The notes under the pieces: model-generated
What the model was told of the DNA's origin: nothing
The model's input: only the letters and a program-made list of their open reading frames with translations
The model's database searches: none
Shown here: in pieces, positions 1-59,757 of the stretch
Position numbering within the stretch: position 1 is the stretch's first letter
Layout of the letters: each line of letters starts with the position of its first letter
DNA from: Chitinophaga pinensis
GTDB taxonomy: Bacteria; Bacteroidota; Bacteroidia; UBA4408
Length of the DNA: 59,757 nt
Reading direction: 5' to 3'
Assembly: GCA_945872355.1 (NCBI GenBank)
Contig: CAMBZU010000009.1
Span: 1-59,757, forward strand
Program-made: the position numbers and the translations under genes

Positions 1-1
1 T

Positions 2-139
2 GTGTTCTTTAATGATTTATCAGACCTAAGTGAATTCTTCACAGAAACAATTAAGGAAATCACTCTGGAAAAAGTCAAAACAACTTGCTCTTACAATTAT
101 ATGTCTATTTGCACCTTTTGGTCTGGTATATAATTCATT
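2..139 (+). CDS. C-terminal fragment of an unidentified protein, possibly an IS630-like transposase
   Basis: An open frame enters from the left edge and runs 45 codons to a TAA stop, so only the C-terminus is present. The residues are hydrophilic and plausibly helical (FFNDLSDLSEFF, then TIKEITLEKVK), ending in a Cys/Tyr/Trp-containing tail. I do not recognise a domain with certainty. The tail loosely resembles the end of IS630-type transposases. The opposite edge of the window carries the start of a protein that looks like the N-terminus of such a transposase. This could equally be an unrelated truncated gene. Confidence 0.35.
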
Positions 140-155
140 TTAGTATAACTTGAAT

Positions 156-193
156 TTGATGAGGATCGTTTCGCGTAGCGAAAACCTCATCAA
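156..193. repeat. Two-tier hairpin downstream of the truncated gene
   Basis: A 9-bp outer stem (156-164 with 185-193) encloses a 6-bp inner stem, TTTCGC/GCGAAA, closed by a GTA loop (169-174 with 178-183). It starts 16 bases after the stop codon at 137-139. There is no following T-run, so it is not a classical intrinsic terminator. It may end the upstream transcript or belong to the end of a mobile element. Confidence 0.55.
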
Positions 194-475
194 TTAAAGC
201 AAGCATGCGGTTGTAATTAGGTTTGGCTGGCATAGGAATCGGTAATTTAACATTACAAGGGTAAAGATATACAATTCTGTTGATTGCAAGTGATTGGTGC
301 CCCCCAAACCTCTTATGTTCTTGGGAAATTTACAAGTGGTTAGTGTCCCCGCCAACCACATAAGGCTAAAGTACTTTGTAAGTGTTTGGTGTCCCCGCCA
401 ACCACACAGGGTTCTTACTGTACTTATGCTCACTGGCAATAATATGAAAGGTTGGCGTGGACGCCAAACCTTGAA
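194..475. repeat. Cluster of four REP-like palindromes in a gene-free stretch
   Basis: No convincing gene lies between 140 and 584. Instead there are four related GC-richer palindromic units, at 294-310, 336-359, 382-405 and 448-472. The second and third share the core GTGTCCCCGCCAACCAC. They fold as roughly 10-bp stems with a TCCC loop, each carrying a mismatch at a different place. The fourth folds as GGTTGGCG-tgga-CGCC. Open frames crossing the region on both strands are by-products of this repeat. Confidence 0.6.
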
Positions 476-584
476 CAAGGCGAAGGGTGTAGAAGTTAAG
501 ATTCTAAAATAATAAAATCAAAACACCAGCCAATCTGCCTATCAACCAATCAAATTATTGCATTAATTAATTTGAACCAACTCC

Positions 585-965
585 TTAAAAGGTAATTGTA
601 AATGTTCCCAGTGTTTTTAAAGGATAGGTTGGTTTTGTATCATACAAAGCCGTTTCAGCGCACTGCTTGGCTTTGGTCATTAAATATTTGCTTTCAGTTG
701 TTGTTCCCTTGCCTCCTGCCACAGCAGAAATCACATGGCCATACTTATCAATTGTAACATCAACCACTACAGTTCCATGTTCTTCTGTCATAATATCTAC
801 ACGCGGTTTATTTGTAATGGTGCGACCTTTCATACTATAACGTACCTCATAGTTGCCCACTTTTATTGTTATTTCCTCCTGTGCTTTGTTATCTTGAGCC
901 TTGGCAGAAGTCACTGAAAAAGCACCAGCAATAAGCAGCAATAAACCGAATACTTTATTTTTCAT
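585..965 (-). CDS. Secreted TonB-C-like domain protein
   Basis: A 126-residue protein with a Sec signal peptide: Lys-rich start, Leu/Ala core, cleavage near SAKAQ. The mature part resembles the C-terminal domain of TonB-family energy transducers. It has the run VVVDVTIDKYGHV, typical of the strand-turn-strand in which a hydrophobic strand is followed by a D-x-x-G turn. It lacks the N-terminal membrane anchor and the proline-rich spacer of a real TonB, so it is probably a free periplasmic TonB-C-like protein rather than an active transducer. It lies 18 bases downstream of gyrB on the same strand and may be transcribed with it. Function unknown; the family call is from overall pattern. Confidence 0.6.
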   Translation of the reverse strand: MKNKVFGLLLLIAGAFSVTSAKAQDNKAQEEITIKVGNYEVRYSMKGRTITNKPRVDIMTEEHGTVVVDVTIDKYGHVISAVAGGKGTTTESKYLMTKAKQCAETALYDTKPTYPLKTLGTFTITF

Positions 966-983
966 AGTTTAATAGTTGATTGT

Positions 984-2963
<1,980 letters not shown>

Positions 2964-3031
2964 CTAATTTTAAGGTTATGAAAACGCCCCAACAAAATAA
3001 ATAATTTTTAGGGCTATTTTTTAATGGTGGA

Positions 3032-3039
3032 CAAAGATA
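3032..3039 (-). promoter_or_regulatory. Bacteroidota -7 box upstream of gyrB
   Basis: Read on the minus strand this is TATCTTTG, a perfect match to TAnnTTTG. It would give a 5' leader of about 85-90 bases for gyrB. No clean TTTG -33 element sits at the expected distance. Confidence 0.5.
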
Positions 3040-3236
3040 ACATTAATGCTTTATCCACATACTGAAATCTTTGCTCATTTTTACCCCTTTTTGAGGTTTT
3101 TTTTAACATTTTAAGCAATCAGTGTTGAAAAGTTACTTTAAACTCTATTTTATGGCTTAAAATTAAAATTTCAAAATTTTATTTCAGCGTAATTTATCGC
3201 TATGTTAAGATTTAAATTGTGCACAGGCTAACAGTT

Positions 3237-3380
3237 TAAACCAAACTACGCAGTTGGAATAGTATGTAAACATAATTATACAATAATATTAAGGACTCAT
3301 AGACTATTTTTAACCCAGATTAGGCAGTAGGAATCTTTGATGAAAAAAATTATACAATAATATCATTGCTCACATGCTGT
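3237..3380. repeat. Degenerate 74-bp tandem duplication in an AT-rich gap
   Basis: The 2943-3572 gap has no credible gene. Within it two units are offset by 74 bases. They share an exact 16-mer (3274-3289 and 3348-3363, AATTATACAATAATAT) and the decamer CAGtTGGAAT/CAGtAGGAAT (3251-3260 and 3325-3334), and both begin with a TAA(A)CC-like stretch. The rest has diverged, so the duplication looks old. Apart from this and the gyrB promoter I see only AT-rich sequence here. Confidence 0.5.
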
Positions 3381-3572
3381 CTTGGATTGAAAGAATAACT
3401 TACTATTTTGAAATTCAAAATGGGTTATTGCTTGAGATTGAAATAAAATAATTTGATTGGGTTTCTAAAGGAAATCTGAGCTTAAATATAAATTGCAAAG
3501 TCAAATTTTATTTTTAAAAAAGTAAACAATTCCAAATGCTGAATTAAATTGGTAACAATAATCTAATAAGTA

Positions 3573-4517
3573 CTAATGTTTAATAAACTGTTCATCTGTA
3601 AGTGCATTTAAAAAACACTCCAAATCTTCGAGTTCAGCGGGACTTAAATTGAGTGGTTCAGTTAATAAACTATCCGTATTAATACTACCTGAAACTATAG
3701 TAGTGGGATTATTATAATAGGCCAACACTTCATTTAAACTTTTAAACATGCCATTATGCATATATGGCGCAGTTACAGCAACATTTCGTAATCCTGGCAC
3801 TTTAAATTTCCCTACATCTTCGTTTTTCTTTGTAAAATCTGCACGCCCTTTATCACTTAATTCATTCCCATTGTACAGGCCAATGTTTCTGAACTCATCA
3901 TTAGTAAAGTCGGTTCCTGAATGACAATCAAAGCATTTTCCTTTTGTATTGAAAATTTTTCTACCTCTTAATACTGCCGCATTTACAGCTTTCTTATCTC
4001 CTTTGGCATACTTATCCCAGGCCGAGTTACTTGTTTCTAATGTTCTTTCAAAGGCTGCTAAAGCCTTGCCTAAATTTTTAGCGTTCGGTTTTTCATTATA
4101 AATCTTAAGAAACAAATCCACATATTTTTCACTGGCGTTTAATCGTAAAACTGCCTTTTCAATAGGTAAGTTCATCTCCAAAGGGTCGGTTATAGGAAAA
4201 ACCATTTGCTCCTCTAAACTGGATGCACGACCATCGTAAAAAAAGAAACTGCGCTCTGTTTGGTTAGTAATGCCGGGCGCATTTCGTTTCCCAAGCCTTC
4301 CTTCATCGCCAATACTAAAGGCAACTGTATCACTAAAAGCAAAGTCGGCTTTGTGACAACTGGCACAACTTATAGTTTGTTTATTTGATAAAATCTTATC
4401 GTTAAAAAGCATTTTTCCGATAAGCACCTCATCAACTTCTTGCACCTCTGGCTTAAACGCAGAAATGCCAATTCCTAATGTAAATAAGGCCAGTAGCGCG
4501 AATATTAACTTTTTCAT
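3573..4517 (-). CDS. Di-haem cytochrome c peroxidase (CcpA/MauG family)
   Basis: About 314 residues from the chosen start. Two haem-binding CxxCH motifs are present, CASCHK near residue 52 and CFDCHSG near 195, as expected for bacterial di-haem peroxidases that reduce hydrogen peroxide with electrons from small cytochromes in the periplasm. A signal peptide (MKKLIFALLALFTLG) precedes the mature protein. I place the start at 4517 because GAGG lies just upstream of that ATG and the signal peptide begins there; an in-frame ATG at 4562 would add 15 charged residues. The motif APYMHNG late in the protein is typical of the family. It is a single-gene unit with its own promoter. Confidence 0.9.
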   Translation of the reverse strand: MKKLIFALLALFTLGIGISAFKPEVQEVDEVLIGKMLFNDKILSNKQTISCASCHKADFAFSDTVAFSIGDEGRLGKRNAPGITNQTERSFFFYDGRASSLEEQMVFPITDPLEMNLPIEKAVLRLNASEKYVDLFLKIYNEKPNAKNLGKALAAFERTLETSNSAWDKYAKGDKKAVNAAVLRGRKIFNTKGKCFDCHSGTDFTNDEFRNIGLYNGNELSDKGRADFTKKNEDVGKFKVPGLRNVAVTAPYMHNGMFKSLNEVLAYYNNPTTIVSGSINTDSLLTEPLNLSPAELEDLECFLNALTDEQFIKH

Positions 4518-4613
4518 TTTTACTTCCTCTTTTAATTTCAAATAACCATCAAGTTTAAACAATTATACCAATGTGAAGCTTTTGTTAAATTAACGATTCA
4601 AAATTGATGGCAG

Positions 4614-4621
4614 CAAAAGTA
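4614..4621 (-). promoter_or_regulatory. -7 box upstream of the cytochrome c peroxidase gene
   Basis: The minus strand reads TACTTTTGC here, a perfect TAnnTTTG followed by C. It lies about 95 bases upstream of the chosen start at 4517. No clear -33 element is seen. Confidence 0.5.
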
Positions 4622-4769
4622 AAAAATATTGATTAGTAGCCGCTTATGATATAAATCATGTTTTTTAACAATTATTGAAATGTTAAATTTTAAAATAAAG
4701 TTGTATTATTTGATTATATTATGTTTATTTATCGAAGTCATAATTGACTATATTTTAATCAATATAAAA

Positions 4770-5105
4770 ATGGAAGCAAAAAATAACTTTGTAATTTACA
4801 ATAATAATTGTGTTGAAAAAGTAGATGAGAAAGCCTATAAAAGCTGGCTTAAATACAATTGGAGCAACTACAATACTGGTTTAGAAAATGTGGATTGTAT
4901 GAACGATAAAGTAAGCACCGGTTTTATTGCACATTTAAGTTTAGAAAGTGATTGTAAACCATTTGTAGTAATGTATTATCCGGGTGGAAATTTAAAAAGC
5001 AAACATGTTATAAAAGAGTATTATGCTTCTTGGGAAGAAGCATTGAGACGCCACAGGCAATTTATTGAATGTGGATATTGTTCCCTGAAACAAAATGCAG
5101 CCTAA
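4770..5105 (+). CDS. Small protein of unknown function
   Basis: 111 residues if translation starts at the ATG at 4770. An in-frame ATG at 4680 would add 30 hydrophobic, very AT-rich residues that look more like translated leader than a real signal peptide, though a membrane anchor cannot be excluded. The body is soluble, aromatic-rich and has several cysteines, including a terminal CGYC. I do not recognise a family. A strong terminator follows at 5133-5167, which supports a real transcription unit. Confidence 0.55.
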   Translation: MEAKNNFVIYNNNCVEKVDEKAYKSWLKYNWSNYNTGLENVDCMNDKVSTGFIAHLSLESDCKPFVVMYYPGGNLKSKHVIKEYYASWEEALRRHRQFIECGYCSLKQNAA

Positions 5106-5132
5106 AAGTTTTTTGTTTTAATTAATCCAAAG

Positions 5133-5167
5133 AAGAGAGCCGCGCCACGGCTCTCTTTGTTTTTTTT
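5133..5167 (+). terminator. Intrinsic terminator after the small hypothetical gene
   Basis: A perfect 10-bp stem (AAGAGAGCCG with CGGCTCTCTT) with a 5-base loop (CGCCA), followed by a T-rich run. It is 28 bases after the stop codon and insulates the downstream ribosomal protein operon. Confidence 0.85.
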
Positions 5168-5258
5168 AATTTGACGCCTCAGATTCACAGTAATTAGCTA
5201 ATTAACATGACCTTACACTAAATTGCCGAAAGAAAATTGAAGTTAAAGTCAAAATTTT

Positions 5259-5289
5259 TTTGCTGAAGATAAAAAATAGTATACTTTTG
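5259..5289 (+). promoter_or_regulatory. Promoter of rplU-rpmA
   Basis: A TTTG -33 element (5259-5262) and TACTTTTG (5282-5289) are separated by 19 bases, matching the sigma-A type promoter known from Bacteroides and Flavobacterium. The implied leader is about 25 bases. Confidence 0.75.
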
Positions 5290-5318
5290 CAACCCGTTTA
5301 ATTAAAAAATATAATAAA

Positions 5319-5630
5319 ATGTACGCAATTGTAGAAATAGCAGGGCAGCAATTTAAAGTGCAGCAAGACCAAAAGCTTTACGTACATCGTTTAGAAGGCG
5401 CAGTGGATTCAAAAATTGATTTCGACAAAGTGCTTTTGATTGACAACGATGGAAAAGTAAAGGTTGGCGCCCCAGTTATCAGCGGAGCAAAAGTTTCCGC
5501 CAAAATTATTCAGCACCTTAAAGACGATAAAGTAATCGTTTTTAAGAAAAAGCGCAGAAAAGGTTACCAAAAGTCAAATGGTCACCGTCAGCAATTAACC
5601 CAGCTGTTAGTAGAAAGCATTAAAGCTTAA
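5319..5630 (+). CDS. rplU: 50S ribosomal protein L21
   Basis: 103 residues, the normal L21 length. The start [15 protein letters not shown] and the basic C-terminal stretch [16 protein letters not shown], which binds 23S rRNA, are diagnostic. It is the first gene of the usual rplU-rpmA pair, with 41 bases to the next gene and a clear promoter just upstream. Expected to be highly expressed and assembled in the large subunit near domain I of 23S rRNA. Confidence 0.97.
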
Positions 5631-5671
5631 TACGGTAATTTTAATTATTAACCAATTTAAAAAATTAGAAA

Positions 5672-5944
5672 ATGGCTCATAAAAAAGGTGCGGGTAGTTC
5701 CAAGAACGGTCGCGAAAGTCATAGCAAAAGATTAGGTGTAAAAATTTACGGTGGTCAGGCTGCCCTTGCTGGTAACATTATTGTTCGTCAGCGTGGAACT
5801 AAGCACAACCCAGGTGTTAACGTTGGTATTGGTAAAGACCATACCTTATTTGCACTTACCGATGGTATCGTTCAGTTTAAACGCAAAAAAGATGATCGCT
5901 CATTTGTTTCTGTGTTGGCTATCGATTTACCAGCTGAGGCTTAA
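5672..5944 (+). CDS. rpmA: 50S ribosomal protein L27
   Basis: 90 residues starting [20 protein letters not shown], the conserved N-terminus of L27 that reaches the peptidyl-transferase centre. The central [17 protein letters not shown] block is also typical. The N-terminus begins directly with AHKKG, without the cleavable prefix found in Firmicutes. Cotranscribed with rplU and followed by a terminator 22 bases after the stop. Confidence 0.97.
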
Positions 5945-5966
5945 TTCAACACACAAACTTATTTCA

Positions 5967-5997
5967 AAATCTTTCCTCCAAAGGGAAAGATTTTTTT
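5967..5997 (+). terminator. Intrinsic terminator after rpmA
   Basis: A 10-bp stem (AAATCTTTCC with GGAAAGATTT) has a 7-base loop and runs into seven T residues. It separates the ribosomal pair from ispE. Confidence 0.85.
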
Positions 5998-6025
5998 ATT
6001 TTAGTACCTCAAAGATTTACCAAAC

Positions 6026-6850
6026 ATGGTAGTTTATCCTAATTGTAAAATAAATATTGGCCTGCGCATTCTTAACAAACGCAGTGATGGTTTTCATAAT
6101 ATTGAAAGTGTTTTTTACCCTCTGGCGGTTTGCGATATATTAGAAATTACCCGACAAGAGGGAAATTTAGAAAACAAAATTGCCTTTAAAAGTACGGGCA
6201 TTTACATTCCAGGTGAGGCCAATGAAAACATTTGTGTGAAAGCTTATCAGCTGATTAATCAGGATTATGCTTTGCCTGCTATTGATGTGCATTTGCACAA
6301 ACAAATACCTATTGGCGCTGGTTTGGGCGGTGGCTCGGCCGATGCAGCTTTTTTTATTAAAGCACTTAACGAATTTGATGAATTAAATCTTTCGTTTGGT
6401 GAAATGCATCATTACGCCAAACAAATAGGGAGCGATTGTTCTTTTTTTATCAATAACAAACCTGCTTTGGCACTGCAAAAGGGCGAAGTGTTGGAACCTA
6501 TTAATGTATCTTTAAAAGCTTTTCATATAGTGATTGTGTATCCAAATATTCATATAAGCACAGCTTTGGCGTATAGTGGAGTGGTGCCAAATGCCAATGG
6601 TGAAAGTATAGAAGATTTAATACAGCTGCCAATACACACTTGGAAAGCTTCTATTTGTAATGCTTTTGAAGCAGGCATTGTAAAACAATTTCCTGTGATT
6701 GATGATATAAAAAATGAGTTGTATGCTATAGGCGCCCAATATGCAAGCATGACAGGCAGTGGTTCGGCGGTTTACGGAATATTTGAAACTAAACCCGAGC
6801 TAACCAATAACTTTAGTAATTTTACCGTTTTTGAAACGCAACTTGATTAG
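6026..6850 (+). CDS. ispE: 4-diphosphocytidyl-2-C-methyl-D-erythritol kinase
   Basis: 274 residues of the GHMP kinase superfamily. The ATP-binding PIGAGLGGGSADAAF motif is near residues 95-110, the N-terminus contains the family's PNCKINIGLRIL substrate block, and the C-terminal MTGSGSAVYGIF motif is present. IspE phosphorylates CDP-methylerythritol, the fourth step of the non-mevalonate (MEP) isoprenoid pathway in the cytoplasm. It sits 8 bases before a methyltransferase gene and probably begins a three-gene operon. No other MEP gene is in the window. Confidence 0.95.
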   Translation: MVVYPNCKINIGLRILNKRSDGFHNIESVFYPLAVCDILEITRQEGNLENKIAFKSTGIYIPGEANENICVKAYQLINQDYALPAIDVHLHKQIPIGAGLGGGSADAAFFIKALNEFDELNLSFGEMHHYAKQIGSDCSFFINNKPALALQKGEVLEPINVSLKAFHIVIVYPNIHISTALAYSGVVPNANGESIEDLIQLPIHTWKASICNAFEAGIVKQFPVIDDIKNELYAIGAQYASMTGSGSAVYGIFETKPELTNNFSNFTVFETQLD

Positions 6851-6858
6851 TTTATATT

Positions 6859-7593
6859 ATGGAATGGTTCGAAGATTGGTTTAACTCTGCCTACTATCAC
6901 TTGCTTTACAGCCATCGTGACGAGGAAGAGGCCAATCAGTTTATGCAAAATTTGTTGACTCAGTTGGCTCCAGTGCCTCAAAGCAGGGTTTTAGATTTAG
7001 CTTGTGGCAAGGGGCGTCACGCGCAGTTTATTGCTACAAAGGGCTATGATGTAATTGGTGTGGATTTATCTGAAAATAGTATTGCTGAAGCTTTGCAGAA
7101 AAGCACCGCTAACTTGCAATTTTTTGAGCATGATATGCGCTTTCCTTTTCGTATTAACTATTTTGATTTTGTTTTTAATTTATTTACCAGTTTTGGCTAT
7201 TTCATCAACCAACGTGATGAAATAAACACCATTAAATCAATTGCCTTAGATTTGAAACCTAATGGCATGGTAGTGATTGACTTTTTTAATGCAGCCAAGG
7301 TAGCTCAAATGACTGCCAATTACAGCGAGCAAAAGGTGATTGATGGTATTGAATTTGAATGGAAAAAAAGTATTGTAAACAAAAGTGTAATTAAAGAAAT
7401 TGATGTGAGAGATGCAGGTGTAGTGCATCATTACAAGGAACAAGTACGATTGTTGGAACTTATAGATTTTGAAAATTATTTTGTGCAAGCAGGTTTAAAA
7501 TTGATAGCCACTTTTGGCGATTACAGCCTCGCACCTTTTGATGTAAATACTTCTGAAAGATTAATTATGATAGCCCAAAAACAAACCATATGA
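6859..7593 (+). CDS. Class I SAM-dependent methyltransferase
   Basis: 244 residues with a Rossmann-type SAM site: motif I VLDLACGKGRHAQFIA near residues 44-58, followed by the acidic strand end VIGVDLS. The post-I and motif II region (EHDMRFPF, then FDFVFNLFTSFGYF) resembles small-molecule methyltransferases of the Methyltransf_25 type. The substrate cannot be told from sequence. It lies between ispE and a ZIP transporter gene and overlaps the latter by 4 bases (ATGA), indicating translational coupling. Confidence 0.85.
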   Translation: MEWFEDWFNSAYYHLLYSHRDEEEANQFMQNLLTQLAPVPQSRVLDLACGKGRHAQFIATKGYDVIGVDLSENSIAEALQKSTANLQFFEHDMRFPFRINYFDFVFNLFTSFGYFINQRDEINTIKSIALDLKPNGMVVIDFFNAAKVAQMTANYSEQKVIDGIEFEWKKSIVNKSVIKEIDVRDAGVVHHYKEQVRLLELIDFENYFVQAGLKLIATFGDYSLAPFDVNTSERLIMIAQKQTI

Positions 7594-8315
7594 ATTTGTT
7601 AGAAGCCTTTATTATATTTGCTTCTGCGGTGCTGAGCGGCATGCTGTTTTTTCTGTTTCCCTGGAACAGCAATAAATTAAAACTATTGCTTTCCTTAAGT
7701 GGTGCTTATTTATTTGCCATTACGGTGTTGCATTTAATTCCTGAAATATACTCTACTGGCGATCATTTGATTGGTATTTATTTATTGGCTGGTTTCTTCC
7801 TACAAATTATTTTAGATTATTTCTCTCAGGGTATAGAGCATGGGCATATTCATGTGCAACACCATCACGGCAAAGCCATTGTGCCTTTTACCATGTTGTT
7901 AAGTTTGTGTATTCACGCATTTTTTGAAGGCATGCCAGTGGGAGGAACGCACAATGAACACACTTCGGATATGCTGGTATTTGGGATTGTGATACATAAT
8001 ATTCCAATTGCTTTGGCTTTAATGAGTTTATTATCGCAAAGCGGTGTAGCAAAATCAAGAAGTATTTTATTGTTAAGCATTTTTGCCATTATGACGCCTT
8101 TAGGAATGCTCTTAAGTGCTTATTTAAGTCATGCACAAACAATTGATTTGAGTAGTTATTACCAAAAAATTATGGCGGTAGTGATTGGTATTTTCCTACA
8201 TATTTCTACTACGATATTATTTGAGTCTTCAGAAAATCACCGCTTTAATTTGCAAAAGTTTGGTGTGATTATTTTGGGGACCTTGATGGCGCTGGGAACG
8301 GTGTTTTTGTTTTGA
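7590..8315 (+). CDS. ZIP family metal transporter
   Basis: 241 residues and roughly seven to eight hydrophobic segments. A histidine-rich loop (HGHIHVQHHHGK, about residues 85-96) lies between membrane segments. The conserved ZIP metal-site segments IHAFFEGMPVG and VIHNIPIALAL follow, supplying the His/Glu and His/Asn ligands of TM4 and TM5. ZIP proteins import zinc or related divalent metals across the inner membrane. The start overlaps the stop of the methyltransferase by 4 bases. The metal specificity is not decidable here. Confidence 0.88.
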   Translation: MNLLEAFIIFASAVLSGMLFFLFPWNSNKLKLLLSLSGAYLFAITVLHLIPEIYSTGDHLIGIYLLAGFFLQIILDYFSQGIEHGHIHVQHHHGKAIVPFTMLLSLCIHAFFEGMPVGGTHNEHTSDMLVFGIVIHNIPIALALMSLLSQSGVAKSRSILLLSIFAIMTPLGMLLSAYLSHAQTIDLSSYYQKIMAVVIGIFLHISTTILFESSENHRFNLQKFGVIILGTLMALGTVFLF

Positions 8316-8354
8316 GTTGGTAATTCTAAAAACTCGATCATTCAAATTCTAAAT

Positions 8355-8376
8355 TCCTTGTTTCTTGTTCATTATT
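8355..8376 (-). repeat. Solo copy of the 22-nt repeat that flanks the four-helix-bundle gene
   Basis: The minus-strand 22-mer here is identical to the copy at 30379-30400, and the similarity continues a little on both sides (CATTCAAATT.TAAATTCC on the plus strand). It lies in the gap between the ZIP gene and the first LRR gene, without any adjacent four-helix-bundle gene. Confidence 0.65.
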
Positions 8377-8543
8377 AATAGGATTTAAAAGAAGAAACGG
8401 AATTTTACTTTAGAAAAAAATAATTTTATACTCTTATCTTAAAGTTCATAATTTATCTGACTTTTGTGACTGTGTGAGCATCATTTATAATACTATTTGC
8501 ACTTAAGCTCATTAACACCTTTTTCACCTTACTGTATTTTTTT

Positions 8544-8551
8544 TACCTTTG
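8544..8551 (+). promoter_or_regulatory. -7 box of the first LRR gene
   Basis: TACCTTTG is a perfect TAnnTTTG. It lies 17 bases before the ATG at 8569, giving a leader of about 14 bases. It argues against the longer in-frame TTG start at 8497, which would lie upstream of transcription. Confidence 0.55.
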
Positions 8552-8568
8552 GTAGAAATAAATCTCTT

Positions 8569-10686
8569 ATGAAAAAGTTTCTACTCTTTGCTTTTATTTT
8601 GTTTTGTTTACAATTTTTACCTGCAAAAGCGCAATGGGTAACAATACCTGATGCTAATTTTGCAACTAAACTTCAGCAACTCTATCCAACTTGTATGAAT
8701 GGGAATTTGATGGATACTACTTGTTCTGATATTGTGAATGCGACCTCTCTGATGGTCGGATACCTAAATATTGCTAATTTATCAGGAGTTGAATATTTTG
8801 ACAATCTAACCAATCTTTCGTGTTACAATAACCAGTTAACAAGCTTGCCATCATTACCACACAACTTAATAGACTTATGGTGTTATGACAATCAATTAAG
8901 CAATCTCCCCAATTTACCCGTTTCTATCACAAATATTCAATGTTACAATAATCAATTAACAAGCCTACCAAATTTACCCCCCAACTTAACGCAATTAACT
9001 TGTAATAATAACCAGTTATCAGCACTTCCTTTGTTGCCCGATTCAATAAATGATTTAGACTGTAGTTTTAATTTATTGACCTATCTTCCCCCATTACCTC
9101 CATTTGTAATGAATAATTTAATTATAAACGATAACAACATATCTTGCATCAATAACATCCCAATGTTTAATCTTTTATACAACTTTTTTCCGAATCCAAT
9201 TACATGTATACCAAATGAACCAGCGGTTCCACCTCTAGGTTTGCCTTTGTGTATGGAAAATGATCAAGTGAATAATCCAAATAATTGTCCTAGCAATTTC
9301 AATATATCAGGTAGTGTTTATAGTGATCAAAATGGAAATTGCATGTTCGATGCGACAGATTTGGGGAGTAATAATATATCAATCAGAATTTATGATTCTT
9401 CCAACATGTTAGTCGCTCAAACCTATTCAATCAATGGCGCCTATGGCTTTTCAATAAATCTACCAGGAATTTATAAGGTAAAGCTAGAGGGTATTAATAT
9501 ACCAATTGCAACAACTTGTGCCCAGGCAGATTCACAAATGGTAAATTTACTATCAATAAATAATTTTCTAAATAATATAGATTTCCCCGTAACATGTATT
9601 CAGGATTTTGACGCGTATGTTCATTCTGTTAATCCATTAGGCTTGGTATTCCCAGGTCAAACACATCTATTAAAAACAAACATTCCAAGCAACCAAGCTT
9701 GGTACAATTTAGATTGCGATACATCAAACAGTTCAGGTTCAGTTACAATAAATATCACAGGCCCCGTAACCTATGTTGCACCTGCAAACAGCGCTTTAAC
9801 ACCAACCGTAAATGGCAATACCTTCACCTACAACATCACAGATTTCAGCAACTTAACACCTCAATCATTTGGTCTTCAATTCCAAACCGACACCACCGCC
9901 CAAGCCAATGATCAAATATGTGTACACGTTGAAATTGATCCAACACCACTAGATGCAGATACTACCAACAATGTGTTTGATTTCTGCTACCAAGTCGTAA
10001 ACTCCTACGACCCCAACATGAAAGAAGTGTATCCTGTAAATGTATTACCGGGTTATGATGATTGGTTTACTTATACCATTCACTTTCAAAATACAGGCAA
10101 TGCACCTGCTTTTAATATTCGTTTGAGAGATACTTTAGATGCTAATTTGGATATCAATACTTTTGAAATACGCGGCTATTCGCATCCTGCTATTGTTTCC
10201 ATCAATGGAAATAATTTAACAGTAAGATTTAATAATATTATGTTGCCAGATAGTACATCTGATTATGAAGGAAGCATGGGTTATTTTCAATACCGCATCA
10301 AACCTTTATCCAACTTGCCTTTGGGCACACAAATAGCAAATACCGCTTATATCTATTTTGATTATAATGCGCCTATCATTACTAATACCACGCAAAATAA
10401 CTTTCAAACGGTGGTATCAACTTTCAATGGTAATGATGATACAAATCAATTAAAAGTATTTCCAAATCCAGCCAATGAAGTACTTAATATTAATCTTCAA
10501 AATAGTATGATAGAAAATTGTATCATCACAAATGCATTAGGCCAAATAGTACATAACAGTGCCAATGAAATCACTGCCAATCATAAAATACAACTTAATA
10601 TTGCTGATTTAAATGCGGGTGTTTATTTTGTAAAGGTGAGGGCTAGCAATGGTTCTTATAATGCTAAGTTTATTAAATCTGAGTAA
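8569..10686 (+). CDS. Leucine-rich repeat surface protein with T9SS type A sorting domain (paralogue 1)
   Basis: 705 residues. A signal peptide (MKKFLLFAFILFCLQFLPAKAQ) is followed by five or six LRR units of about 21 residues with the pattern LxCxxNQLTSLPxLP, the short bacterial type seen in YopM/IpaH proteins. Next come a Cys-containing beta domain (SGSVYSDQNGNCMFDATD, SpaA/Cna-like) and a DUF11-like domain (YTIHFQNTGNAPAFN). The end is a T9SS type A CTD beginning KVFPNPANE. The protein is expected on the cell surface or released, probably as a binding protein; the ligand is unknown. The C-terminal half is nearly identical to the next gene, whereas the LRR part differs. Confidence 0.85.
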   Translation: MKKFLLFAFILFCLQFLPAKAQWVTIPDANFATKLQQLYPTCMNGNLMDTTCSDIVNATSLMVGYLNIANLSGVEYFDNLTNLSCYNNQLTSLPSLPHNLIDLWCYDNQLSNLPNLPVSITNIQCYNNQLTSLPNLPPNLTQLTCNNNQLSALPLLPDSINDLDCSFNLLTYLPPLPPFVMNNLIINDNNISCINNIPMFNLLYNFFPNPITCIPNEPAVPPLGLPLCMENDQVNNPNNCPSNFNISGSVYSDQNGNCMFDATDLGSNNISIRIYDSSNMLVAQTYSINGAYGFSINLPGIYKVKLEGINIPIATTCAQADSQMVNLLSINNFLNNIDFPVTCIQDFDAYVHSVNPLGLVFPGQTHLLKTNIPSNQAWYNLDCDTSNSSGSVTINITGPVTYVAPANSALTPTVNGNTFTYNITDFSNLTPQSFGLQFQTDTTAQANDQICVHVEIDPTPLDADTTNNVFDFCYQVVNSYDPNMKEVYPVNVLPGYDDWFTYTIHFQNTGNAPAFNIRLRDTLDANLDINTFEIRGYSHPAIVSINGNNLTVRFNNIMLPDSTSDYEGSMGYFQYRIKPLSNLPLGTQIANTAYIYFDYNAPIITNTTQNNFQTVVSTFNGNDDTNQLKVFPNPANEVLNINLQNSMIENCIITNALGQIVHNSANEITANHKIQLNIADLNAGVYFVKVRASNGSYNAKFIKSE

Positions 10687-10735
10687 AGAAATATGAAAAC
10701 CTATTTGAAATCAAAAAATAAAAAATTATTCTAAC

Positions 10736-13255
10736 ATGAAAAAATACCTCCTCCTTCTTTCTATATTTTGTTTGCAATTAGTGCCAACAAAAGCGCAATG
10801 GGTAACTATACCGGATTCTAATTTTGTAAATAAGCTTACTCAACTTTTTCCAACTTGTATGAATGGGAATTTGATGGATACAACTTGTGCAGGGATTGTG
10901 AATGCAATTACTTTATCTGTAAACAATTGTAATATTACCAACCTCTCAGGAGTAGGCCACTTTACTAATTTAGCTTCTTTAGACTGTTCTAATAATATGT
11001 TAACAAGTTTACCTAACTTACCTTATTCTTTAGATGTGTTAAATTGTGATAGCAATCAATTAACTAGCCTTCCAGTACTTCCAAACACATTGGGTTCTTT
11101 ATATTGTAATTCAAATCAATTATCGAGTATTCCCACTCTTCCTCCTATTTTAGGCTTTTTGTGGTGTGCTAATAACCAATTAACCAGCCTTCCAACATTG
11201 CCACTTTCACTTTGGGATTTAGATTGTTCTTCAAATCAATTAACTAGTCTTCCTGACATACCGTTTTTACTTGGCAATCTAAAATGTTCTTATAATCAAT
11301 TAAATAGTTTGCCGTTAATATCAAATTTAACCAATTTGGCTAGTATAATATGCTCTTTCAATCAATTAACCAATTTACCTTCATTGCCAAGTGATTTAAT
11401 TATTTTGGATTGCAGAGCGAATCAATTAGATAGTTTACCTATACTAAGTTCAAACCTGCATAATTTAAATTGCAATTACAATCAATTACTTAGTCTTCCA
11501 TCACTTCCAAACTCACTATGGAAATTACACTGTTCTGGAAATCAAATAAGCAATTTACCATCTTTGCCAAGTACACTTCAGGTTTTACATTGTTCTGAAA
11601 ACCAAATAACTTATTTACCACAATTACCACCTTTAATTGTATTAGATTGTTCAAATAATCAAATTAGCGTTCTACCAACGCTTTTTAACAATTTTGACAC
11701 CCTGTTAATTAACAATAATAATATTTTATGTTTAGAAAATCTTCCTCAAGCGAATATTGGGAACATCTCCAATAATCCACTTTCATGTGTACCAAACAAC
11801 ACCACTTATAGTTTAGGATATCCATTATGTTTGGACAATGATCCTATTGGCAACCCTTTTAATTGCAACAGCATTAGCATTAGTGGTAATATCTTCACAG
11901 ACCTTAATGGCAATTGTAATTATGATAGCACAGATTTGCACTCAGAAAATGTTCCAGTTAAACTCCTCAACAATCAAAACAGTTTAATTGCTATTGCTTA
12001 TACACTCAATGGAAATTATAGTTTTCCTATCCTACAACCAAATATATATGAAGTAAAAATTGAAACGATTTCATTGCCTTTTTCAGTAAATTGCGGGCAA
12101 CCCACTACGCAAAATATCACAATCAGTTCTTTCAACCAGACCTTTAATGGGGTTGATTTTCCTGTGGAATGTAATCTCTTTGATATTCCAATGCAAGTTA
12201 ATACTCAAGGAATAGTATTTCCAGGTCAAATTCATATTGTTAATTCGAATTTAACTAGCGATGCATCAACATATAATTTAAACTGTGGTGCATCAAATTA
12301 TTCAGGAACAGTTTCAATAAACATTACAGGTCCTGTTACCTATGTTGCACCAGCAAACAATGCATTAACACCAACAGTTAACGGAAATACCTTCACCTAC
12401 AACATCACAGACTTCAACACCTTAACTCCACAATCCTTTGGGTTGCAATTCCTCACCGACACCACCGCTCAAGCCAATGATCAAATATGTGTTCATGTAG
12501 AAATTAACCCAACACCACTAGATGCAGATACTACAAACAATGTATATGATTTCTGCTATCAAGTTTTTAACTCCTACGACCCCAATATGAAAGAAGTATA
12601 CCCTGTTGATGTATTACCAGGTTATGATGATTGGTTTACTTATACGATACATTTTCAAAACACAGGTAATGCACCTGCTTTTAATATTCGTTTGAGAGAT
12701 ACTTTAGATGCAAATTTGGATATCAATACCTTTGAAATACGAGGTTACTCGCATCCTGCTATTGTATCCATCAATGGAAATAATTTAACGGTAAGATTTA
12801 ATAATATTATGTTGCCAGATAGCACCACCGATTATGAAGGCAGCATGGGTTATTTTCAATACCGCATCAAACCCTTACCTAACTTGCCTTTGGGCACGCA
12901 AATAGAAAATACTGCTTATATTTATTTTGATTATAATGCGCCTATCATTACTAATACCACGCAAAATAACTTTCAAACGGTGGTGTCAACCATCAATCGT
13001 AATGATGATAATAATCAATTGAAAGTGTTTCCAAATCCGGCTAACGAAATACTTAACATCAATCTTCAAAATAACAACATAGAAAATTGTATCATCACCA
13101 ATGCTTTAGGCCAAACGATTTATAACAGTGCCAGTGAAATCAATGCCAATTATAAAATACAATTGAATATTTCTAATTTAAGTGCTGGGGTTTATTTTGT
13201 GAAGGTGAGATCTGGCAATGGTTCTTATAATGCTAAGTTTGTTAAATCGGAATAG
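10736..13255 (+). CDS. Leucine-rich repeat surface protein with T9SS type A sorting domain (paralogue 2)
   Basis: 839 residues with the same architecture as the upstream gene: signal peptide, LRRs, SpaA-like module, DUF11-like domain and a T9SS type A CTD (KVFPNPANE). Here there are 12 consecutive LRR units of about 21 residues, roughly residues 75-330, each with the core LxCxxNQ. The cysteines would stack as a ladder in the solenoid. The gene starts 49 bases after paralogue 1 and likely arose by tandem duplication. The shared 3' part is far more conserved in DNA than the LRR part, so the two differ mainly in the presumed binding surface. Confidence 0.85.
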   Translation: MKKYLLLLSIFCLQLVPTKAQWVTIPDSNFVNKLTQLFPTCMNGNLMDTTCAGIVNAITLSVNNCNITNLSGVGHFTNLASLDCSNNMLTSLPNLPYSLDVLNCDSNQLTSLPVLPNTLGSLYCNSNQLSSIPTLPPILGFLWCANNQLTSLPTLPLSLWDLDCSSNQLTSLPDIPFLLGNLKCSYNQLNSLPLISNLTNLASIICSFNQLTNLPSLPSDLIILDCRANQLDSLPILSSNLHNLNCNYNQLLSLPSLPNSLWKLHCSGNQISNLPSLPSTLQVLHCSENQITYLPQLPPLIVLDCSNNQISVLPTLFNNFDTLLINNNNILCLENLPQANIGNISNNPLSCVPNNTTYSLGYPLCLDNDPIGNPFNCNSISISGNIFTDLNGNCNYDSTDLHSENVPVKLLNNQNSLIAIAYTLNGNYSFPILQPNIYEVKIETISLPFSVNCGQPTTQNITISSFNQTFNGVDFPVECNLFDIPMQVNTQGIVFPGQIHIVNSNLTSDASTYNLNCGASNYSGTVSINITGPVTYVAPANNALTPTVNGNTFTYNITDFNTLTPQSFGLQFLTDTTAQANDQICVHVEINPTPLDADTTNNVYDFCYQVFNSYDPNMKEVYPVDVLPGYDDWFTYTIHFQNTGNAPAFNIRLRDTLDANLDINTFEIRGYSHPAIVSINGNNLTVRFNNIMLPDSTTDYEGSMGYFQYRIKPLPNLPLGTQIENTAYIYFDYNAPIITNTTQNNFQTVVSTINRNDDNNQLKVFPNPANEILNINLQNNNIENCIITNALGQTIYNSASEINANYKIQLNISNLSAGVYFVKVRSGNGSYNAKFVKSE

Positions 13256-13322
13256 ATTTTTTAAAAAAATTAAATTAATATGAGAAAGTCAGATAATATT
13301 AAGACTTTTGTGCAAATATTAA

Positions 13323-14201
13323 ATGTTTTTTTTGGAAGCAAGTATCACCAAACCAGCACTAAGCGTTATTGACGAAAATATTGAAAGGTATAGTCCTTTT
13401 AAATATCACTTGCTTGTAACTATTGGTCAGGACAGCGCCGCATGCTGTGCCATGGATATTAAAAATCAAAACTACGCTGCCATCGAGCAAGTTAATTTTA
13501 TGAATAACCAAAGCATAGAACAAAGCTTTGATTTATTTGAAAACTACTATAAAGATTCAACCTTTGCCAACATAAAATTCAAAAGCGTAACAGCAATTGT
13601 TGCTTCAGAGTTCTTTACCATTGTGCCTCAGGCCCTTTTTGAAGCCAGCGCAGCTGAGGCTATTTTACAATTCAATACCAATATCAATTTTGAAGCAGAA
13701 ATCATTTCAAAACAAATAAACAGCATTGAAAGCACCGTCATTCAAGCTGTTCCGGTAAATATAAAAAAAGGGTTTGAAAAACTTTTTGGCGAAGTAAAAC
13801 TATTGCATCACACAGAACCATTAATTATCGAAAGTATGACGCAATTTAAAAACAGCAACGAAAAAACCTTGCTGGCACACATACAAAATGGACATTTTGA
13901 ATTGATGGCTATCGCCAATCATAAAATGATTTTCTTTAATTCATTTAAATTTGTAACCACGGAAGATGTGGCCTATTACACCCTTTTAGTTTGCGAAACC
14001 TTAAAGCTTAATCCCGAAGAAATTACCTTAAAACTCTGTGGCGAAATTGAAAAAAAATCGACCATTTACGCCTTGCTTTACAAGTACATCAGAAATATTG
14101 AGTTCTTAAACAGTCATCGTATTTTTCAATACAGTGGAGGTTTCAGCCCATTACCAAGTCATTTCTTTTTTAACCTCATCAACACAGCACATTGCGTATA
14201 A
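13323..14201 (+). CDS. DUF3822 family protein
   Basis: 292 residues, cytoplasmic, no signal peptide. The length, the LHHTEPLIIES-type central segment and the position directly before rsmD match the Bacteroidota-specific DUF3822 family, which has an actin-like-fold flavour (two similar halves with strand-rich starts), but its function is unknown. It overlaps rsmD by 10 bases, so the two are probably translationally coupled. An imperfect -7 box (GACTTTTG) lies about 15 bases upstream. Confidence 0.75.
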   Translation: MFFLEASITKPALSVIDENIERYSPFKYHLLVTIGQDSAACCAMDIKNQNYAAIEQVNFMNNQSIEQSFDLFENYYKDSTFANIKFKSVTAIVASEFFTIVPQALFEASAAEAILQFNTNINFEAEIISKQINSIESTVIQAVPVNIKKGFEKLFGEVKLLHHTEPLIIESMTQFKNSNEKTLLAHIQNGHFELMAIANHKMIFFNSFKFVTTEDVAYYTLLVCETLKLNPEEITLKLCGEIEKKSTIYALLYKYIRNIEFLNSHRIFQYSGGFSPLPSHFFFNLINTAHCV

Positions 14202-14728
14202 TTAGCGGAACACACAGAGGAAGAAACATCAATCCACCAGCAGGATTACCAGTAAGACCAACCACAGATTTTGCAAAAGAAGGTTTGTTTAATGTATTGC
14301 AACATCAACTCGATTTCGAAGAAATTGAAGTGCTCGATTTATTTTGTGGTACAGGTAACATTAGTTTTGAATTTGCCTCGCGTGGTGCACAACAAATTAT
14401 GGCTGTGGATAGCGCTTTCAAATGCACAGCTTTTGTAAAAAAGCAAGCCGAAGATTTTAAATTCAATCAAATAAAAGTGATTAATGCCGATGTGTTTCAA
14501 TTGCTTAAAAAATTACCTTCAAAGTTTGATGTCATTTTTGCTGATCCACCATTTGCTATGGAAAAAATTGAGCAATTAATTGAGCTTGTTTTTCAAAATC
14601 AAATGTTGAAGGCAGATGGCATTTTTATTCTTGAACATGAAGGCACACATAACTTTGCATTCAATAAATATTTGAAGGAAAAAAGAACTTATGGTAAAAT
14701 AACCTTTAGTATTTTTGCCAATATTTAA
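14192..14728 (+). CDS. rsmD: 16S rRNA (guanine(966)-N2)-methyltransferase
   Basis: 178 residues. RsmD hallmarks are present: start MRIISGTHRGR, the RPTTDFAKEGLFNVL block, SAM motif I VLDLFCGTGNISFE and the catalytic DPPF (here FADPPFAME). The enzyme methylates G966 of 16S rRNA in the 30S subunit. Translation appears to begin at a TTG codon (14192) that overlaps the end of the DUF3822 gene; no ATG exists near the conserved N-terminus. Confidence 0.93.
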   Translation: MRIISGTHRGRNINPPAGLPVRPTTDFAKEGLFNVLQHQLDFEEIEVLDLFCGTGNISFEFASRGAQQIMAVDSAFKCTAFVKKQAEDFKFNQIKVINADVFQLLKKLPSKFDVIFADPPFAMEKIEQLIELVFQNQMLKADGIFILEHEGTHNFAFNKYLKEKRTYGKITFSIFANI

Positions 14729-14749
14729 TTACTCATTTAACCTATTATA

Positions 14750-15226
14750 ATGAGCACAACACCACAAAAAATTGCAGTTTTCCCAGGCTCATTTGACCCT
14801 GTTACGAAAGGACATGAAGCAATAGTAAAAAGAGCTTTGCCTTTATTTGATAAAGTGATTATTGCCATTGGTAACAACACTGAAAAAAGCAAATATTTTA
14901 CCTTAGAACAGCGCAAATTGTTTTTAGAAAAAACATTTGCAAATTGGCCTAAAACCGAGATTGCAATTTTTGAAGGACTCACGGTAAACTTTTGTGAAAG
15001 CGTTGGTGCCAACTTTATTTTAAGGGGCTTACGCTCCGTTTCTGACTTTGAGTTTGAAAAAAATATTGCCCAAATCAACCGTTCCTTAAACGAAGAAATT
15101 GAAACTGTTTTCTTACTAACAGACCCTGAATATATTGCCATTACCTCTACCATTGTGCGCGACATCCATAAATACGGTGGCAATGCTAAATTATTGGTGC
15201 CCGATGCCATCGGTGATTTCTTCTAA
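14750..15226 (+). CDS. coaD: Pantetheine-phosphate adenylyltransferase
   Basis: 158 residues, the usual CoaD length. The nucleotidyltransferase motif GSFDPVTKGHEAIV is near residues 14-27, followed by the substrate block ILRGLRSVSDFEFE and the ISSTIVR-like ITSTIVRDI near the C-terminus. It transfers AMP from ATP to 4'-phosphopantetheine, the penultimate step of coenzyme A synthesis. It follows rsmD by 21 bases, and the rsmD-coaD pairing is common in many bacteria. Confidence 0.96.
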   Translation: MSTTPQKIAVFPGSFDPVTKGHEAIVKRALPLFDKVIIAIGNNTEKSKYFTLEQRKLFLEKTFANWPKTEIAIFEGLTVNFCESVGANFILRGLRSVSDFEFEKNIAQINRSLNEEIETVFLLTDPEYIAITSTIVRDIHKYGGNAKLLVPDAIGDFF

Positions 15227-15385
15227 TTGAATATTGCAGCTTTAACCAAAAGCAAATTTTCTAATAAATTGAGGTATAAAATCACAAATCCTAAAGCATT
15301 CATTGATTACTTTCTCCACATTATTGTAAATTCACTATTTATTTAGTAATTTTATCGTGAATAATATTGATTACTAATAGGTTAA

Positions 15386-18300
15386 ATGGGCTCATTAAAA
15401 AACTTATGTACCTTTTTTTTGACTTGGTTTACTTGCATTTATACCTATGCAAATCATCCAAATAAAAATGAGCTGGCCATTACTAAACCGATATTACAGC
15501 TTAACTCAATTCAGTTTGAGGAAAACAAAAATCAACTTCCAAAACAAGTAAAATATAGTGCCCTGCTTTTTAGAGGAGCTAAGGTTTATTTCGAAAACAA
15601 TGCTTTTGTATATCAATTTTGGGATGCAGCTGCCATTGCAAACTTACATCATCCAACACATGATAAAACAACTACTGCAGCAATTGATGAGACACAAAAA
15701 GCGATCAACTTTTTTTCGTATCAAGCGCAATTTATTGATGCAAATCCGCAACCAGTAATTGAAGGCATTAATAAAGAAAAATGCTATAGGAATTACCTTT
15801 GGGGAAATGATAGCAGTCATTGGGCTTCAGAAGTAGCTGTTTACAATAGCATAAAATACAAATCGCTTTACAATGGCATTGATGTAGAAATTTACAATAT
15901 AGGTGAAAACATGGAGTACGATTATATTGTGAGCCCTGGAGCAAACATCAACGATATTAAAATTCAATATCAAGGCATTAATCGCATTAAAATTACCAAC
16001 GGAAATATTCAACTAAAAACAAGTTTAGGTGAAGTATCAGAAAGTAAACCTATCGCCTATCAATGGATTGATGGAAAAAAGTATATGGTAGCCTGCAATT
16101 ACCTTCTTACTAAAGAAAATATTGTATCATTTGAATTTCCTAATGGATATAAAAAAGAAATTGAGTTAGTGATTGACCCTACTTTAATATGTTCTGGATT
16201 CTCTGGATCAACAGCCGATAACTGGGCCTATACAGCAACTTATGATGCTGATGGCAATATTTTCTCAGGCGGCATTGTTACTGCAATTGGATACCCTACA
16301 ACCATTGGCGCATACCAAACTACTTTTGGCGGCGGTGGCAACGGAGGAAATAATTATCCATTTGATATTTGTATCACGAAATACAATCCAACAGGCAGTA
16401 GCATGATATTTTCTACCTATTTAGGAGGTTCAAACAACGAGCATCCTAGCAGTATATTTACAGATGCAGCAGACAATTTATTTATCTTAGGTAAAACTTA
16501 CTCTACAAACTTTCCTGTAACTGCTGGGGCCTACGACAATAGTTTCAACGGCAATTGCGACTTAGTTGTATGTAAATTAAATCCATCTGGCACTGCGCTC
16601 ATGGCCTCTACTTTTGTTGGAGGAAGTGGTGAAGATGGTGTAAATATTACTGCCAATTTCACTTTAAACGCATCACTTAAATATAATTATGCCGATGACA
16701 GTAGAGGAGATATTATGCTTGATGCTGCAGGAAATTGTTATGTATCCTCATGTACCAAATCAATTGATTTTCCTGCCACAGCGGGAGCTGCACAAAGTTC
16801 ATTTCAAGGAGGTGCTCAAGATGGCTGTGTGTTTAAAATGAGTAATGATTTGAGTACAATGCAATGGGCCACTTACTTGGGAGGTTCAGATGATGATGCT
16901 GCCTATTATTTAGATGTTGATCCTAATCAAAATGTATATGTTACAGGCGGTACATCAAGTAGTAATTTTCCCACAACTCCCGGTGCCTTTCATACTGTTT
17001 ACGGTGGGCAAATCGACGGTTTTATAACCCGTATTCAAAGCAATGGTTCAACTATTATGCAATCAACTTTTATTGGCACTGCCGAGTATGATCAAAGTTA
17101 TTTTGTTCAACTCGACAAGGACTTTGACGTTTATATTTGTGGACAAACAAAAGGACTCTATGGTACATCACCAGGGGTGTATAGCAATCCAAATAGCGGG
17201 CAATTTATTCACAAATTTTCTCCCGATTTAAGCACAAGCATATACGCTACAGTTTTTGGATCTGGTGCATCCTTGCCTAACATTTCACCAACAGCTTTTT
17301 TAGTTGACGATTGTGAGAATGTTTATGTATCTGGTTGGGGTGGACAATGCATTCCTTATGGAAATACTGGCGCTACCACGGGCATGCCCGTAACACCTGA
17401 TGCACAAAAAACAACAACCGACGGATGTGATTTTTATTTTATTGTACTTAAGAAAGATGCGCTTTCACTGTGGTATGCAACTTTCTTTGGAGGAGGAATT
17501 GGCACCGAGGAACATGTTGATGGCGGTACAAGTAGGTTCGATAAAAAAGGTATTGTATATCAGTCTGTTTGCGCTGGTTGCGGAGGAAATACAAATTTTC
17601 CAACAACGCCAGGGGTTTACTCTTCAACTAACAACAGTAATAATTGCAACATTGCCATCATTAAAATGGATTTTCAATTGCTTGATTTAGATGCTGATGT
17701 TACGGCTGCGCCTACCGATACAGTTTGTAGTAATTACCCTATTAGCTTTAACAACAATAGCACGGGTGCAACTTATTTTATTTGGAATTTTGGAGATGGC
17801 TCGCCACTATCGAATCTCCCAAACCCAAGTCATATATACAATACTTCAGGTATTTATACAGTTACCTTGATTGCAATAGATTCTACAAGTTGCAATTTGG
17901 CAGATACTTCAGCCATAGCTATTACAGTAATTATTGAACCTATTTCTGGTTTAGGTAATGATACTGTAATTTGTGGCTTGGCTAATATTCCAATAAATGC
18001 AGGCAATGCGGCCTATAGCTATGTTTGGAATACAGGTGAAACAAGCCCAATAATATTGGCCAACCAAACAGGTAATTATATTGTAACCATAAGCAATGAT
18101 TATTGCAATTTGATTGACACCATGAATATTAATATGATGACACTGCCACCTGTAGGAAATGACACTACTGTGTGTAAAAACAACTTAATTACACTTAATG
18201 CAGGCAATCCTGGATGCACCTATTTGTGGAGCACAGGAGAAACAACACAAACCATTAATGCTAATTTTTCGGGAACCTACTGGGTAATGGCCATGGCGGG

Positions 18301-19051
18301 TAATTGTACTAAAATTGACAGTATTAATATTATTTATTTACCACTCCCACAATTTGATCTAGGCATAGATACCATTATTTGTCCGGGTGATATACTGCAA
18401 CTCAATGCCGGAATTAATGGTCAAACATTTCTTTGGAGTACAGGAAATACAGGACAGTTTTATGACGTTACAGAAACAGGTATTTATTGGGCAGAAGCCT
18501 ATGGTGGGGCTTGCAGTTACAATGATACTATTAAAGTTGACTATTACCATCAACCATTTTTAGGTATTGATACAGTAATTTGCAGTCATAATAAATTTAA
18601 ATTAGACCTTAGTTTTTCTGATCCTGGCGGAACTTACCTTTGGAATACAGGCGCAACAACTTCATTTTTAGATGTGTTTCTGCCAGGTACCTATTCAGTG
18701 ACGCTCACTTACAAAAATACCTGCCAATTATACGACACCATATATGTTGCAGCTTTTGAAGATGACCCACCTTTATTTATTCCGAACAGCTTTACACCAA
18801 ATGGTGATGGCCTCAATGATATATTTAATCCGGCAGGAAATTATGAAAGTATAGTTGATTTTTATATGGCCATTTACAATAGATGGGGGCAAATGATATT
18901 TGAAACACGCGATAGAAATAAAGGCTGGGATGGGATTGTAAATAATGAAATAGTGCAGCTAGGAGTGTACGTTTATAAAGTTGATTACAGAAGTTACTGT
19001 GCACCTGATAAAACAATCAATCAAATAGGACACATCGTAGTTTTACGTTAA
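15386..19051 (+). CDS. SBBP/PKD-repeat surface protein with T9SS type B (CHU_C) C-terminus
   Basis: 1,221 residues with a signal peptide. The first ~270 residues form an N-terminal domain common in this class (ENKNQLPKQVKYSA, then YDYIVSPGANI). SBBP-type beta-propeller repeats follow (ISTYLGG/WATYLGGSDDDAA-like units, about residues 280-770), then a PKD domain (NFGDGSP near residue 808) and several Ig-like repeats with the core YLWSTGETT. The end is the gliding-type domain beginning IPNSFTPNGDGLND, the signature of T9SS type B sorting, in which the protein leaves through the T9SS and is held at the surface, often with PorP/SprF-like partners. The ligand is unknown. Confidence 0.88.
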   Translation: MGSLKNLCTFFLTWFTCIYTYANHPNKNELAITKPILQLNSIQFEENKNQLPKQVKYSALLFRGAKVYFENNAFVYQFWDAAAIANLHHPTHDKTTTAAIDETQKAINFFSYQAQFIDANPQPVIEGINKEKCYRNYLWGNDSSHWASEVAVYNSIKYKSLYNGIDVEIYNIGENMEYDYIVSPGANINDIKIQYQGINRIKITNGNIQLKTSLGEVSESKPIAYQWIDGKKYMVACNYLLTKENIVSFEFPNGYKKEIELVIDPTLICSGFSGSTADNWAYTATYDADGNIFSGGIVTAIGYPTTIGAYQTTFGGGGNGGNNYPFDICITKYNPTGSSMIFSTYLGGSNNEHPSSIFTDAADNLFILGKTYSTNFPVTAGAYDNSFNGNCDLVVCKLNPSGTALMASTFVGGSGEDGVNITANFTLNASLKYNYADDSRGDIMLDAAGNCYVSSCTKSIDFPATAGAAQSSFQGGAQDGCVFKMSNDLSTMQWATYLGGSDDDAAYYLDVDPNQNVYVTGGTSSSNFPTTPGAFHTVYGGQIDGFITRIQSNGSTIMQSTFIGTAEYDQSYFVQLDKDFDVYICGQTKGLYGTSPGVYSNPNSGQFIHKFSPDLSTSIYATVFGSGASLPNISPTAFLVDDCENVYVSGWGGQCIPYGNTGATTGMPVTPDAQKTTTDGCDFYFIVLKKDALSLWYATFFGGGIGTEEHVDGGTSRFDKKGIVYQSVCAGCGGNTNFPTTPGVYSSTNNSNNCNIAIIKMDFQLLDLDADVTAAPTDTVCSNYPISFNNNSTGATYFIWNFGDGSPLSNLPNPSHIYNTSGIYTVTLIAIDSTSCNLADTSAIAITVIIEPISGLGNDTVICGLANIPINAGNAAYSYVWNTGETSPIILANQTGNYIVTISNDYCNLIDTMNINMMTLPPVGNDTTVCKNNLITLNAGNPGCTYLWSTGETTQTINANFSGTYWVMAMAGNCTKIDSINIIYLPLPQFDLGIDTIICPGDILQLNAGINGQTFLWSTGNTGQFYDVTETGIYWAEAYGGACSYNDTIKVDYYHQPFLGIDTVICSHNKFKLDLSFSDPGGTYLWNTGATTSFLDVFLPGTYSVTLTYKNTCQLYDTIYVAAFEDDPPLFIPNSFTPNGDGLNDIFNPAGNYESIVDFYMAIYNRWGQMIFETRDRNKGWDGIVNNEIVQLGVYVYKVDYRSYCAPDKTINQIGHIVVLR

Positions 19052-19162
19052 TTGTTGAACATAACAAAGGCATAATTTTTGAAACTATTCTATTCCTTAA
19101 ACATGCTATTGCATAGTAATAACTATGTTTGTGTTACCGCATAAATTCATGCAACAATATAT

Positions 19163-20536
19163 ATGATAAAAAAAAACATTTTCTTTCTCCTATTCATAAT
19201 CAACACCATGGCTTTAGCTCAAGTAAAGCTAGAAGTTAAAATACCTGATTATGCCGAAAAGCCTGTCAGAATTATTCGTTATGAAGATTATTTTACAAAC
19301 AAAGAAATATTAATTCAAACTTTAAACACTGATTCAAATGGTATAGTGAAGGTTCAATTTACATTGAATGAAATTCAAAAAATCACAATCAAAACAAATC
19401 AAACAAGGGCTTTTATTTATGCAGAACCCGATTCAACTTACCTGCTTGAGCTTAGCAAAACAGACACCAATACAACACAAAATTTAGGTGCCGAGAATGC
19501 AGTAAACATGCACATTTTGAATAAAAATGACCAAAGTTTGAACAATAGAATAATTTATTTCGAAAACTTGCTTTCTGCTTTTTATACAAACAATAATATT
19601 TACTTTGCACAGCCAAGAATTTTACAAAAAGAATTACTTAATTTTAAAAATAACATCATTAAAAAAGAATTTGAGGCGGCACCTAATTTTTTAAAAACAT
19701 ACATTGAATATAGCATTGCACCTATCGAAGAAGCTTGCTTTACAAATCATGCTTATCAATTTAAAAAATATTTCAGTGGACCAGTAAACTATTTGCATCC
19801 CATGTATATGAATTACTTTGAGGCTTTTTACAAACAATACTTAAAGCAATTGTCACTTAAGCCTAAAGGGATTGATTTATTTAATGATATCAATGAAATG
19901 CACAGCTATAGCAATGCCATGAGTAGCATTTACAAGGCCGATACCTTATTAAAAAATGACACTTTACGAGAACTAATTTTACTTACCGGATTAAGAGAAT
20001 GGTATTATTTAAAAGATAACAATCGCAACAATATTAGTTTATTGATGAATTATATTGCATTGAAAGGATGGAGCGCACAAAACAGATTAATAGCTAAAAT
20101 TTTATTAGATGATATGAATGCGCTAGAAACTGGTTCGCCAGCCCCAGAGTTAGTTTTATTACATCCAAAATATAAAAGCATTGCTGATTTAAAGGGCAAT
20201 TATGTTTATATAAACTTTTGGGCCGATTGGAGTGTTGAATCTTTGCAAGAATTAAAGTATATTCAAAAATTAGAACAAAAATATGGCAACCGTGTGATCT
20301 TTATAAGCGTGGCAATTGGAGAAAATGTAGCAGCCGAAAAACAATACTTCAATAACAATAAATTCAATTGGATTTTACTTCACGATACCGACAAATCAAT
20401 TCGGAAAGAATACAATGTAAAAAGCATACCATATTATGTTTTATTAGATACAGAAGGTGATGTGCTTAAAGGAAATGCCGCCGCTCCTAGCAACAACATG
20501 GACAATTTTATAAAGCAATTGATAAGAAAAAAATAG
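19163..20536 (+). CDS. Secreted thioredoxin-like (TlpA/AhpC-TSA type) protein lacking the CxxC motif
   Basis: 457 residues with a signal peptide (ending TMALAQ). The N-terminal ~300 residues are a Bacteroidota-type domain of unknown role. The last ~140 residues are thioredoxin-like: GSPAPELVLL, then YVYINFWADW, and the cis-Pro loop SIPYYVLLD. Where active TlpA proteins have W-C-x-x-C the sequence reads W356-S-V-E-S360, so both catalytic cysteines are absent and thiol-disulfide exchange by this site is not possible. It may be a binding or chaperone-like derivative. The gene ends two bases before the convergent NUDIX gene. Confidence 0.82.
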   Translation: MIKKNIFFLLFIINTMALAQVKLEVKIPDYAEKPVRIIRYEDYFTNKEILIQTLNTDSNGIVKVQFTLNEIQKITIKTNQTRAFIYAEPDSTYLLELSKTDTNTTQNLGAENAVNMHILNKNDQSLNNRIIYFENLLSAFYTNNNIYFAQPRILQKELLNFKNNIIKKEFEAAPNFLKTYIEYSIAPIEEACFTNHAYQFKKYFSGPVNYLHPMYMNYFEAFYKQYLKQLSLKPKGIDLFNDINEMHSYSNAMSSIYKADTLLKNDTLRELILLTGLREWYYLKDNNRNNISLLMNYIALKGWSAQNRLIAKILLDDMNALETGSPAPELVLLHPKYKSIADLKGNYVYINFWADWSVESLQELKYIQKLEQKYGNRVIFISVAIGENVAAEKQYFNNNKFNWILLHDTDKSIRKEYNVKSIPYYVLLDTEGDVLKGNAAAPSNNMDNFIKQLIRKK

Positions 20537-20538
20537 CC

Positions 20539-21168
20539 CTATAGCGATCTAATAAAAAACCTTGTTAAAACATCTCTTACCGAAGAATAGGAATTATCAA
20601 GAATATTGAGCGTTTCATTGGCTGTCATCCATTTAGCATCAGTAATTCCTTCAACAATTTGAGGAATTAACTCTGGTTCATTATCATGGCAGCGCATTAA
20701 ATACCAGTGCGAGATTTTCAAAATTTCTTTGTTATCTAATGTGTAAACATGATAAGTATCACAAAGTTTTGATTCTATAACAAGGTCTTTCACGCCACAC
20801 TCTTCAATTACTTCACGCATGGCTGCTTCTTCCAAAGTTTCTTTTTTCTCTACTTTACCTTTAGGTAAATCCCATTTTCCGTTTCTAAAAATGAGCAAGG
20901 CATGCGACGCTTTGTTTAGTGTTAGTCCACCTGCAGCTTCAATAATTGAATATAAAGATTTGTATATATCCCAAATCAATTGCGGACTTTCGCCATAAAC
21001 ATAAAGTGTATCAATACCAGGACCAGTAAGCATTTTTTGTATTAAGGCCTGTAAAATATCTGCATTGTCAAAGGCTGCAAACAAAGTATTATGCTCATTA
21101 AAATTCAAATCAGCTTCATCGGCAATAATAATTTTTTTGTCCGAGTAGTATATTTTGTAGAGTTCCAT
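20539..21168 (-). CDS. NUDIX hydrolase
   Basis: 209 residues. A complete Nudix box lies near residues 100-122 (GKVEKKETLEEAAMREVIEE, then CGV), with all the consensus Gly, Glu and Arg positions that bind the metal and hydrolyse a nucleoside diphosphate linked to X. The first ~90 residues form a separate domain of unknown function. The substrate is not predictable. It faces away from pyrE across an 80-base divergent promoter region and runs into the end of the thioredoxin-like gene. Confidence 0.9.
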   Translation of the reverse strand: MELYKIYYSDKKIIIADEADLNFNEHNTLFAAFDNADILQALIQKMLTGPGIDTLYVYGESPQLIWDIYKSLYSIIEAAGGLTLNKASHALLIFRNGKWDLPKGKVEKKETLEEAAMREVIEECGVKDLVIESKLCDTYHVYTLDNKEILKISHWYLMRCHDNEPELIPQIVEGITDAKWMTANETLNILDNSYSSVRDVLTRFFIRSL

Positions 21169-21185
21169 GCAATTTTATTAACAAA

Positions 21186-21193
21186 CAAAAGTA
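21186..21193 (-). promoter_or_regulatory. -7 box of the NUDIX gene
   Basis: The minus strand reads TACTTTTG, a perfect -7 box, 17 bases before the start codon at 21168. The predicted leader is about 14 bases. Confidence 0.55.
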
Positions 21194-21236
21194 TTAAAAA
21201 TTGCCCTCGTTTTCATCTATTTACAAAAAATAGCTG

Positions 21237-21244
21237 TAGGTTTG
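21237..21244 (+). promoter_or_regulatory. -7 box directly in front of the pyrE start codon
   Basis: TAGGTTTG matches TAnnTTTG exactly and ends four bases before the pyrE ATG at 21249. Since transcription in Bacteroidota starts a few bases after this box, the pyrE mRNA would have essentially no leader. Confidence 0.6.
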
Positions 21245-21248
21245 AAGT

Positions 21249-21890
21249 ATGATTTATAAAGAAAATATAGCCAAGCAAATAGCAGTGCTTTTATTAGAGG
21301 CAAAAGCTGTAAAGCTTGAACCAAACAATCCATTTACATGGGCTTCCGGATGGAAAAGTCCTATTTATTGCGACAATCGAGTTACGCTCTCCTACCCTGC
21401 TACAAGGAAAATTATTGCACAAAGTTTTGCAACATTAGCTAAGGAAAATTATAGCGAAACAACATTGGTTGCTGGTGTTGCAACAGGCGCTATCGCACAT
21501 GGAATATTGGTTGCAGAAGAATTGCAGTTACCATTTGCATACGTTCGAGCATCTGCAAAAGAGCATGGATTAGGCAACATGATTGAAGGCCGCGTAAATA
21601 CTAACGATAAAGTATTGGTAATTGAAGATTTAATTAGCACTGGCATGAGCAGCTTAAAAGCGGTAGATGCTTTGCAAAATGCTGGCACAGAAGTTTTAGG
21701 AATGGCAGCTATATTTACCTACGGATTTGAAAAAGCAAGTGCTAGTTTTAATGAAAAAAAATGCAGTTTATATACTTTAACTAATTATTACTTTTTACTT
21801 GAAGCTGCGCTAGAAATAGGCTATGTAAGTGCCAGTGATATGGATTCATTAAACAGTTGGCTGCTAGATCCAGCTGCGTGGGGAAAATAA
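21249..21890 (+). CDS. pyrE: Orotate phosphoribosyltransferase
   Basis: 213 residues. The PRPP-binding motif VLVIEDLISTGMSS is near residues 121-134 and the N-terminal FTWASGWKSPIYCDNR block is characteristic of PyrE. It converts orotate and PRPP into OMP in de novo pyrimidine synthesis. It is followed after 23 bases by a small SRPBCC gene, probably cotranscribed. The promoter box lies against the ATG, so the transcript is probably leaderless, leaving no room for attenuator control. Confidence 0.96.
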   Translation: MIYKENIAKQIAVLLLEAKAVKLEPNNPFTWASGWKSPIYCDNRVTLSYPATRKIIAQSFATLAKENYSETTLVAGVATGAIAHGILVAEELQLPFAYVRASAKEHGLGNMIEGRVNTNDKVLVIEDLISTGMSSLKAVDALQNAGTEVLGMAAIFTYGFEKASASFNEKKCSLYTLTNYYFLLEAALEIGYVSASDMDSLNSWLLDPAAWGK

Positions 21891-21913
21891 AATAATCTTA
21901 AAAAAATAATCGC

Positions 21914-22321
21914 ATGAGTCAAACAAAATTACAATCGCAAGAGGTAGCTATAGCTAAACCAAGCACAAACATCTACACTTTTTTAACTAACCTCAACAAC
22001 TTCCAAAAGTTAATGCCATCTGAGGTTAGCGATTGGAACAGTACTGAAACAGAATGTACCTTTACTTTAAAAGGAATGCCTTCAATAGGCTTTATGATTA
22101 TAGAGCAAACCCCATTCACAAATATTGTATACAAAGGGCTTGGTAAATTGCCGGCTGCTGTTTTTTTAAAAGTAGCCATATCTGCTGATGGTGCTGAGCA
22201 ATGCAAAGCACAATTGTTTTTAGAAGCTGATTTAAATCCCATGCTTAAAATGATGGTAGAAAAACCCTTGACAAAATTTTTAGATGTTTTGGCGCACAAC
22301 CTTACTAAAATGGAATTATAA
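21914..22321 (+). CDS. SRPBCC (START-like) family protein
   Basis: 135 residues, no signal peptide. The pattern fits the helix-grip fold of SRPBCC proteins: an opening strand with a KPSTNIYTFLTN helix where polyketide-cyclase-like proteins have the sxeevw segment, long beta strands, and a long C-terminal helix (MMVEKPLTKFLDVLAHNL). Such proteins bind hydrophobic ligands. It lies directly downstream of pyrE; no functional link is apparent. Confidence 0.7.
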   Translation: MSQTKLQSQEVAIAKPSTNIYTFLTNLNNFQKLMPSEVSDWNSTETECTFTLKGMPSIGFMIIEQTPFTNIVYKGLGKLPAAVFLKVAISADGAEQCKAQLFLEADLNPMLKMMVEKPLTKFLDVLAHNLTKMEL

Positions 22322-22476
22322 TTAGTCGCAAACCCATCCTGAAAAAATAAATTGAGTACAAGCCAATAATAAAAAACTAATTATTTCATCACTAACTTGA
22401 AATATTTAAGGCTTGATGTAAATTTTATACACCTGTTTATCAATTAATTAAGTTTTTTTTAGATACATTAATCGCT

Positions 22477-22499
22477 TATACATAATTTTCTTATGTATA
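22477..22499. promoter_or_regulatory. Candidate PadR operator: 9-bp inverted repeat over the promoter
   Basis: TATACATAA (22477-22485) and TTATGTATA (22491-22499) are perfect inverted repeats with a 5-base spacer. The right arm overlaps the -7 box at 22496-22503. Dimeric PadR regulators bind such ATGT/ACAT-containing palindromes and often repress their own operon, so autoregulation is inferred. Confidence 0.6.
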
Positions 22500-22503
22500 T
22501 TTG
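22496..22503 (+). promoter_or_regulatory. -7 box of the PadR operon
   Basis: TATATTTG is a perfect TAnnTTTG. It ends four bases before the ATG at 22508, the same geometry as at pyrE, implying a leaderless or nearly leaderless transcript. It also means the in-frame start at 22493 is unlikely. Confidence 0.6.
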
Positions 22504-22507
22504 CCTT

Positions 22508-22843
22508 ATGTATTCATCAGAGCTAATTAAAGGCACTTTAAAAACTGTTATTTTAAAACTGTTAACCGACACTAAACAAATGTATGGTTATGAGATTACA
22601 CAAAAAGTAAAAGAGTTAACCAACGCTAAAATTGTTATCACCGAAGGTGCACTTTATCCTTTGCTTCATCAGCTGGAAGCCGAGGGTGTGGTAACAACAG
22701 AAACGGTTAACATTGGCAAACGAATAAGGAAATACTATACGCTAACTCACACCGGAAATGAGCGAGCTAAGGAAAAGATTTACGAATTTGCTGATTTCAT
22801 TCAAACCATGAATATTTTACTTGATCTTAAACCAAGCATTTAA
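22508..22843 (+). CDS. PadR family transcriptional regulator
   Basis: 111 residues from the chosen ATG. The winged helix-turn-helix shows all family marks: ELIKGTLKTVILKLL, MYGYEITQKVKEL, EGALYPLLHQLEAEGVV and the wing RKYYTLTHTG. The short C-terminal helix mediates dimerisation. It is followed after two bases by a membrane protein gene, the common arrangement in which a PadR repressor controls a membrane protein in its own operon. An inverted repeat covers the promoter. Confidence 0.92.
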   Translation: MYSSELIKGTLKTVILKLLTDTKQMYGYEITQKVKELTNAKIVITEGALYPLLHQLEAEGVVTTETVNIGKRIRKYYTLTHTGNERAKEKIYEFADFIQTMNILLDLKPSI

Positions 22844-22845
22844 TT

Positions 22846-24099
22846 ATGTTAAGTTTAACAGAAGAACAGATTGCCTTTATTGAAAACGATATCAGGGTTA
22901 GGGGAATCACATCTCCTGACCTCAGTATCGATCTGCTGGATCACATATGTTGTTTAATTGAAAATGAACTCGATGAATACAGGAACTTCGAGACTGTATA
23001 TCAACAAACACTTTTGCTTTTTGGAGAAAAAGGGTTGAAGGAAATACAAGAAGAAACAAATCGACTACTCACATTCAAACACTATTATTTTATGAACACA
23101 ACAATGAAAATTTCGGGTTATGTATCGTCATTGATGATATTAATAGGATCAATATTTAAAATCCAACACTGGCCCGGTGCAAATGTGATGATACTTGTTG
23201 GCGTATTTTTCCTAACAGTATTATTCTTACCTATTTTATTTATTCTCAAATTTAAATCAACAGATGAAAACAACAGAAGTATTGTTTTAAGTATCGTTGG
23301 ATTTATTGCTTCCATTCTTGTTTGTGCTGGCATATTGTTTCGCGTTTTGCATTGGCCTGGCGCTAGAATGATTATTATCTCTGGCTGTTCATTACTTATT
23401 TTGGGATACTTGCCTATTTACATTTTAAGTATTTACAAAAACACCACAAATAAGATGAATGCAACTGCCACGATCATTTTAATTATTGCTGGTGTAGGTT
23501 TATTTATTTCTGAATCGGGCACTGGCCTCTCAAAAACAACCTCTGATAGTTTTTGGAGAGGGGTAACAGATAGTGATGATTTACTTCAATACAACAACAA
23601 AGCAATTAATAAGAATTTTGAATTGATGTTCAAAAAGCACGCTGCAGATTCAGTAAAGCTGATACAATTAAAGGACCTGCAGGTGGCCACTGACAGCATG
23701 ACGAATTACATTAGTAAAATGAAAATTTATTTAATTTCAGTCAGTGAAGACATCACAGAGCAGCAAGCAGAAAAAATAAATATAGATGATTTACGCACAA
23801 GTGGAGGTAATAATTTTCTTACCGAAAGATTACTTAACGATGAATATGCTCAATTCACATACACTGCTAAAAAATTGAAATCGAAAATAGAAGCTTATAA
23901 GCAAACCTTAAAAAAGTGCTTCCCAAATGTTGACTTGAGCAATTTGAACACGGAACAAATTACTGTATATGGAGAACAAGTAAGTTGGGAAGTTTCAAAT
24001 TTCGAAAAACTACCAATATCATTGGTGATCTATAATTTAATTAGAATTGAATTAGCCATTCAAGCCGCAGAAACTGCTACAATTAACGCTTTGCAATAA
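22846..24099 (+). CDS. Membrane protein with HAAS-like N-terminus and two GldL-like HWPGA motifs
   Basis: 417 residues. Residues ~1-80 are a soluble helical domain (SIDLLDHICCLIENELDEY, then LLLFGEKGLKEIQEET) that resembles the HAAS/permease-prefix domains often paired with PadR regulators. Four to five membrane segments follow to about residue 225. Two of them carry a repeated motif, IFKIQHWPGA (about 102-111) and LFRVLHWPGA (about 164-173), closely like the FKIxHWPGA signature of the gliding/T9SS motor protein GldL. The last ~180 residues are a charged, helical region. Too long and too different to be GldL itself; function unknown. Confidence 0.8.
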   Translation: MLSLTEEQIAFIENDIRVRGITSPDLSIDLLDHICCLIENELDEYRNFETVYQQTLLLFGEKGLKEIQEETNRLLTFKHYYFMNTTMKISGYVSSLMILIGSIFKIQHWPGANVMILVGVFFLTVLFLPILFILKFKSTDENNRSIVLSIVGFIASILVCAGILFRVLHWPGARMIIISGCSLLILGYLPIYILSIYKNTTNKMNATATIILIIAGVGLFISESGTGLSKTTSDSFWRGVTDSDDLLQYNNKAINKNFELMFKKHAADSVKLIQLKDLQVATDSMTNYISKMKIYLISVSEDITEQQAEKINIDDLRTSGGNNFLTERLLNDEYAQFTYTAKKLKSKIEAYKQTLKKCFPNVDLSNLNTEQITVYGEQVSWEVSNFEKLPISLVIYNLIRIELAIQAAETATINALQ

Positions 24100-24179
24100 T
24101 TGTATAATACACAAATATTAAGTATTGCTGGTTATTTTTCATATTGTTAACGCAACTTTTTTGATATCGTTTTGTATTT

Positions 24180-24213
24180 TTTGATTAAACCTCAAAAAAA
24201 ATATCTTAATTTG
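24180..24213 (+). promoter_or_regulatory. Weak promoter candidate before the 24.2-kb secreted protein
   Basis: A TTTG at 24180-24183 is followed after 23 bases by TAATTTG, which is one base short of the TAnnTTTG consensus. The leader would be about 10 bases. Confidence 0.3.
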
Positions 24214-24227
24214 AAAAAAAATACGAA

Positions 24228-24725
24228 ATGAAAACCATTTTAACTTTATTATTTTGCCTCGCAATTGGCAGTTTAACTTTTGCTCAAAAATGCGCATTTA
24301 CTTTTGAAGAAACAGATAGTAAAACAGGCTTACAAAAAAAACGAATTATGACCGCTATAACAAATCAATTTATAGTTTGGACCATTAAAGACGGAGAGAA
24401 TTATAGAATTGGCTTAGAAATTACTATGGCTGAATTGCAAAAAAACAATATTCAAAAAGGCGATACTTTAAGCTTTTTATTGACGAACAATGAAACCGTT
24501 AACGGAATTGCTGAAGACAAATATTTACCAATTGGCAAAGCCGATGAGATGACCGAATCGAGCAATTATTTTCCATTTTATTCAGTTTCAGCAAGCGAGT
24601 GGTTAAAGCTTTGTGCTAATAACATGCAATACATTAAAGTCAATTTAGGAAAAGAGTATATAGGCTTTGAAGTGAATGAAGGCAAGGCAAAAAAAATAAA
24701 GGCCGCTGCTGTTTGTGTAAAGTAA
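24228..24725 (+). CDS. Small secreted protein of unknown function
   Basis: 165 residues with a clear signal peptide (MKTILTLLFCLAIGSLTFAQ). The mature part is strand-rich with two cysteines (KCAF and AVCVK at the ends), which might form a disulfide. I do not recognise a domain. No T9SS sorting sequence is present, so a periplasmic location is most likely. Confidence 0.65.
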   Translation: MKTILTLLFCLAIGSLTFAQKCAFTFEETDSKTGLQKKRIMTAITNQFIVWTIKDGENYRIGLEITMAELQKNNIQKGDTLSFLLTNNETVNGIAEDKYLPIGKADEMTESSNYFPFYSVSASEWLKLCANNMQYIKVNLGKEYIGFEVNEGKAKKIKAAAVCVK

Positions 24726-24736
24726 ATACTAGTCTT

Positions 24737-26485
24737 ATGATTTTCATTGAAATTATACAATTTTTTGTAGGAAAGAGAAACTTAGCTTCCCGAAAGGCTT
24801 TTTCAAAAAGGGGAATTTTATGTGCATTAATCATTTTCAATACTTTTATCAGTTCGGTTTCAATGTCACAATCATTTCTCTCGGCTAAGTTTTATTCAAG
24901 TTCTGCTAGCAGTTTCATTAATGATATTGTAAGTGACAATTCGGGGAATACTTTCAGTACTGGCTTTTTTTATAATAATATTAGTTTTGATAGTATTACC
25001 CTCGCTTCTAATAGCAATAGCTCAAATGGATTTCTGATAAAATCTGATGGACAGGGAACTTTGCAATGGGCTGTATCAATGAGATCACCATCAATGCAAT
25101 CAAATGCTATTGAGATAACATTAGATGGTTCTCTTTATGTTGCAGGATGGTTTAAAACAAAATTAATTATAGGCAATGATTCAATTGTATCTACTAGCCA
25201 AAACAATACTTTTATTGCAAAATTTAGTAATTCCGGCAATCTACTTTGGATGAAACATTTTAATGGTGCAGGTGTCCCTTCATCACAAAGAATGAATATC
25301 AACAATCTTACAAAAGACAATCAAGGAAATATATACTATACTGGTTATTTTGAAAGCCAAATTATATTTCAAAATACAACACTTACTTCATCTGGTACTA
25401 GCGATGGTTTTTTTGGTAAAATTAATGCTTCTGGCAATTCTATCTGGTTTAAAAAGTTTGGGGGGAACTACAGTGGTACATGTGGTTTACCAAATAATGA
25501 CTCAGGAAATAGTATTTTTATTGACAATTTAGGCAATCTTTTCCTAGCAGGGCATTATGCATTTAATTTTAATTTAGGAGGACAAACTTTAACTGGAACA
25601 AATGATATTGACTCATTCTTTGCAAAGGCTGATACCTCAGGCAATATTGATTGGATAAAATCAATAAATGGCAATGGAGTTCAAACAATTTCCAGTATTA
25701 CGGCAGATGCTTTGGGCAATCCTATACTTCTATTATCCTTTCAATTAAATTGTTACATAAATGGTGACACTTTGCAATCAAATACTCAATTTGGCTCGCC
25801 ATATGATTTTGTGATACTTAAATACAACTCATCTGGTAATATTATATGGTATAGACAAGAAGGTTATACTGCTGGGAATGACAATATTAAAGTTGCTGTT
25901 TCTGACAATAGTGGAAATATTTATATTTACGGAAATTTCGCCGACAATACCGAAATCTGTGATAGCTTGCTTACCACTTATCCAAATTGGACCGATAAAA
26001 TATATGTTGCCTCTTACAATTCGAATGGGAATCCAAATTTTGTAGTTCAATGTGGCGGTCAACGTAATTATCCTGGTGGTATGACACTTAACCAAAATGA
26101 AGATATTATTTTAGCAGGATGTGCTGAATTAGGCACTTTTTCTGGAATTAACTTTGGAGCATTTTCCTGTAATGAGCCTGGTACTTTTCATCCTTTTATA
26201 GTAACTCTTGAGAACCCGACATTAGGTGCTGGAATTAAATTTAAATCTAAATCAGAACCTTTTACAATATTTCCTAATCCAACATGTGAAAATGTAAATA
26301 TCATTTTTGATTCAAGTTTATCAAAATTAAGTTATTCTATTAGTGATAATACAGGAAGAATTTGCCTCTCTGGAACATTAACTTTAGAAAATAAAATAAT
26401 TGATTTGAGGAATTTAGCTCAAGGGATTTATATATTAAGACTTGAAAATGACATGAAGCAGGCTTATAAAATAATTAAGCTTTAA
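24737..26485 (+). CDS. Beta-propeller-like secreted protein with T9SS type A sorting domain
   Basis: 582 residues from the ATG at 24737. A long n-region precedes a hydrophobic signal (GILCALIIFNTFISSVSMSQ). The body consists of SBBP-like repeats with the rhythm DNSGNxxxTGxF...F, then GNLLWMKHF, consistent with a beta-propeller. The end has the T9SS type A CTD (FTIFPNPTCENVNI, ending QGIYILRLEN). The signal start is uncertain: an upstream in-frame TTG at 24713 overlaps the previous gene and is less likely. Probably a surface protein; ligand unknown. Confidence 0.78.
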   Translation: MIFIEIIQFFVGKRNLASRKAFSKRGILCALIIFNTFISSVSMSQSFLSAKFYSSSASSFINDIVSDNSGNTFSTGFFYNNISFDSITLASNSNSSNGFLIKSDGQGTLQWAVSMRSPSMQSNAIEITLDGSLYVAGWFKTKLIIGNDSIVSTSQNNTFIAKFSNSGNLLWMKHFNGAGVPSSQRMNINNLTKDNQGNIYYTGYFESQIIFQNTTLTSSGTSDGFFGKINASGNSIWFKKFGGNYSGTCGLPNNDSGNSIFIDNLGNLFLAGHYAFNFNLGGQTLTGTNDIDSFFAKADTSGNIDWIKSINGNGVQTISSITADALGNPILLLSFQLNCYINGDTLQSNTQFGSPYDFVILKYNSSGNIIWYRQEGYTAGNDNIKVAVSDNSGNIYIYGNFADNTEICDSLLTTYPNWTDKIYVASYNSNGNPNFVVQCGGQRNYPGGMTLNQNEDIILAGCAELGTFSGINFGAFSCNEPGTFHPFIVTLENPTLGAGIKFKSKSEPFTIFPNPTCENVNIIFDSSLSKLSYSISDNTGRICLSGTLTLENKIIDLRNLAQGIYILRLENDMKQAYKIIKL

Positions 26486-26619
26486 TTTCAAAACCCGATG
26501 TTTGATAATTTTTTATATTAAATATCTTTTAAAATTTTATTTAATAATTTGGTGTATTCTCAATTTTCAGATGAATCAAAGTAATAGCTTATCTTTAAAA
26601 TTCATTTAAACACCTCAAA

Positions 26620-29600
26620 CTAATATCCCAAATTAGGTCCTAACCAACGTTCTGCATCTTCAAGGCTCATTTGCTTGCGCTTTGCATAATCTTGTACTTG
26701 ATCTTTTCTTATTTTTCCAATACCAAAATAATGCGATTGAGGATGTGAAAAATACAAACCACTTACTGCAGCTGTTGGCACCATAGCTAAACTTTCAGTT
26801 AATGTAATTCCAATTGTTTTCTCAACATCTAATAATTTCCAAATGGTGTTCTTTTCGGTATGATCGGGTTGTGCTGGATAACCTGGTGCAGGCCTAATTC
26901 CAGCATACTCTTCTTTAATTAAATCTTCATTTTTTAGTTCTTCGTTAATAGCATAGCCCCAAATTTCTTTACGCACTTTTTTATGCATTAATTCTGCAAA
27001 TGCTTCTGCTAATCTATCTGCTAAAGCTTTTATCATGATTGCACTATAATCATCATGATCGGCTTCAAAACCAGCTACGTGTGCATCAATACCAAAACCA
27101 GTAGAAAGGGCAAAGCTGCCCACATAATCTTGCTTCCCTAATGGGCAAATAAAATCGGCAAGCGCTTCATTATATTGCCCAGCAGGTTTTTTAGTTTGTT
27201 GACGCAAGGTATGAAACACAAATTCATTTTCTTCAGCATGCAAATGAACATCATCTCCTACTGCATTAGCAGGAAAAATGCCTATTACAGCTTTGGCTGT
27301 TAACCATTTTTTATTAATGATTTGTTGCAGCATTTCTTGTGCATCATTAAAAAGTTTAGTTGCTTCAACCCCTCTTTCTGTGTCATTCAATATTTTGGGA
27401 TAAGCGCCTTTTAGTTCCCAACTGTGAAAAAATGGAGTCCAATCAATGTAACTGGCTATTTCAGATAAATCATAATCTTCAAAAACTTGTGTTCCTAAAA
27501 ATTTAGGGCTTGTAATTGCTGTGTTGTTCCAATCAATAGGGAATTTATTGGCACGTGCTTCTTCAATAGTTATAAATTTATTTTGCGATTGCGCATTTTT
27601 ATTTTGTTCGCGCAAACGCTCGTAATCTTTATTCACCTCATCCATAAAGTTATTACGCAATTCATCAGAAATTAAACTGCTAGCCACCGGCACCGACTTA
27701 CTTGCATCATTAACATGCACTACAGGGCCTGAGTAATTTTGAGCAATCTTAACTGCAGTATGCACTTTAGAAGTAGTTGCACCACCAATCAATAATGGAA
27801 TTTTAAATTCTAAACGTTCCATTTCTTTTGCCACATGAACCATTTCATCGAGCGAAGGAGTTATCAATCCACTCAAACCAATCACATCAACATTGTGTTT
27901 TTTAGCTTCACTTAATATTTTATCTGCCGAAACCATGACTCCCAAATCAATTATTTCATAATTGTTGCAAGCCAATACTACACCAACTATATTCTTACCA
28001 ATATCATGCACATCGCCTTTTACAGTGGCTAATAAAATCTTACCTGCATTTGTCCTGCCATCGCCAACAATGCCTGCTAATTTATTGGCTTCCTTCTCTG
28101 CTAATAAATAAGGCTCAAGATAAGCAACCGCTTTTTTCATTACACGTGCACTTTTCACCACTTGAGGTAAAAACATTTTTCCTGCACCAAATAAATCACC
28201 AACGATATTCATACCGGCCATTAATGGGCCTTCAATAACATGCAGCGGACGACCTAACTTAACGCGAGCTTCTTCTGTATCTGCATCAATATAATCTGTC
28301 AAACCTTTTACTAAAGCATAGCTCAATCGTTCTTCTACCGAACCATTGCGCCATTCTTCCGACTTCTCTGTTTTTTCTTTAGTGATACCTTTCAATGATT
28401 CTGCATGATCTACTAATCTTTCTGTAGCATCATCTCTCCTATTCAATAAAACATCTTCAATTAATTCAAGCAAGGTTTTCTCTATATCATCATACACAAC
28501 TAATTGCGCAGGATTAACAATACCCATATCCATTCCTGCGCCAACAGCATGATACAAAAATGCAGAATGAATAGCTTCGCGCACATGATCATTACCTCTA
28601 AATGAAAATGACACATTACTAACGCCACCACTTACTTTAGCATAAGGCAAATTTTCTTTGATCCATTTTGTGGCATTAAAAAAGTCTAAGGCATTTAAGC
28701 GATGTTCTTCCATGCCGGTTGCAACAGGAAAAATATTAGGATCGAAAATAATATCTTGTGCAGTGAATTTTACTTTATCTACTAAAATATCATAAGCACG
28801 TTTACAAATTTCTTTTCTTCTTTCCAGGGTATCCGCTTGGCCCACTTCATCAAATGCCATTATAATAACAGCAGCGCCATACTGTTTTACTTTTAGTGCT
28901 TGTTCAATAAACTTTTCTTCACCTTCTTTTAATGAAATAGAGTTTACGATGGCTTTACCTTGCACACATTTTAAACCAGCTTCTATAACTGTCCATTTAC
29001 TTGAATCAATCATAATTGGCACTCTTGCAATATCAGGTTCAGAAGCAATTAAATTTAAGAAACGTGTCATACATGCTTCGCTATCTAACATGCCTTCATC
29101 CATGTTTATGTCAATTACTTGTGCCCCACCATCAACCTGATCTTTAGCAATGGCAAGTGCTTCTTCATAATTACCTTCATTAATGAGTCGTAGAAACTTT
29201 TTAGAACCAGTTACATTGGTCCTTTCCCCCACATTCATAAAATTACTTTCTGGGCGCAGCGTTACGGGCTCTAATCCGCTTAAATGCATTAAGGTATCAG
29301 GCGCAGGTTTTTTGCGAGGCTTTGCCACTTTTGCTAATTCAGCAATTCTTTTAATATGGGCAGGAGTTGTACCACAACAACCACCCACTATATTCAAAAA
29401 TCCAGCTTTTAAAAAATCTTCAATTTGATGTCCCATTTCATGGGCATCTTGATCATATTCACCAAACTGATTTGGCAAGCCTGCATTCGGATAAGCACTC
29501 ACATAGAAAGGAGCTTTTTCAGAAAGTTCTTCTAAATACGGACGCATGTCTTTAGCACCAAGTGCACAATTTAAACCAACACTCAACAAATCAACATGCG

Positions 29601-30303
29601 AAACAGAATTTAAAAAAGCTTCGGTAGTTTGTCCGGAAAGTGTTCTACCACTGGCATCTGTAATAGTACCAGAAACCATCACTGGCATGATGATATTTTT
29701 TTCCTTGCAATAATTTTGGATAGCAAATAAAGCAGCCTTCGCGTTAAGCGTATCAAAAATAGTTTCTATCAAAAGTAAATCAACACCACCATCAATAAGC
29801 CCTTTTACTTGCTCTGCGTATGCTTCAACAAGTTCATCAAAAGTAATGGCCCTGTATCCAGGATCGTTTACATTTGGTGAAAGTGATAAAGTTCTGTTTG
29901 TTGGGCCAATGGCACCAGCCACAAATGCTGCACTGCGGCCATTAGCCTCAGGCGAAGCTAAAAATTCTGCAACTGCTTCTTTGGCGATTTTTGCAGACTC
30001 ATAATTCAATTCATAAGCCAATGCTTGCATATCATAATCGGCCATGGCAATAGTTGTATCACTAAACGTATTAGTTTCAATGATATCAGCTCCAGCTTTG
30101 AGATATTCTTTATGAATAGTTTTAATAATGTGTGGTTGCGTTAGGGATAATAAATCGTTATTCCCTTTAAGATCTTTATGCCAATCGGCAAATCGCTTCC
30201 CACGATAATCTTTTTCTTCGAGTTTATATTGTTGAATCATGGTACCCATGGCACCATCGATTACTAATACACGTTTTTCTAATTCTTTGCTAATGTCTGA
30301 CAT
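26620..30303 (-). CDS. metH: Cobalamin-dependent methionine synthase
   Basis: 1,227 residues, full length with all four modules. The homocysteine/zinc domain has Cys in GLNCALGA (about residue 245) and the CC pair in VGGCCGTTP (about 307). The methyltetrahydrofolate domain begins at [14 protein letters not shown]. The cobalamin domain has the B12-ligating DVHDIGKN (about 762-769). The C-terminal SAM-activation domain contains [12 protein letters not shown]. The enzyme methylates homocysteine to methionine. A SAM-I riboswitch lies upstream on the same strand, but a four-helix-bundle gene and repeats sit between them. No cobalamin riboswitch is seen. Confidence 0.97.
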
Positions 30304-30378
30304 AGTTTTATATGATCGGTTCTAAGATGTATACGGTTTAATTTTGGGCTTTATTGGTAATAGTGAGTATAGTGAATC

Positions 30379-30400
30379 AATAATGAACAAGAAACAAGGA
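30379..30400 (+). repeat. 22-nt repeat, left boundary of the four-helix-bundle cassette
   Basis: The sequence begins AATAATGAACAAGAAAC. Its inverted partner at 30994-31015 matches at 19 of 22 positions, a direct copy at 30473-30494 matches at 21 of 22, and a perfect copy lies at 8355-8376. It falls in the gap between metH and the four-helix-bundle gene. Confidence 0.65.
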
Positions 30401-30472
30401 ATTTAAAATGTGAATGATGAAGTTGAGGTAGTATCATTGAATATTGATTGATTTTAACTAACATTGTTATTG

Positions 30473-30494
30473 AATAATGAATAAGAAACAAGGA
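30473..30494 (+). repeat. Second direct copy of the 22-nt repeat
   Basis: It differs from the copy at 30379-30400 by a single C-to-T change and is followed by the same AT-rich GAAT.TAAAAT extension. It lies 30 bases beyond the end of the four-helix-bundle gene. Confidence 0.65.
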
Positions 30495-30523
30495 ATATAA
30501 AATTTGAATTTTGAATTTGATGT

Positions 30524-30913
30524 TTATTTATCATGGTTATTTTTTTGGGCTGTTTCAATACTTTTTACCAAAATTGCTATCAACTCATTGCATTCTTTGC
30601 TTGTTTTTTCAATGAGTTGAATATTATTTGACAGTTCTGCTCGTTGTATTATTTGGAGTGAATTATAGCTTTCTCTTAATTCTTTGAGTGCAATTTTCAA
30701 TTTGTGAATAAAATCATTCCGCGATTCGGCACTTTGTGCTTCACCATAGTTGAGAGCTGGAGAAGTGCCCGATCTTAACAATTGACTGGTTAAATGTACT
30801 CCTGATTTGGTAGTATTTACAGATTCGCACACCTTGATAATTGATACAGCTAGGTTTATTAACCTCTCGTTAATATCAAATTTTCGTGCATTTTTTTCAT
30901 TCAATATTTCCAT
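30524..30913 (-). CDS. Four-helix-bundle protein (23S rRNA intervening-sequence / bAvd-like family)
   Basis: 129 residues, all alpha-helical. The conserved core is visible: QLLRSGTSPALNYGEAQSAE around residues 45-64, then DFIHKLKIALKELRES. This family includes proteins encoded in 23S rRNA intervening sequences and is structurally related to the Avd protein of diversity-generating retroelements; the cellular role is unknown and no reverse transcriptase is nearby. The gene lies between the SAM riboswitch and metH and is bracketed by inverted copies of a 22-nt repeat, so it looks like an inserted cassette. Readthrough from the riboswitch promoter would transcribe it. Confidence 0.85.
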   Translation of the reverse strand: MEILNEKNARKFDINERLINLAVSIIKVCESVNTTKSGVHLTSQLLRSGTSPALNYGEAQSAESRNDFIHKLKIALKELRESYNSLQIIQRAELSNNIQLIEKTSKECNELIAILVKSIETAQKNNHDK

Positions 30914-30993
30914 TTCAATTAAATCTATTCTAAACTATTTCTTTATCTAATAAAAATTAATCCATAAATTAATTCATTATTCTTATTCAACAT

Positions 30994-31015
30994 TTCTTGT
31001 TCCTTGATCATTATT
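30994..31015 (-). repeat. 22-nt repeat, right (inverted) boundary of the four-helix-bundle cassette
   Basis: The minus strand matches 30379-30400 at 19 of 22 positions, so the two form inverted repeats about 590 bases apart that enclose the four-helix-bundle gene. It ends 12 bases short of the T-run of the riboswitch terminator. Confidence 0.6.
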
Positions 31016-31026
31016 CAATTCACTGC

Positions 31027-31063
31027 AAAAAAAATCTCCCCTGATTTTAAAGTCAGAGGAGAT
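31027..31063 (-). terminator. Intrinsic terminator of the SAM riboswitch
   Basis: On the minus strand an 11-position stem (ATCTCCTCTGA with TCAGGGGAGAT, one A-C mismatch) is followed by eight T residues. It lies 38 bases beyond the aptamer, as expected for the expression platform: with SAM bound, transcription of the genes downstream ends here. Confidence 0.85.
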
Positions 31064-31100
31064 AAATTATGATGATTTTTGAATTCAAATTTATATTCTG

Positions 31101-31214
31101 ACTTATCTGCTTCATTATTGCTAATGAACAGGAATTGGCACCTTCTTTAAACATTGCTATTTAAAGGGTTGTCAAGGTTTCACAGGGCTTGTCCCTCCAC
31201 CTTTCTGGATAAGT
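31101..31214 (-). ncRNA. SAM-I (S-box) riboswitch aptamer
   Basis: The minus strand shows the standard S-box layout. P1 is ACTTATC paired with GATAAGT. It is followed by the conserved AGAGGTGGAGGGAC-like core (here AGAAAGGTGGAGGGAC), GCCC-TGTGAAACC, CAACCC, GGTGCCAATTCC, and a P4 hairpin TTCATTA-gcaa-TAATGAA. It senses S-adenosylmethionine. The terminator follows directly. The first gene downstream is the four-helix-bundle gene and the logical target is metH, about 0.8 kb on. Confidence 0.95.
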
Positions 31215-31233
31215 ATTTTTAAAGAACTAAGGG

Positions 31234-31264
31234 CAAAGATAAAAAGAGAATTGAATTATTCCAA
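31234..31264 (-). promoter_or_regulatory. Promoter of the SAM riboswitch leader
   Basis: On the minus strand a TTGG -33-like element (31261-31264) and TATCTTTG (31234-31241) are 19 bases apart. Transcription would start about 15 bases before the aptamer. The -33 element overlaps the 5' edge of the gap after the upstream membrane protein gene. Confidence 0.6.
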
Positions 31265-31269
31265 TTTTA

Positions 31270-31548
31270 TTAATGCGTTATTTTTTGTCCAAAAAAAGCT
31301 TTAATCAGCATCCATTTTTCATTCAATTGTTTTCTAAAAACATAAGCCACAATTGACATAATTAGCAAATAAGGGATTAACATTAAATACAAAATACCTG
31401 AGTTGATGCCTCTTGCCACATTTCCTCCTCCTTCTAAGTTAGACGAAGGACCCATGCGGCATTGCACGCATCCTTGGGCAAATACATCTGCTTTTAAGCA
31501 AAAGAAAAATGCCACTACAAATATGCTGTATAAAAAACTGCGTTTCAT
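31270..31548 (-). CDS. Small membrane protein at the end of the cytochrome oxidase cluster
   Basis: 92 residues: a signal-like N-terminus (SIFVVAFFFCLKADVFAQ), a short CVQC segment with Gly-rich linker, one clear membrane helix (ILYLMLIPYLLIMSIVAYVF) and a basic tail. I do not know a defined function. It follows the DUF420 gene by 18 bases in the oxidase cluster, so it may take part in oxidase assembly; the CxxC could be a metal or thiol site. That role is inference from position only. Confidence 0.7.
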   Translation of the reverse strand: MKRSFLYSIFVVAFFFCLKADVFAQGCVQCRMGPSSNLEGGGNVARGINSGILYLMLIPYLLIMSIVAYVFRKQLNEKWMLIKAFFGQKITH

Positions 31549-31566
31549 GGCAACAAAAATACTGAT

Positions 31567-32097
31567 TTAATTTTGGTAGAAAGGTGAAATCATTAAATAA
31601 ACTACAACACCAGTAATAGTAACATACAACCAAATGGGATAAGCAAAACGAACTAATTTACGGTGCTTTACTACATCCATTTGTAAGCCATAGTAAAATG
31701 ACATCAATACCATGGGTAAAACCAAAGCAGCTAAAATGATATGACTTATCAATATCGTTAAATACACTGGTCGCATTGGATTACCGGTAGGATAAGCCGT
31801 TTCTTTTGCCAACCAATGATAAGTGATGTAAGAAACTAAAAATAAAGATGACAAGATAAATGCTGCAATATTGATTTTCTTATGCATCACAATATTTTTT
31901 TGTTTGATAAAATACAATGAAATCATTAAAAGGATACTGCATGTACCGTTTATAAAGGCATTTAGTTTTGGCAGTTGATAAACAAAATCTGGTATATGTT
32001 CGGGCACTGGTAATATTTTGCGGTTCAAAATAACCACAGCAATAAACACAAAAATGGAAATCCCTAAAACAATTCTAAAAGTTAATTTATCGTTCAT
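31567..32097 (-). CDS. DUF420 membrane protein (CtaM-like)
   Basis: 176 residues with five membrane segments and conserved histidines (HKKINIAAF, HWLAKET, ISHIILAAL). These match DUF420, the family of Staphylococcus aureus CtaM, which is needed for maturation of cytochrome aa3 oxidase. It lies in the oxidase cluster between the SCO-like gene and the small membrane protein gene, which supports a role in oxidase assembly. The start follows the SCO-like gene by 16 bases. Confidence 0.82.
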   Translation of the reverse strand: MNDKLTFRIVLGISIFVFIAVVILNRKILPVPEHIPDFVYQLPKLNAFINGTCSILLMISLYFIKQKNIVMHKKINIAAFILSSLFLVSYITYHWLAKETAYPTGNPMRPVYLTILISHIILAALVLPMVLMSFYYGLQMDVVKHRKLVRFAYPIWLYVTITGVVVYLMISPFYQN

Positions 32098-32113
32098 AAT
32101 TTTTATTAAAAAA

Positions 32114-32806
32114 CTACATATTTTTTATTTTACCATATTCAGCTGCTAAAACAACTACCTCATCAATCATTCTGTTTACTTCTTTTAGATTGCTTCCAGA
32201 ATAATGACCTCTTATCTGATGGTTTCTATCTATTAGTAACAATTCATTGCTTTTAGCAAAGGAAGAAGGATTGGTACCAAAGAGATCGTTTTTTTCAAAA
32301 ATAGTTATCAATTCTTGTTTTGCACCAGCAACCATGTTCCATATTCTATTATCTGCATGCACTTTTTCGGCATACAAGCTTAAATTGGTAATGGTATCGA
32401 TTCCAATCTGATTAAGCACAATGATAATTTGAAAATCTTTCTTCAAATAACTTAATTTATCTTGCACTCTGTATAATTGAGCAGCAAGCTTATCAGCATT
32501 TTGTCCATTATAGTCTGTTACACCAATAACAAAAATTTTATTCTTTAATGCAACAGAACTCACCTCTTTTCCTTGTTGATTCATAAAGTTGAAATAAGGA
32601 ATTTTATAGAAAACAGAATCTTTATTATTTTCTGCTAATTGCGCAGGACCATAGTGTGGCAGCTTTACAAAAATATTTGTTCTGCCTTGTGTGAGCGGCT
32701 TACGTATGGCAAAATAATAAAATCCCAAGCACAAAAGTGATGGGATTATAAATATGGAGAAGAAGAAAATCTTTTTATTCCAGGTATGTGTGCTTTTAGT
32801 CATCAT
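32114..32806 (-). CDS. SCO1/SenC-like protein lacking the copper-binding cysteines
   Basis: 230 residues with one N-terminal membrane anchor (residues ~13-33) and a thioredoxin-like periplasmic domain. The C-terminal block LLLIDRNHQIRGHYSGS is the typical SCO strand-turn (normally LLVDxxGxxRGxYDG). Where SCO proteins have CxxxC after the first strand (IFVIGV...) the sequence reads T97-D-Y-N-G-Q-N103, with no cysteine. The usual copper-ligand histidine region also differs. It sits between oxidase subunit IV and DUF420 genes, the normal place for SCO, but cannot load copper by the known mechanism. Confidence 0.78.
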   Translation of the reverse strand: MMTKSTHTWNKKIFFFSIFIIPSLLCLGFYYFAIRKPLTQGRTNIFVKLPHYGPAQLAENNKDSVFYKIPYFNFMNQQGKEVSSVALKNKIFVIGVTDYNGQNADKLAAQLYRVQDKLSYLKKDFQIIIVLNQIGIDTITNLSLYAEKVHADNRIWNMVAGAKQELITIFEKNDLFGTNPSSFAKSNELLLIDRNHQIRGHYSGSNLKEVNRMIDEVVVLAAEYGKIKNM

Positions 32807-32839
32807 TGTTAAACAAATCTGCTAGAGATAAGTTTAAAA

Positions 32840-33292
32840 TTAATGATGTTCAGCTGCACCTTGATGAGCTTCGCCTTGTTTAGTTTCACCAGATGCATGG
32901 TGAGGAGCATCAGTAACGTTTTTGTCCATTACATATCTTCTAGATTTAGCATAGTTTCCTTCGCCAACATCTACCATAAAAATAAGGTATAAAACCAACA
33001 CAATAAACGGACCTAGTAGCACCCATTTTAATGCTTTTACTTCGTCACCTAAGTGCATGAAAGAAAGTACAATATAACCAGCCTTCACAATAGTTAAACC
33101 TATAAAGAAAAACTGCAAAAACACTTTTCCAAGTCCTAATGATTCTGCTTTAAAACCAACAAATAGTTCTACAAGCGTTACACCAAGCATAATCCAGAAT
33201 ACCTTCCAAATTACCTTGCGTACATGTTTACCATGATCTTCATCATGAACTGCCATTGTTTCGTAAACAGGATAGCCATCGTTAAATTCCAT
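32840..33292 (-). CDS. Cytochrome c oxidase subunit IV-type membrane protein
   Basis: 150 residues with three membrane segments (KVFWIMLGVTLVELFVGF, FLQFFFIGLTIVKAGYIVL and LGPFIVLVLYLIFMVDVG). A hydrophilic tail is rich in histidine (DAPHHAS, AAEHH). The layout fits the bacterial subunit IV (CtaF/COX4_pro type) of haem-copper oxidases, which stabilises the complex. It follows subunit III by 30 bases. Confidence 0.85.
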   Translation of the reverse strand: MEFNDGYPVYETMAVHDEDHGKHVRKVIWKVFWIMLGVTLVELFVGFKAESLGLGKVFLQFFFIGLTIVKAGYIVLSFMHLGDEVKALKWVLLGPFIVLVLYLIFMVDVGEGNYAKSRRYVMDKNVTDAPHHASGETKQGEAHQGAAEHH

Positions 33293-33322
33293 AAAATGTT
33301 GTATTATTATGAGTTAATATGA

Positions 33323-34048
33323 TTATAATAAATAGAAGAAGGTAAATACGAATACCCATACTAAATCCACAAAATGCCAGTATAAACCAACTTTTTCAAC
33401 CATTTCGTAATGGCCTCTTTTTTCATAGGTTCCTTTAATAACATTCAAATAAATGATGAAATTAATAACAACACCACTAAATACGTGGAAACCATGAAAA
33501 CCAGTGATAAAGAAGAAAAAATCTCCAAACACAGGTAAACCATACTCGTTATATTGAAGATTAGCTCCATGTATCAATTGATCTTTCCAAACGCCGTCAA
33601 CAAAAATATTTCTCACAGCGCCTTCGGCAGTTCCTGATATAAAGTTATACCATTCCCAAGCTTGAGAACCAACAAACATTAAACCACCAATGATGGTCAA
33701 CAACATCCATTTAGCCACTTCATTTTTCTTATTTCTGTGTCCAGCTTCTACAGCAAGCACCATAGTTACAGAACTCATAATGAGGATAAAGGTCATTAAA
33801 CCCACATAGGCCAATGGCACACTACCTTCGTAAAAAGGAAAATGGTGAAATACATGTCCTGGATTAGGCCAAAAATCTGTGTATTTGTGGCGCATAAATC
33901 CATATGCAGTTAATAAACCTGAGAAGGTAAAGGCATCAGAAACAAGGAAAAACCACATATATAGCTTTCCGTAACTCGCACCAAGAGGTGAAACTCCTCC
34001 TCCGCCCCAATTGGCTTTTACTTGTGTTGTAGCAGCGTGACTTGACAT
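33323..34048 (-). CDS. ctaE: Cytochrome c oxidase subunit III
   Basis: 241 residues with about six hydrophobic helices. Typical subunit III segments are MWFFLVSDAFTFSGLL, FITGFHGFHVFSGVV (the conserved H-G-x-H-V motif) and a C-terminal YWHFVDLVWVFVFTFFYL block. Subunit III supports proton pumping by the oxidase in the inner membrane. It is the first gene of the cluster here; subunits I and II and haem-O synthase are not found upstream, where a T9SS protein gene lies instead. Confidence 0.93.
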   Translation of the reverse strand: MSSHAATTQVKANWGGGGVSPLGASYGKLYMWFFLVSDAFTFSGLLTAYGFMRHKYTDFWPNPGHVFHHFPFYEGSVPLAYVGLMTFILIMSSVTMVLAVEAGHRNKKNEVAKWMLLTIIGGLMFVGSQAWEWYNFISGTAEGAVRNIFVDGVWKDQLIHGANLQYNEYGLPVFGDFFFFITGFHGFHVFSGVVINFIIYLNVIKGTYEKRGHYEMVEKVGLYWHFVDLVWVFVFTFFYLL

Positions 34049-34165
34049 AAAAAGTTTGTTAATTTATTTTCAGCGCGTAAAAGTAAAAAAATATTTTTGA
34101 TAGCAATCACGATTTTATTAACTGTTTTTCAAAGTTGTAATTTAGAATGATTATAATCAAGCAAG

Positions 34166-36916
34166 TTACTCTAAAACAATCAGTTTGCTTATCTCCTCCT
34201 GTTCAAAATTTATTTTAACATAGTAGGTTCCTTTGGGCAAATTGTTTAAAACGATTTGAAATGTGTTTTTACCTTGACCAAAATTCTTTGTTAGCATTTC
34301 CTGCACCTTTTTACCCATAGCATCAAGAAGTGTAAATGATACCTTTTGCTCTCTACTATTTTCAAACTCAATATTACAAATATCCTTTGTAGGATTTGGG
34401 AATATGCTAACCGTACTTGCATTGTCAATTTTCTTAATATTGGTGAGGTTTGGCAACTGATCAACATTTTTAATATAGGCAGAATACATACCTGCAGCAT
34501 GCGTTGCCACTAACAATCTTCCATCATTTTCTCTGTAATCAAGCATAGAAACAACTATTTTACCTATATCATTGGCTGCTAATTGTATCCAAACTGTATT
34601 TGCAGAATCAAGATTTACGGTACCATATAAACCGGTACTAGTTCCTAACAAATAAGCCGTTCCACCTTGCGGAGGATGTATAATACTTGCCCATCTTATG
34701 CTTGAACCATTTCCTGAACCTGAGGTATTTTGTTCTAAATTACCTGCCACTTTTCTCCAGGTATTACCTCCATTGGCTGAATAGTAGAGGCTGTATATCG
34801 AATAATTTGAAAATACCACCAGCACTTTATCAGCATCTTGAGGATCAACAGCTATACAGTTTACATTACCATTCGCTGGGAAGCTATTAGGAGCAGTATT
34901 ACCTGAAATATCAACTGGGGTTGGCGTACCAACATCTGCATTATCTATGCGATAAACTCTTTTTTTACTTGTTCCATAATAAACCCTATTTGCAGGTGTT
35001 TTTGAAACACCTATGGCTGTAATTTCAGCACCTGAGAGAGGCACAGAATCAGGCCAATGCACCCAATTCGTGCTTATAGAATCCCAATTGTTAATCATTG
35101 GTATGCCGCTTAAATCTGTATTTTTCCATAAATATTTACCACCAGCCAAATACATTATGTTATTATTGTTTGGATCTAATGTAAACGGATTTATAAACTG
35201 ATAACCCTTTCCATCGGCAGGGTCTATTCTGGCAAAAGAGGTTATAGTTCCGTTATTATCAACATTAGCTTTCATCATTTTACCATTTTGAATAGAAAAG
35301 TAATAAGCGCTTCTACCATCTGCAATAGCGCAAAAAGAGCCATCGCCACCTCGAGGTGTAACCCATGGATTAGTTAACACTGTGTCATTTGTAAACCAAG
35401 AACCATTGTCTTGTGCACCTCCTATTACTACTTCATTTCCGGGTGTACCATGGTCAATAGCCAAAGTATAAAACATAGTGGTGAGGTACCCATTGTTTAA
35501 AGAAGTCCATTCCATAGTATCTTGTAAACAATTATCTGTTTTAAAAACACCACCATCATTGCCACTCAACATTTTATTTGGATTGGAAGGATAAAACAAA
35601 ATTTCATGTTGATCAGGATGATGATTTTGATAAGACAAAACGACTGGCAACGTAGCACCTTCTTCATAACCGCCCACAAATTTGTTGGTTGAAGGATTTG
35701 CAAAACCATTGGTTGATCTATACAAATTGGTTCCTCCAATGAATACAACATTCGGATCATCTGGCTTAACTTTTAATACAAGATCGTAAGAACCTTGGCA
35801 TGAAAATTTATCAAACGGACCGCCTGATGTGGGCAAACTATTACTCAAATCTTCCCATATTCCTCCAGCACTATCACCATTACCTGAAATGTAAGTGTAT
35901 TTCCATAAACTATTCCACTCAACATTACCTAAATAATTTGTATCGGGAGTGCCAAAACCCGGGGTATTGCCTAAAAAATAAACAATATTTTCGTTGGACG
36001 GCGCATAGCCAGAAACTATTCTATCATAAGTAGTTGCAAAGTTTGGAGGTGTAATATTGGTGTAATTTACACCATCGGCAGAACGATATATCCCTTTAGT
36101 TGCTCCACCATCACTGCCGAGTGTAGCGTACAATACACCATTGGGTGTGATATTTAAATCGGTGTAAAATGAATTCCCATTTCCTCTTACCATTGCCCAA
36201 GTTGTGCCCCCATTTGAACTTTTATAAATTGCTCCATAGGTAGAGGCAAATACTACATCGTTTACTGTATCTGATGGATAGGCCAGCACTCTATAAATCA
36301 CATCCCAATTGCTATCAAAACTTTGAGGTGTATTTGGTGCCGTGCCTGTGAGTTTACTCCATGTTAAACCATTATCAATAGACTTATACACCCCATTGCC
36401 TGAATAAAAAGCACCGCCCGCACTGGCACTGCAATATGGATCTCCCGAACCAAAATACCACACATTTGTATGGCCAGGTCTTTTATCTTGCGCAATACAA
36501 GTAATTCCATGATAATCGTCTTTTTGTGTAATCTGTGTCCATGTTTGGCCAGCATCTATTGAACGCCAAACGCCACCTGAATTTGTTCCTGCCATTATCA
36601 CATTTTCGTCATTCACATCCATTGCAAGCGCTCTCGTTATTCCTCCTACATTGTACGGTCCTCTGGGATGCCAATTTACATTTTCAGCCCTGTTATTAAA
36701 CTGATTATCGCTTGGCAAAGTAGAAGAAAACATTAACTCACGCTCTCTGATACGTGCAGGTATTTTACCTGTTTCAGGGTCGGCAAGTCTTTTTAATTCC
36801 CAAGCAGAGCGCCCTTTAGGATCATCGGGTGAAGCCAATGGTGAATTATTTTGAGCCACCGCATGCAAGCCTAAAAGGCTAAAAGCTATACCTAAAATTA
36901 TATTGTAATTTTTCAT
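34166..36916 (-). CDS. BNR/sialidase-type repeat surface protein with T9SS type A sorting domain
   Basis: About 916 residues from the ATG at 36916, which begins a good signal peptide (MKNYNIILGIAFSLLGLHAVAQ); an in-frame ATG lies five codons upstream. Asp-box repeats (WRSIDAGQTWTQI, YKSIDNGLTWSKL, YKSSNGGTTWAMV) identify a VPS10/sortilin- or sialidase-like beta-propeller. No catalytic sialidase site is evident. The C-terminal T9SS type A domain begins SIFPNPTKDICNI. The protein is likely on the cell surface or released. It is separated by 41 bases from the upstream gene on the same strand. Confidence 0.87.
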   Translation of the reverse strand: MKNYNIILGIAFSLLGLHAVAQNNSPLASPDDPKGRSAWELKRLADPETGKIPARIRERELMFSSTLPSDNQFNNRAENVNWHPRGPYNVGGITRALAMDVNDENVIMAGTNSGGVWRSIDAGQTWTQITQKDDYHGITCIAQDKRPGHTNVWYFGSGDPYCSASAGGAFYSGNGVYKSIDNGLTWSKLTGTAPNTPQSFDSNWDVIYRVLAYPSDTVNDVVFASTYGAIYKSSNGGTTWAMVRGNGNSFYTDLNITPNGVLYATLGSDGGATKGIYRSADGVNYTNITPPNFATTYDRIVSGYAPSNENIVYFLGNTPGFGTPDTNYLGNVEWNSLWKYTYISGNGDSAGGIWEDLSNSLPTSGGPFDKFSCQGSYDLVLKVKPDDPNVVFIGGTNLYRSTNGFANPSTNKFVGGYEEGATLPVVLSYQNHHPDQHEILFYPSNPNKMLSGNDGGVFKTDNCLQDTMEWTSLNNGYLTTMFYTLAIDHGTPGNEVVIGGAQDNGSWFTNDTVLTNPWVTPRGGDGSFCAIADGRSAYYFSIQNGKMMKANVDNNGTITSFARIDPADGKGYQFINPFTLDPNNNNIMYLAGGKYLWKNTDLSGIPMINNWDSISTNWVHWPDSVPLSGAEITAIGVSKTPANRVYYGTSKKRVYRIDNADVGTPTPVDISGNTAPNSFPANGNVNCIAVDPQDADKVLVVFSNYSIYSLYYSANGGNTWRKVAGNLEQNTSGSGNGSSIRWASIIHPPQGGTAYLLGTSTGLYGTVNLDSANTVWIQLAANDIGKIVVSMLDYRENDGRLLVATHAAGMYSAYIKNVDQLPNLTNIKKIDNASTVSIFPNPTKDICNIEFENSREQKVSFTLLDAMGKKVQEMLTKNFGQGKNTFQIVLNNLPKGTYYVKINFEQEEISKLIVLE

Positions 36917-36957
36917 TTTATAGAACATCATTTTAATAAGTAAAAATAGTAATCGTT

Positions 36958-37476
36958 TTAATATATAAGTTCATAATTACCTATGATATAATTTAATTTA
37001 TCATTAGGCAATAATTTAATTTTAATTTGAGCTTCAAAAAGTTGATCTTGTTTTATGCCAGGTAAATTAACTTTTGCAGGATATACTTTATTAAATACTT
37101 CGCTAGAAGCTATAGAATGAAGGAAATTCACCAAAAGTGTATCACCTGCCGAAGGTTTGACCGCCACCCCAAATCCACAACTACTGCTTTTTGTGATTAT
37201 TACATTTGCTTTGCAAGCAAAAGATTTACAAGGCTCATCAATATTTGTTTCTTCAATTGGTAATATACTTAAAATATAGCCTTGAATTAAACATGTGCCA
37301 GGCTCAGTTGGATAAACACTTGGCTGATTGGTAGATTGTTTAACGTTGAACTTATTATCTAAAGGTTTAGTTTGACTTAACGATTTTGTTTTACAAGCAA
37401 AACCAGACAAGATGATTAACAATAACAATGTGAATATTGAGTTTGAAAATTTAAAATGGTCTAGCATTTTATACAT
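36958..37476 (-). CDS. Probable lipoprotein of unknown function
   Basis: 172 residues. A hydrophobic N-terminus ends at GFAC, a plausible but non-standard lipobox with Cys 28 as the acylated residue. Four cysteines in the mature part (TCLIQ, EPCKSFACK, SSCGFG) suggest disulfides or metal binding. No family is recognised. It overlaps the end of the YkgJ-type gene by 8 bases, so it is probably translationally coupled to it. Confidence 0.6.
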   Translation of the reverse strand: MYKMLDHFKFSNSIFTLLLLIILSGFACKTKSLSQTKPLDNKFNVKQSTNQPSVYPTEPGTCLIQGYILSILPIEETNIDEPCKSFACKANVIITKSSSCGFGVAVKPSAGDTLLVNFLHSIASSEVFNKVYPAKVNLPGIKQDQLFEAQIKIKLLPNDKLNYIIGNYELIY

Positions 37477-37945
37477 TTAAATGAGTAAATATTCTTGCCA
37501 CAGCTGGGCATACAGCAGTATTTTTTAAGGTAAGATCCAAAATTTGCACCATTCTTTTTCTATCAGTATGCGGATATTCGCGGCATGCGGTTGGACGATC
37601 TTTATAAATAGTGCAATAATTTTCATAATCTAAGAAAGCACAAGGAGCAGATTTGAGAATATAATCATTGTCTTCATCCACTTTTAAATATTGTTCAATA
37701 AATGCAAGTGGCTTCATGCGGAGTGCTTTAGCAGCCCTTTCAATATCTTTCATATAAAATATTGGGCTTGTTGTTTTACAGCAATTAGCGCATTTTAAGC
37801 AATCAATTTCTTCAAAAACTTGCTGATGTAAATCTTGAAAAGTTTGATCCAAATTACCAGGCTTTTTACGCTTAAGTTTATTCACCAAATTGGCATTCAC
37901 ATCTTTATATTTTATAGCATTCGCTAGGTCCTCGCTGTATATCAT
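37469..37945 (-). CDS. YkgJ-family zinc/iron-chelating cysteine-cluster protein
   Basis: 158 residues from the ATG at 37945 (an in-frame ATG at 38002 would add 19 atypical residues). The cysteine pattern CLKCANCC, then C..., then CTIYKDRPTACREYP, matches the YkgJ family, also called CxxCxxCC proteins, which are predicted to chelate zinc or an iron-sulfur cluster. The molecular role is unknown. It is followed by, and overlaps, the probable lipoprotein gene. Confidence 0.85.
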   Translation of the reverse strand: MIYSEDLANAIKYKDVNANLVNKLKRKKPGNLDQTFQDLHQQVFEEIDCLKCANCCKTTSPIFYMKDIERAAKALRMKPLAFIEQYLKVDEDNDYILKSAPCAFLDYENYCTIYKDRPTACREYPHTDRKRMVQILDLTLKNTAVCPAVARIFTHLNV

Positions 37946-38066
37946 TAAAGTATGAAAATTGCAGCTAAAATCATTATTAAAATTATTACGATGTATTGCC
38001 AAAAGTCGACAAAATATTCTTTATAATCGTTCCAAAATTTTTTAAACATAATTCAGCATTGATTGG

Positions 38067-38074
38067 CAAATATA
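38067..38074 (-). promoter_or_regulatory. -7 box upstream of the YkgJ-type gene
   Basis: The minus strand reads TATATTTG, a perfect -7 box, in the 38003-38330 divergent gap. The gap holds no gene; beyond this promoter I see only AT-rich sequence. Confidence 0.45.
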
Positions 38075-38330
38075 CGATTCATAATTGTTTAATTGAATGG
38101 TTTTTAATGTCAATTTGTTTGCCGTGAAATTAACATAATAGTGATTGAAAAAATAATCTTTTTTTACAAACAATAAATAAATCACTGTCTTCAAAGTAGT
38201 TAACAGACGATAATTAATTCACATTTATTATAAACACCAATGTGTTAATAGAACAATACAAAAACACTGATACGCTAGACTTAATGTAAGTAATTTGCAT
38301 GTTCTAAATTTTCATCCCTAAACAAAAAAA

Positions 38331-39047
38331 ATGAAGTCATTTATATTGTTGCTTTTACTGACCTTTATTGGTGTTTTGGAAGCGCGCAACAATGTTAAGA
38401 TAATACAAGGCACAACCAGAGGTACGGCACATGAAGCTACTTACAGTTTTGGAATTGACATTAGTAGATATCAAACAATCATGTGGGAAAAATTAGATAC
38501 CAATATTAATTTTATCATTTGTAAAGCCAGCGAGGGAATTACCATAACAGATCCTAAGTTCGCTACCTTTTGGTCGAAAATAAACCCAAAGGTAAAAAAA
38601 GGAGCTTATCATTTTTTTCGTCCTCAAAATTCAGGTAAAGAACAAGCTAAACTTTTTTTGAGTATCGTAAACTTTAAACGGGGAGATATACTCCCTGTTA
38701 TTGATGTAGAAAATGGCAGGGCTTATCGTCAAGTAAAACCTGCAATTGTTGCAAAACATCTTAAAGAAATGATTAACTATATTGAAGATGAATTGCATGT
38801 TAAGCCTATTATTTATACCAATGCAAGCTTTTGGAATAAACAATTTGGGCCCTATTTTAATGACATGAATAATGGTTATCATTTATGGATTGCCGATTAT
38901 CGTTTACGTGAAGAACCATCAATACCTAAAGGATGGAGCGACTGGTCAATTTGGCAACACAGCTGTAAAGGCGTTGTAAAGGGAATCTTAAACGAAGTAG
39001 ACTTAAATGTTTGTAAAGTTGATCTTAATGAACTTAGCATTAAGTAA
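38331..39047 (+). CDS. GH25 family lysozyme (muramidase)
   Basis: 238 residues with a short signal peptide ending at LEARN. The GH25 hallmarks are present: FGIDISRYQ (catalytic Asp of the DxSxxQ motif, near residue 43), FIICKASEG, KGAYHFFRP, and PVIDVENG with the catalytic acid pair near residue 125, then LWIADYR and SIWQHS. It hydrolyses the MurNAc-GlcNAc bond of peptidoglycan. With a signal peptide and no T9SS tail, it probably acts in the periplasm, though some are released. Confidence 0.92.
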   Translation: MKSFILLLLLTFIGVLEARNNVKIIQGTTRGTAHEATYSFGIDISRYQTIMWEKLDTNINFIICKASEGITITDPKFATFWSKINPKVKKGAYHFFRPQNSGKEQAKLFLSIVNFKRGDILPVIDVENGRAYRQVKPAIVAKHLKEMINYIEDELHVKPIIYTNASFWNKQFGPYFNDMNNGYHLWIADYRLREEPSIPKGWSDWSIWQHSCKGVVKGILNEVDLNVCKVDLNELSIK

Positions 39048-39138
39048 TTAATTACTTAAATTTTACTGCAATTTAATTGGAACAAAAACAATATTTATTC
39101 AATAAAATTGAGTACTTTTAACCATCAATTTTAAGTTT

Positions 39139-40614
39139 ATGGACAAATATGATTTATGTGTAATTGGAGGTGGGCCATCTGGTTATGCAGCTGCTATGCG
39201 TGCTATTGATTTTGGTAAAAAAGTATTACTTATTGAAAAGGATAAAATTGGTGGTGCGGGCTTGTATAATGGTGCTTTATGGAGTAAAACCATGTGGGAA
39301 TACTCACAAAAAATAATGCAGATTAGACAAGAGACCAATGAAAACCATGCAACCTTTGAAGGCATGATGAAAATGGTAAATGAAGCTCTGTTTGACAGGA
39401 AGTTTCAGATGACCGTGCATATGAAACTGCTGCACAAAGAAACTAAAAGCAAATTATTTAATTACGAAAAAGGGAAAGCTTCATTTATTGATGAACACCA
39501 CATACTTATTAAAAAGAAAAATGAGGATAAAACCATTTATGCAGAGCATATTGTAATTGCTACGGGCAGCCGACCAAGAAAAGTAGCAAACATACCTGTT
39601 GATGAAAAAATAATTGTAACAAGTGATGGAATTAACAACTTCAAAAAAATACCTGAAAGCCTTGTAGTGGTTGGTGCAGGCGTTATTGGTTGTGAATTTG
39701 CCACCATATTTTCGAACCTCGGAAAAACAAAAGTTTTTTTAATTGATAAAAGTGACCGCATACTCCCTTTTGAAGATGAAGATGTTGCTCAAACAGTTAC
39801 AAAAAATTTAGAAAAAAATGGTGTAGTTATTCACAAGAATTCTACCCTACAAAAAATAGAAGTTATTGATGGCCGCGTTCATTATAAGTTAAAATATAGC
39901 GATGACAGTGTTGCTAGTTTTGAGGTGCAGCATGCGTTAATTTCTATAGGTCGTATCCCAAATGTTGAAGCGTTAAACTTGGGTGCTGCAGGAGTAGAAC
40001 TGAATCCTAACGGCTATGTGAAAGAAGATGACACCTTAACAACAGCTCCAAATATTTATGTTGCTGGTGATTTAAGTGCTAACATGGCACTGGTAAATGT
40101 GGGTGAAAGAGAAGGCCGACATGCAGTTGCACGTATGTTTGGCAATCGTTATATCAAACCTTTAGTATACACCAACATTTCTACCATTATGTTTTTAAAT
40201 CCAGAAGTAGCTTCAGTAGGAATGGGAGAACAAGAAGCCATGGAGAAATGTATAAGTGTGAAGGTAGCAAAAATTGATTATTCATGTATTGCACGTGCTA
40301 TTGCTATGCGCAAAACAAATGGCTTTTTTAAAATTATTGTAAGTAACGATAGTGAAATGAAACTTTTAGGAATGCGCGCTGTAGGCGAACATGCGAGCAG
40401 CGCCATTCAGGCAGTGGCTTATTTAATTCACACCAATCAAGGGATTGAAGAGCTTGCTGTGATGATGCACCCTCATCCTTCAATTATTGAAGGTATACAA
40501 GAATGCGTGCGCATGTTGTTAGGTAAATCTATTTACAAGTCATCAGTATTTAAAGATAAGCTAAAATGCTATGTGCGCGAACAAAATGTTTGTGTGCCTT
40601 TAGAACATCTATAA
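39139..40614 (+). CDS. FAD/NAD-dependent oxidoreductase of the Lpd family without the redox disulfide
   Basis: 491 residues. The FAD-binding GGGPSGYAAAMRA is at residues 10-22 and the NAD site VVGAGVIGCEFATIFSNLG near 183-201. The FAD motif YVAGDL is near 310, and the dimer-interface HPHPSIIE carries the His-Glu pair (H446 and E451). In dihydrolipoamide dehydrogenases the segment after the first strand is GGTCLNVGCIPSK; here it is GGAGLYNGALWSK, so both disulfide cysteines are replaced (G41, A46). It therefore cannot be a normal Lpd; a transhydrogenase-like or other flavin-only role is possible. It lies 17 bases before the rsmI start. Confidence 0.85.
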   Translation: MDKYDLCVIGGGPSGYAAAMRAIDFGKKVLLIEKDKIGGAGLYNGALWSKTMWEYSQKIMQIRQETNENHATFEGMMKMVNEALFDRKFQMTVHMKLLHKETKSKLFNYEKGKASFIDEHHILIKKKNEDKTIYAEHIVIATGSRPRKVANIPVDEKIIVTSDGINNFKKIPESLVVVGAGVIGCEFATIFSNLGKTKVFLIDKSDRILPFEDEDVAQTVTKNLEKNGVVIHKNSTLQKIEVIDGRVHYKLKYSDDSVASFEVQHALISIGRIPNVEALNLGAAGVELNPNGYVKEDDTLTTAPNIYVAGDLSANMALVNVGEREGRHAVARMFGNRYIKPLVYTNISTIMFLNPEVASVGMGEQEAMEKCISVKVAKIDYSCIARAIAMRKTNGFFKIIVSNDSEMKLLGMRAVGEHASSAIQAVAYLIHTNQGIEELAVMMHPHPSIIEGIQECVRMLLGKSIYKSSVFKDKLKCYVREQNVCVPLEHL

Positions 40615-40631
40615 ACAAAAATTTATTTATT

Positions 40632-41339
40632 ATGCTTTATATTGTTCCTACGCCAATTGGCAATTTAAAAGATATTACTTTAAGAGCTTTAGAAGTGTTG
40701 CAAGCTGTTGATGCTGTGATTGCTGAAGATACTAGAAAAAGCGGTCTACTCTTAAAGCACTTTGATATTGATAAAAAATTTATTCCATTTCATCAACATA
40801 ACGAACATAAAGTTCTGGAAAGTATTTGCGAAAAATTAGCTTCTGGTATTGACATGGCTTTAATTACCGATGCAGGAACGCCAGGTATTTCTGACCCAGG
40901 TTTTTTATTGGTTAGGGCATGCGTAAAAGCGGGAATAGAAGTTACAAGTTTACCAGGCGCAACAGCATTTGTGCCAGCTTTAGTAAATTCTGGATTGCAT
41001 TGTGAGCGATTTTGTTTTGAAGGTTTTTTACCTGTAAAAAAAGGAAGACAAACGCGTTTAGAAAGTTTGAAAGAAGAACAAAGAACAATGGTTTTTTATG
41101 AATCACCTCATCGTTTAATTAAAACCTTAACGCAGTTTAAAGAAGTATTTGGCGAACAAAGACAAGCAGCTGTAAGTCGCGAAATTACTAAGATGTATGA
41201 AGAAAACAGAAGAGGTACTTTAACTGAATTGATTGATTATTTCAACACACAAAACATAAGAGGAGAAATGGTGCTTGTGGTTGAAGGTGCTGAGTTGGTG
41301 AAGGAAAAGAAAAGCAAATACAAGGAACAGGAAAATTGA
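40632..41339 (+). CDS. rsmI: 16S rRNA (cytidine(1402)-2'-O)-methyltransferase
   Basis: 235 residues from the ATG at 40632; the start MLYIVPTPIGNLKDITLRAL is the conserved N-terminus, and a longer frame starting at 40566 inside the previous gene is not supported. Further signatures are AEDTRKSGLLLKHF, ITDAGTPGISDPG and SLPGATAFVPALV, of the tetrapyrrole-methylase superfamily. RsmI methylates the ribose of C1402 in 16S rRNA. It is probably cotranscribed with the flavoprotein gene upstream. Confidence 0.95.
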   Translation: MLYIVPTPIGNLKDITLRALEVLQAVDAVIAEDTRKSGLLLKHFDIDKKFIPFHQHNEHKVLESICEKLASGIDMALITDAGTPGISDPGFLLVRACVKAGIEVTSLPGATAFVPALVNSGLHCERFCFEGFLPVKKGRQTRLESLKEEQRTMVFYESPHRLIKTLTQFKEVFGEQRQAAVSREITKMYEENRRGTLTELIDYFNTQNIRGEMVLVVEGAELVKEKKSKYKEQEN

Positions 41340-41487
41340 TTTGAGTCTTAAAAAACTCTATCTCTAATAGCGACTATGCTCATAAAACTTCCAAAGCATG
41401 AAAATTAACAACAGTATTAAAACTGCCCTATTTTCAATTTATAAAGCGATATCACCTCAATGTAAATATGCTCTTGTTATTAATAAT

Positions 41488-43179
41488 TTACTGCAGTTGG
41501 GCTAACCAAAGTGATGCATTCATCATTAATTTAGTATGACTATAAACCGACCATCCATTATACAAAATATTGCCAGCCGCACCCGTGCCATCATCTATTG
41601 GGGAACTGTCTGAAATAATAAATGCACGACCGTTTCCAAATGTACTTATTGCACTCATCAAATTTGTATTATTTTGAGTAAAGCCACTACGCCATACCAA
41701 ACCTTTTGCATTTGGGTTAGCAGTTGGACTAAGCGTAATGGTAGCTCCATTATTAAATTGAACTTGTGTTACAGCTCCTGCGGTTCCATTAATAACAGGG
41801 TGATTACCTGTAAAAACATTGCTTGTAGTTCCTGAAATATTAGTATAATTTACGCTAAATCCAAAAGGATTATTTTGTATGGTATTATTGGTAAAAAAAT
41901 CGTTCCATATTTGTGGAGAATCCCATCCATCATTATTTCTATCTGATGCAGTATGGTCAGAAATCATGCACAAGCCACCACCATTTTGAACAAATTGTAA
42001 AATAGCTGTCTTTTCAGCAGCAGTGAAAACGGTATTAGGCTCATCAATTATAAAAACATTGTATTTTGAAAGATCTTGTGCATTGGTTAGATTGCCATAG
42101 GTAATAGTTCCTGTTGAAGGCAAAGTTTCTACAGTATGTCCTAGCTTTGCCAATGCAATACCCCATGAACTTATTGCACCTGTCCAATATGTGCCAGCGG
42201 TATTAGCATTAATGTTACTTTGCAAAGGTGTTGGAATTCTTTGAGGCGTATTGTTATCTTGATCAATAACCCAATCAGCATTGCCAGCTGTTTCAGCATG
42301 TTTTGCATCAAATAAAAACTTTTTAACATTACTGATTGCGGGGTTAATGGTAAAACTTGCCGCACTGGAAGTTCCGCCACCTGGGCTACTATTGAAAACT
42401 GTTATACTAGCTGAGCCTGCACCTGATAATAAAGCAGCAGAAACAGAAGCTGTTAGTTGAGTAGCACTTACGTAGGTTGTTACCAAGTCTATATTTGCCC
42501 ATTTCACAATTGAACCGCTCACAAAACTATTTCCATTCACAGTTAAGGTAAACGCTGTTGCTCCGGCTGTAGCAGAATTTGGAGTAATACTTGTTAAACT
42601 TGGTATAGGATTATTAGCACCACTAAAATCATTAATAGTTATTTGATCAAAATTAATTCTGTTGGTACCTGCATCTGTTTTTCGAATTTCAATTCGCACG
42701 TCTCCTGTAATGTTTATAGTAAATGAAGCTGTTTGCAAGCTAGTGCTTGAAGTAGTTACATTAGCGCCGGCTTGTACATAGCTAACACCACTATTGGTGC
42801 TATACCACAACTGCCATGTACCACTTGCATCTGTTCCATATTTAGCATGTTGCACAGTAACAATTCCTGCACCAGTAGTTTTATCAAACTTCATTGTTAA
42901 TTTACCGCTATTCCTAGCTCGAGCTGACTGTGCACCTACTTTATGATCACTGGTGCTATTGCCAATTAATGCATCATTAAAATTCCAAACACCTGTAGAT
43001 AATGTAACATCAGCGGTAGTGTAGGCTGTTTTTGTTCCAACTTCAAAACCTTCAATTAAAGTAGTTACTAATTGATTTGCGCTATTCGCTTTAAGCGATA
43101 ACTCCGGCTCAACATTACTTTTGTTGCATGCTAAAGTGAAGCACAAAAGCAAAGTTGAAACTTTGTAAATTAATTTCAT
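41488..43179 (-). CDS. Probable lipoprotein with IPT/TIG and ThuA-like (GATase1-like) domains
   Basis: 563 residues. The N-terminus (MKLIYKVSTLLLCFTLACNK) has a lipoprotein-type signal with Cys 18. Then come a jelly-roll-like beta region (about 30-190), an IPT/TIG domain (ITPNSATAGATAFTLTVNG, about 200-280) and a C-terminal ThuA/DUF4350-like domain. The last has the flavodoxin-like strand YNVFIIDEPN and the glycine-rich FVQNGGGLCMISDHTASDR motif. Such domains are class I glutamine amidotransferase-like but lack a known activity. A surface or periplasmic role in carbohydrate or ligand handling is possible; not certain. Confidence 0.75.
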   Translation of the reverse strand: MKLIYKVSTLLLCFTLACNKSNVEPELSLKANSANQLVTTLIEGFEVGTKTAYTTADVTLSTGVWNFNDALIGNSTSDHKVGAQSARARNSGKLTMKFDKTTGAGIVTVQHAKYGTDASGTWQLWYSTNSGVSYVQAGANVTTSSTSLQTASFTINITGDVRIEIRKTDAGTNRINFDQITINDFSGANNPIPSLTSITPNSATAGATAFTLTVNGNSFVSGSIVKWANIDLVTTYVSATQLTASVSAALLSGAGSASITVFNSSPGGGTSSAASFTINPAISNVKKFLFDAKHAETAGNADWVIDQDNNTPQRIPTPLQSNINANTAGTYWTGAISSWGIALAKLGHTVETLPSTGTITYGNLTNAQDLSKYNVFIIDEPNTVFTAAEKTAILQFVQNGGGLCMISDHTASDRNNDGWDSPQIWNDFFTNNTIQNNPFGFSVNYTNISGTTSNVFTGNHPVINGTAGAVTQVQFNNGATITLSPTANPNAKGLVWRSGFTQNNTNLMSAISTFGNGRAFIISDSSPIDDGTGAAGNILYNGWSVYSHTKLMMNASLWLAQLQ

Positions 43180-43902
43180 GTTTTAATTTTTTTACAAACA
43201 TATCATATAATTTACACCCAAAATATATCATTAAAATAAATTAATGAACAGATGATAATTATTTATTACAATTATTCGTTTTTGTGGCATAAAAATAAAA
43301 TTTAAATCACACTTTATGCTTAGGAAAACAAATTTTCTTTAGCCAAATCAATTGCATAAACACAAGATCTCTTTCTAAATCAAAATAACAGAGGAGCATT
43401 GCCTAACCTTCAAAAGCATTGCAATTCAATCCATCCCAACGTTTCTGATTTTAGTGAGCGTTTGATCGAAACATATATTAAAGCTGAAAATAATCATAAA
43501 ATCATTCACAAAGTCATTTGGAGCTTCTGCATCATTCATTCGTTTGAAGGATTAAAAAAGAATCGCAAGCTAGTATTTTCATTCTCCGTTATTCCCGTTT
43601 AAAATAATGTTAAAATGATTAAAATCAGCATCCTAATTTTGAAAAATCAACATGTTAAGTAGCAGAAAAACAGAAATTTGGTTTATTTTAACTAATAAAA
43701 CTATGTTAATTATTCGTTAAATAAATGTTGATTATTTATTTTCAAAAAATCACTTTGCCCACTCTATCTAGCTTTAAAAACAAGAATTAGTATATACATT
43801 GATCAAAATTAAAAATAAATACTTTTTTTAATGCCTAAATTAAAACTAATCACTTATTTTTGCGTATTAAAGGCAAAATTACACTCACAAAAAATTTACT
43901 TA
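43180..43902. other. Gene-poor 720-base gap before the giant gene
   Basis: No convincing gene. A short open frame (43399-43602, TTG start with GAGGAG nearby) encodes 67 residues without recognisable features. A TAATTTTG box at 43634-43641 and the box at 43855-43862 are the only regulatory-looking elements. The rest is AT-rich. Confidence 0.4.
43855..43862 (+). promoter_or_regulatory. -7 box of the giant T9SS gene
   Basis: TATTTTTG followed by C is a perfect -7 box 40 bases before the ATG at 43903. It makes the upstream in-frame ATG at 43831 unlikely, since that lies before the transcription start. Confidence 0.55.
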
Positions 43903-46900
43903 ATGGCAATTTTCTATCTTAAAAAGAAGCAAAACACTAAATTCAATTGCTCTATTAATAATTTTCTATTTAGTGCTAAAGGCATTATTCCAAGTTTATT
44001 ATTATTTATTCTATTAATTTCTGCTACAACTGCACAAGCACTTAATGTTTTTTCGGTTGCAACAGGAAATTGGAATTCAACCGCTACTTGGTCAAGTACT
44101 TCAGGCGGTGCGCCGGGTGCTGCAGTACCAGCGGTTGGAGACAATGTGTTTGTAGAAGGAGGATTTAATGTTACTGTGAACGTTAATACAGCTGCACTCA
44201 GCAGCGTTTCAATTGCAGCTGCAAGTACCTTAAGTGGGTCAGCTGCTTTTACTGTAAATGCTACTACAATCAACGTTAACGGAACATACAACAACGCCAG
44301 CACGGGAGCAATTACTTTAACCACAATGAATGTAAATGCTGCTGCAACTTATATTCATGCAATCAATGGTGGAACTATTCCAACTGCCACATGGAATGCA
44401 ACTTCTAATTGCAATATCACGGGTATTACTACAAATGCTCCTGCTGGCCTTGGGCAAACTTTTGGGAATGTAATTTGGAACGGGGCAATTCAAACTGGTG
44501 TCAACATAAGTATTGGTGCATTAACTAACATAGTAGGTAACTTTACAGTTACTGCAACATCTGCAGGCTCAATAGCTCATGCCAACGCAAGCCCAACTTC
44601 ACTTAATGTGGGTGGTAATTTCACTATGAATGGAGGTACATTTAGAGGTGCAATTGGTGGTGCTGGAAATAATTTTACATTAAACATTTCAGGTAATTAT
44701 ACGCAAACTGGAGGAACATTTGATTTTGGGTCAGGACTTGGTATAACAACAATGAACTTAAATGGAAATTTTTCAAATACCGTAGGTACTTTAACAGAAA
44801 CAGGTACTGCTACAACCAATATAATTAATTTCACAAAATTAGGTGTCCAAACCTTTACCAGCGGAGGGACAGTTTCAAATATTATTAATTACACAGTAAA
44901 CGCAGGAAGCACTTTGCAAATGGCAGTTGTTGGAACAACAGTGAATGGAGCAGGAACTTTTACCTTATCCAGCGGAGCCACATTAGGCGTTACTTCAACA
45001 AATGGAATTGTATCGGCTGTTGGCACAGCCTCAGGTAATATACGTACTACAGGAGGAAGAGTTTTTAGTGCAGGCGCAAGTTATATTTACAGTGATGCTG
45101 CAGGCAATCAGGCAGTTGGCACAGGGTTAACACAAAATACGCCTTTAAATGTTACAATCAATAACCCTGGGTTTATTGTTTCTTTAGGAGCTGCAGGAAC
45201 TGCAACAACAATAACTGGTTTACTAACAATGACTGCTGGAACACTAAACATGGCTGACTTGGCATTAACTGTTGGATCACTATCAGGCACAGCAAATATT
45301 ACTAACACAACAGGAGGTACCAATGCAAGGACAGTTACCATAGGGAGTGATAACACTTCAAGTTCATACTCAGGCATCATCAGTAATGGGACAAATACTG
45401 GTGGTGTTTCCATAACTAAACTTGGTACAGGAACATTAAGCTTAAGTGGAACAAATACTTATACGGGTGTTACAACAATAAATGCAGGAGTTTTGAGTGT
45501 TGCAACTATTGAGAATGGCGGAGTTGCAGGTAATTTAGGTCAAGCAACAAATGCAGCAGCTAATTTAGTTTTAGGGGGAGGAACACTTCAGTACACAGGA
45601 TTAACAGCAGCTACGAATAGAGCCTTTACATTAACGAATGGAACTATATCTACAGTAGATGTAAGCAGCAATACATTAACAATGTCGGGCTTGAGTGCTA
45701 CCACAAGCGGCGCCTTAGTAAAAGAAGGAGCAGGTAGTTTAACATTATCTGCAGCCAATACCTTTACAGGAGGTTTTACATTGAACACTGGTACAGTTAA
45801 TGTCAACAATCCAACATCGTTAGGCGCTGTGGCAGGAACGCTTACTATTAATGGAGGTGCTATTAATGCCTCGGCTGTTACTACTATTGTCAACTATCCT
45901 AAGATAATAAATGCGAGTTTTGTAACTGGTGGTAGTTTTTTAGGTTTGGGTTCGGGAAGCACCACTATAAACGCTGATATAACCATTACTAATTCAAATT
46001 CTTTATTATTTAATGCTGGAACTATTTCTGCTCCAACTAGAAGTATCATAAAAAGTGGTGCAGGTTCGCTTTCTTTTGGTGCCTGCATTGTTGAACTTAA
46101 CAATTTAACCATTTCCATTGGCACACTTGTTGGCACATCAAACAATACTACTTTAAATGGCACATTCACTAACAACGGAACATTTAATAATAATGCAGGA
46201 ACAGTTATTTTCAATGGAGTAGGAACTATTGCAGGCTCATCAACTACTACCTTCAATAATTTAACATTAAATGGAGCAACAACAGTTACACCTAATGCTA
46301 TTATTAATGGCACCTTGATTTTAAATGAAGGTGCTGCTATTGCCAGTGGAGGAGTTACCTTTGGAGCTGCTGGAATTTTGCGTTACAATGGCACAACTGG
46401 TTTTACCACTACTGATGCCGAATTTCCATCTGCATCAGGGCCATTAAGCGTTATCATCAACAATTCAGGACATGTAACTTTACATGCCTCTCGATCTCTT
46501 GCATCAACCGGTATTTTAAACCTTACAAGTGGTAGGTTTATTTTAGGACCCAATAATTTTACAATTAACAACCCCGCAACGGGAGCAATTTTTGCTGGTG
46601 CTGCATTCAGTGCAACTAACATGGTGCAGGCCGATGGCAATGGTGAACTTATAAGAGCTTCACAAAACGCAGTTAGTTATACCTATCCAATTGGAGATGC
46701 CATAGGCACTATTGATTATTCGCCGGTGGTATTGGCATTCTCAGTAAATGCAACATTAAGAAATATTGGGGTAAAGGTTGTAAATAGTGCACACCCGCAG
46801 GTGGATAATACACCTGTGCAAACTGATTACTTAAATAGATATTGGAAACTAAGCAATAGCGTTGCAGCTGGTACTTATACCTACACTGCTACATTTACAT

Positions 46901-49900
46901 ACGCAGCAGCAGATATTGTTGGCGCTCAAAACAATATTCGAACAAATATGTATAATGGTGCTCTTTGGTTTCAAGATGCAGCAGTTATAGCAGCAGCAAA
47001 CACACTTTCGTTAACGTCGCAAACAGAAGCTACTTTTGCAATTACAAATGGTGGAACTACTGAATTTACAGGGCGTGTAAACAATGGTACAACCTATGTT
47101 TGGAATCAAACTGGCACCGCAAGTTTTGCAACAGCTACAAACTGGACACCCAATAGAACAACACCTAAAAACGATGATATTTTAATATTTAATAATGGCG
47201 CAGCAGGGACAATTGCCACCGGCGTAACAACGCAAACAATTGCACAGCTCTTTGTTGTTGGAAATACCAACATTAGTTTACAAAGTGGTGCTGGTGTTAA
47301 CTTAAGAATTGGTGGTGGTAATGGATTTGATTTATCAATTGCAACAGGTAGCACTTTACAAATTGCCGCTACAGCTGCGAATAGCCTTACGCTGTCTTTT
47401 TCAAATGTAACAACATCAACAATAGATGGAACTTTAACAATTGCTGCCAATACTGCATTTACAAATTCATTCCCCACTACAAATACAGTAGCCAATGTTA
47501 ATGGCACCATAAACAATGCAGGTGTGCTTACAAGCACTGCAGTTGAATTGTTATTTAATAGCGGAAGCACCTATAATCATAATTTTACCACTACGGTTGG
47601 AACAATTCCTACAGCTACTTGGGATGCAAATTCTACCTGTGCAATATTAGGATATACAACAAACACAGGTGCAACTGGGGGTCTTTCACAAACATTTGGT
47701 AACTTTACATGGAATTGTACTGGTCAAACTGCAAATACAAATTTATTGGGTGGTTTACAAGATATAGCAGGCGATTTTAGCGTAAACTCAACTGGAATAG
47801 GTTCATTAAGATTGACAGGCACCCAAAACTACACCTTAAATATAGGAGGAAATTTAACTATTTCTGCTGGTGAATTGAGGGCAAGTCAGAGTAATGGCGC
47901 AATTGCAAATATTGTTATTTTGGGTAATTATAACCAAACCGGTGGAACTTTCGATTTAACTGCTGGTAATACTACCAATATTACATCGGTGTATTGCCAA
48001 GGTAACGTTAATATTGCTGCGGGTGCAACATTAACCCAAACAGCTGCCACAACAACTGGTGGTGTATGTTTTGTTTCATTTGATGGAAGTTCTTCACAAG
48101 CAATTAATATTGCAGGAACTATTTCAAATGCCATTGATTTCAGGTGCAATAATCCTTCAGGCATTGTTATTACAGGAACTTTACCTATTAATAACGGCGC
48201 AACGTTTTACAGGACGCAAGGAGTGCCTTCTGGTTTAATCGCATACAATGCAACAGCTTCTACTTTAGTATATGAAGTAGTTCCAGACATCACAGTAAGT
48301 TTTGAGTGGCCTATAGCTAATCCTCCAATCAACGTCGTAATGAATACTACTGGTATTGTAACGATGGTAGGCTCGAGAACAATCAGTGGTATTTATACGG
48401 GAATTTCTGGTATATTAAGTTTAGGCACTTTTGATTTAACTTTAACAAATAGCATTGCTGGCGCCATTGTGGCAGGTTCCCCTTTTAGTGCAAGCAACAT
48501 GATTGCCGCAGAAAATACAGGGCAATTAAAAAGAGCTATTCCAGTTTTATCTGCGACTACCACTTATTTGTTTCCAATTGGGGATATTACAGGAGCCACA
48601 GAGTATACGGCTATATCATTGGCTTTTAGTAATAATGTTACGGCCAGAGTGCTTGGCTTTAGAACAGCAGATGGTAGAAATGTGAATGATAGCACAGCGC
48701 TTTTGCCAGCCATAGATTTTACTACAAGAACTTGGTTTTCTACGTTGAGCATTTCAACCGGTAATTATACTTACCGCCCAACAATTACCTATGCTGTGCC
48801 AGGTGATGTTTACGGCACTGAAAATAATATGCTAATTTCTAATTGGACAGGTACCACTTGGGTATCAAGAGCATCTTTAGTTACTTCACATACGCTAGCC
48901 ACTACTGTCAATGTCAGCCAAAGTACCTTGTCACTCAATAATGGCCAGATTTTGGGCCGTTGCCCAGTTAAATACTGGGTTGGAGGAACAGACAATAGTT
49001 GGAATACAGCCAGTAATTGGGTGCCAATTGGCGTGCCAGGTGCCACCGACAATGTTGTTATTAGTTTTATTGATCCTAACCCATGTGTAATTAGCACTGG
49101 TGTAGTTACTGTTAATCACTTCACCATTACAGGTACTGCAGACTTTTCTCTAGCCAGTGGCGCAAGCCTTATTGTTTCAGGAAATTTCGATTTTGATGCA
49201 CCATCATTTATGACTTTGGCTTGTGGTAGTACATTCAGGTTAAACAATACTACCTATCCACAAACAGTTGCAGCCATTCAATATGGTAATTTAATAGTTG
49301 GAGGAGGTACAAGAATTCTCGCTAATTCGGGCACAATAAACATTTGTAACGACTATACACCTGCTTCAGGAGGGCTCACTACAACAGGCAGTACTGTAAA
49401 TTTTAATGGAACTACTACTCAAAATATTTTAAGCAATAATACATCATTTAACAATCTTACAATTTCAAATACCACAGCAAATGTGCGTTCGGCAAGAACT
49501 ATTGTTGTTAATGGAACTTTGCAAATTAATGCAAATTCACGATATGAGCAAACCGCGCTTTCCTTAACTATTTCAGGAACTGGATCAGGAAATGTTGATG
49601 GTTTTCTTCGAAATTCTGCAGCTTCAATAACAGCAACAGGGGCATTAACTTTTTCTTCAACAGGTACATACGAGCATAATCATACTGTAATCGCTGGAAC
49701 AATTCCAACTTCTACCTGGCAAACAGATGCTACTTGTTTAATAATGGGTTATACAACTGGCCCCGCTGCTACTTATTTCCCAGGAGGTTTAGCGCAAGCA
49801 TTCCACCATTTTACATGGAATTGTCCTAATCAAATTACTAACAATGCAGTATTAAATGCCCAACTCACCAATATAAACGGAAACTTTACCATCACTTCTA

Positions 49901-52900
49901 CTGGCACCAGAACTTTACTATTAGTAAATGGAGCAAATACGATTGTGAATGTAGGAGGTAACTTAGTGACTAATGGCGGAAATTTCAGTGCAGCTACTGG
50001 TGCAGCAAATGCCATCTTAAATGTGGGAGGAGATTTTAATATATCAAGCGGAACTTTTGATATGACAACAGGAACTGGGGTAGTTACGTTAAACCTAAAG
50101 GGTAATTTTTCTCAAACTGGAGGGACGCTAAAAAATAGTGCCTCTACAGCAAATATCAATTTTAACCATGCCAGTAACCTACAAACAATGAATCAAACAG
50201 CAGGAACAATCACCAACAACATTGTTTGGAATGTAAGTGGTGCTGCCAATACAGCTCAATTAATAACTGATTTTGATTTAGGAACAGGCACAGGGTCTTT
50301 TACTATAGCTAGCGGTGCAAGTTTTGACGCCCAAACTTTTAGACTAACCGGTAGTGGTGCATTCAATTTAAGTGCTGGTGGTAAAATTATTACTGCCAAC
50401 ACCGGAGGCTTAGCTTCAGCCGGCGCAAGTGGCTCAATCAGAACAACAACAAGAACTTTTAGCTCGGCTGCCAGTTACACCTATAATAGTAATAGTGCAG
50501 CCCAAATTACAGGCATTTTTACAACTACACCTGCAGCAAATACATTTGCCAATTTAACAATTGAAAATGGGGCTGCATTGCCTGCTGGAGTTACACTTAC
50601 AAATTCGACAACAATAACAGGTAACTTAAATTTAAATTTAGGCTTATTGATTTTAGGTACCAATAACTTAACAATTACTAATACGCTTGCGAATGCAGTT
50701 GTAGGAGGATCATCCACTGCATTTGTACAAACTGGCAGTACAGGAGAATTAAGAAGAGCGATAACTACTTCAACTTTTCCAAGGACTTACAATTACCCTG
50801 TAGGAACATTGGCTAATTACACGCCAGCTTCATTTACATTTACAGGTAACTCTATAGCAAGAACACTTAATGTAAAGGCTATCGCAGGAACACATCCAGA
50901 AATAAGCAACCCTAATCCACAAGTAGATTTTATTGCTAATCGCTACTGGACAACTGATTTAAATAGTTCGGCAGGCACCTACAGTTATAGTTCACAATTT
51001 ACATTTTTACCAGGCGATGTAAATGGGACCTTAACGAATATTAGTTTGGATAGATATGATAATACGGCAGCAAATTGGACCGAAGATGCGGGTAGTTCAA
51101 CATCAGGAACAACAATAAGCTCAGGAGCGCTTACACAAGCAACAGGTGCTTTAACAGTAACAGCAGGAAGTGTTGCAGCTGATTGGGTTGGAAGAATAAT
51201 CAATGGCACCTATATTTGGAATGGCTCTGTTTCATCAGTATATACAGCATCCAATAACTGGACTCCTCCAATTGTAGGTGGGCCATTATCAACAGACAAT
51301 ATAGTAATTAACGTGCCAGGCACTAATCAATTAAATATTTCTGGAAATACAACTATATATAATTTTACACTAAATGGCACAGGGGTGCTAAATATGGCAG
51401 CTGGTAGTACTTTAACAGTTGATGGTAATTTAACTTATGCAGGCACTGCATCAGCCAATATGGCCTGTAGCTCTACTTTTAAAATTGCAAAAGCTACCTC
51501 CCAAACAGTACCTCCCTTAAATTTTGGAAGCCTTAATTTAGCTGGTGGGCCACGTGTACTGAATAGCTCGGGAACAATTGGCATTTGCGGTACATTTACA
51601 CCAACCTTAGCTGCCACAACAGTAACAGGTAGTACAATCAATTACAATGGTACTACTGCTCAAGTTTTATCTCCTACAGCTTTTACGTTCAATAACTTAA
51701 GCATTTCTAATACAACTTTACCGCTAACCTCTGCTGTTGATATTACAGTAAGTGGAACAGCAACTATTAATTCAAATGCTACACTATCTCTTACAGCTAA
51801 TCAACTAATTCTACCTGTTAATGCTACTGCAAATGTAAACGGAACACTTATAGTTAATGGCGGAAATATAGCCAATAGTGGCACATTAAATATCAATGCA
51901 AATGCTACATTAAAGTTAAATACTTCATCAGCTATAAGTGTAAATGCACCAGTTTATGACGCTGCATCTAATTTAATTTACAACTCTTCTGGTACATTTA
52001 ATAGAGGATTAGAATGGATTTCAACTTCGGGAGCAGGTTTCCCTGGTAATGTTCAAATTAGCAATAATACTTTGTTAGACCTTGGAAATGGTGCTACTGC
52101 AGTAGCAAAAGGAATGGCAGGAAATTTATTGATTGATGATGGTTCTCAATTATCAATGAATACAAGTCCAATGACAGCATCACTTTCTGTGAATGGAAAC
52201 ATCACACTTGGCTCGGCTGGTACTGCAACACTTACATTGTCATCACTTGCTGGTGGCGATTTATTGGTTGGCGGAAATTGGACAAGAAATGCAAGCTCTA
52301 TATTTACACCTAACGATAAAAGAGTAACTTTCAATAGAAGCACTCCAGGAAATCAAACCATTAATGTTGCAGGAGGCCCTACATCAGAGACTTTCTACAA
52401 TTTAACCATTGCACCTTCATCAGGCAATGTAATTATGAATACCGTTGTAAATACAATAAACAATTTGAATTTAACAAGTGGTAAATTAGATTTGAATGGG
52501 AATAACTTTACACTTGGAAATGTTGGTTTAAATGGTTCTATAAGTGGTTCAATTGCTAGTTCTTATGTTATTTCAGGAAACACTGCATCAAAGTTAATTA
52601 GGTATACAACTACCAATTCAACCACCTATGATTTCCCGGTGGGAGATGCATCAAATTTCACACCAATGAGTATTCAATTTTACACGAGCCCAATGGCTAA
52701 CAATACACAAATCAGTGTAAATGTAATTCCATCAGCTCATCCAAATATTGGAACTTCTACAAACTATTTATCTCGTTATTGGCAGGTTGAACCAATTAAT
52801 ATACCTAATGCTGTTACTCCATATACTGTAAATTACAAATGGGCAGCTGCTGACGAAATCACTGCGCCTATACCAGCAAACCTAAAAGCATTTAAACATA

Positions 52901-53610
52901 ATGCACAAGGTTGGATTGCAGGTATTGGCAGTGGATCAGGTTTTGAACAAGGCAATGCTACAATTAATCCAGGAACTAGAACCATCTCATGGGTTGGACT
53001 ATGGAGTTTTAGTGATTTTACAGGAAATGGAAATGGAACGCCTTTACCTATTTCATTAATTGATTTTGAAGCCAAACCAGCAGTTGATCATGTAATTACA
53101 AATTGGACAACAGCCAGCGAAACTAACAATGATTATTTCTCAGTTGAAAGAAGCCAAGATGGTATTAATTTTGAAATAGTTGGCACAGTTAAAGGCGCGG
53201 GTAATAGCAATACAATTTTAACCTATCAATTTACTGATGAAAAACCTTATGATGGCACTTCATATTACAGATTAAAACAAACAGATTTTGATGGAAAATA
53301 CACTTATTCTACTATTATTCCAGTGCAGTTTAATGCGCCAATTAATAATGAATTGGTTAAAGTGTTTCCAAATCCTTCAAATTTAAATGGAATCTATCTT
53401 AATATAGGTAAAATTGACCAATCAGCTATTCAGGTTAACTTGTTAGATTTAACAGGTCACTTGGTGCTTTCGAAGCAATACAATACCATAAATGAAAATC
53501 AACCATTGTTTATTCAAACTGAAACTGTTGAATCTGGTATTTATATGTTAGAAGTAACAATTGGCGACCAGAAGAAAAACATCAAAATAGTATTAAATAA
53601 TAACTTATAA
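43903..53610 (+). CDS. Giant beta-strand-repeat surface protein with T9SS type A sorting domain
   Basis: 3,235 residues, low in charged residues and rich in Thr, Asn, Gly, Ala and Ser. A signal peptide (IPSLLLFILLISATTAQA) is followed by four related blocks. Each block begins with a W-x(n)-W-x-P segment (near residues 55, 1063, 1688 and 2435, e.g. YWVGGTDNSWNTASNWVP) and continues with stacked beta-strand repeats. One matches the autotransporter-associated PATR motif (LGTGTLSLSGTNTYTG, about residue 505). A region typical of T9SS proteins (PLPISLIDFEAKP) precedes the CTD (KVFPNPSN, about 3152). Expected at the cell surface as an adhesin or stalk-like fibre. Start chosen by the promoter and signal peptide. 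Confidence 0.88.
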   Translation: MAIFYLKKKQNTKFNCSINNFLFSAKGIIPSLLLFILLISATTAQALNVFSVATGNWNSTATWSSTSGGAPGAAVPAVGDNVFVEGGFNVTVNVNTAALSSVSIAAASTLSGSAAFTVNATTINVNGTYNNASTGAITLTTMNVNAAATYIHAINGGTIPTATWNATSNCNITGITTNAPAGLGQTFGNVIWNGAIQTGVNISIGALTNIVGNFTVTATSAGSIAHANASPTSLNVGGNFTMNGGTFRGAIGGAGNNFTLNISGNYTQTGGTFDFGSGLGITTMNLNGNFSNTVGTLTETGTATTNIINFTKLGVQTFTSGGTVSNIINYTVNAGSTLQMAVVGTTVNGAGTFTLSSGATLGVTSTNGIVSAVGTASGNIRTTGGRVFSAGASYIYSDAAGNQAVGTGLTQNTPLNVTINNPGFIVSLGAAGTATTITGLLTMTAGTLNMADLALTVGSLSGTANITNTTGGTNARTVTIGSDNTSSSYSGIISNGTNTGGVSITKLGTGTLSLSGTNTYTGVTTINAGVLSVATIENGGVAGNLGQATNAAANLVLGGGTLQYTGLTAATNRAFTLTNGTISTVDVSSNTLTMSGLSATTSGALVKEGAGSLTLSAANTFTGGFTLNTGTVNVNNPTSLGAVAGTLTINGGAINASAVTTIVNYPKIINASFVTGGSFLGLGSGSTTINADITITNSNSLLFNAGTISAPTRSIIKSGAGSLSFGACIVELNNLTISIGTLVGTSNNTTLNGTFTNNGTFNNNAGTVIFNGVGTIAGSSTTTFNNLTLNGATTVTPNAIINGTLILNEGAAIASGGVTFGAAGILRYNGTTGFTTTDAEFPSASGPLSVIINNSGHVTLHASRSLASTGILNLTSGRFILGPNNFTINNPATGAIFAGAAFSATNMVQADGNGELIRASQNAVSYTYPIGDAIGTIDYSPVVLAFSVNATLRNIGVKVVNSAHPQVDNTPVQTDYLNRYWKLSNSVAAGTYTYTATFTYAAADIVGAQNNIRTNMYNGALWFQDAAVIAAANTLSLTSQTEATFAITNGGTTEFTGRVNNGTTYVWNQTGTASFATATNWTPNRTTPKNDDILIFNNGAAGTIATGVTTQTIAQLFVVGNTNISLQSGAGVNLRIGGGNGFDLSIATGSTLQIAATAANSLTLSFSNVTTSTIDGTLTIAANTAFTNSFPTTNTVANVNGTINNAGVLTSTAVELLFNSGSTYNHNFTTTVGTIPTATWDANSTCAILGYTTNTGATGGLSQTFGNFTWNCTGQTANTNLLGGLQDIAGDFSVNSTGIGSLRLTGTQNYTLNIGGNLTISAGELRASQSNGAIANIVILGNYNQTGGTFDLTAGNTTNITSVYCQGNVNIAAGATLTQTAATTTGGVCFVSFDGSSSQAINIAGTISNAIDFRCNNPSGIVITGTLPINNGATFYRTQGVPSGLIAYNATASTLVYEVVPDITVSFEWPIANPPINVVMNTTGIVTMVGSRTISGIYTGISGILSLGTFDLTLTNSIAGAIVAGSPFSASNMIAAENTGQLKRAIPVLSATTTYLFPIGDITGATEYTAISLAFSNNVTARVLGFRTADGRNVNDSTALLPAIDFTTRTWFSTLSISTGNYTYRPTITYAVPGDVYGTENNMLISNWTGTTWVSRASLVTSHTLATTVNVSQSTLSLNNGQILGRCPVKYWVGGTDNSWNTASNWVPIGVPGATDNVVISFIDPNPCVISTGVVTVNHFTITGTADFSLASGASLIVSGNFDFDAPSFMTLACGSTFRLNNTTYPQTVAAIQYGNLIVGGGTRILANSGTINICNDYTPASGGLTTTGSTVNFNGTTTQNILSNNTSFNNLTISNTTANVRSARTIVVNGTLQINANSRYEQTALSLTISGTGSGNVDGFLRNSAASITATGALTFSSTGTYEHNHTVIAGTIPTSTWQTDATCLIMGYTTGPAATYFPGGLAQAFHHFTWNCPNQITNNAVLNAQLTNINGNFTITSTGTRTLLLVNGANTIVNVGGNLVTNGGNFSAATGAANAILNVGGDFNISSGTFDMTTGTGVVTLNLKGNFSQTGGTLKNSASTANINFNHASNLQTMNQTAGTITNNIVWNVSGAANTAQLITDFDLGTGTGSFTIASGASFDAQTFRLTGSGAFNLSAGGKIITANTGGLASAGASGSIRTTTRTFSSAASYTYNSNSAAQITGIFTTTPAANTFANLTIENGAALPAGVTLTNSTTITGNLNLNLGLLILGTNNLTITNTLANAVVGGSSTAFVQTGSTGELRRAITTSTFPRTYNYPVGTLANYTPASFTFTGNSIARTLNVKAIAGTHPEISNPNPQVDFIANRYWTTDLNSSAGTYSYSSQFTFLPGDVNGTLTNISLDRYDNTAANWTEDAGSSTSGTTISSGALTQATGALTVTAGSVAADWVGRIINGTYIWNGSVSSVYTASNNWTPPIVGGPLSTDNIVINVPGTNQLNISGNTTIYNFTLNGTGVLNMAAGSTLTVDGNLTYAGTASANMACSSTFKIAKATSQTVPPLNFGSLNLAGGPRVLNSSGTIGICGTFTPTLAATTVTGSTINYNGTTAQVLSPTAFTFNNLSISNTTLPLTSAVDITVSGTATINSNATLSLTANQLILPVNATANVNGTLIVNGGNIANSGTLNINANATLKLNTSSAISVNAPVYDAASNLIYNSSGTFNRGLEWISTSGAGFPGNVQISNNTLLDLGNGATAVAKGMAGNLLIDDGSQLSMNTSPMTASLSVNGNITLGSAGTATLTLSSLAGGDLLVGGNWTRNASSIFTPNDKRVTFNRSTPGNQTINVAGGPTSETFYNLTIAPSSGNVIMNTVVNTINNLNLTSGKLDLNGNNFTLGNVGLNGSISGSIASSYVISGNTASKLIRYTTTNSTTYDFPVGDASNFTPMSIQFYTSPMANNTQISVNVIPSAHPNIGTSTNYLSRYWQVEPINIPNAVTPYTVNYKWAAADEITAPIPANLKAFKHNAQGWIAGIGSGSGFEQGNATINPGTRTISWVGLWSFSDFTGNGNGTPLPISLIDFEAKPAVDHVITNWTTASETNNDYFSVERSQDGINFEIVGTVKGAGNSNTILTYQFTDEKPYDGTSYYRLKQTDFDGKYTYSTIIPVQFNAPINNELVKVFPNPSNLNGIYLNIGKIDQSAIQVNLLDLTGHLVLSKQYNTINENQPLFIQTETVESGIYMLEVTIGDQKKNIKIVLNNNL

Positions 53611-53930
53611 GAATAGATTTAGAATGTTTATCTCATCCATTAATACTATTTTTTCATTGCCAATGTGATTTATAAATTATGCCAATAATTTAAAATATTA
53701 CATTGGTAAATGCTGATCGGAAAAAAGTTTGGGACAAATGCCGTGAAACAAATTTGGGCCATTCCTTATTTCACATCGGTATAATACCGATTACACATTC
53801 AATTTAGTCCAATTGCGGCATTACCTTATTGTACTAATTTCAAGTAGTATCGGCATTAACCATTGCAAATTAATTAAATAGCTTTTTGCTATATAGTAAA
53901 TACAAATGGTATAAGATTTTCTCCTAAAGA
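53611..53930. other. Intergenic region with nested complementary segments
   Basis: No gene. A 7-bp hairpin ATCGGTA-taa-TACCGAT is at 53775-53791. AATGCCG at 53737-53743 can pair with CGGCATT at either 53816-53822 or 53851-53857, and 53702-53713 is nearly complementary to 53853-53863. This may be a structured 3' region or degraded repeat. Confidence 0.4.
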
Positions 53931-54515
53931 TTATTCAACAATTAATAGGTCGTTTTCTTTTTTAACGGTATAGCCTAAAATCCTATAAGGTTTCTTTGCA
54001 TAAGCATCTTCAAACAATTCAACCCTGAAATTTAATATAGGGTAAGAAATGTATTCTCTTGAAACGCCATGCTCAAAGTCATCAGCAATAGAACGAGGGA
54101 AGTTTCGGGACTGCCCCAAGTATATTTGTTTCAAATACTGTTTAATCGTATCAGGATTATTCACCAAAATATTTTCAGCTATTTCCTCTTGAAGCAGGAT
54201 TGGTTCACCATTTAATTTTACATCAGAAAGCCCTTCGCTCTGGCGAATTTGTTCTTGCTTTTTTATTTGAGCTATAGCTACTTTTTTGCTTGGTGCTTCT
54301 TTTAAACTAATGGGTTTTACTGTTTGCAATTTAAGGCCAGTATCATTTAATATTTGATGTGTTGGCACTTCGCTAACTTCAGGCGTTACTATATGATGTA
54401 AATTCGATTTAATTTCAACTTCATTACAAGCTACCATTAGAAAGGCAAAACAAAAAAATAGACTTAATTTCAAGAAAAATATAGGCATTATTGGTGATGA
54501 TTTTCGTTTACTCAT
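53931..54515 (-). CDS. Lipoprotein of unknown function
   Basis: 194 residues. A basic start (MSKRKSS) leads into a hydrophobic stretch ending FLMVACNE, a plausible lipobox. An internal start at 54488 is possible but loses the basic residues. The mature protein is charged, with a helical KKVAIAQIKKQEQIRQ segment and a compact beta-rich C-terminus (SYPILNFRVELFEDAYAKKP). No family is recognised. It lies 84 bases downstream of the PHP-domain gene on the same strand. Confidence 0.65.
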   Translation of the reverse strand: MSKRKSSPIMPIFFLKLSLFFCFAFLMVACNEVEIKSNLHHIVTPEVSEVPTHQILNDTGLKLQTVKPISLKEAPSKKVAIAQIKKQEQIRQSEGLSDVKLNGEPILLQEEIAENILVNNPDTIKQYLKQIYLGQSRNFPRSIADDFEHGVSREYISYPILNFRVELFEDAYAKKPYRILGYTVKKENDLLIVE

Positions 54516-54599
54516 TATTTACAGCTTATAAAAGGAGTGGATTTACAGTGATTTATGATTGAATTAAAATTGTGCCTTCGAATTAATACAAAAAAAATA

Positions 54600-56663
54600 C
54601 TAATTGAGTTGAAATTTACTTTCATAAACATAAGATTCAGATTGAAATTTTACTAAATATACTCCCCTACTTAAATGCGTTAAATCAATTGAAATTGGCT
54701 TATCAAAAGTAGTTGATGGAATAAACTGCTTATGCACTAAATAGCCTGAAACGTTGCGCACTTCCATGTTAACATTGCAATGAAAAGTTTCGCTGGTAAT
54801 ATGTATAATTCCTTTACTTGGATTGGGATAAATTTTATAGGCATTTGTCAATGCTAAATCATTTTGCGCCATCCCAAAATTGACGCTATTAGGTAAAGAA
54901 AATTCCGATTTACAGCCATCACTATCACATACTTGAACTTGATAAATACCTGTTTGAGTTGGTAAATATTGATTATCAATAGCCCCTGCAATAGCGCTAT
55001 AATAATAAAACCATTGGTTGCCCGAACTGTAATTTGAAAACAATGTGTCGAATAAATAAGTAATTATTGGCGTAGTTAGTGCCTGATAAACATGAACGGT
55101 AAATTGTGCGGTATCATAACAAGTATTTTGAAAGCCGGTAACTGTATAAACAGTATTAACTTGCGGACTTACTGTATTATTGGCTGTATTCACATTGTTA
55201 TTCCAAATATAGTTATTGGCTCCCGTTGCAATTAGTGTTGTACTTATTCCTTTACAAATACTATCTAAACTTTGAATTGCAATATCAGGTGAAGGTTGCA
55301 CTGTAATATTTTTTGTGATGGTATGGTTTCCAACCTGATTTGAGGCGACCAATGTAATTTGATAGGTCCCTGGATTGGGGAAGTTAAATGTAGGATTTTG
55401 CAAGGATGAATTCGCAGGATAGGCTCCATTTGCTGTCCACCACCAAGCGCTTGGATTATTAGTTGAATTATCATTAAATACTATAGGATTATTGCTACAA
55501 ACAGTCATGGTATTATCAAAATCAGCAGTAGGAATTTGTACTACTGCATTATCGTTTCTGGTATACCAAATGGGTGCTGTCCAAATTTTATCACCATCAG
55601 CTTGTGTAATATAAAGATAATAATAGTAATTTAAATTGCTCGTTGATGCAGGTGTATAATTTAATGTATTGCTATTATTTACAGTTGTTAAAACAGTAGG
55701 AGCATTGCCACTTCCGGCCACACCACTATAAACAACAATGCTACTGGTTGATTCACCATCGGGGTCATTAATTGTGGCATTTAAATTTGGATTGCCAGCC
55801 TGTATTATTGTGCTTCCCATTGGTAAATTATCAATATTAAAATTTACCTCTGTATTCCAATCATCTGAAGCATAAAACCGCCTTTGTCTAAAGGCATTAT
55901 AAAGTTCAAATCTATTTAAAATTGGCGCCATAAGCACTAATCTACCTGCGCTTTGTCTTCCAAATACTGAATTGTGTGTATCATGGTCAATACCTGGTCC
56001 AACATGATAACCTCTTTTTAAGGCATCATTATACCTGCTCAAATAAGTGGAAGTAGTAGGATTGCTATAATTGGCATTGGTAGAAAACGCAGGGCCACTG
56101 CGTATAGCCAAACCAACAACAGCTTGGTTTGCAGTAGTGTTTAATGTTTGTGTAAATAAATTGCTATAATCAGAAGATTGAGGGTGCGCCAAGTATGCGA
56201 AACTACCCGATTTTCTATTTATTGTTTGAAATAATTTGGCATAATCAGCTTCAGGCACCTGTATTTCTTGATTGCCAAAATCCCAACCACAAAGTGAATC
56301 AAAACCATACACTAACATGTGTCCGCCACTAGATATTACGCCCCACTCCATGCCATACATGGCAACAAATTGCCCATCCACAGTAGCTGCATTTGCATCG
56401 GCCAAGCCTTTCTGATAATAAATGGGCGAAGGCATTCCAGCGCTGTAATGATTGTGTTCTGAAATACCATAAAAATCAATTTGTGTGCTTTGTTTAGCAT
56501 AGTTAAAACCCTGCAAAGGCGTTGTCATTCCTGAAGCAACACTATCTTTGTTTCCATCAGAATAGGAAGTGTGTGCGTGAATGTTGCCAAAATAGTGATT
56601 AAGCGTTTGGGCTTGAACTAAGGCACAATTCAACATTATTAAATAAACAATTTTTTGCATCAT
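54600..56663 (-). CDS. Surface PHP-domain (putative phosphoesterase) protein with PKD and T9SS type A domains
   Basis: 687 residues. After a signal peptide (to about residue 19, VQAQ) comes a PHP-type metal-dependent hydrolase domain. Motif I is IHAHTSYSDG (28-37), followed by GISEHNHYS, HPQS and GPGIDHDTHN, supplying the His/Asp metal ligands. A PKD domain (NDNSTNNPSAWWW) and an Ig-like region follow, then a T9SS type A CTD (KIYPNPSKGIIHI). PHP domains hydrolyse phosphoesters or related bonds; the substrate is unknown. Its surface location, inferred from the CTD, is unusual for PHP proteins. Two adjacent ATG codons could serve as start. Confidence 0.85.
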   Translation of the reverse strand: MMQKIVYLIMLNCALVQAQTLNHYFGNIHAHTSYSDGNKDSVASGMTTPLQGFNYAKQSTQIDFYGISEHNHYSAGMPSPIYYQKGLADANAATVDGQFVAMYGMEWGVISSGGHMLVYGFDSLCGWDFGNQEIQVPEADYAKLFQTINRKSGSFAYLAHPQSSDYSNLFTQTLNTTANQAVVGLAIRSGPAFSTNANYSNPTTSTYLSRYNDALKRGYHVGPGIDHDTHNSVFGRQSAGRLVLMAPILNRFELYNAFRQRRFYASDDWNTEVNFNIDNLPMGSTIIQAGNPNLNATINDPDGESTSSIVVYSGVAGSGNAPTVLTTVNNSNTLNYTPASTSNLNYYYYLYITQADGDKIWTAPIWYTRNDNAVVQIPTADFDNTMTVCSNNPIVFNDNSTNNPSAWWWTANGAYPANSSLQNPTFNFPNPGTYQITLVASNQVGNHTITKNITVQPSPDIAIQSLDSICKGISTTLIATGANNYIWNNNVNTANNTVSPQVNTVYTVTGFQNTCYDTAQFTVHVYQALTTPIITYLFDTLFSNYSSGNQWFYYYSAIAGAIDNQYLPTQTGIYQVQVCDSDGCKSEFSLPNSVNFGMAQNDLALTNAYKIYPNPSKGIIHITSETFHCNVNMEVRNVSGYLVHKQFIPSTTFDKPISIDLTHLSRGVYLVKFQSESYVYESKFQLN

Positions 56664-56989
56664 GTTGTAAAGCTAAATATAATTTAGTTGTTACAAAGCA
56701 AAAGTTGATCAACAAAAAATATACTAAAAACAAATGAGCCTAACAACAGTTGGGCAAATCCTTAGCGCTTGTTAAGCGATAAGGTCGGGCTTTTTGCTGC
56801 AATCTTTTTGCACTTTGATGCAAAAAGGATTTCCGCTTCAATCCCTTTTGCAATATTTTTTTTGCCCGATACTTCACATCTTCTTAAATAATCCTAATTA
56901 TAACAGCAGGTTTTAATCACACATTAAAAAAGCAAAATGACACCTATTAATTTAAATTATTACTTTCGCAAAAGTCATTTATAAAAACC
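56664..56989. repeat. Intergenic hairpin-rich repeat
   Basis: No gene. TCGGGC (56785-56790) pairs with GCCCGA (56874-56879), enclosing a second hairpin AATCTTTTTGCA-ctttga-TGCAAAAAGGATT (56801-56832). The arrangement GTCGGGCTTTTTGCTGCAATC...AAAAAGGATTTCCGCTTCAATCCC resembles an interspersed repeat I associate with many Bacteroidota genomes, but I cannot confirm copies elsewhere here. Confidence 0.5.
56961..56968 (+). promoter_or_regulatory. -7-like box of the propeller/T9SS gene
   Basis: TACTTTCG differs from TAnnTTTG at one position; this variant followed by CA is common in Bacteroidota. It precedes both candidate starts of the gene (56990 and 57068). Confidence 0.4.
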
Positions 56990-57067
56990 ATGCATCAATC
57001 ATCTTTAAATAGTGATAGTGCAAAACAGATTTATTTAAAAAAATATTTTCCATTAAAAAAAACAGAG

Positions 57068-59446
57068 ATGATAAATAAGTACCTATTATTAGTATTAGCT
57101 GCAGTAATTTCATGCAGCAATTTAAAAGCACAAACTCCAACTTTTTTATGGGCAGGGGCTGTTGGTGGCAGCTCTTATGATGCTGGAACCGACATTGCAA
57201 CCGATGCAAGTGGCAATGTTTATACCATTGGATACTTTCAAGGCCTTGCTGTAGACTTTGACCCAGGCCCTGCAGGTAATTTCTTAGTTGGCAATGGAGG
57301 ATATGATATTTTTATTCTAAAATTAGATGCAAATGGCTACTTTCAATGGGTAAAAGCAATTGGTGCTTTACAAAATGATGTAGCACTTTCAATAGCATTA
57401 GATCAAAACGGTAATATATTGGTAACAGGGCACTTCTTTGGACCAACAGATTTCGACCCGGGAGCTGGTGTTGCCACGCTTACTTCAAATGGGGCTAGAG
57501 ATATTTTTGTTTTAAAACTTGATCCCAATGGAAACTTTTTATGGGCTAAATCCATGGGTGGCGCAGGTGACGATTTTGGAAACGCACTTGCCACCGATGC
57601 CAATGGAAATGTATACACAACCGGAGAGTTTAGTGGAACAGCAGATTTTGATCCCGGGGCAGGAACATTGAGTCTTACCTCAAACGGAAATGTTGATGTT
57701 TTTATTCAAAAATTAGATGCAAATGGAAACTTTCAATGGGCTACAAATATTGGAGGTGTAAATCCTGACAGAGGATTTGGCATCACCACAGATGCAACTG
57801 GAAACGTTTATACAACTGGCCTTTTTGTAGGAACGGTTGATTTCGACCCAGGTGCAGGAGCATTAAACCTCACTTCAACACAGCTTGATGCATTTATTCA
57901 AAAATTAGATGCTAGTGGGAATTTGGTTTGGGCTAAATCAATGGGTGGCTCAAGTTGGGATGTTGGTCAATCAATTAGTATTGACGCCAATGGTAATGTT
58001 TTAACTACGGGTTATTTTTCAACCACAGCTGATTTTGACCCAGGAGTAGGTGTAGCAAATATTACATCGAGTGGTGGACGCGATATTTTTGTCCAAAAAT
58101 TAGATGTTGACGGTAATTTTATTTGGGTTAAAAAAATGGGTGGTTCAAGCGATGATTTTGGCTATGCTATTGACACAGATGCCCAAGGCAATGTTTATTC
58201 AACGGGCGAATTTACTTCAACTGCAGATTTTAATCCTGGACCAGCAACATTAAACCTTACCTCAGCAGGATTTTCAGATATCTATTATCAAAAGTTAGAT
58301 TTGAATGGCAACTACATTTGGGCAGTAAAAATTGGAGCTAATTCTATTGATCTTGGACAATCAATTACCATTGATGCTGCAGGTGATCTGTTAGCCACCG
58401 GTTACTTCGATTCTACTGTTGATTTTAATCCAGGAAACGGTGTTACCAACTTAGTTGCTGTTGGTGCAGACTCAGAGGTTTATATTCAAAAGTTTGCTTC
58501 AGGCAATTGCCAGCCCACTTCAGCAGTTGATTTTCAAGCGGCCTGTGGCACATATACTTGGACAAACGGCATTACCTACACAAGTTCTAACAACACAGCT
58601 ACACAGATAATTCCTAATGCGGCTGGATGCGATTCAATAATTACTTTGAACTTAACTATCAGCACCCAATCAAGTTCGTCTACTGATATTCAATCCGCTT
58701 GTGGCGCATACACTTGGATAAATGGAATTATTTACACAAGTTCTAATAACACAGCAACACAGGTAATTCCTAATGCTGCAGGTTGCGATTCAACAATTAC
58801 GCTAAACCTAACAATTAACCAACCTAGTGTATCAATCGATGTGGTATCGGCTTGTAATACATTTACATGGATTAATGGAATCACTTACACCAGTTCAAAT
58901 AATACTGCCACTTACGTTACTCCAAATATCAATGGTTGCGATTCCACTATTACTTTAAATCTAACTATAAGTAATACTCAAAACACAGTTTCTCAAGTAG
59001 GTCAAACATTAACTGCAAATCAAACAGGTGCAAATTATCAATGGGTAAATTGCAATAACAATTATGCAGCCATTGTTGGCGAAACAAGTCAATCGTTTAC
59101 GGCAGTAGCAAGTGGTAGTTATGCAGTAATCATAAATAATGGCCTCTGTGTTGATACATCTCTTTGCAACGTAATTAATATTGTTGGAATAGACGAAAAA
59201 GAAATTAATGCTAATTTTATGTTGTTCCCAAATCCAACATCAGAAAACATATCCATTCAATTTACAAACGACCAAGCTTCTGTTAAAGTTCGTTTAATTT
59301 CAATAATTGGGCATGAACTGAAGTCACAAACATTTCAAAATGCAAGACTAATTAATTATGCGATCGATCAAATAAAAGGTATCTATTTCATAGAAGTTAC
59401 TGACAATAAAGGAATTATTTCTTCAAAAAGAATTTCTATACAATAA
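57068..59446 (+). CDS. Seven-repeat beta-propeller surface protein with Ig-like repeats and T9SS type A sorting domain
   Basis: 792 residues from the ATG at 57068, which begins a signal peptide (MINKYLLLVLAAVISCSNLKAQ); an in-frame ATG at 56990 would add 26 polar residues. Seven repeats of about 60 residues with the core W(A/V)KxMGG, D.G.SI.TDxNGNVYTTGxF and VDFDPG follow (about 27-480), consistent with a seven-bladed SBBP propeller; DFDPG motifs may bind calcium. Three Ig-like repeats of about 45 residues (YTWTNGITYTSSNNTAT, then GCDSTITLNLTI) follow. The CTD begins MLFPNPTSEN. The protein is expected on the surface; the ligand is unknown. Confidence 0.87.
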   Translation: MINKYLLLVLAAVISCSNLKAQTPTFLWAGAVGGSSYDAGTDIATDASGNVYTIGYFQGLAVDFDPGPAGNFLVGNGGYDIFILKLDANGYFQWVKAIGALQNDVALSIALDQNGNILVTGHFFGPTDFDPGAGVATLTSNGARDIFVLKLDPNGNFLWAKSMGGAGDDFGNALATDANGNVYTTGEFSGTADFDPGAGTLSLTSNGNVDVFIQKLDANGNFQWATNIGGVNPDRGFGITTDATGNVYTTGLFVGTVDFDPGAGALNLTSTQLDAFIQKLDASGNLVWAKSMGGSSWDVGQSISIDANGNVLTTGYFSTTADFDPGVGVANITSSGGRDIFVQKLDVDGNFIWVKKMGGSSDDFGYAIDTDAQGNVYSTGEFTSTADFNPGPATLNLTSAGFSDIYYQKLDLNGNYIWAVKIGANSIDLGQSITIDAAGDLLATGYFDSTVDFNPGNGVTNLVAVGADSEVYIQKFASGNCQPTSAVDFQAACGTYTWTNGITYTSSNNTATQIIPNAAGCDSIITLNLTISTQSSSSTDIQSACGAYTWINGIIYTSSNNTATQVIPNAAGCDSTITLNLTINQPSVSIDVVSACNTFTWINGITYTSSNNTATYVTPNINGCDSTITLNLTISNTQNTVSQVGQTLTANQTGANYQWVNCNNNYAAIVGETSQSFTAVASGSYAVIINNGLCVDTSLCNVINIVGIDEKEINANFMLFPNPTSENISIQFTNDQASVKVRLISIIGHELKSQTFQNARLINYAIDQIKGIYFIEVTDNKGIISSKRISIQ

Positions 59447-59507
59447 GTAACAACATAATTCCTTAGTCAATAAATTTATACTTAAACCTAGCAATCTTTT
59501 AATAAAT

Positions 59508-59542
59508 CCCACAGGTGCGAGTTTAAAGACTTCACCAATGGG
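59508..59542. repeat. Compact nested palindrome in the last intergenic region
   Basis: CCCA (59508-59511) pairs with TGGG (59539-59542), GGTG with CACC (59514-59517, 59533-59536) and AGT with ACT around a 6-base loop. GAGT (59519-59522) could alternatively pair with ACTC at 59551-59554. It resembles a REP-like element of a family different from that at 294-472. Confidence 0.4.
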
Positions 59543-59616
59543 AGCGCAGGACTCTAATTTCATTCCTTTTTCGGCACAGTTTTAATACTAAAGTGAAATA
59601 TTAATTAGACCAATAT

Positions 59617-59647
59617 TTTGTATATTGTTTTTTTTGTTTTATCTTTG
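59617..59647 (+). promoter_or_regulatory. Promoter of the gene cut by the right edge
   Basis: TTTG (59617-59620) and TATCTTTG (59640-59647) are 19 bases apart, a full Bacteroidota promoter. The leader to the ATG at 59667 is about 17 bases. Confidence 0.6.
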
Positions 59648-59666
59648 GTCTCAAATATAATTCACT

Positions 59667-59757
59667 ATGTCAAATTCATTATTTATACCAGTAAAGGAAT
59701 CAATCAAGGAGTTGCGTCTGTTGCTAAAAACATCAACACCAATGCTTCATCCTCGAT
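59667..59757 (+). CDS. N-terminus of a probable IS630-like transposase (truncated by the window edge)
   Basis: Thirty codons are visible, starting MSNSLFIPVKESIKELRLLL, with no stop before the edge. The KESIKELRLLLKTSTPMLHPR pattern resembles the start of the helix-turn-helix domain of IS630-type transposases or related proteins in Bacteroidota. A perfect promoter precedes it, and an AGACCAA/TTGGTCT inverted repeat (59607-59613 and 59645-59651) lies in the leader. The assignment is tentative because only 30 residues are seen. Confidence 0.4.
   Translation, partial: MSNSLFIPVKESIKELRLLLKTSTPMLHPR

Follow-up and report, generated by a model that had tools for sequence, protein, structure and literature searches.

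A GldL-GldL-GldM(D1) fusion behind a PadR repressor gene in Chitinophaga pinensis, a candidate motor-derived signalling module

Why should a segment characteristic of GldL, from the proton motor of gliding and the T9SS, occur twice in one membrane protein encoded directly behind a PadR repressor gene? The question is posed by a gene at 22846..24099 (+ strand) in the 59,757-nucleotide stretch of C. pinensis DNA analysed here (the window). The gene encodes 417 aa, and its ATG at 22846 follows the padR stop codon (22841-22843) after two bases, just as an earlier note, made from the sequence, had placed the open reading frame and its PadR neighbour. Pfam, profile, AlphaFold2 fold and profile-profile matches give the protein a five-part layout: an N-domain, a GldL hairpin, a second GldL hairpin, a GldM helix and GldM domain D1. 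Since a standard gldL and gldM pair is found separately on contig C25 of the same genome, the fusion is a paralogue. The reading we favour, with a probability of roughly 60%, is a single-chain, non-rotating module derived from the motor, which signals across the membrane within a PadR circuit that regulates itself. A search of open-licence PMC literature for GldL-GldM fusions with PadR or SpoIIE found nothing.

Two GldL-type hairpins and a GldM-type half

Hairpin 1 (TM1-HWPGA-TM2, residues 84-137, 23095..23256, + strand) is recognised by Pfam, alignment, structural model and profile-profile comparison, and hairpin 2 (TM3-HWPGA-TM4, residues 143-195, 23272..23430, + strand) by the last three of these. 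Their motifs are FKIQHWPGA (residues 104-112) and FRVLHWPGA (residues 165-173). GldL_N (PF22827, curated Pfam cut-off 24 bits) matches the fusion in two stretches at 3.6e-9 and 37.1 bits. In profile-profile comparisons of 56-residue segments against 21 canonical GldL proteins, hairpin 1 scores a probability of 98.8% and hairpin 2 of 98.6%, against 0.13% for unrelated membrane segments used as a control; the two hairpins match each other at 99.5%, closer than either is to canonical GldL. A 19-row family profile finds solved GldL (7sau_C, 1.4e-4) with hairpin 1 and PorL (7sat_C, 0.004) with hairpin 2, and H108, H169, W170 and P171 are invariant in that alignment. The earlier note's observation of two hairpins with a near-GldL first-helix signature is thus borne out by motifs, Pfam and profiles together. 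The whole-GldL equivalog TIGR03513 scores the fusion at 22.1 bits, below its cut-off of 68.3, and the fold search with the AlphaFold2 model matched GldM/PorM chains, with no GldL chain among the matches listed.

What the earlier note had called a long helical tail is a GldM half that it overlooked. GldM_1st (PF12081, cut-off 25 bits) covers residues 243-416 at 3.8e-10 and 40.5 bits. A GldM-type transmembrane helix (residues 200-224, 23443..23517, + strand; AlphaFold2 model and fold match) leads into the periplasmic domain D1 of GldM/PorM (residues 230-417, 23533..24096, + strand). In the AlphaFold2 model, D1 (residues 230-417) aligns with PorM 7cmg_A at Z 19.8 (rmsd 2.0 over 174 residues), and helix plus D1 (residues 202-417) with GldM 7sau_A at Z 19.5 (rmsd 5.0 over 203); D1 matches to GldM/PorM overall range from Z 15 to 20. 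The 19-row family profile likewise finds solved GldM (7sau_A) at 9.4e-12. The full-length GldM equivalog TIGR03517 gives 21.6 bits against a cut-off of 180, and the fusion stops after D1, with no D2-D4. The whole model has a mean pLDDT of 80.2 and a pTM of 0.49, at which its helix packing is only provisional. By analogy with GldLM, D1 would lie in the periplasm, the N-domain in the cytoplasm, and the HWPGA loops outside. The N-terminal PRQKM motif arginine, Arg9, matters for GldM. It is R in 18/18 canonical GldM proteins and in 1/16 fusions, with two more gapped, in a region where the alignment is uncertain.

Forms related to this one vary in length. At E<=1, all 19 aligned family members match GldL_N and 13 of them match GldM_1st; the other six give no GldM_1st match, and one- or two-hairpin forms without D1 also occur behind PadR, so D1 is dispensable in some family members. 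Another form behind PadR (L045) carries GldM D2. Three proteins of 155-193 aa (L052, L053, L054) have two HWPG hairpins, no GldM part and, in the stretches read, no adjacent PadR. The earlier note named, as what would refute it, a motif spread through unrelated Bacteroidota membrane proteins that bear no structural likeness to GldL. Only half of this applies: hairpin-only proteins do exist, but the hairpins of this family are homologous to GldL. On the minus strand of locus L039 (G004:C2), PadR precedes a three-hairpin GldM fusion of 479 aa (8410-9849), and next comes a GldM fusion of 319 aa with two hairpins (7425-8384). A heterodimer of the pair would contain five hairpins for two GldM helices, matching the 5:2 ratio of the motor. 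We do not take this as a stoichiometry for the family: it is a single case, and the three-hairpin forms at L046 (at a contig end) and L167 have no partner in the stretch read. At two other loci (L041, L042), two-hairpin GldM fusions of 350-361 aa sit beside a gene whose start resembles, by eye only, that of a PorP-like gene near gldLM (L035:386).

Loss of the essential TM2 glutamate and the question of rotation

In GldL of F. johnsoniae, E49 in TM2 is described as strictly conserved and essential, and E49A abolishes function; E59 is required for gliding (both from the available text of PMC8986121). The position is E in 21/21 canonical GldL proteins from the genomes fetched. In the fusion it is occupied by L123 in hairpin 1 and by L184 in hairpin 2. 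An equivalent glutamate appears in 0/72 hairpin matches from 41 family proteins; 47 have Leu, and two of the 72 (at L049) are spurious. Furthermore, TM4 ends at residue 195 and the GldM-type helix begins at 200 in the AlphaFold2 model, a linker of four residues that would prevent rotation of the axle helix within the ring. That GldM rotates at all is still a hypothesis (PMC9389320, as far as its available text goes), so what we infer from the tether is provisional. With E49 lost from the family hairpins and the ring tethered to the axle, rotation of the fusion is implausible.

These findings bear on one alternative, that the fusion is another functional proton-driven motor, made as a single chain. 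Its hairpins are similar to those of GldL, and it retains both the GldM helix and the K105/H108 pair; every family hairpin read, on the other hand, is missing the E49 equivalent whose substitution by alanine inactivates GldL, and the modelled chain would tie ring to axle covalently. We reject this motor reading and regard it as extremely improbable. The missing proton residue suggests instead that the fusion probably relays signals across the membrane rather than turning. The earlier note had spoken of a regulated motor-like or membrane-sensing component; the GldL link, the PadR control and the membrane-sensing half of that description fit what is found, while the motor-like half gives way to the leucines and the tether.

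A quieter role at the motor would be as a modulator, in which the fusion mixes with normal GldL or GldM (D1 dimerisation being one route) and acts as a brake on the T9SS/gliding motor or tunes it. The D1 fold is common to the fusion and GldM, and canonical GldL was also matched in all 26 listed fusion genomes except one that is 72% complete (G058). This co-occurrence says little, because canonical GldL is present in 95/100 relatives regardless of the fusion. The fusion is missing the periplasm-spanning D2-D4; one genome (G065, 95% complete) has a phosphatase-bearing (PP2C-type) fusion and no GldL match; and in two congeners (G001, G003) the motor is present without the fusion. We therefore consider a modulator quite unlikely. 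The comparison with GldLM/PorLM (7SAU, 7SAX, 7SAT, 6YS8) is in any case one of shared parts, namely GldL-type hairpins, GldM transmembrane helix and D1 fold, in a different arrangement: the fusion is one chain, lacks E49 and E59 as well as D2-D4, has no gldK or gldN beside it, and carries two hairpins per GldM helix where the motor is described as 5:2 (available text of PMC8986121 and PMC9389320).

PadR linkage, predicted operator and N-domain

The gene before the fusion, padR (22508..22843, + strand), encodes a PadR-family repressor of 111 aa (PF03551, 3.6e-20, 72.2 bits against a cut-off of 27). Its start is probably at 22508, where the family start MYS/MIYS falls, rather than at the mechanical ORF start of 22493. 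The linkage extends far beyond this genome. PadR lies immediately upstream on the same strand at 35/37 loci that have the N-domain, the GldL-GldL-GldM (LLM) module and room upstream; of the two exceptions, one (L155) is the second gene of a tandem pair and the other (L166) has PadR one gene further up. The same search returned 46 N-domain matches without the LLM module, 20 of them with PadR directly upstream; the remainder includes many that are short partial matches or lie further along tandem arrays. Of 395 genomes in the class, at least 44 carry relatives of the fusion, under 13 family labels, counting those whose match spans model position <=25 to >=290 (of 343) among the matches listed. 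(A query with P0001 against the genome contigs returned no relative; the genome search is the one that found them.) In its own genus the fusion is patchy, present in the window's genome and in congener G002 and absent from G001 and G003. In a tree of D1, a branch with SH-aLRT 94 sets canonical GldM apart, and the window protein groups with the PadR-type rows; the tree has many long end branches, and its split of the PP2C types into two lineages is unsure.

Upstream of padR is a perfect 8-bp inverted repeat, ATACATAA-N5-TTATGTAT (22478..22498, unstranded), which we predict to be the PadR operator from its conservation. It overlaps TATATTTG (22496..22503, + strand), which matches the Bacteroidota -7 promoter consensus TAnnTTTG. 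In a survey of 25 loci, padR could be located in 21, and the best site at the padR promoter has 0 mismatches in 8 of these, 1 in 6, 2 in 3, 3 in 2 and 4 in 2, i.e. 0-2 in 17/21. A TAnnTTTG-like box, under a pattern that admits TTCG/ATTG variants, lies 18 bases past the start of the best site, or at 18 plus a multiple of 15, in 18/21 loci. Half-sites in the window (TTATACAT, TTATGTAT and TTATGTAT) recur every 15 bases over 22463-22513, the last spanning the padR start codon, and several other loci have additional upstream half-site repeats in the same 15-base register.

The site at 22478-22498 is the sole 0-mismatch operator in its genome, and the genome scan found no 0-1 mismatch operator elsewhere in it; sites with <=2 mismatches number 3, fewer than the 11 per strand of a reversed-pattern control. 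Control of T9SS genes by this PadR is rejected on the same scan. Across the 26 fusion-bearing genomes, the matches listed comprise exact sites in 10 genomes and sites with one mismatch in 6, all of them at this promoter, and two-mismatch sites are about as frequent as in the reversed control. Because near-exact operators are listed only at the padR promoter, the main target of PadR repression is most likely its own operon. The Listeria repressors LstR and LltR follow the same logic, regulating mainly their own operons, which include multi-spanning membrane proteins (a DUF1700 membrane protein in the case of lltR), in another phylum and with other partners, DUF1700 and FtsW/RodA-like (PMC6624303, in its available text).

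The N-domain (residues 1-82, 22846..23091, + strand; alignment, model and PadR linkage) would lie in the cytoplasm and be the part that contacts PadR. The earlier note called it HAAS-like, a description that survives in context and fails in sequence. HAAS (PF22564) has 0 matches in 23 N-domain members at E<=5 and none in the window's own genome, so that membership by sequence is rejected. Its AlphaFold2 model (pLDDT 77.9) has no clear PDB match, the best Z of 6.3 not being meaningful; HAAS structures are absent among the fold matches, which excludes nothing. The contextual likeness to the HAAS-PadR systems of PMC11237479, as its available text describes them, is a standalone PadR whose neighbouring membrane protein has a small helical domain at its N-terminus, and a further use of that domain to head an FtsX/MacB permease, just as the present N-domain heads a MacB/FtsX permease behind PadR at one locus (L084). 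A sensor part derived from GldLM is not among the HAAS fusions given in that text. An Asp-His-x-Cys motif is conserved, with D32, H33 and C35 invariant in 23/23 aligned members (residues 32-36 of the fusion, 22939-22953), and could bind metal or sense redox.

Phosphatase-fused relatives and a proposed signalling role

The signalling reading draws on relatives in which the output domain has been swapped for a SpoIIE/SiaA phosphatase. Eight frames of 689-762 aa (L036, L037, L038, L150-L154) all match the phosphatase part of L036, which served as query and so is counted among the 8/8. Pfam SpoIIE is above cut-off in five of five PP2C-type fusions scanned, and the one member scanned against the SiaA model NF038263 (L036) matches at 2.1e-48, below the model cut-off of 700 bits. 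A SiaC gene is nearby in 2/8 of the PP2C-type loci (L036, L037). A SiaB-like neighbour (L036:7974) has no Pfam or NCBIfam match, and we therefore make no claim of SiaB for it. These proteins are comparable to the SiaA-type PP2C phosphatases of SiaABC systems, with GldL-GldL-GldM(D1) as their input domain; the window fusion, in contrast, has no SpoIIE/PP2C domain by Pfam. The PP2C-type loci have no adjacent PadR among the neighbours listed, and the N-domain is absent from them. For that reason, a function shared by the PadR- and PP2C-type modules is something we infer. At a further locus (L161), a free-standing PP2C gene follows a gene for hairpins plus a tail, which resembles the module of the window protein at 2e-14 and has no Pfam match at E<=0.01.

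An autoregulated membrane effector is a competing account of the same operon: PadR would itself sense a small molecule, and the fusion would be made in response and act on the envelope instead of signalling. The confinement of the listed 0-1 mismatch operators of the 26 genomes to this one promoter fits it, and Listeria PadR systems do carry effector genes in their own operons (available text of PMC6624303). The fusion of the same module to SpoIIE/SiaA phosphatases, however, is a signalling layout, and the N-domain is also found on the permease of L084, which makes the account somewhat unlikely. Even so, the circuit may merely set the amount of an effector, since its sole strong operator is the fusion's own promoter.

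For the signalling module that we prefer, a mechanism can be proposed. A change at the membrane or in the periplasm would shift the conformation of a D1-paired dimer; the GldM part would mediate dimerisation, as it does in GldM itself, and couple such changes to the N-domain. The altered N-domain would contact the neighbouring PadR and release it. PadR would ordinarily repress its own promoter through the operator over the -7 element, and the signal would lift that repression, giving more PadR and more fusion. In the PP2C-type sister proteins, the module would instead control how active the phosphatase is. Candidate inputs are the state of the membrane or envelope, the proton-motive force and a periplasmic ligand. 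A broader and rather tentative possibility is that the 5:2 rotary-motor core has been recruited for membrane sensing in general: a single chain would lock ring to axle, the proton glutamate has been lost, and the module would convey the state of the inner membrane (e.g. proton-motive force, or periplasmic pH via the retained Lys/His pairs in its periplasmic loops) to interchangeable outputs, PadR circuits or SiaA-type phosphatases. If the signalling module is real, a rotary-motor core has been reused for signalling, and annotation has missed a transmembrane input module of Bacteroidota. The fusion would be a natural single-chain, rotation-locked GldLM, whose structure could reveal how GldL and GldM helices pack. 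A GldL_N or GldM_1st match alone is no proof of a T9SS motor.

Seven proteins encoded in the window have a T9SS sorting domain (Por_Secre_tail or CHU_C) at their C-terminal end, at 8497-10686, 15386-19051, 24713-26485, 34166-36931, 43831-53610, 54600-56663 and 56990-59446, and one of them is a protein of 3259 aa with PATR repeats. The gene that follows the fusion (24228-24725) encodes a predicted secreted protein of 165 aa, whose one relative among the fetched loci (61% identity) occupies the equivalent position in congener G002.

Follow-up and report, generated by a model that had tools for sequence, protein, structure and literature searches.

Short tandemly repeated repetitive (STRR) heptanucleotides occur in cyanobacteria, and REP/RAYT systems consist of a gene bracketed by inverted repeats together with gene-less copies of the repeat in the genome. 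A third relevant system is the intervening sequence (IVS) of 23S rRNA. In Coxiella, the IVS forms a stem whose loop holds the S23p ORF, tandem GACAGAT heptamers lie just 5' of this ORF, and RNase III cuts at heptamers (PMC4990558). Heptamer repeats have also been described as GGGAATC in Xanthomonas and TAACTGA in Beggiatoaceae, and 70 inverted heptamer pairs have been reported in Xanthomonas campestris (PMC4692102, PMC4679880). Finally, the Avd protein of diversity-generating retroelements works with a template RNA and a reverse transcriptase (PMC12875486). Avd, S23p-encoding IVSs and the heptamer repeats of several phyla are all known. In the open-access literature, outside which lie subscription papers and most preprints, we found no paper tying intervening-sequence protein (IVP) genes in general to flanking inverted heptads or to solo heptad arrays. 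These genes commonly carry the annotation "four helix bundle protein", which has no known function.

Here, we analyzed a 59,757-nucleotide stretch of Chitinophaga pinensis DNA (hereafter the window; its genome is G000), in which an IVP/S23p gene is enclosed by inverted arrays of 7-nt units. Like the 23S rRNA IVSs of Coxiella and Leptospira, the window element has a terminal stem whose loop holds an S23p-family ORF, enclosed by terminal inverted sequences (52-nt arms), and is inserted in the sense orientation in a host transcript. Unlike them, it occupies an mRNA leader rather than 23S rRNA, and it has locus-private heptads on both sides and gene-less arrays elsewhere. The 7-nt period, the intergenic location and the many copies are shared with STRR, GGGAATC and TAACTGA; however, those families were described without an IVP link, whereas here the arrays bracket IVP genes, including those of cyanobacterial plasmids. 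As in REP/RAYT, the gene is bracketed by inverted repeats and solo copies lie elsewhere in the genome, but the protein has no Y1 (HUH) transposase and the repeat is a heptad array instead of a REP palindrome. The fold resembles that of Avd, although no reverse transcriptase was detected in the genome. We consider it fairly probable that this locus represents a selfish element of the IVS type, located outside ribosomal RNA and consisting of a four-helix-bundle gene enclosed by inverted, private 7-nt arrays.

Table 1 Features of the window element, its host site and the solo array
Feature	Position	Strand	Evidence or remark
Solo heptad array with perfect 22-mer copy 8355-8376	8333..8376	-	3' of ORF 7590-8315
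metH, leader occupied by the element	26620..30303	-	ORF of 1227 aa, taken to be metH from its sequence; orthologues with and without element
Outer 3' arm (heptads inverted with respect to the 5' arm), holding copy 30379-30400	30371..30421	+	Sequence, RNA-centroid pairing
Inner 3' arm (heptads inverted with respect to the 5' arm), holding the 21/22 copy 30473-30494	30470..30518	+	Sequence
IVP/S23p four-helix-bundle gene, 129 aa	30524..30913	-	PF05635, TIGR02436, structure model
5' arm (gene orientation), G-rich heptad array AGTGAATTGAATAATGATCAAGGAACAAGAAATGTTGAATAAGAATAATGAA	30973..31024	-	52-nt local alignment to outer 3' arm
Intrinsic terminator of the metH SAM riboswitch	31027..31062	-	Sequence; same hairpin and T-run directly before metH in element-free relatives
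SAM riboswitch of metH, lying upstream of the element	31100..31215	-	RF00162

The gene is a true member of the family of 23S-rRNA intervening-sequence proteins, matching PF05635 with 54.7 bits (cut-off 33.8) and TIGR02436 with 84.4 bits (cut-off 24). In a Pfam scan PF05635 was the only match, and the Y1 (HUH) transposase domain was not found. The structure model (pLDDT 90.7) is a four-helix bundle, and no catalytic motif is recognised in the protein. The model matches 2GSC (XCC0516) and 2RLD (BT_0352) with Z of 17.8 and 17.3 over 107-112 residues, and Avd (4DWL, 8UBE) ranks after these two, with a VIA-align Z of about 14 and a Foldseek TM of about 0.7. The Xanthomonas S23p (2GSC) forms a pentameric ring (PMC4990558), and by homology the window IVP is probably also homopentameric. 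No HEPN-type nuclease was among the 50 structure matches listed, which excludes nothing. The possibility of a defence gene was rejected, as the window IVP has no PADLOC match.

The outer arms align with each other over 52 nt with a score of 47, against a median of 20 in controls. In the RNA of the element the predicted fold has z = -3.2, and the outer arms are paired in the centroid. The earlier note on this DNA had described 22-nt repeats around the gene, and its coordinates were all correct: the copy at 30379-30400 is identical over 22 nt to the one at 8355-8376 on the minus strand, while that at 30473-30494 is direct (21/22) and that at 30994-31015 is inverted (19/22). Allowing up to 3 mismatches, AATAATGAACAAGAAACAAG has 4 matches in the window, compared with 0.03 +/- 0.17 in shuffles. 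Each 22-mer is made of three heptads (TAATGAA.CAAGAAA.CAAGGAA), and the 22-mers are parts of degenerate arrays of 7-nt units that, at about 50 nt, are longer than previously stated; a tandem-repeat finder did not pick up these arrays as heptads.

That note had also proposed a genome-wide search at this threshold and a count of flanking and solitary copies. The search returned 11 matches in G000, and the backward-read control 5, so matches with three mismatches are unreliable. With at most 2 mismatches there are 8 matches, against 0 in the control; 3 of them belong to the element of the gene and 5 stand alone, one of the latter (C5) without heptad context. Chance in AT-rich DNA as the source of the repeats was ruled out by shuffle, swapped-partner and neighbour-gene controls.

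The window element forms a discrete block of about 650 nt, in sense orientation, between the terminator of a SAM riboswitch (RF00162, 86.4 bits, the gathering score being 44.4) and metH. It begins directly behind the T-run of the terminator, and metH lies beyond the 3' arm. This interval, and not a 23S rRNA gene, is the host site. Five relatives (G001, G003, G004, G006 and G007) lack the IVP gene, and in them a spacer of roughly 20-60 nt separates the terminator from metH. In contrast, G002, in which the N-terminal part of MetH is 95% identical to that of the window, carries an orthologous IVP at the same place (86/125 aa identical; dN 0.26, dS saturated), with different and longer arms. As the IVP gene lies behind the SAM riboswitch and terminator, it should be co-regulated with metH.

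A second site lies between hmgA and HPPD. The spacer is about 50-65 nt long and free of any element in G001, G003 and G007, but it holds an IVP element with the octad GATTAGCT in G000 and one with the unit AATGTGCC in G002. The two IVPs are 60% identical and are reciprocal best matches among those compared. Empty sites at both metH and hmgA-HPPD, which come from other, strongly diverged species, establish a discrete presence or absence of the element and bear out the earlier proposal that gene and repeats form one inserted unit. The arms at the hmgA site score 61 and 42 within species, and 16 and 17 across G000/G002. Because the arms match within but not between these sister species, either both arms would have turned over together or two related elements would have entered one spacer, and two independent insertions could mimic a concerted change. 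It is the sufC and hmgA sites that give the concerted difference of the arms between species; the thiolase-site orthologues were too weak as a test of it (25 within, 20 across) and were set aside. In many families of the phylum, IVP elements adjoin a thiolase gene (L017, L022, L023, L031, L033 and others) or a sufC-like gene (L021, L032, L036), a recurrence reflecting either old insertions or preferred sites.

The same architecture is general. Matches to PF05635 were present in 49 of the 60 relatives searched, with up to 16 copies per genome, and most IVP genes of related genomes are flanked by inverted short-period arrays, each with its own unit. At 74 loci the 5' flank was compared with the reversed 3' flank, giving a median score of 38; swapped partners and 183 neighbouring genes each had a median of 20. 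For 85 IVP genes of named genomes (mostly Bacteroidota, but also Proteobacteria, Planctomycetes, Acidobacteria, Clostridia, Patescibacteria and a Methanophagales archaeon) the median was 32 against 19 for swapped partners, and for 29 IVP genes of viral contigs it was 43 against 19; annotated phage records gave no IVP match. Of 185 distinct loci, which come from viral contigs as well as from Bacteroidota and other phyla, 128 (69%) have inverted arms that outscore each of 100 shuffles, and 29 have direct arms that do so; in the 31% without significant inverted arms, the arms may have been lost, be too short or have decayed. IVP genes of cyanobacterial plasmids carry arms of the same type (units TAGGGAG, ACAGGGA, GTGTAGG), STRR heptamers being known from cyanobacteria. 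Of 17 IVP loci scanned in other lineages, none lies inside a 23S gene, and the rRNA form of the element therefore rests on the literature.

What the loci have in common is the period, the inverted layout and the strand skew; the arm unit is private to each. A period of 7, with 14, dominates, and some arrays have 8. A G-rich 5' arm was seen in 121 of 129 cases, and the median aligned arm is 33 nt or about five heptads, a length that also reflects the detection threshold. The IVP gene has the same direction as both of its neighbours in 137/182 cases; for adjacent genes, a shared direction was counted in 402/570. As the other IVP genes of G000 have other units, the 22-mer was rejected as a universal IVP signal. 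The suggestion that such a gene has its own repeat family is thus correct in that each four-helix gene has its own heptads, but the 22-mer is not common to the others of the genome.

We also compared arms and proteins across pairs of loci that share no neighbouring gene. The arms are similar in 2% of the pairs below 50% protein identity and in about 6% of those at 50-60%, rising to 40% at 60-70% and 64% at 70-90%. The overall rank correlation is 0.07, with 15 of 500 permutations as high; since it is so small, coupling of protein and repeat type is a property of close relatives, among which repeat type tracks protein type. This fits joint movement of the gene and its arms, and recognition of its own heptads by the IVP would be one further reading. 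The analogy to REP/RAYT drawn in the earlier note accordingly holds in part, for the discrete unit, the solo copies and the repeat type that follows the protein; it does not extend to the 22-mer, which the other four-helix genes of the genome do not share.

Gene-less arrays were surveyed in two genomes only, over 860 kb of G000 and 400 kb of G043, where arrays of period 7 or 8 are frequent and from whose shuffles they are absent. Away from IVP genes they are intergenic in 34/37 cases and mostly single rather than hairpins, with an inverted partner in 7/37. They are related to the IVP genes of their own genome: among 203 IVP elements, the best match came from the same genome or genus for 9 of the 11 solo arrays of G000, and from an element of the same genome for 16 of the 26 of G043 (2.6 expected). 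The metH-type IVP is carried by two genomes of the family, G000 and G002, in which the 22-mer family (at most 2 mismatches) has 8 and 14 members; six other genomes of the family have 0 or 1. Heptads that correspond to the solo array at 8333-8376 also occur at the equivalent position of G002, but not in G001, G003 or G004. Samples of about 300 kb from four IVP-less genomes contained no real array, the one match being a run of N, while seven IVP-bearing genomes had 0 to 8 arrays per 100 kb, in a comparison that is small, has no phylogenetic correction and spans differing compositions. Solo copies, as the earlier note had supposed, therefore exist, and they track the presence of IVP genes in 22-mer counts, arm matches and genome samples.

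Two loci of G002, L051 (contig C42) and L060 (C73), lie where contig ends fall inside heptad arrays; short-read assemblies thus break there, and arrays are undercounted. The L051 array adjoins what looks, by eye, like a cobalamin riboswitch.

One alternative is that the heptamers are passive simple repeats that arise by polymerase slippage and spread by themselves, the IVP gene being merely present and its protein uninvolved. In its favour, many bacterial genomes contain an excess of heptamers, which have been ascribed tentatively to slippage (PMC4692102, PMC4679880), and the IVP-bearing genome G016 had no array in an 80-kb sample. However, inverted copies are not a product of slippage, and this explanation has to face the lack of inverted arms at neighbouring genes, the inverted layout with a G-rich 5' arm oriented to the IVP gene, the tracking of protein type by repeat type at unrelated sites, and samples of IVP-less genomes without arrays. 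We regard it as unlikely.

The arms could also be a cis-regulatory or processing hairpin (a terminator, an attenuator or an RNase III site) that controls expression of the IVP gene, which would then be an ordinary resident and not an element. This would suit the pairing of the arms in the folded RNA, the sense orientation of IVP genes within transcription units and the retention of orthologous IVPs at the same sites in related species, but it leaves unexplained why the period is 7 nt, why solo arrays lie elsewhere, why sister species have different units at one site and why presence and absence are sporadic; such a role for the whole structure seems quite improbable. That the IVP partners a reverse transcriptase which copies the hairpin RNA into DNA is very improbable: the kinship to Avd raised in the earlier note is structural, with the same fold, but an Avd-like retro mechanism is not supported, since RVT_1 had no match in G000 or G002, both element carriers, nor in most IVP-bearing relatives (RVT_1 is present in 15/60 genomes and an IVP in 49/60), in drafts that are 96-97% complete and may have missed a gene.

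Taking the locus as an IVS-type selfish element, we hypothesize that it lives on host transcripts, where its arms would pair into a terminal RNA stem that makes the element tolerable and limits harm to the transcript. The 23S rRNA IVS, which RNase III cuts out of the transcript, may serve as a model. The S23p of Coxiella, thought to be unexpressed and decaying, counts against this reading (PMC4990558). The IVP ring would bind its own heptads, perhaps one per subunit, with which a median arm of about five heptads is compatible in a pentamer. Bound heptads, with or without the gene, could then be copied to new intergenic places. Given that no reverse transcriptase is detectable in G000 or G002 and that the protein is a plain helical bundle, our least strained guess is a DNA-level process that would use host replication or repair, not a transposase or reverse transcriptase encoded by the element.

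Judged from sequence, the results point to what may be a widespread and apparently undescribed kind of spreading genetic element. A bolder proposal, which we offer tentatively, is that IVP/S23p ring proteins are the trans-acting agents of widespread mobile elements without recognisable transposase or reverse transcriptase, recognising private 7-nt repeats and promoting the copying of arrays between intergenic sites with or without their own gene. If true, it would explain both rRNA IVSs and the orphan heptamer families STRR, GGGAATC and TAACTGA. Were IVP genes the coding members of heptad-repeat elements, two long-standing puzzles, the nature of S23p and the rRNA IVS and the origin of bacterial heptamer repeats, would merge into one testable question, and the element would be a genome parasite with a changing recognition sequence and a constant architecture.

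Some individual loci depart from the common pattern or have unusual neighbours. L041 (G008:C80 71955-72266) is an exception in having CCCGAAA arrays on both sides that are direct, not inverted. L005 (G000:C30 18375-18653), which matches the IVP family more weakly and contains an in-frame TGA, has inverted AAATTCTA arms and lies between genes that resemble transhydrogenase genes; it is, by its sequence, probably a decaying element. L107 (G001:C1 15914-16703) has two adjoining IVP genes, 95% identical, with AATTACG arms, and is a recent tandem duplication. In Nostoc edaphicum, plasmid pNe_5 carries an IVP gene (L223 2471-2839) whose inverted arms have the unit TAGGGAG; the gene lies between the two ribonucleotide reductase subunit genes, on the opposite strand to them. 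On the Anabaena sp. 90 plasmid pANA02, an IVP gene armed with inverted heptads (L229 2471-2839) separates cas6 from cas4 within a cas operon of type I-D.
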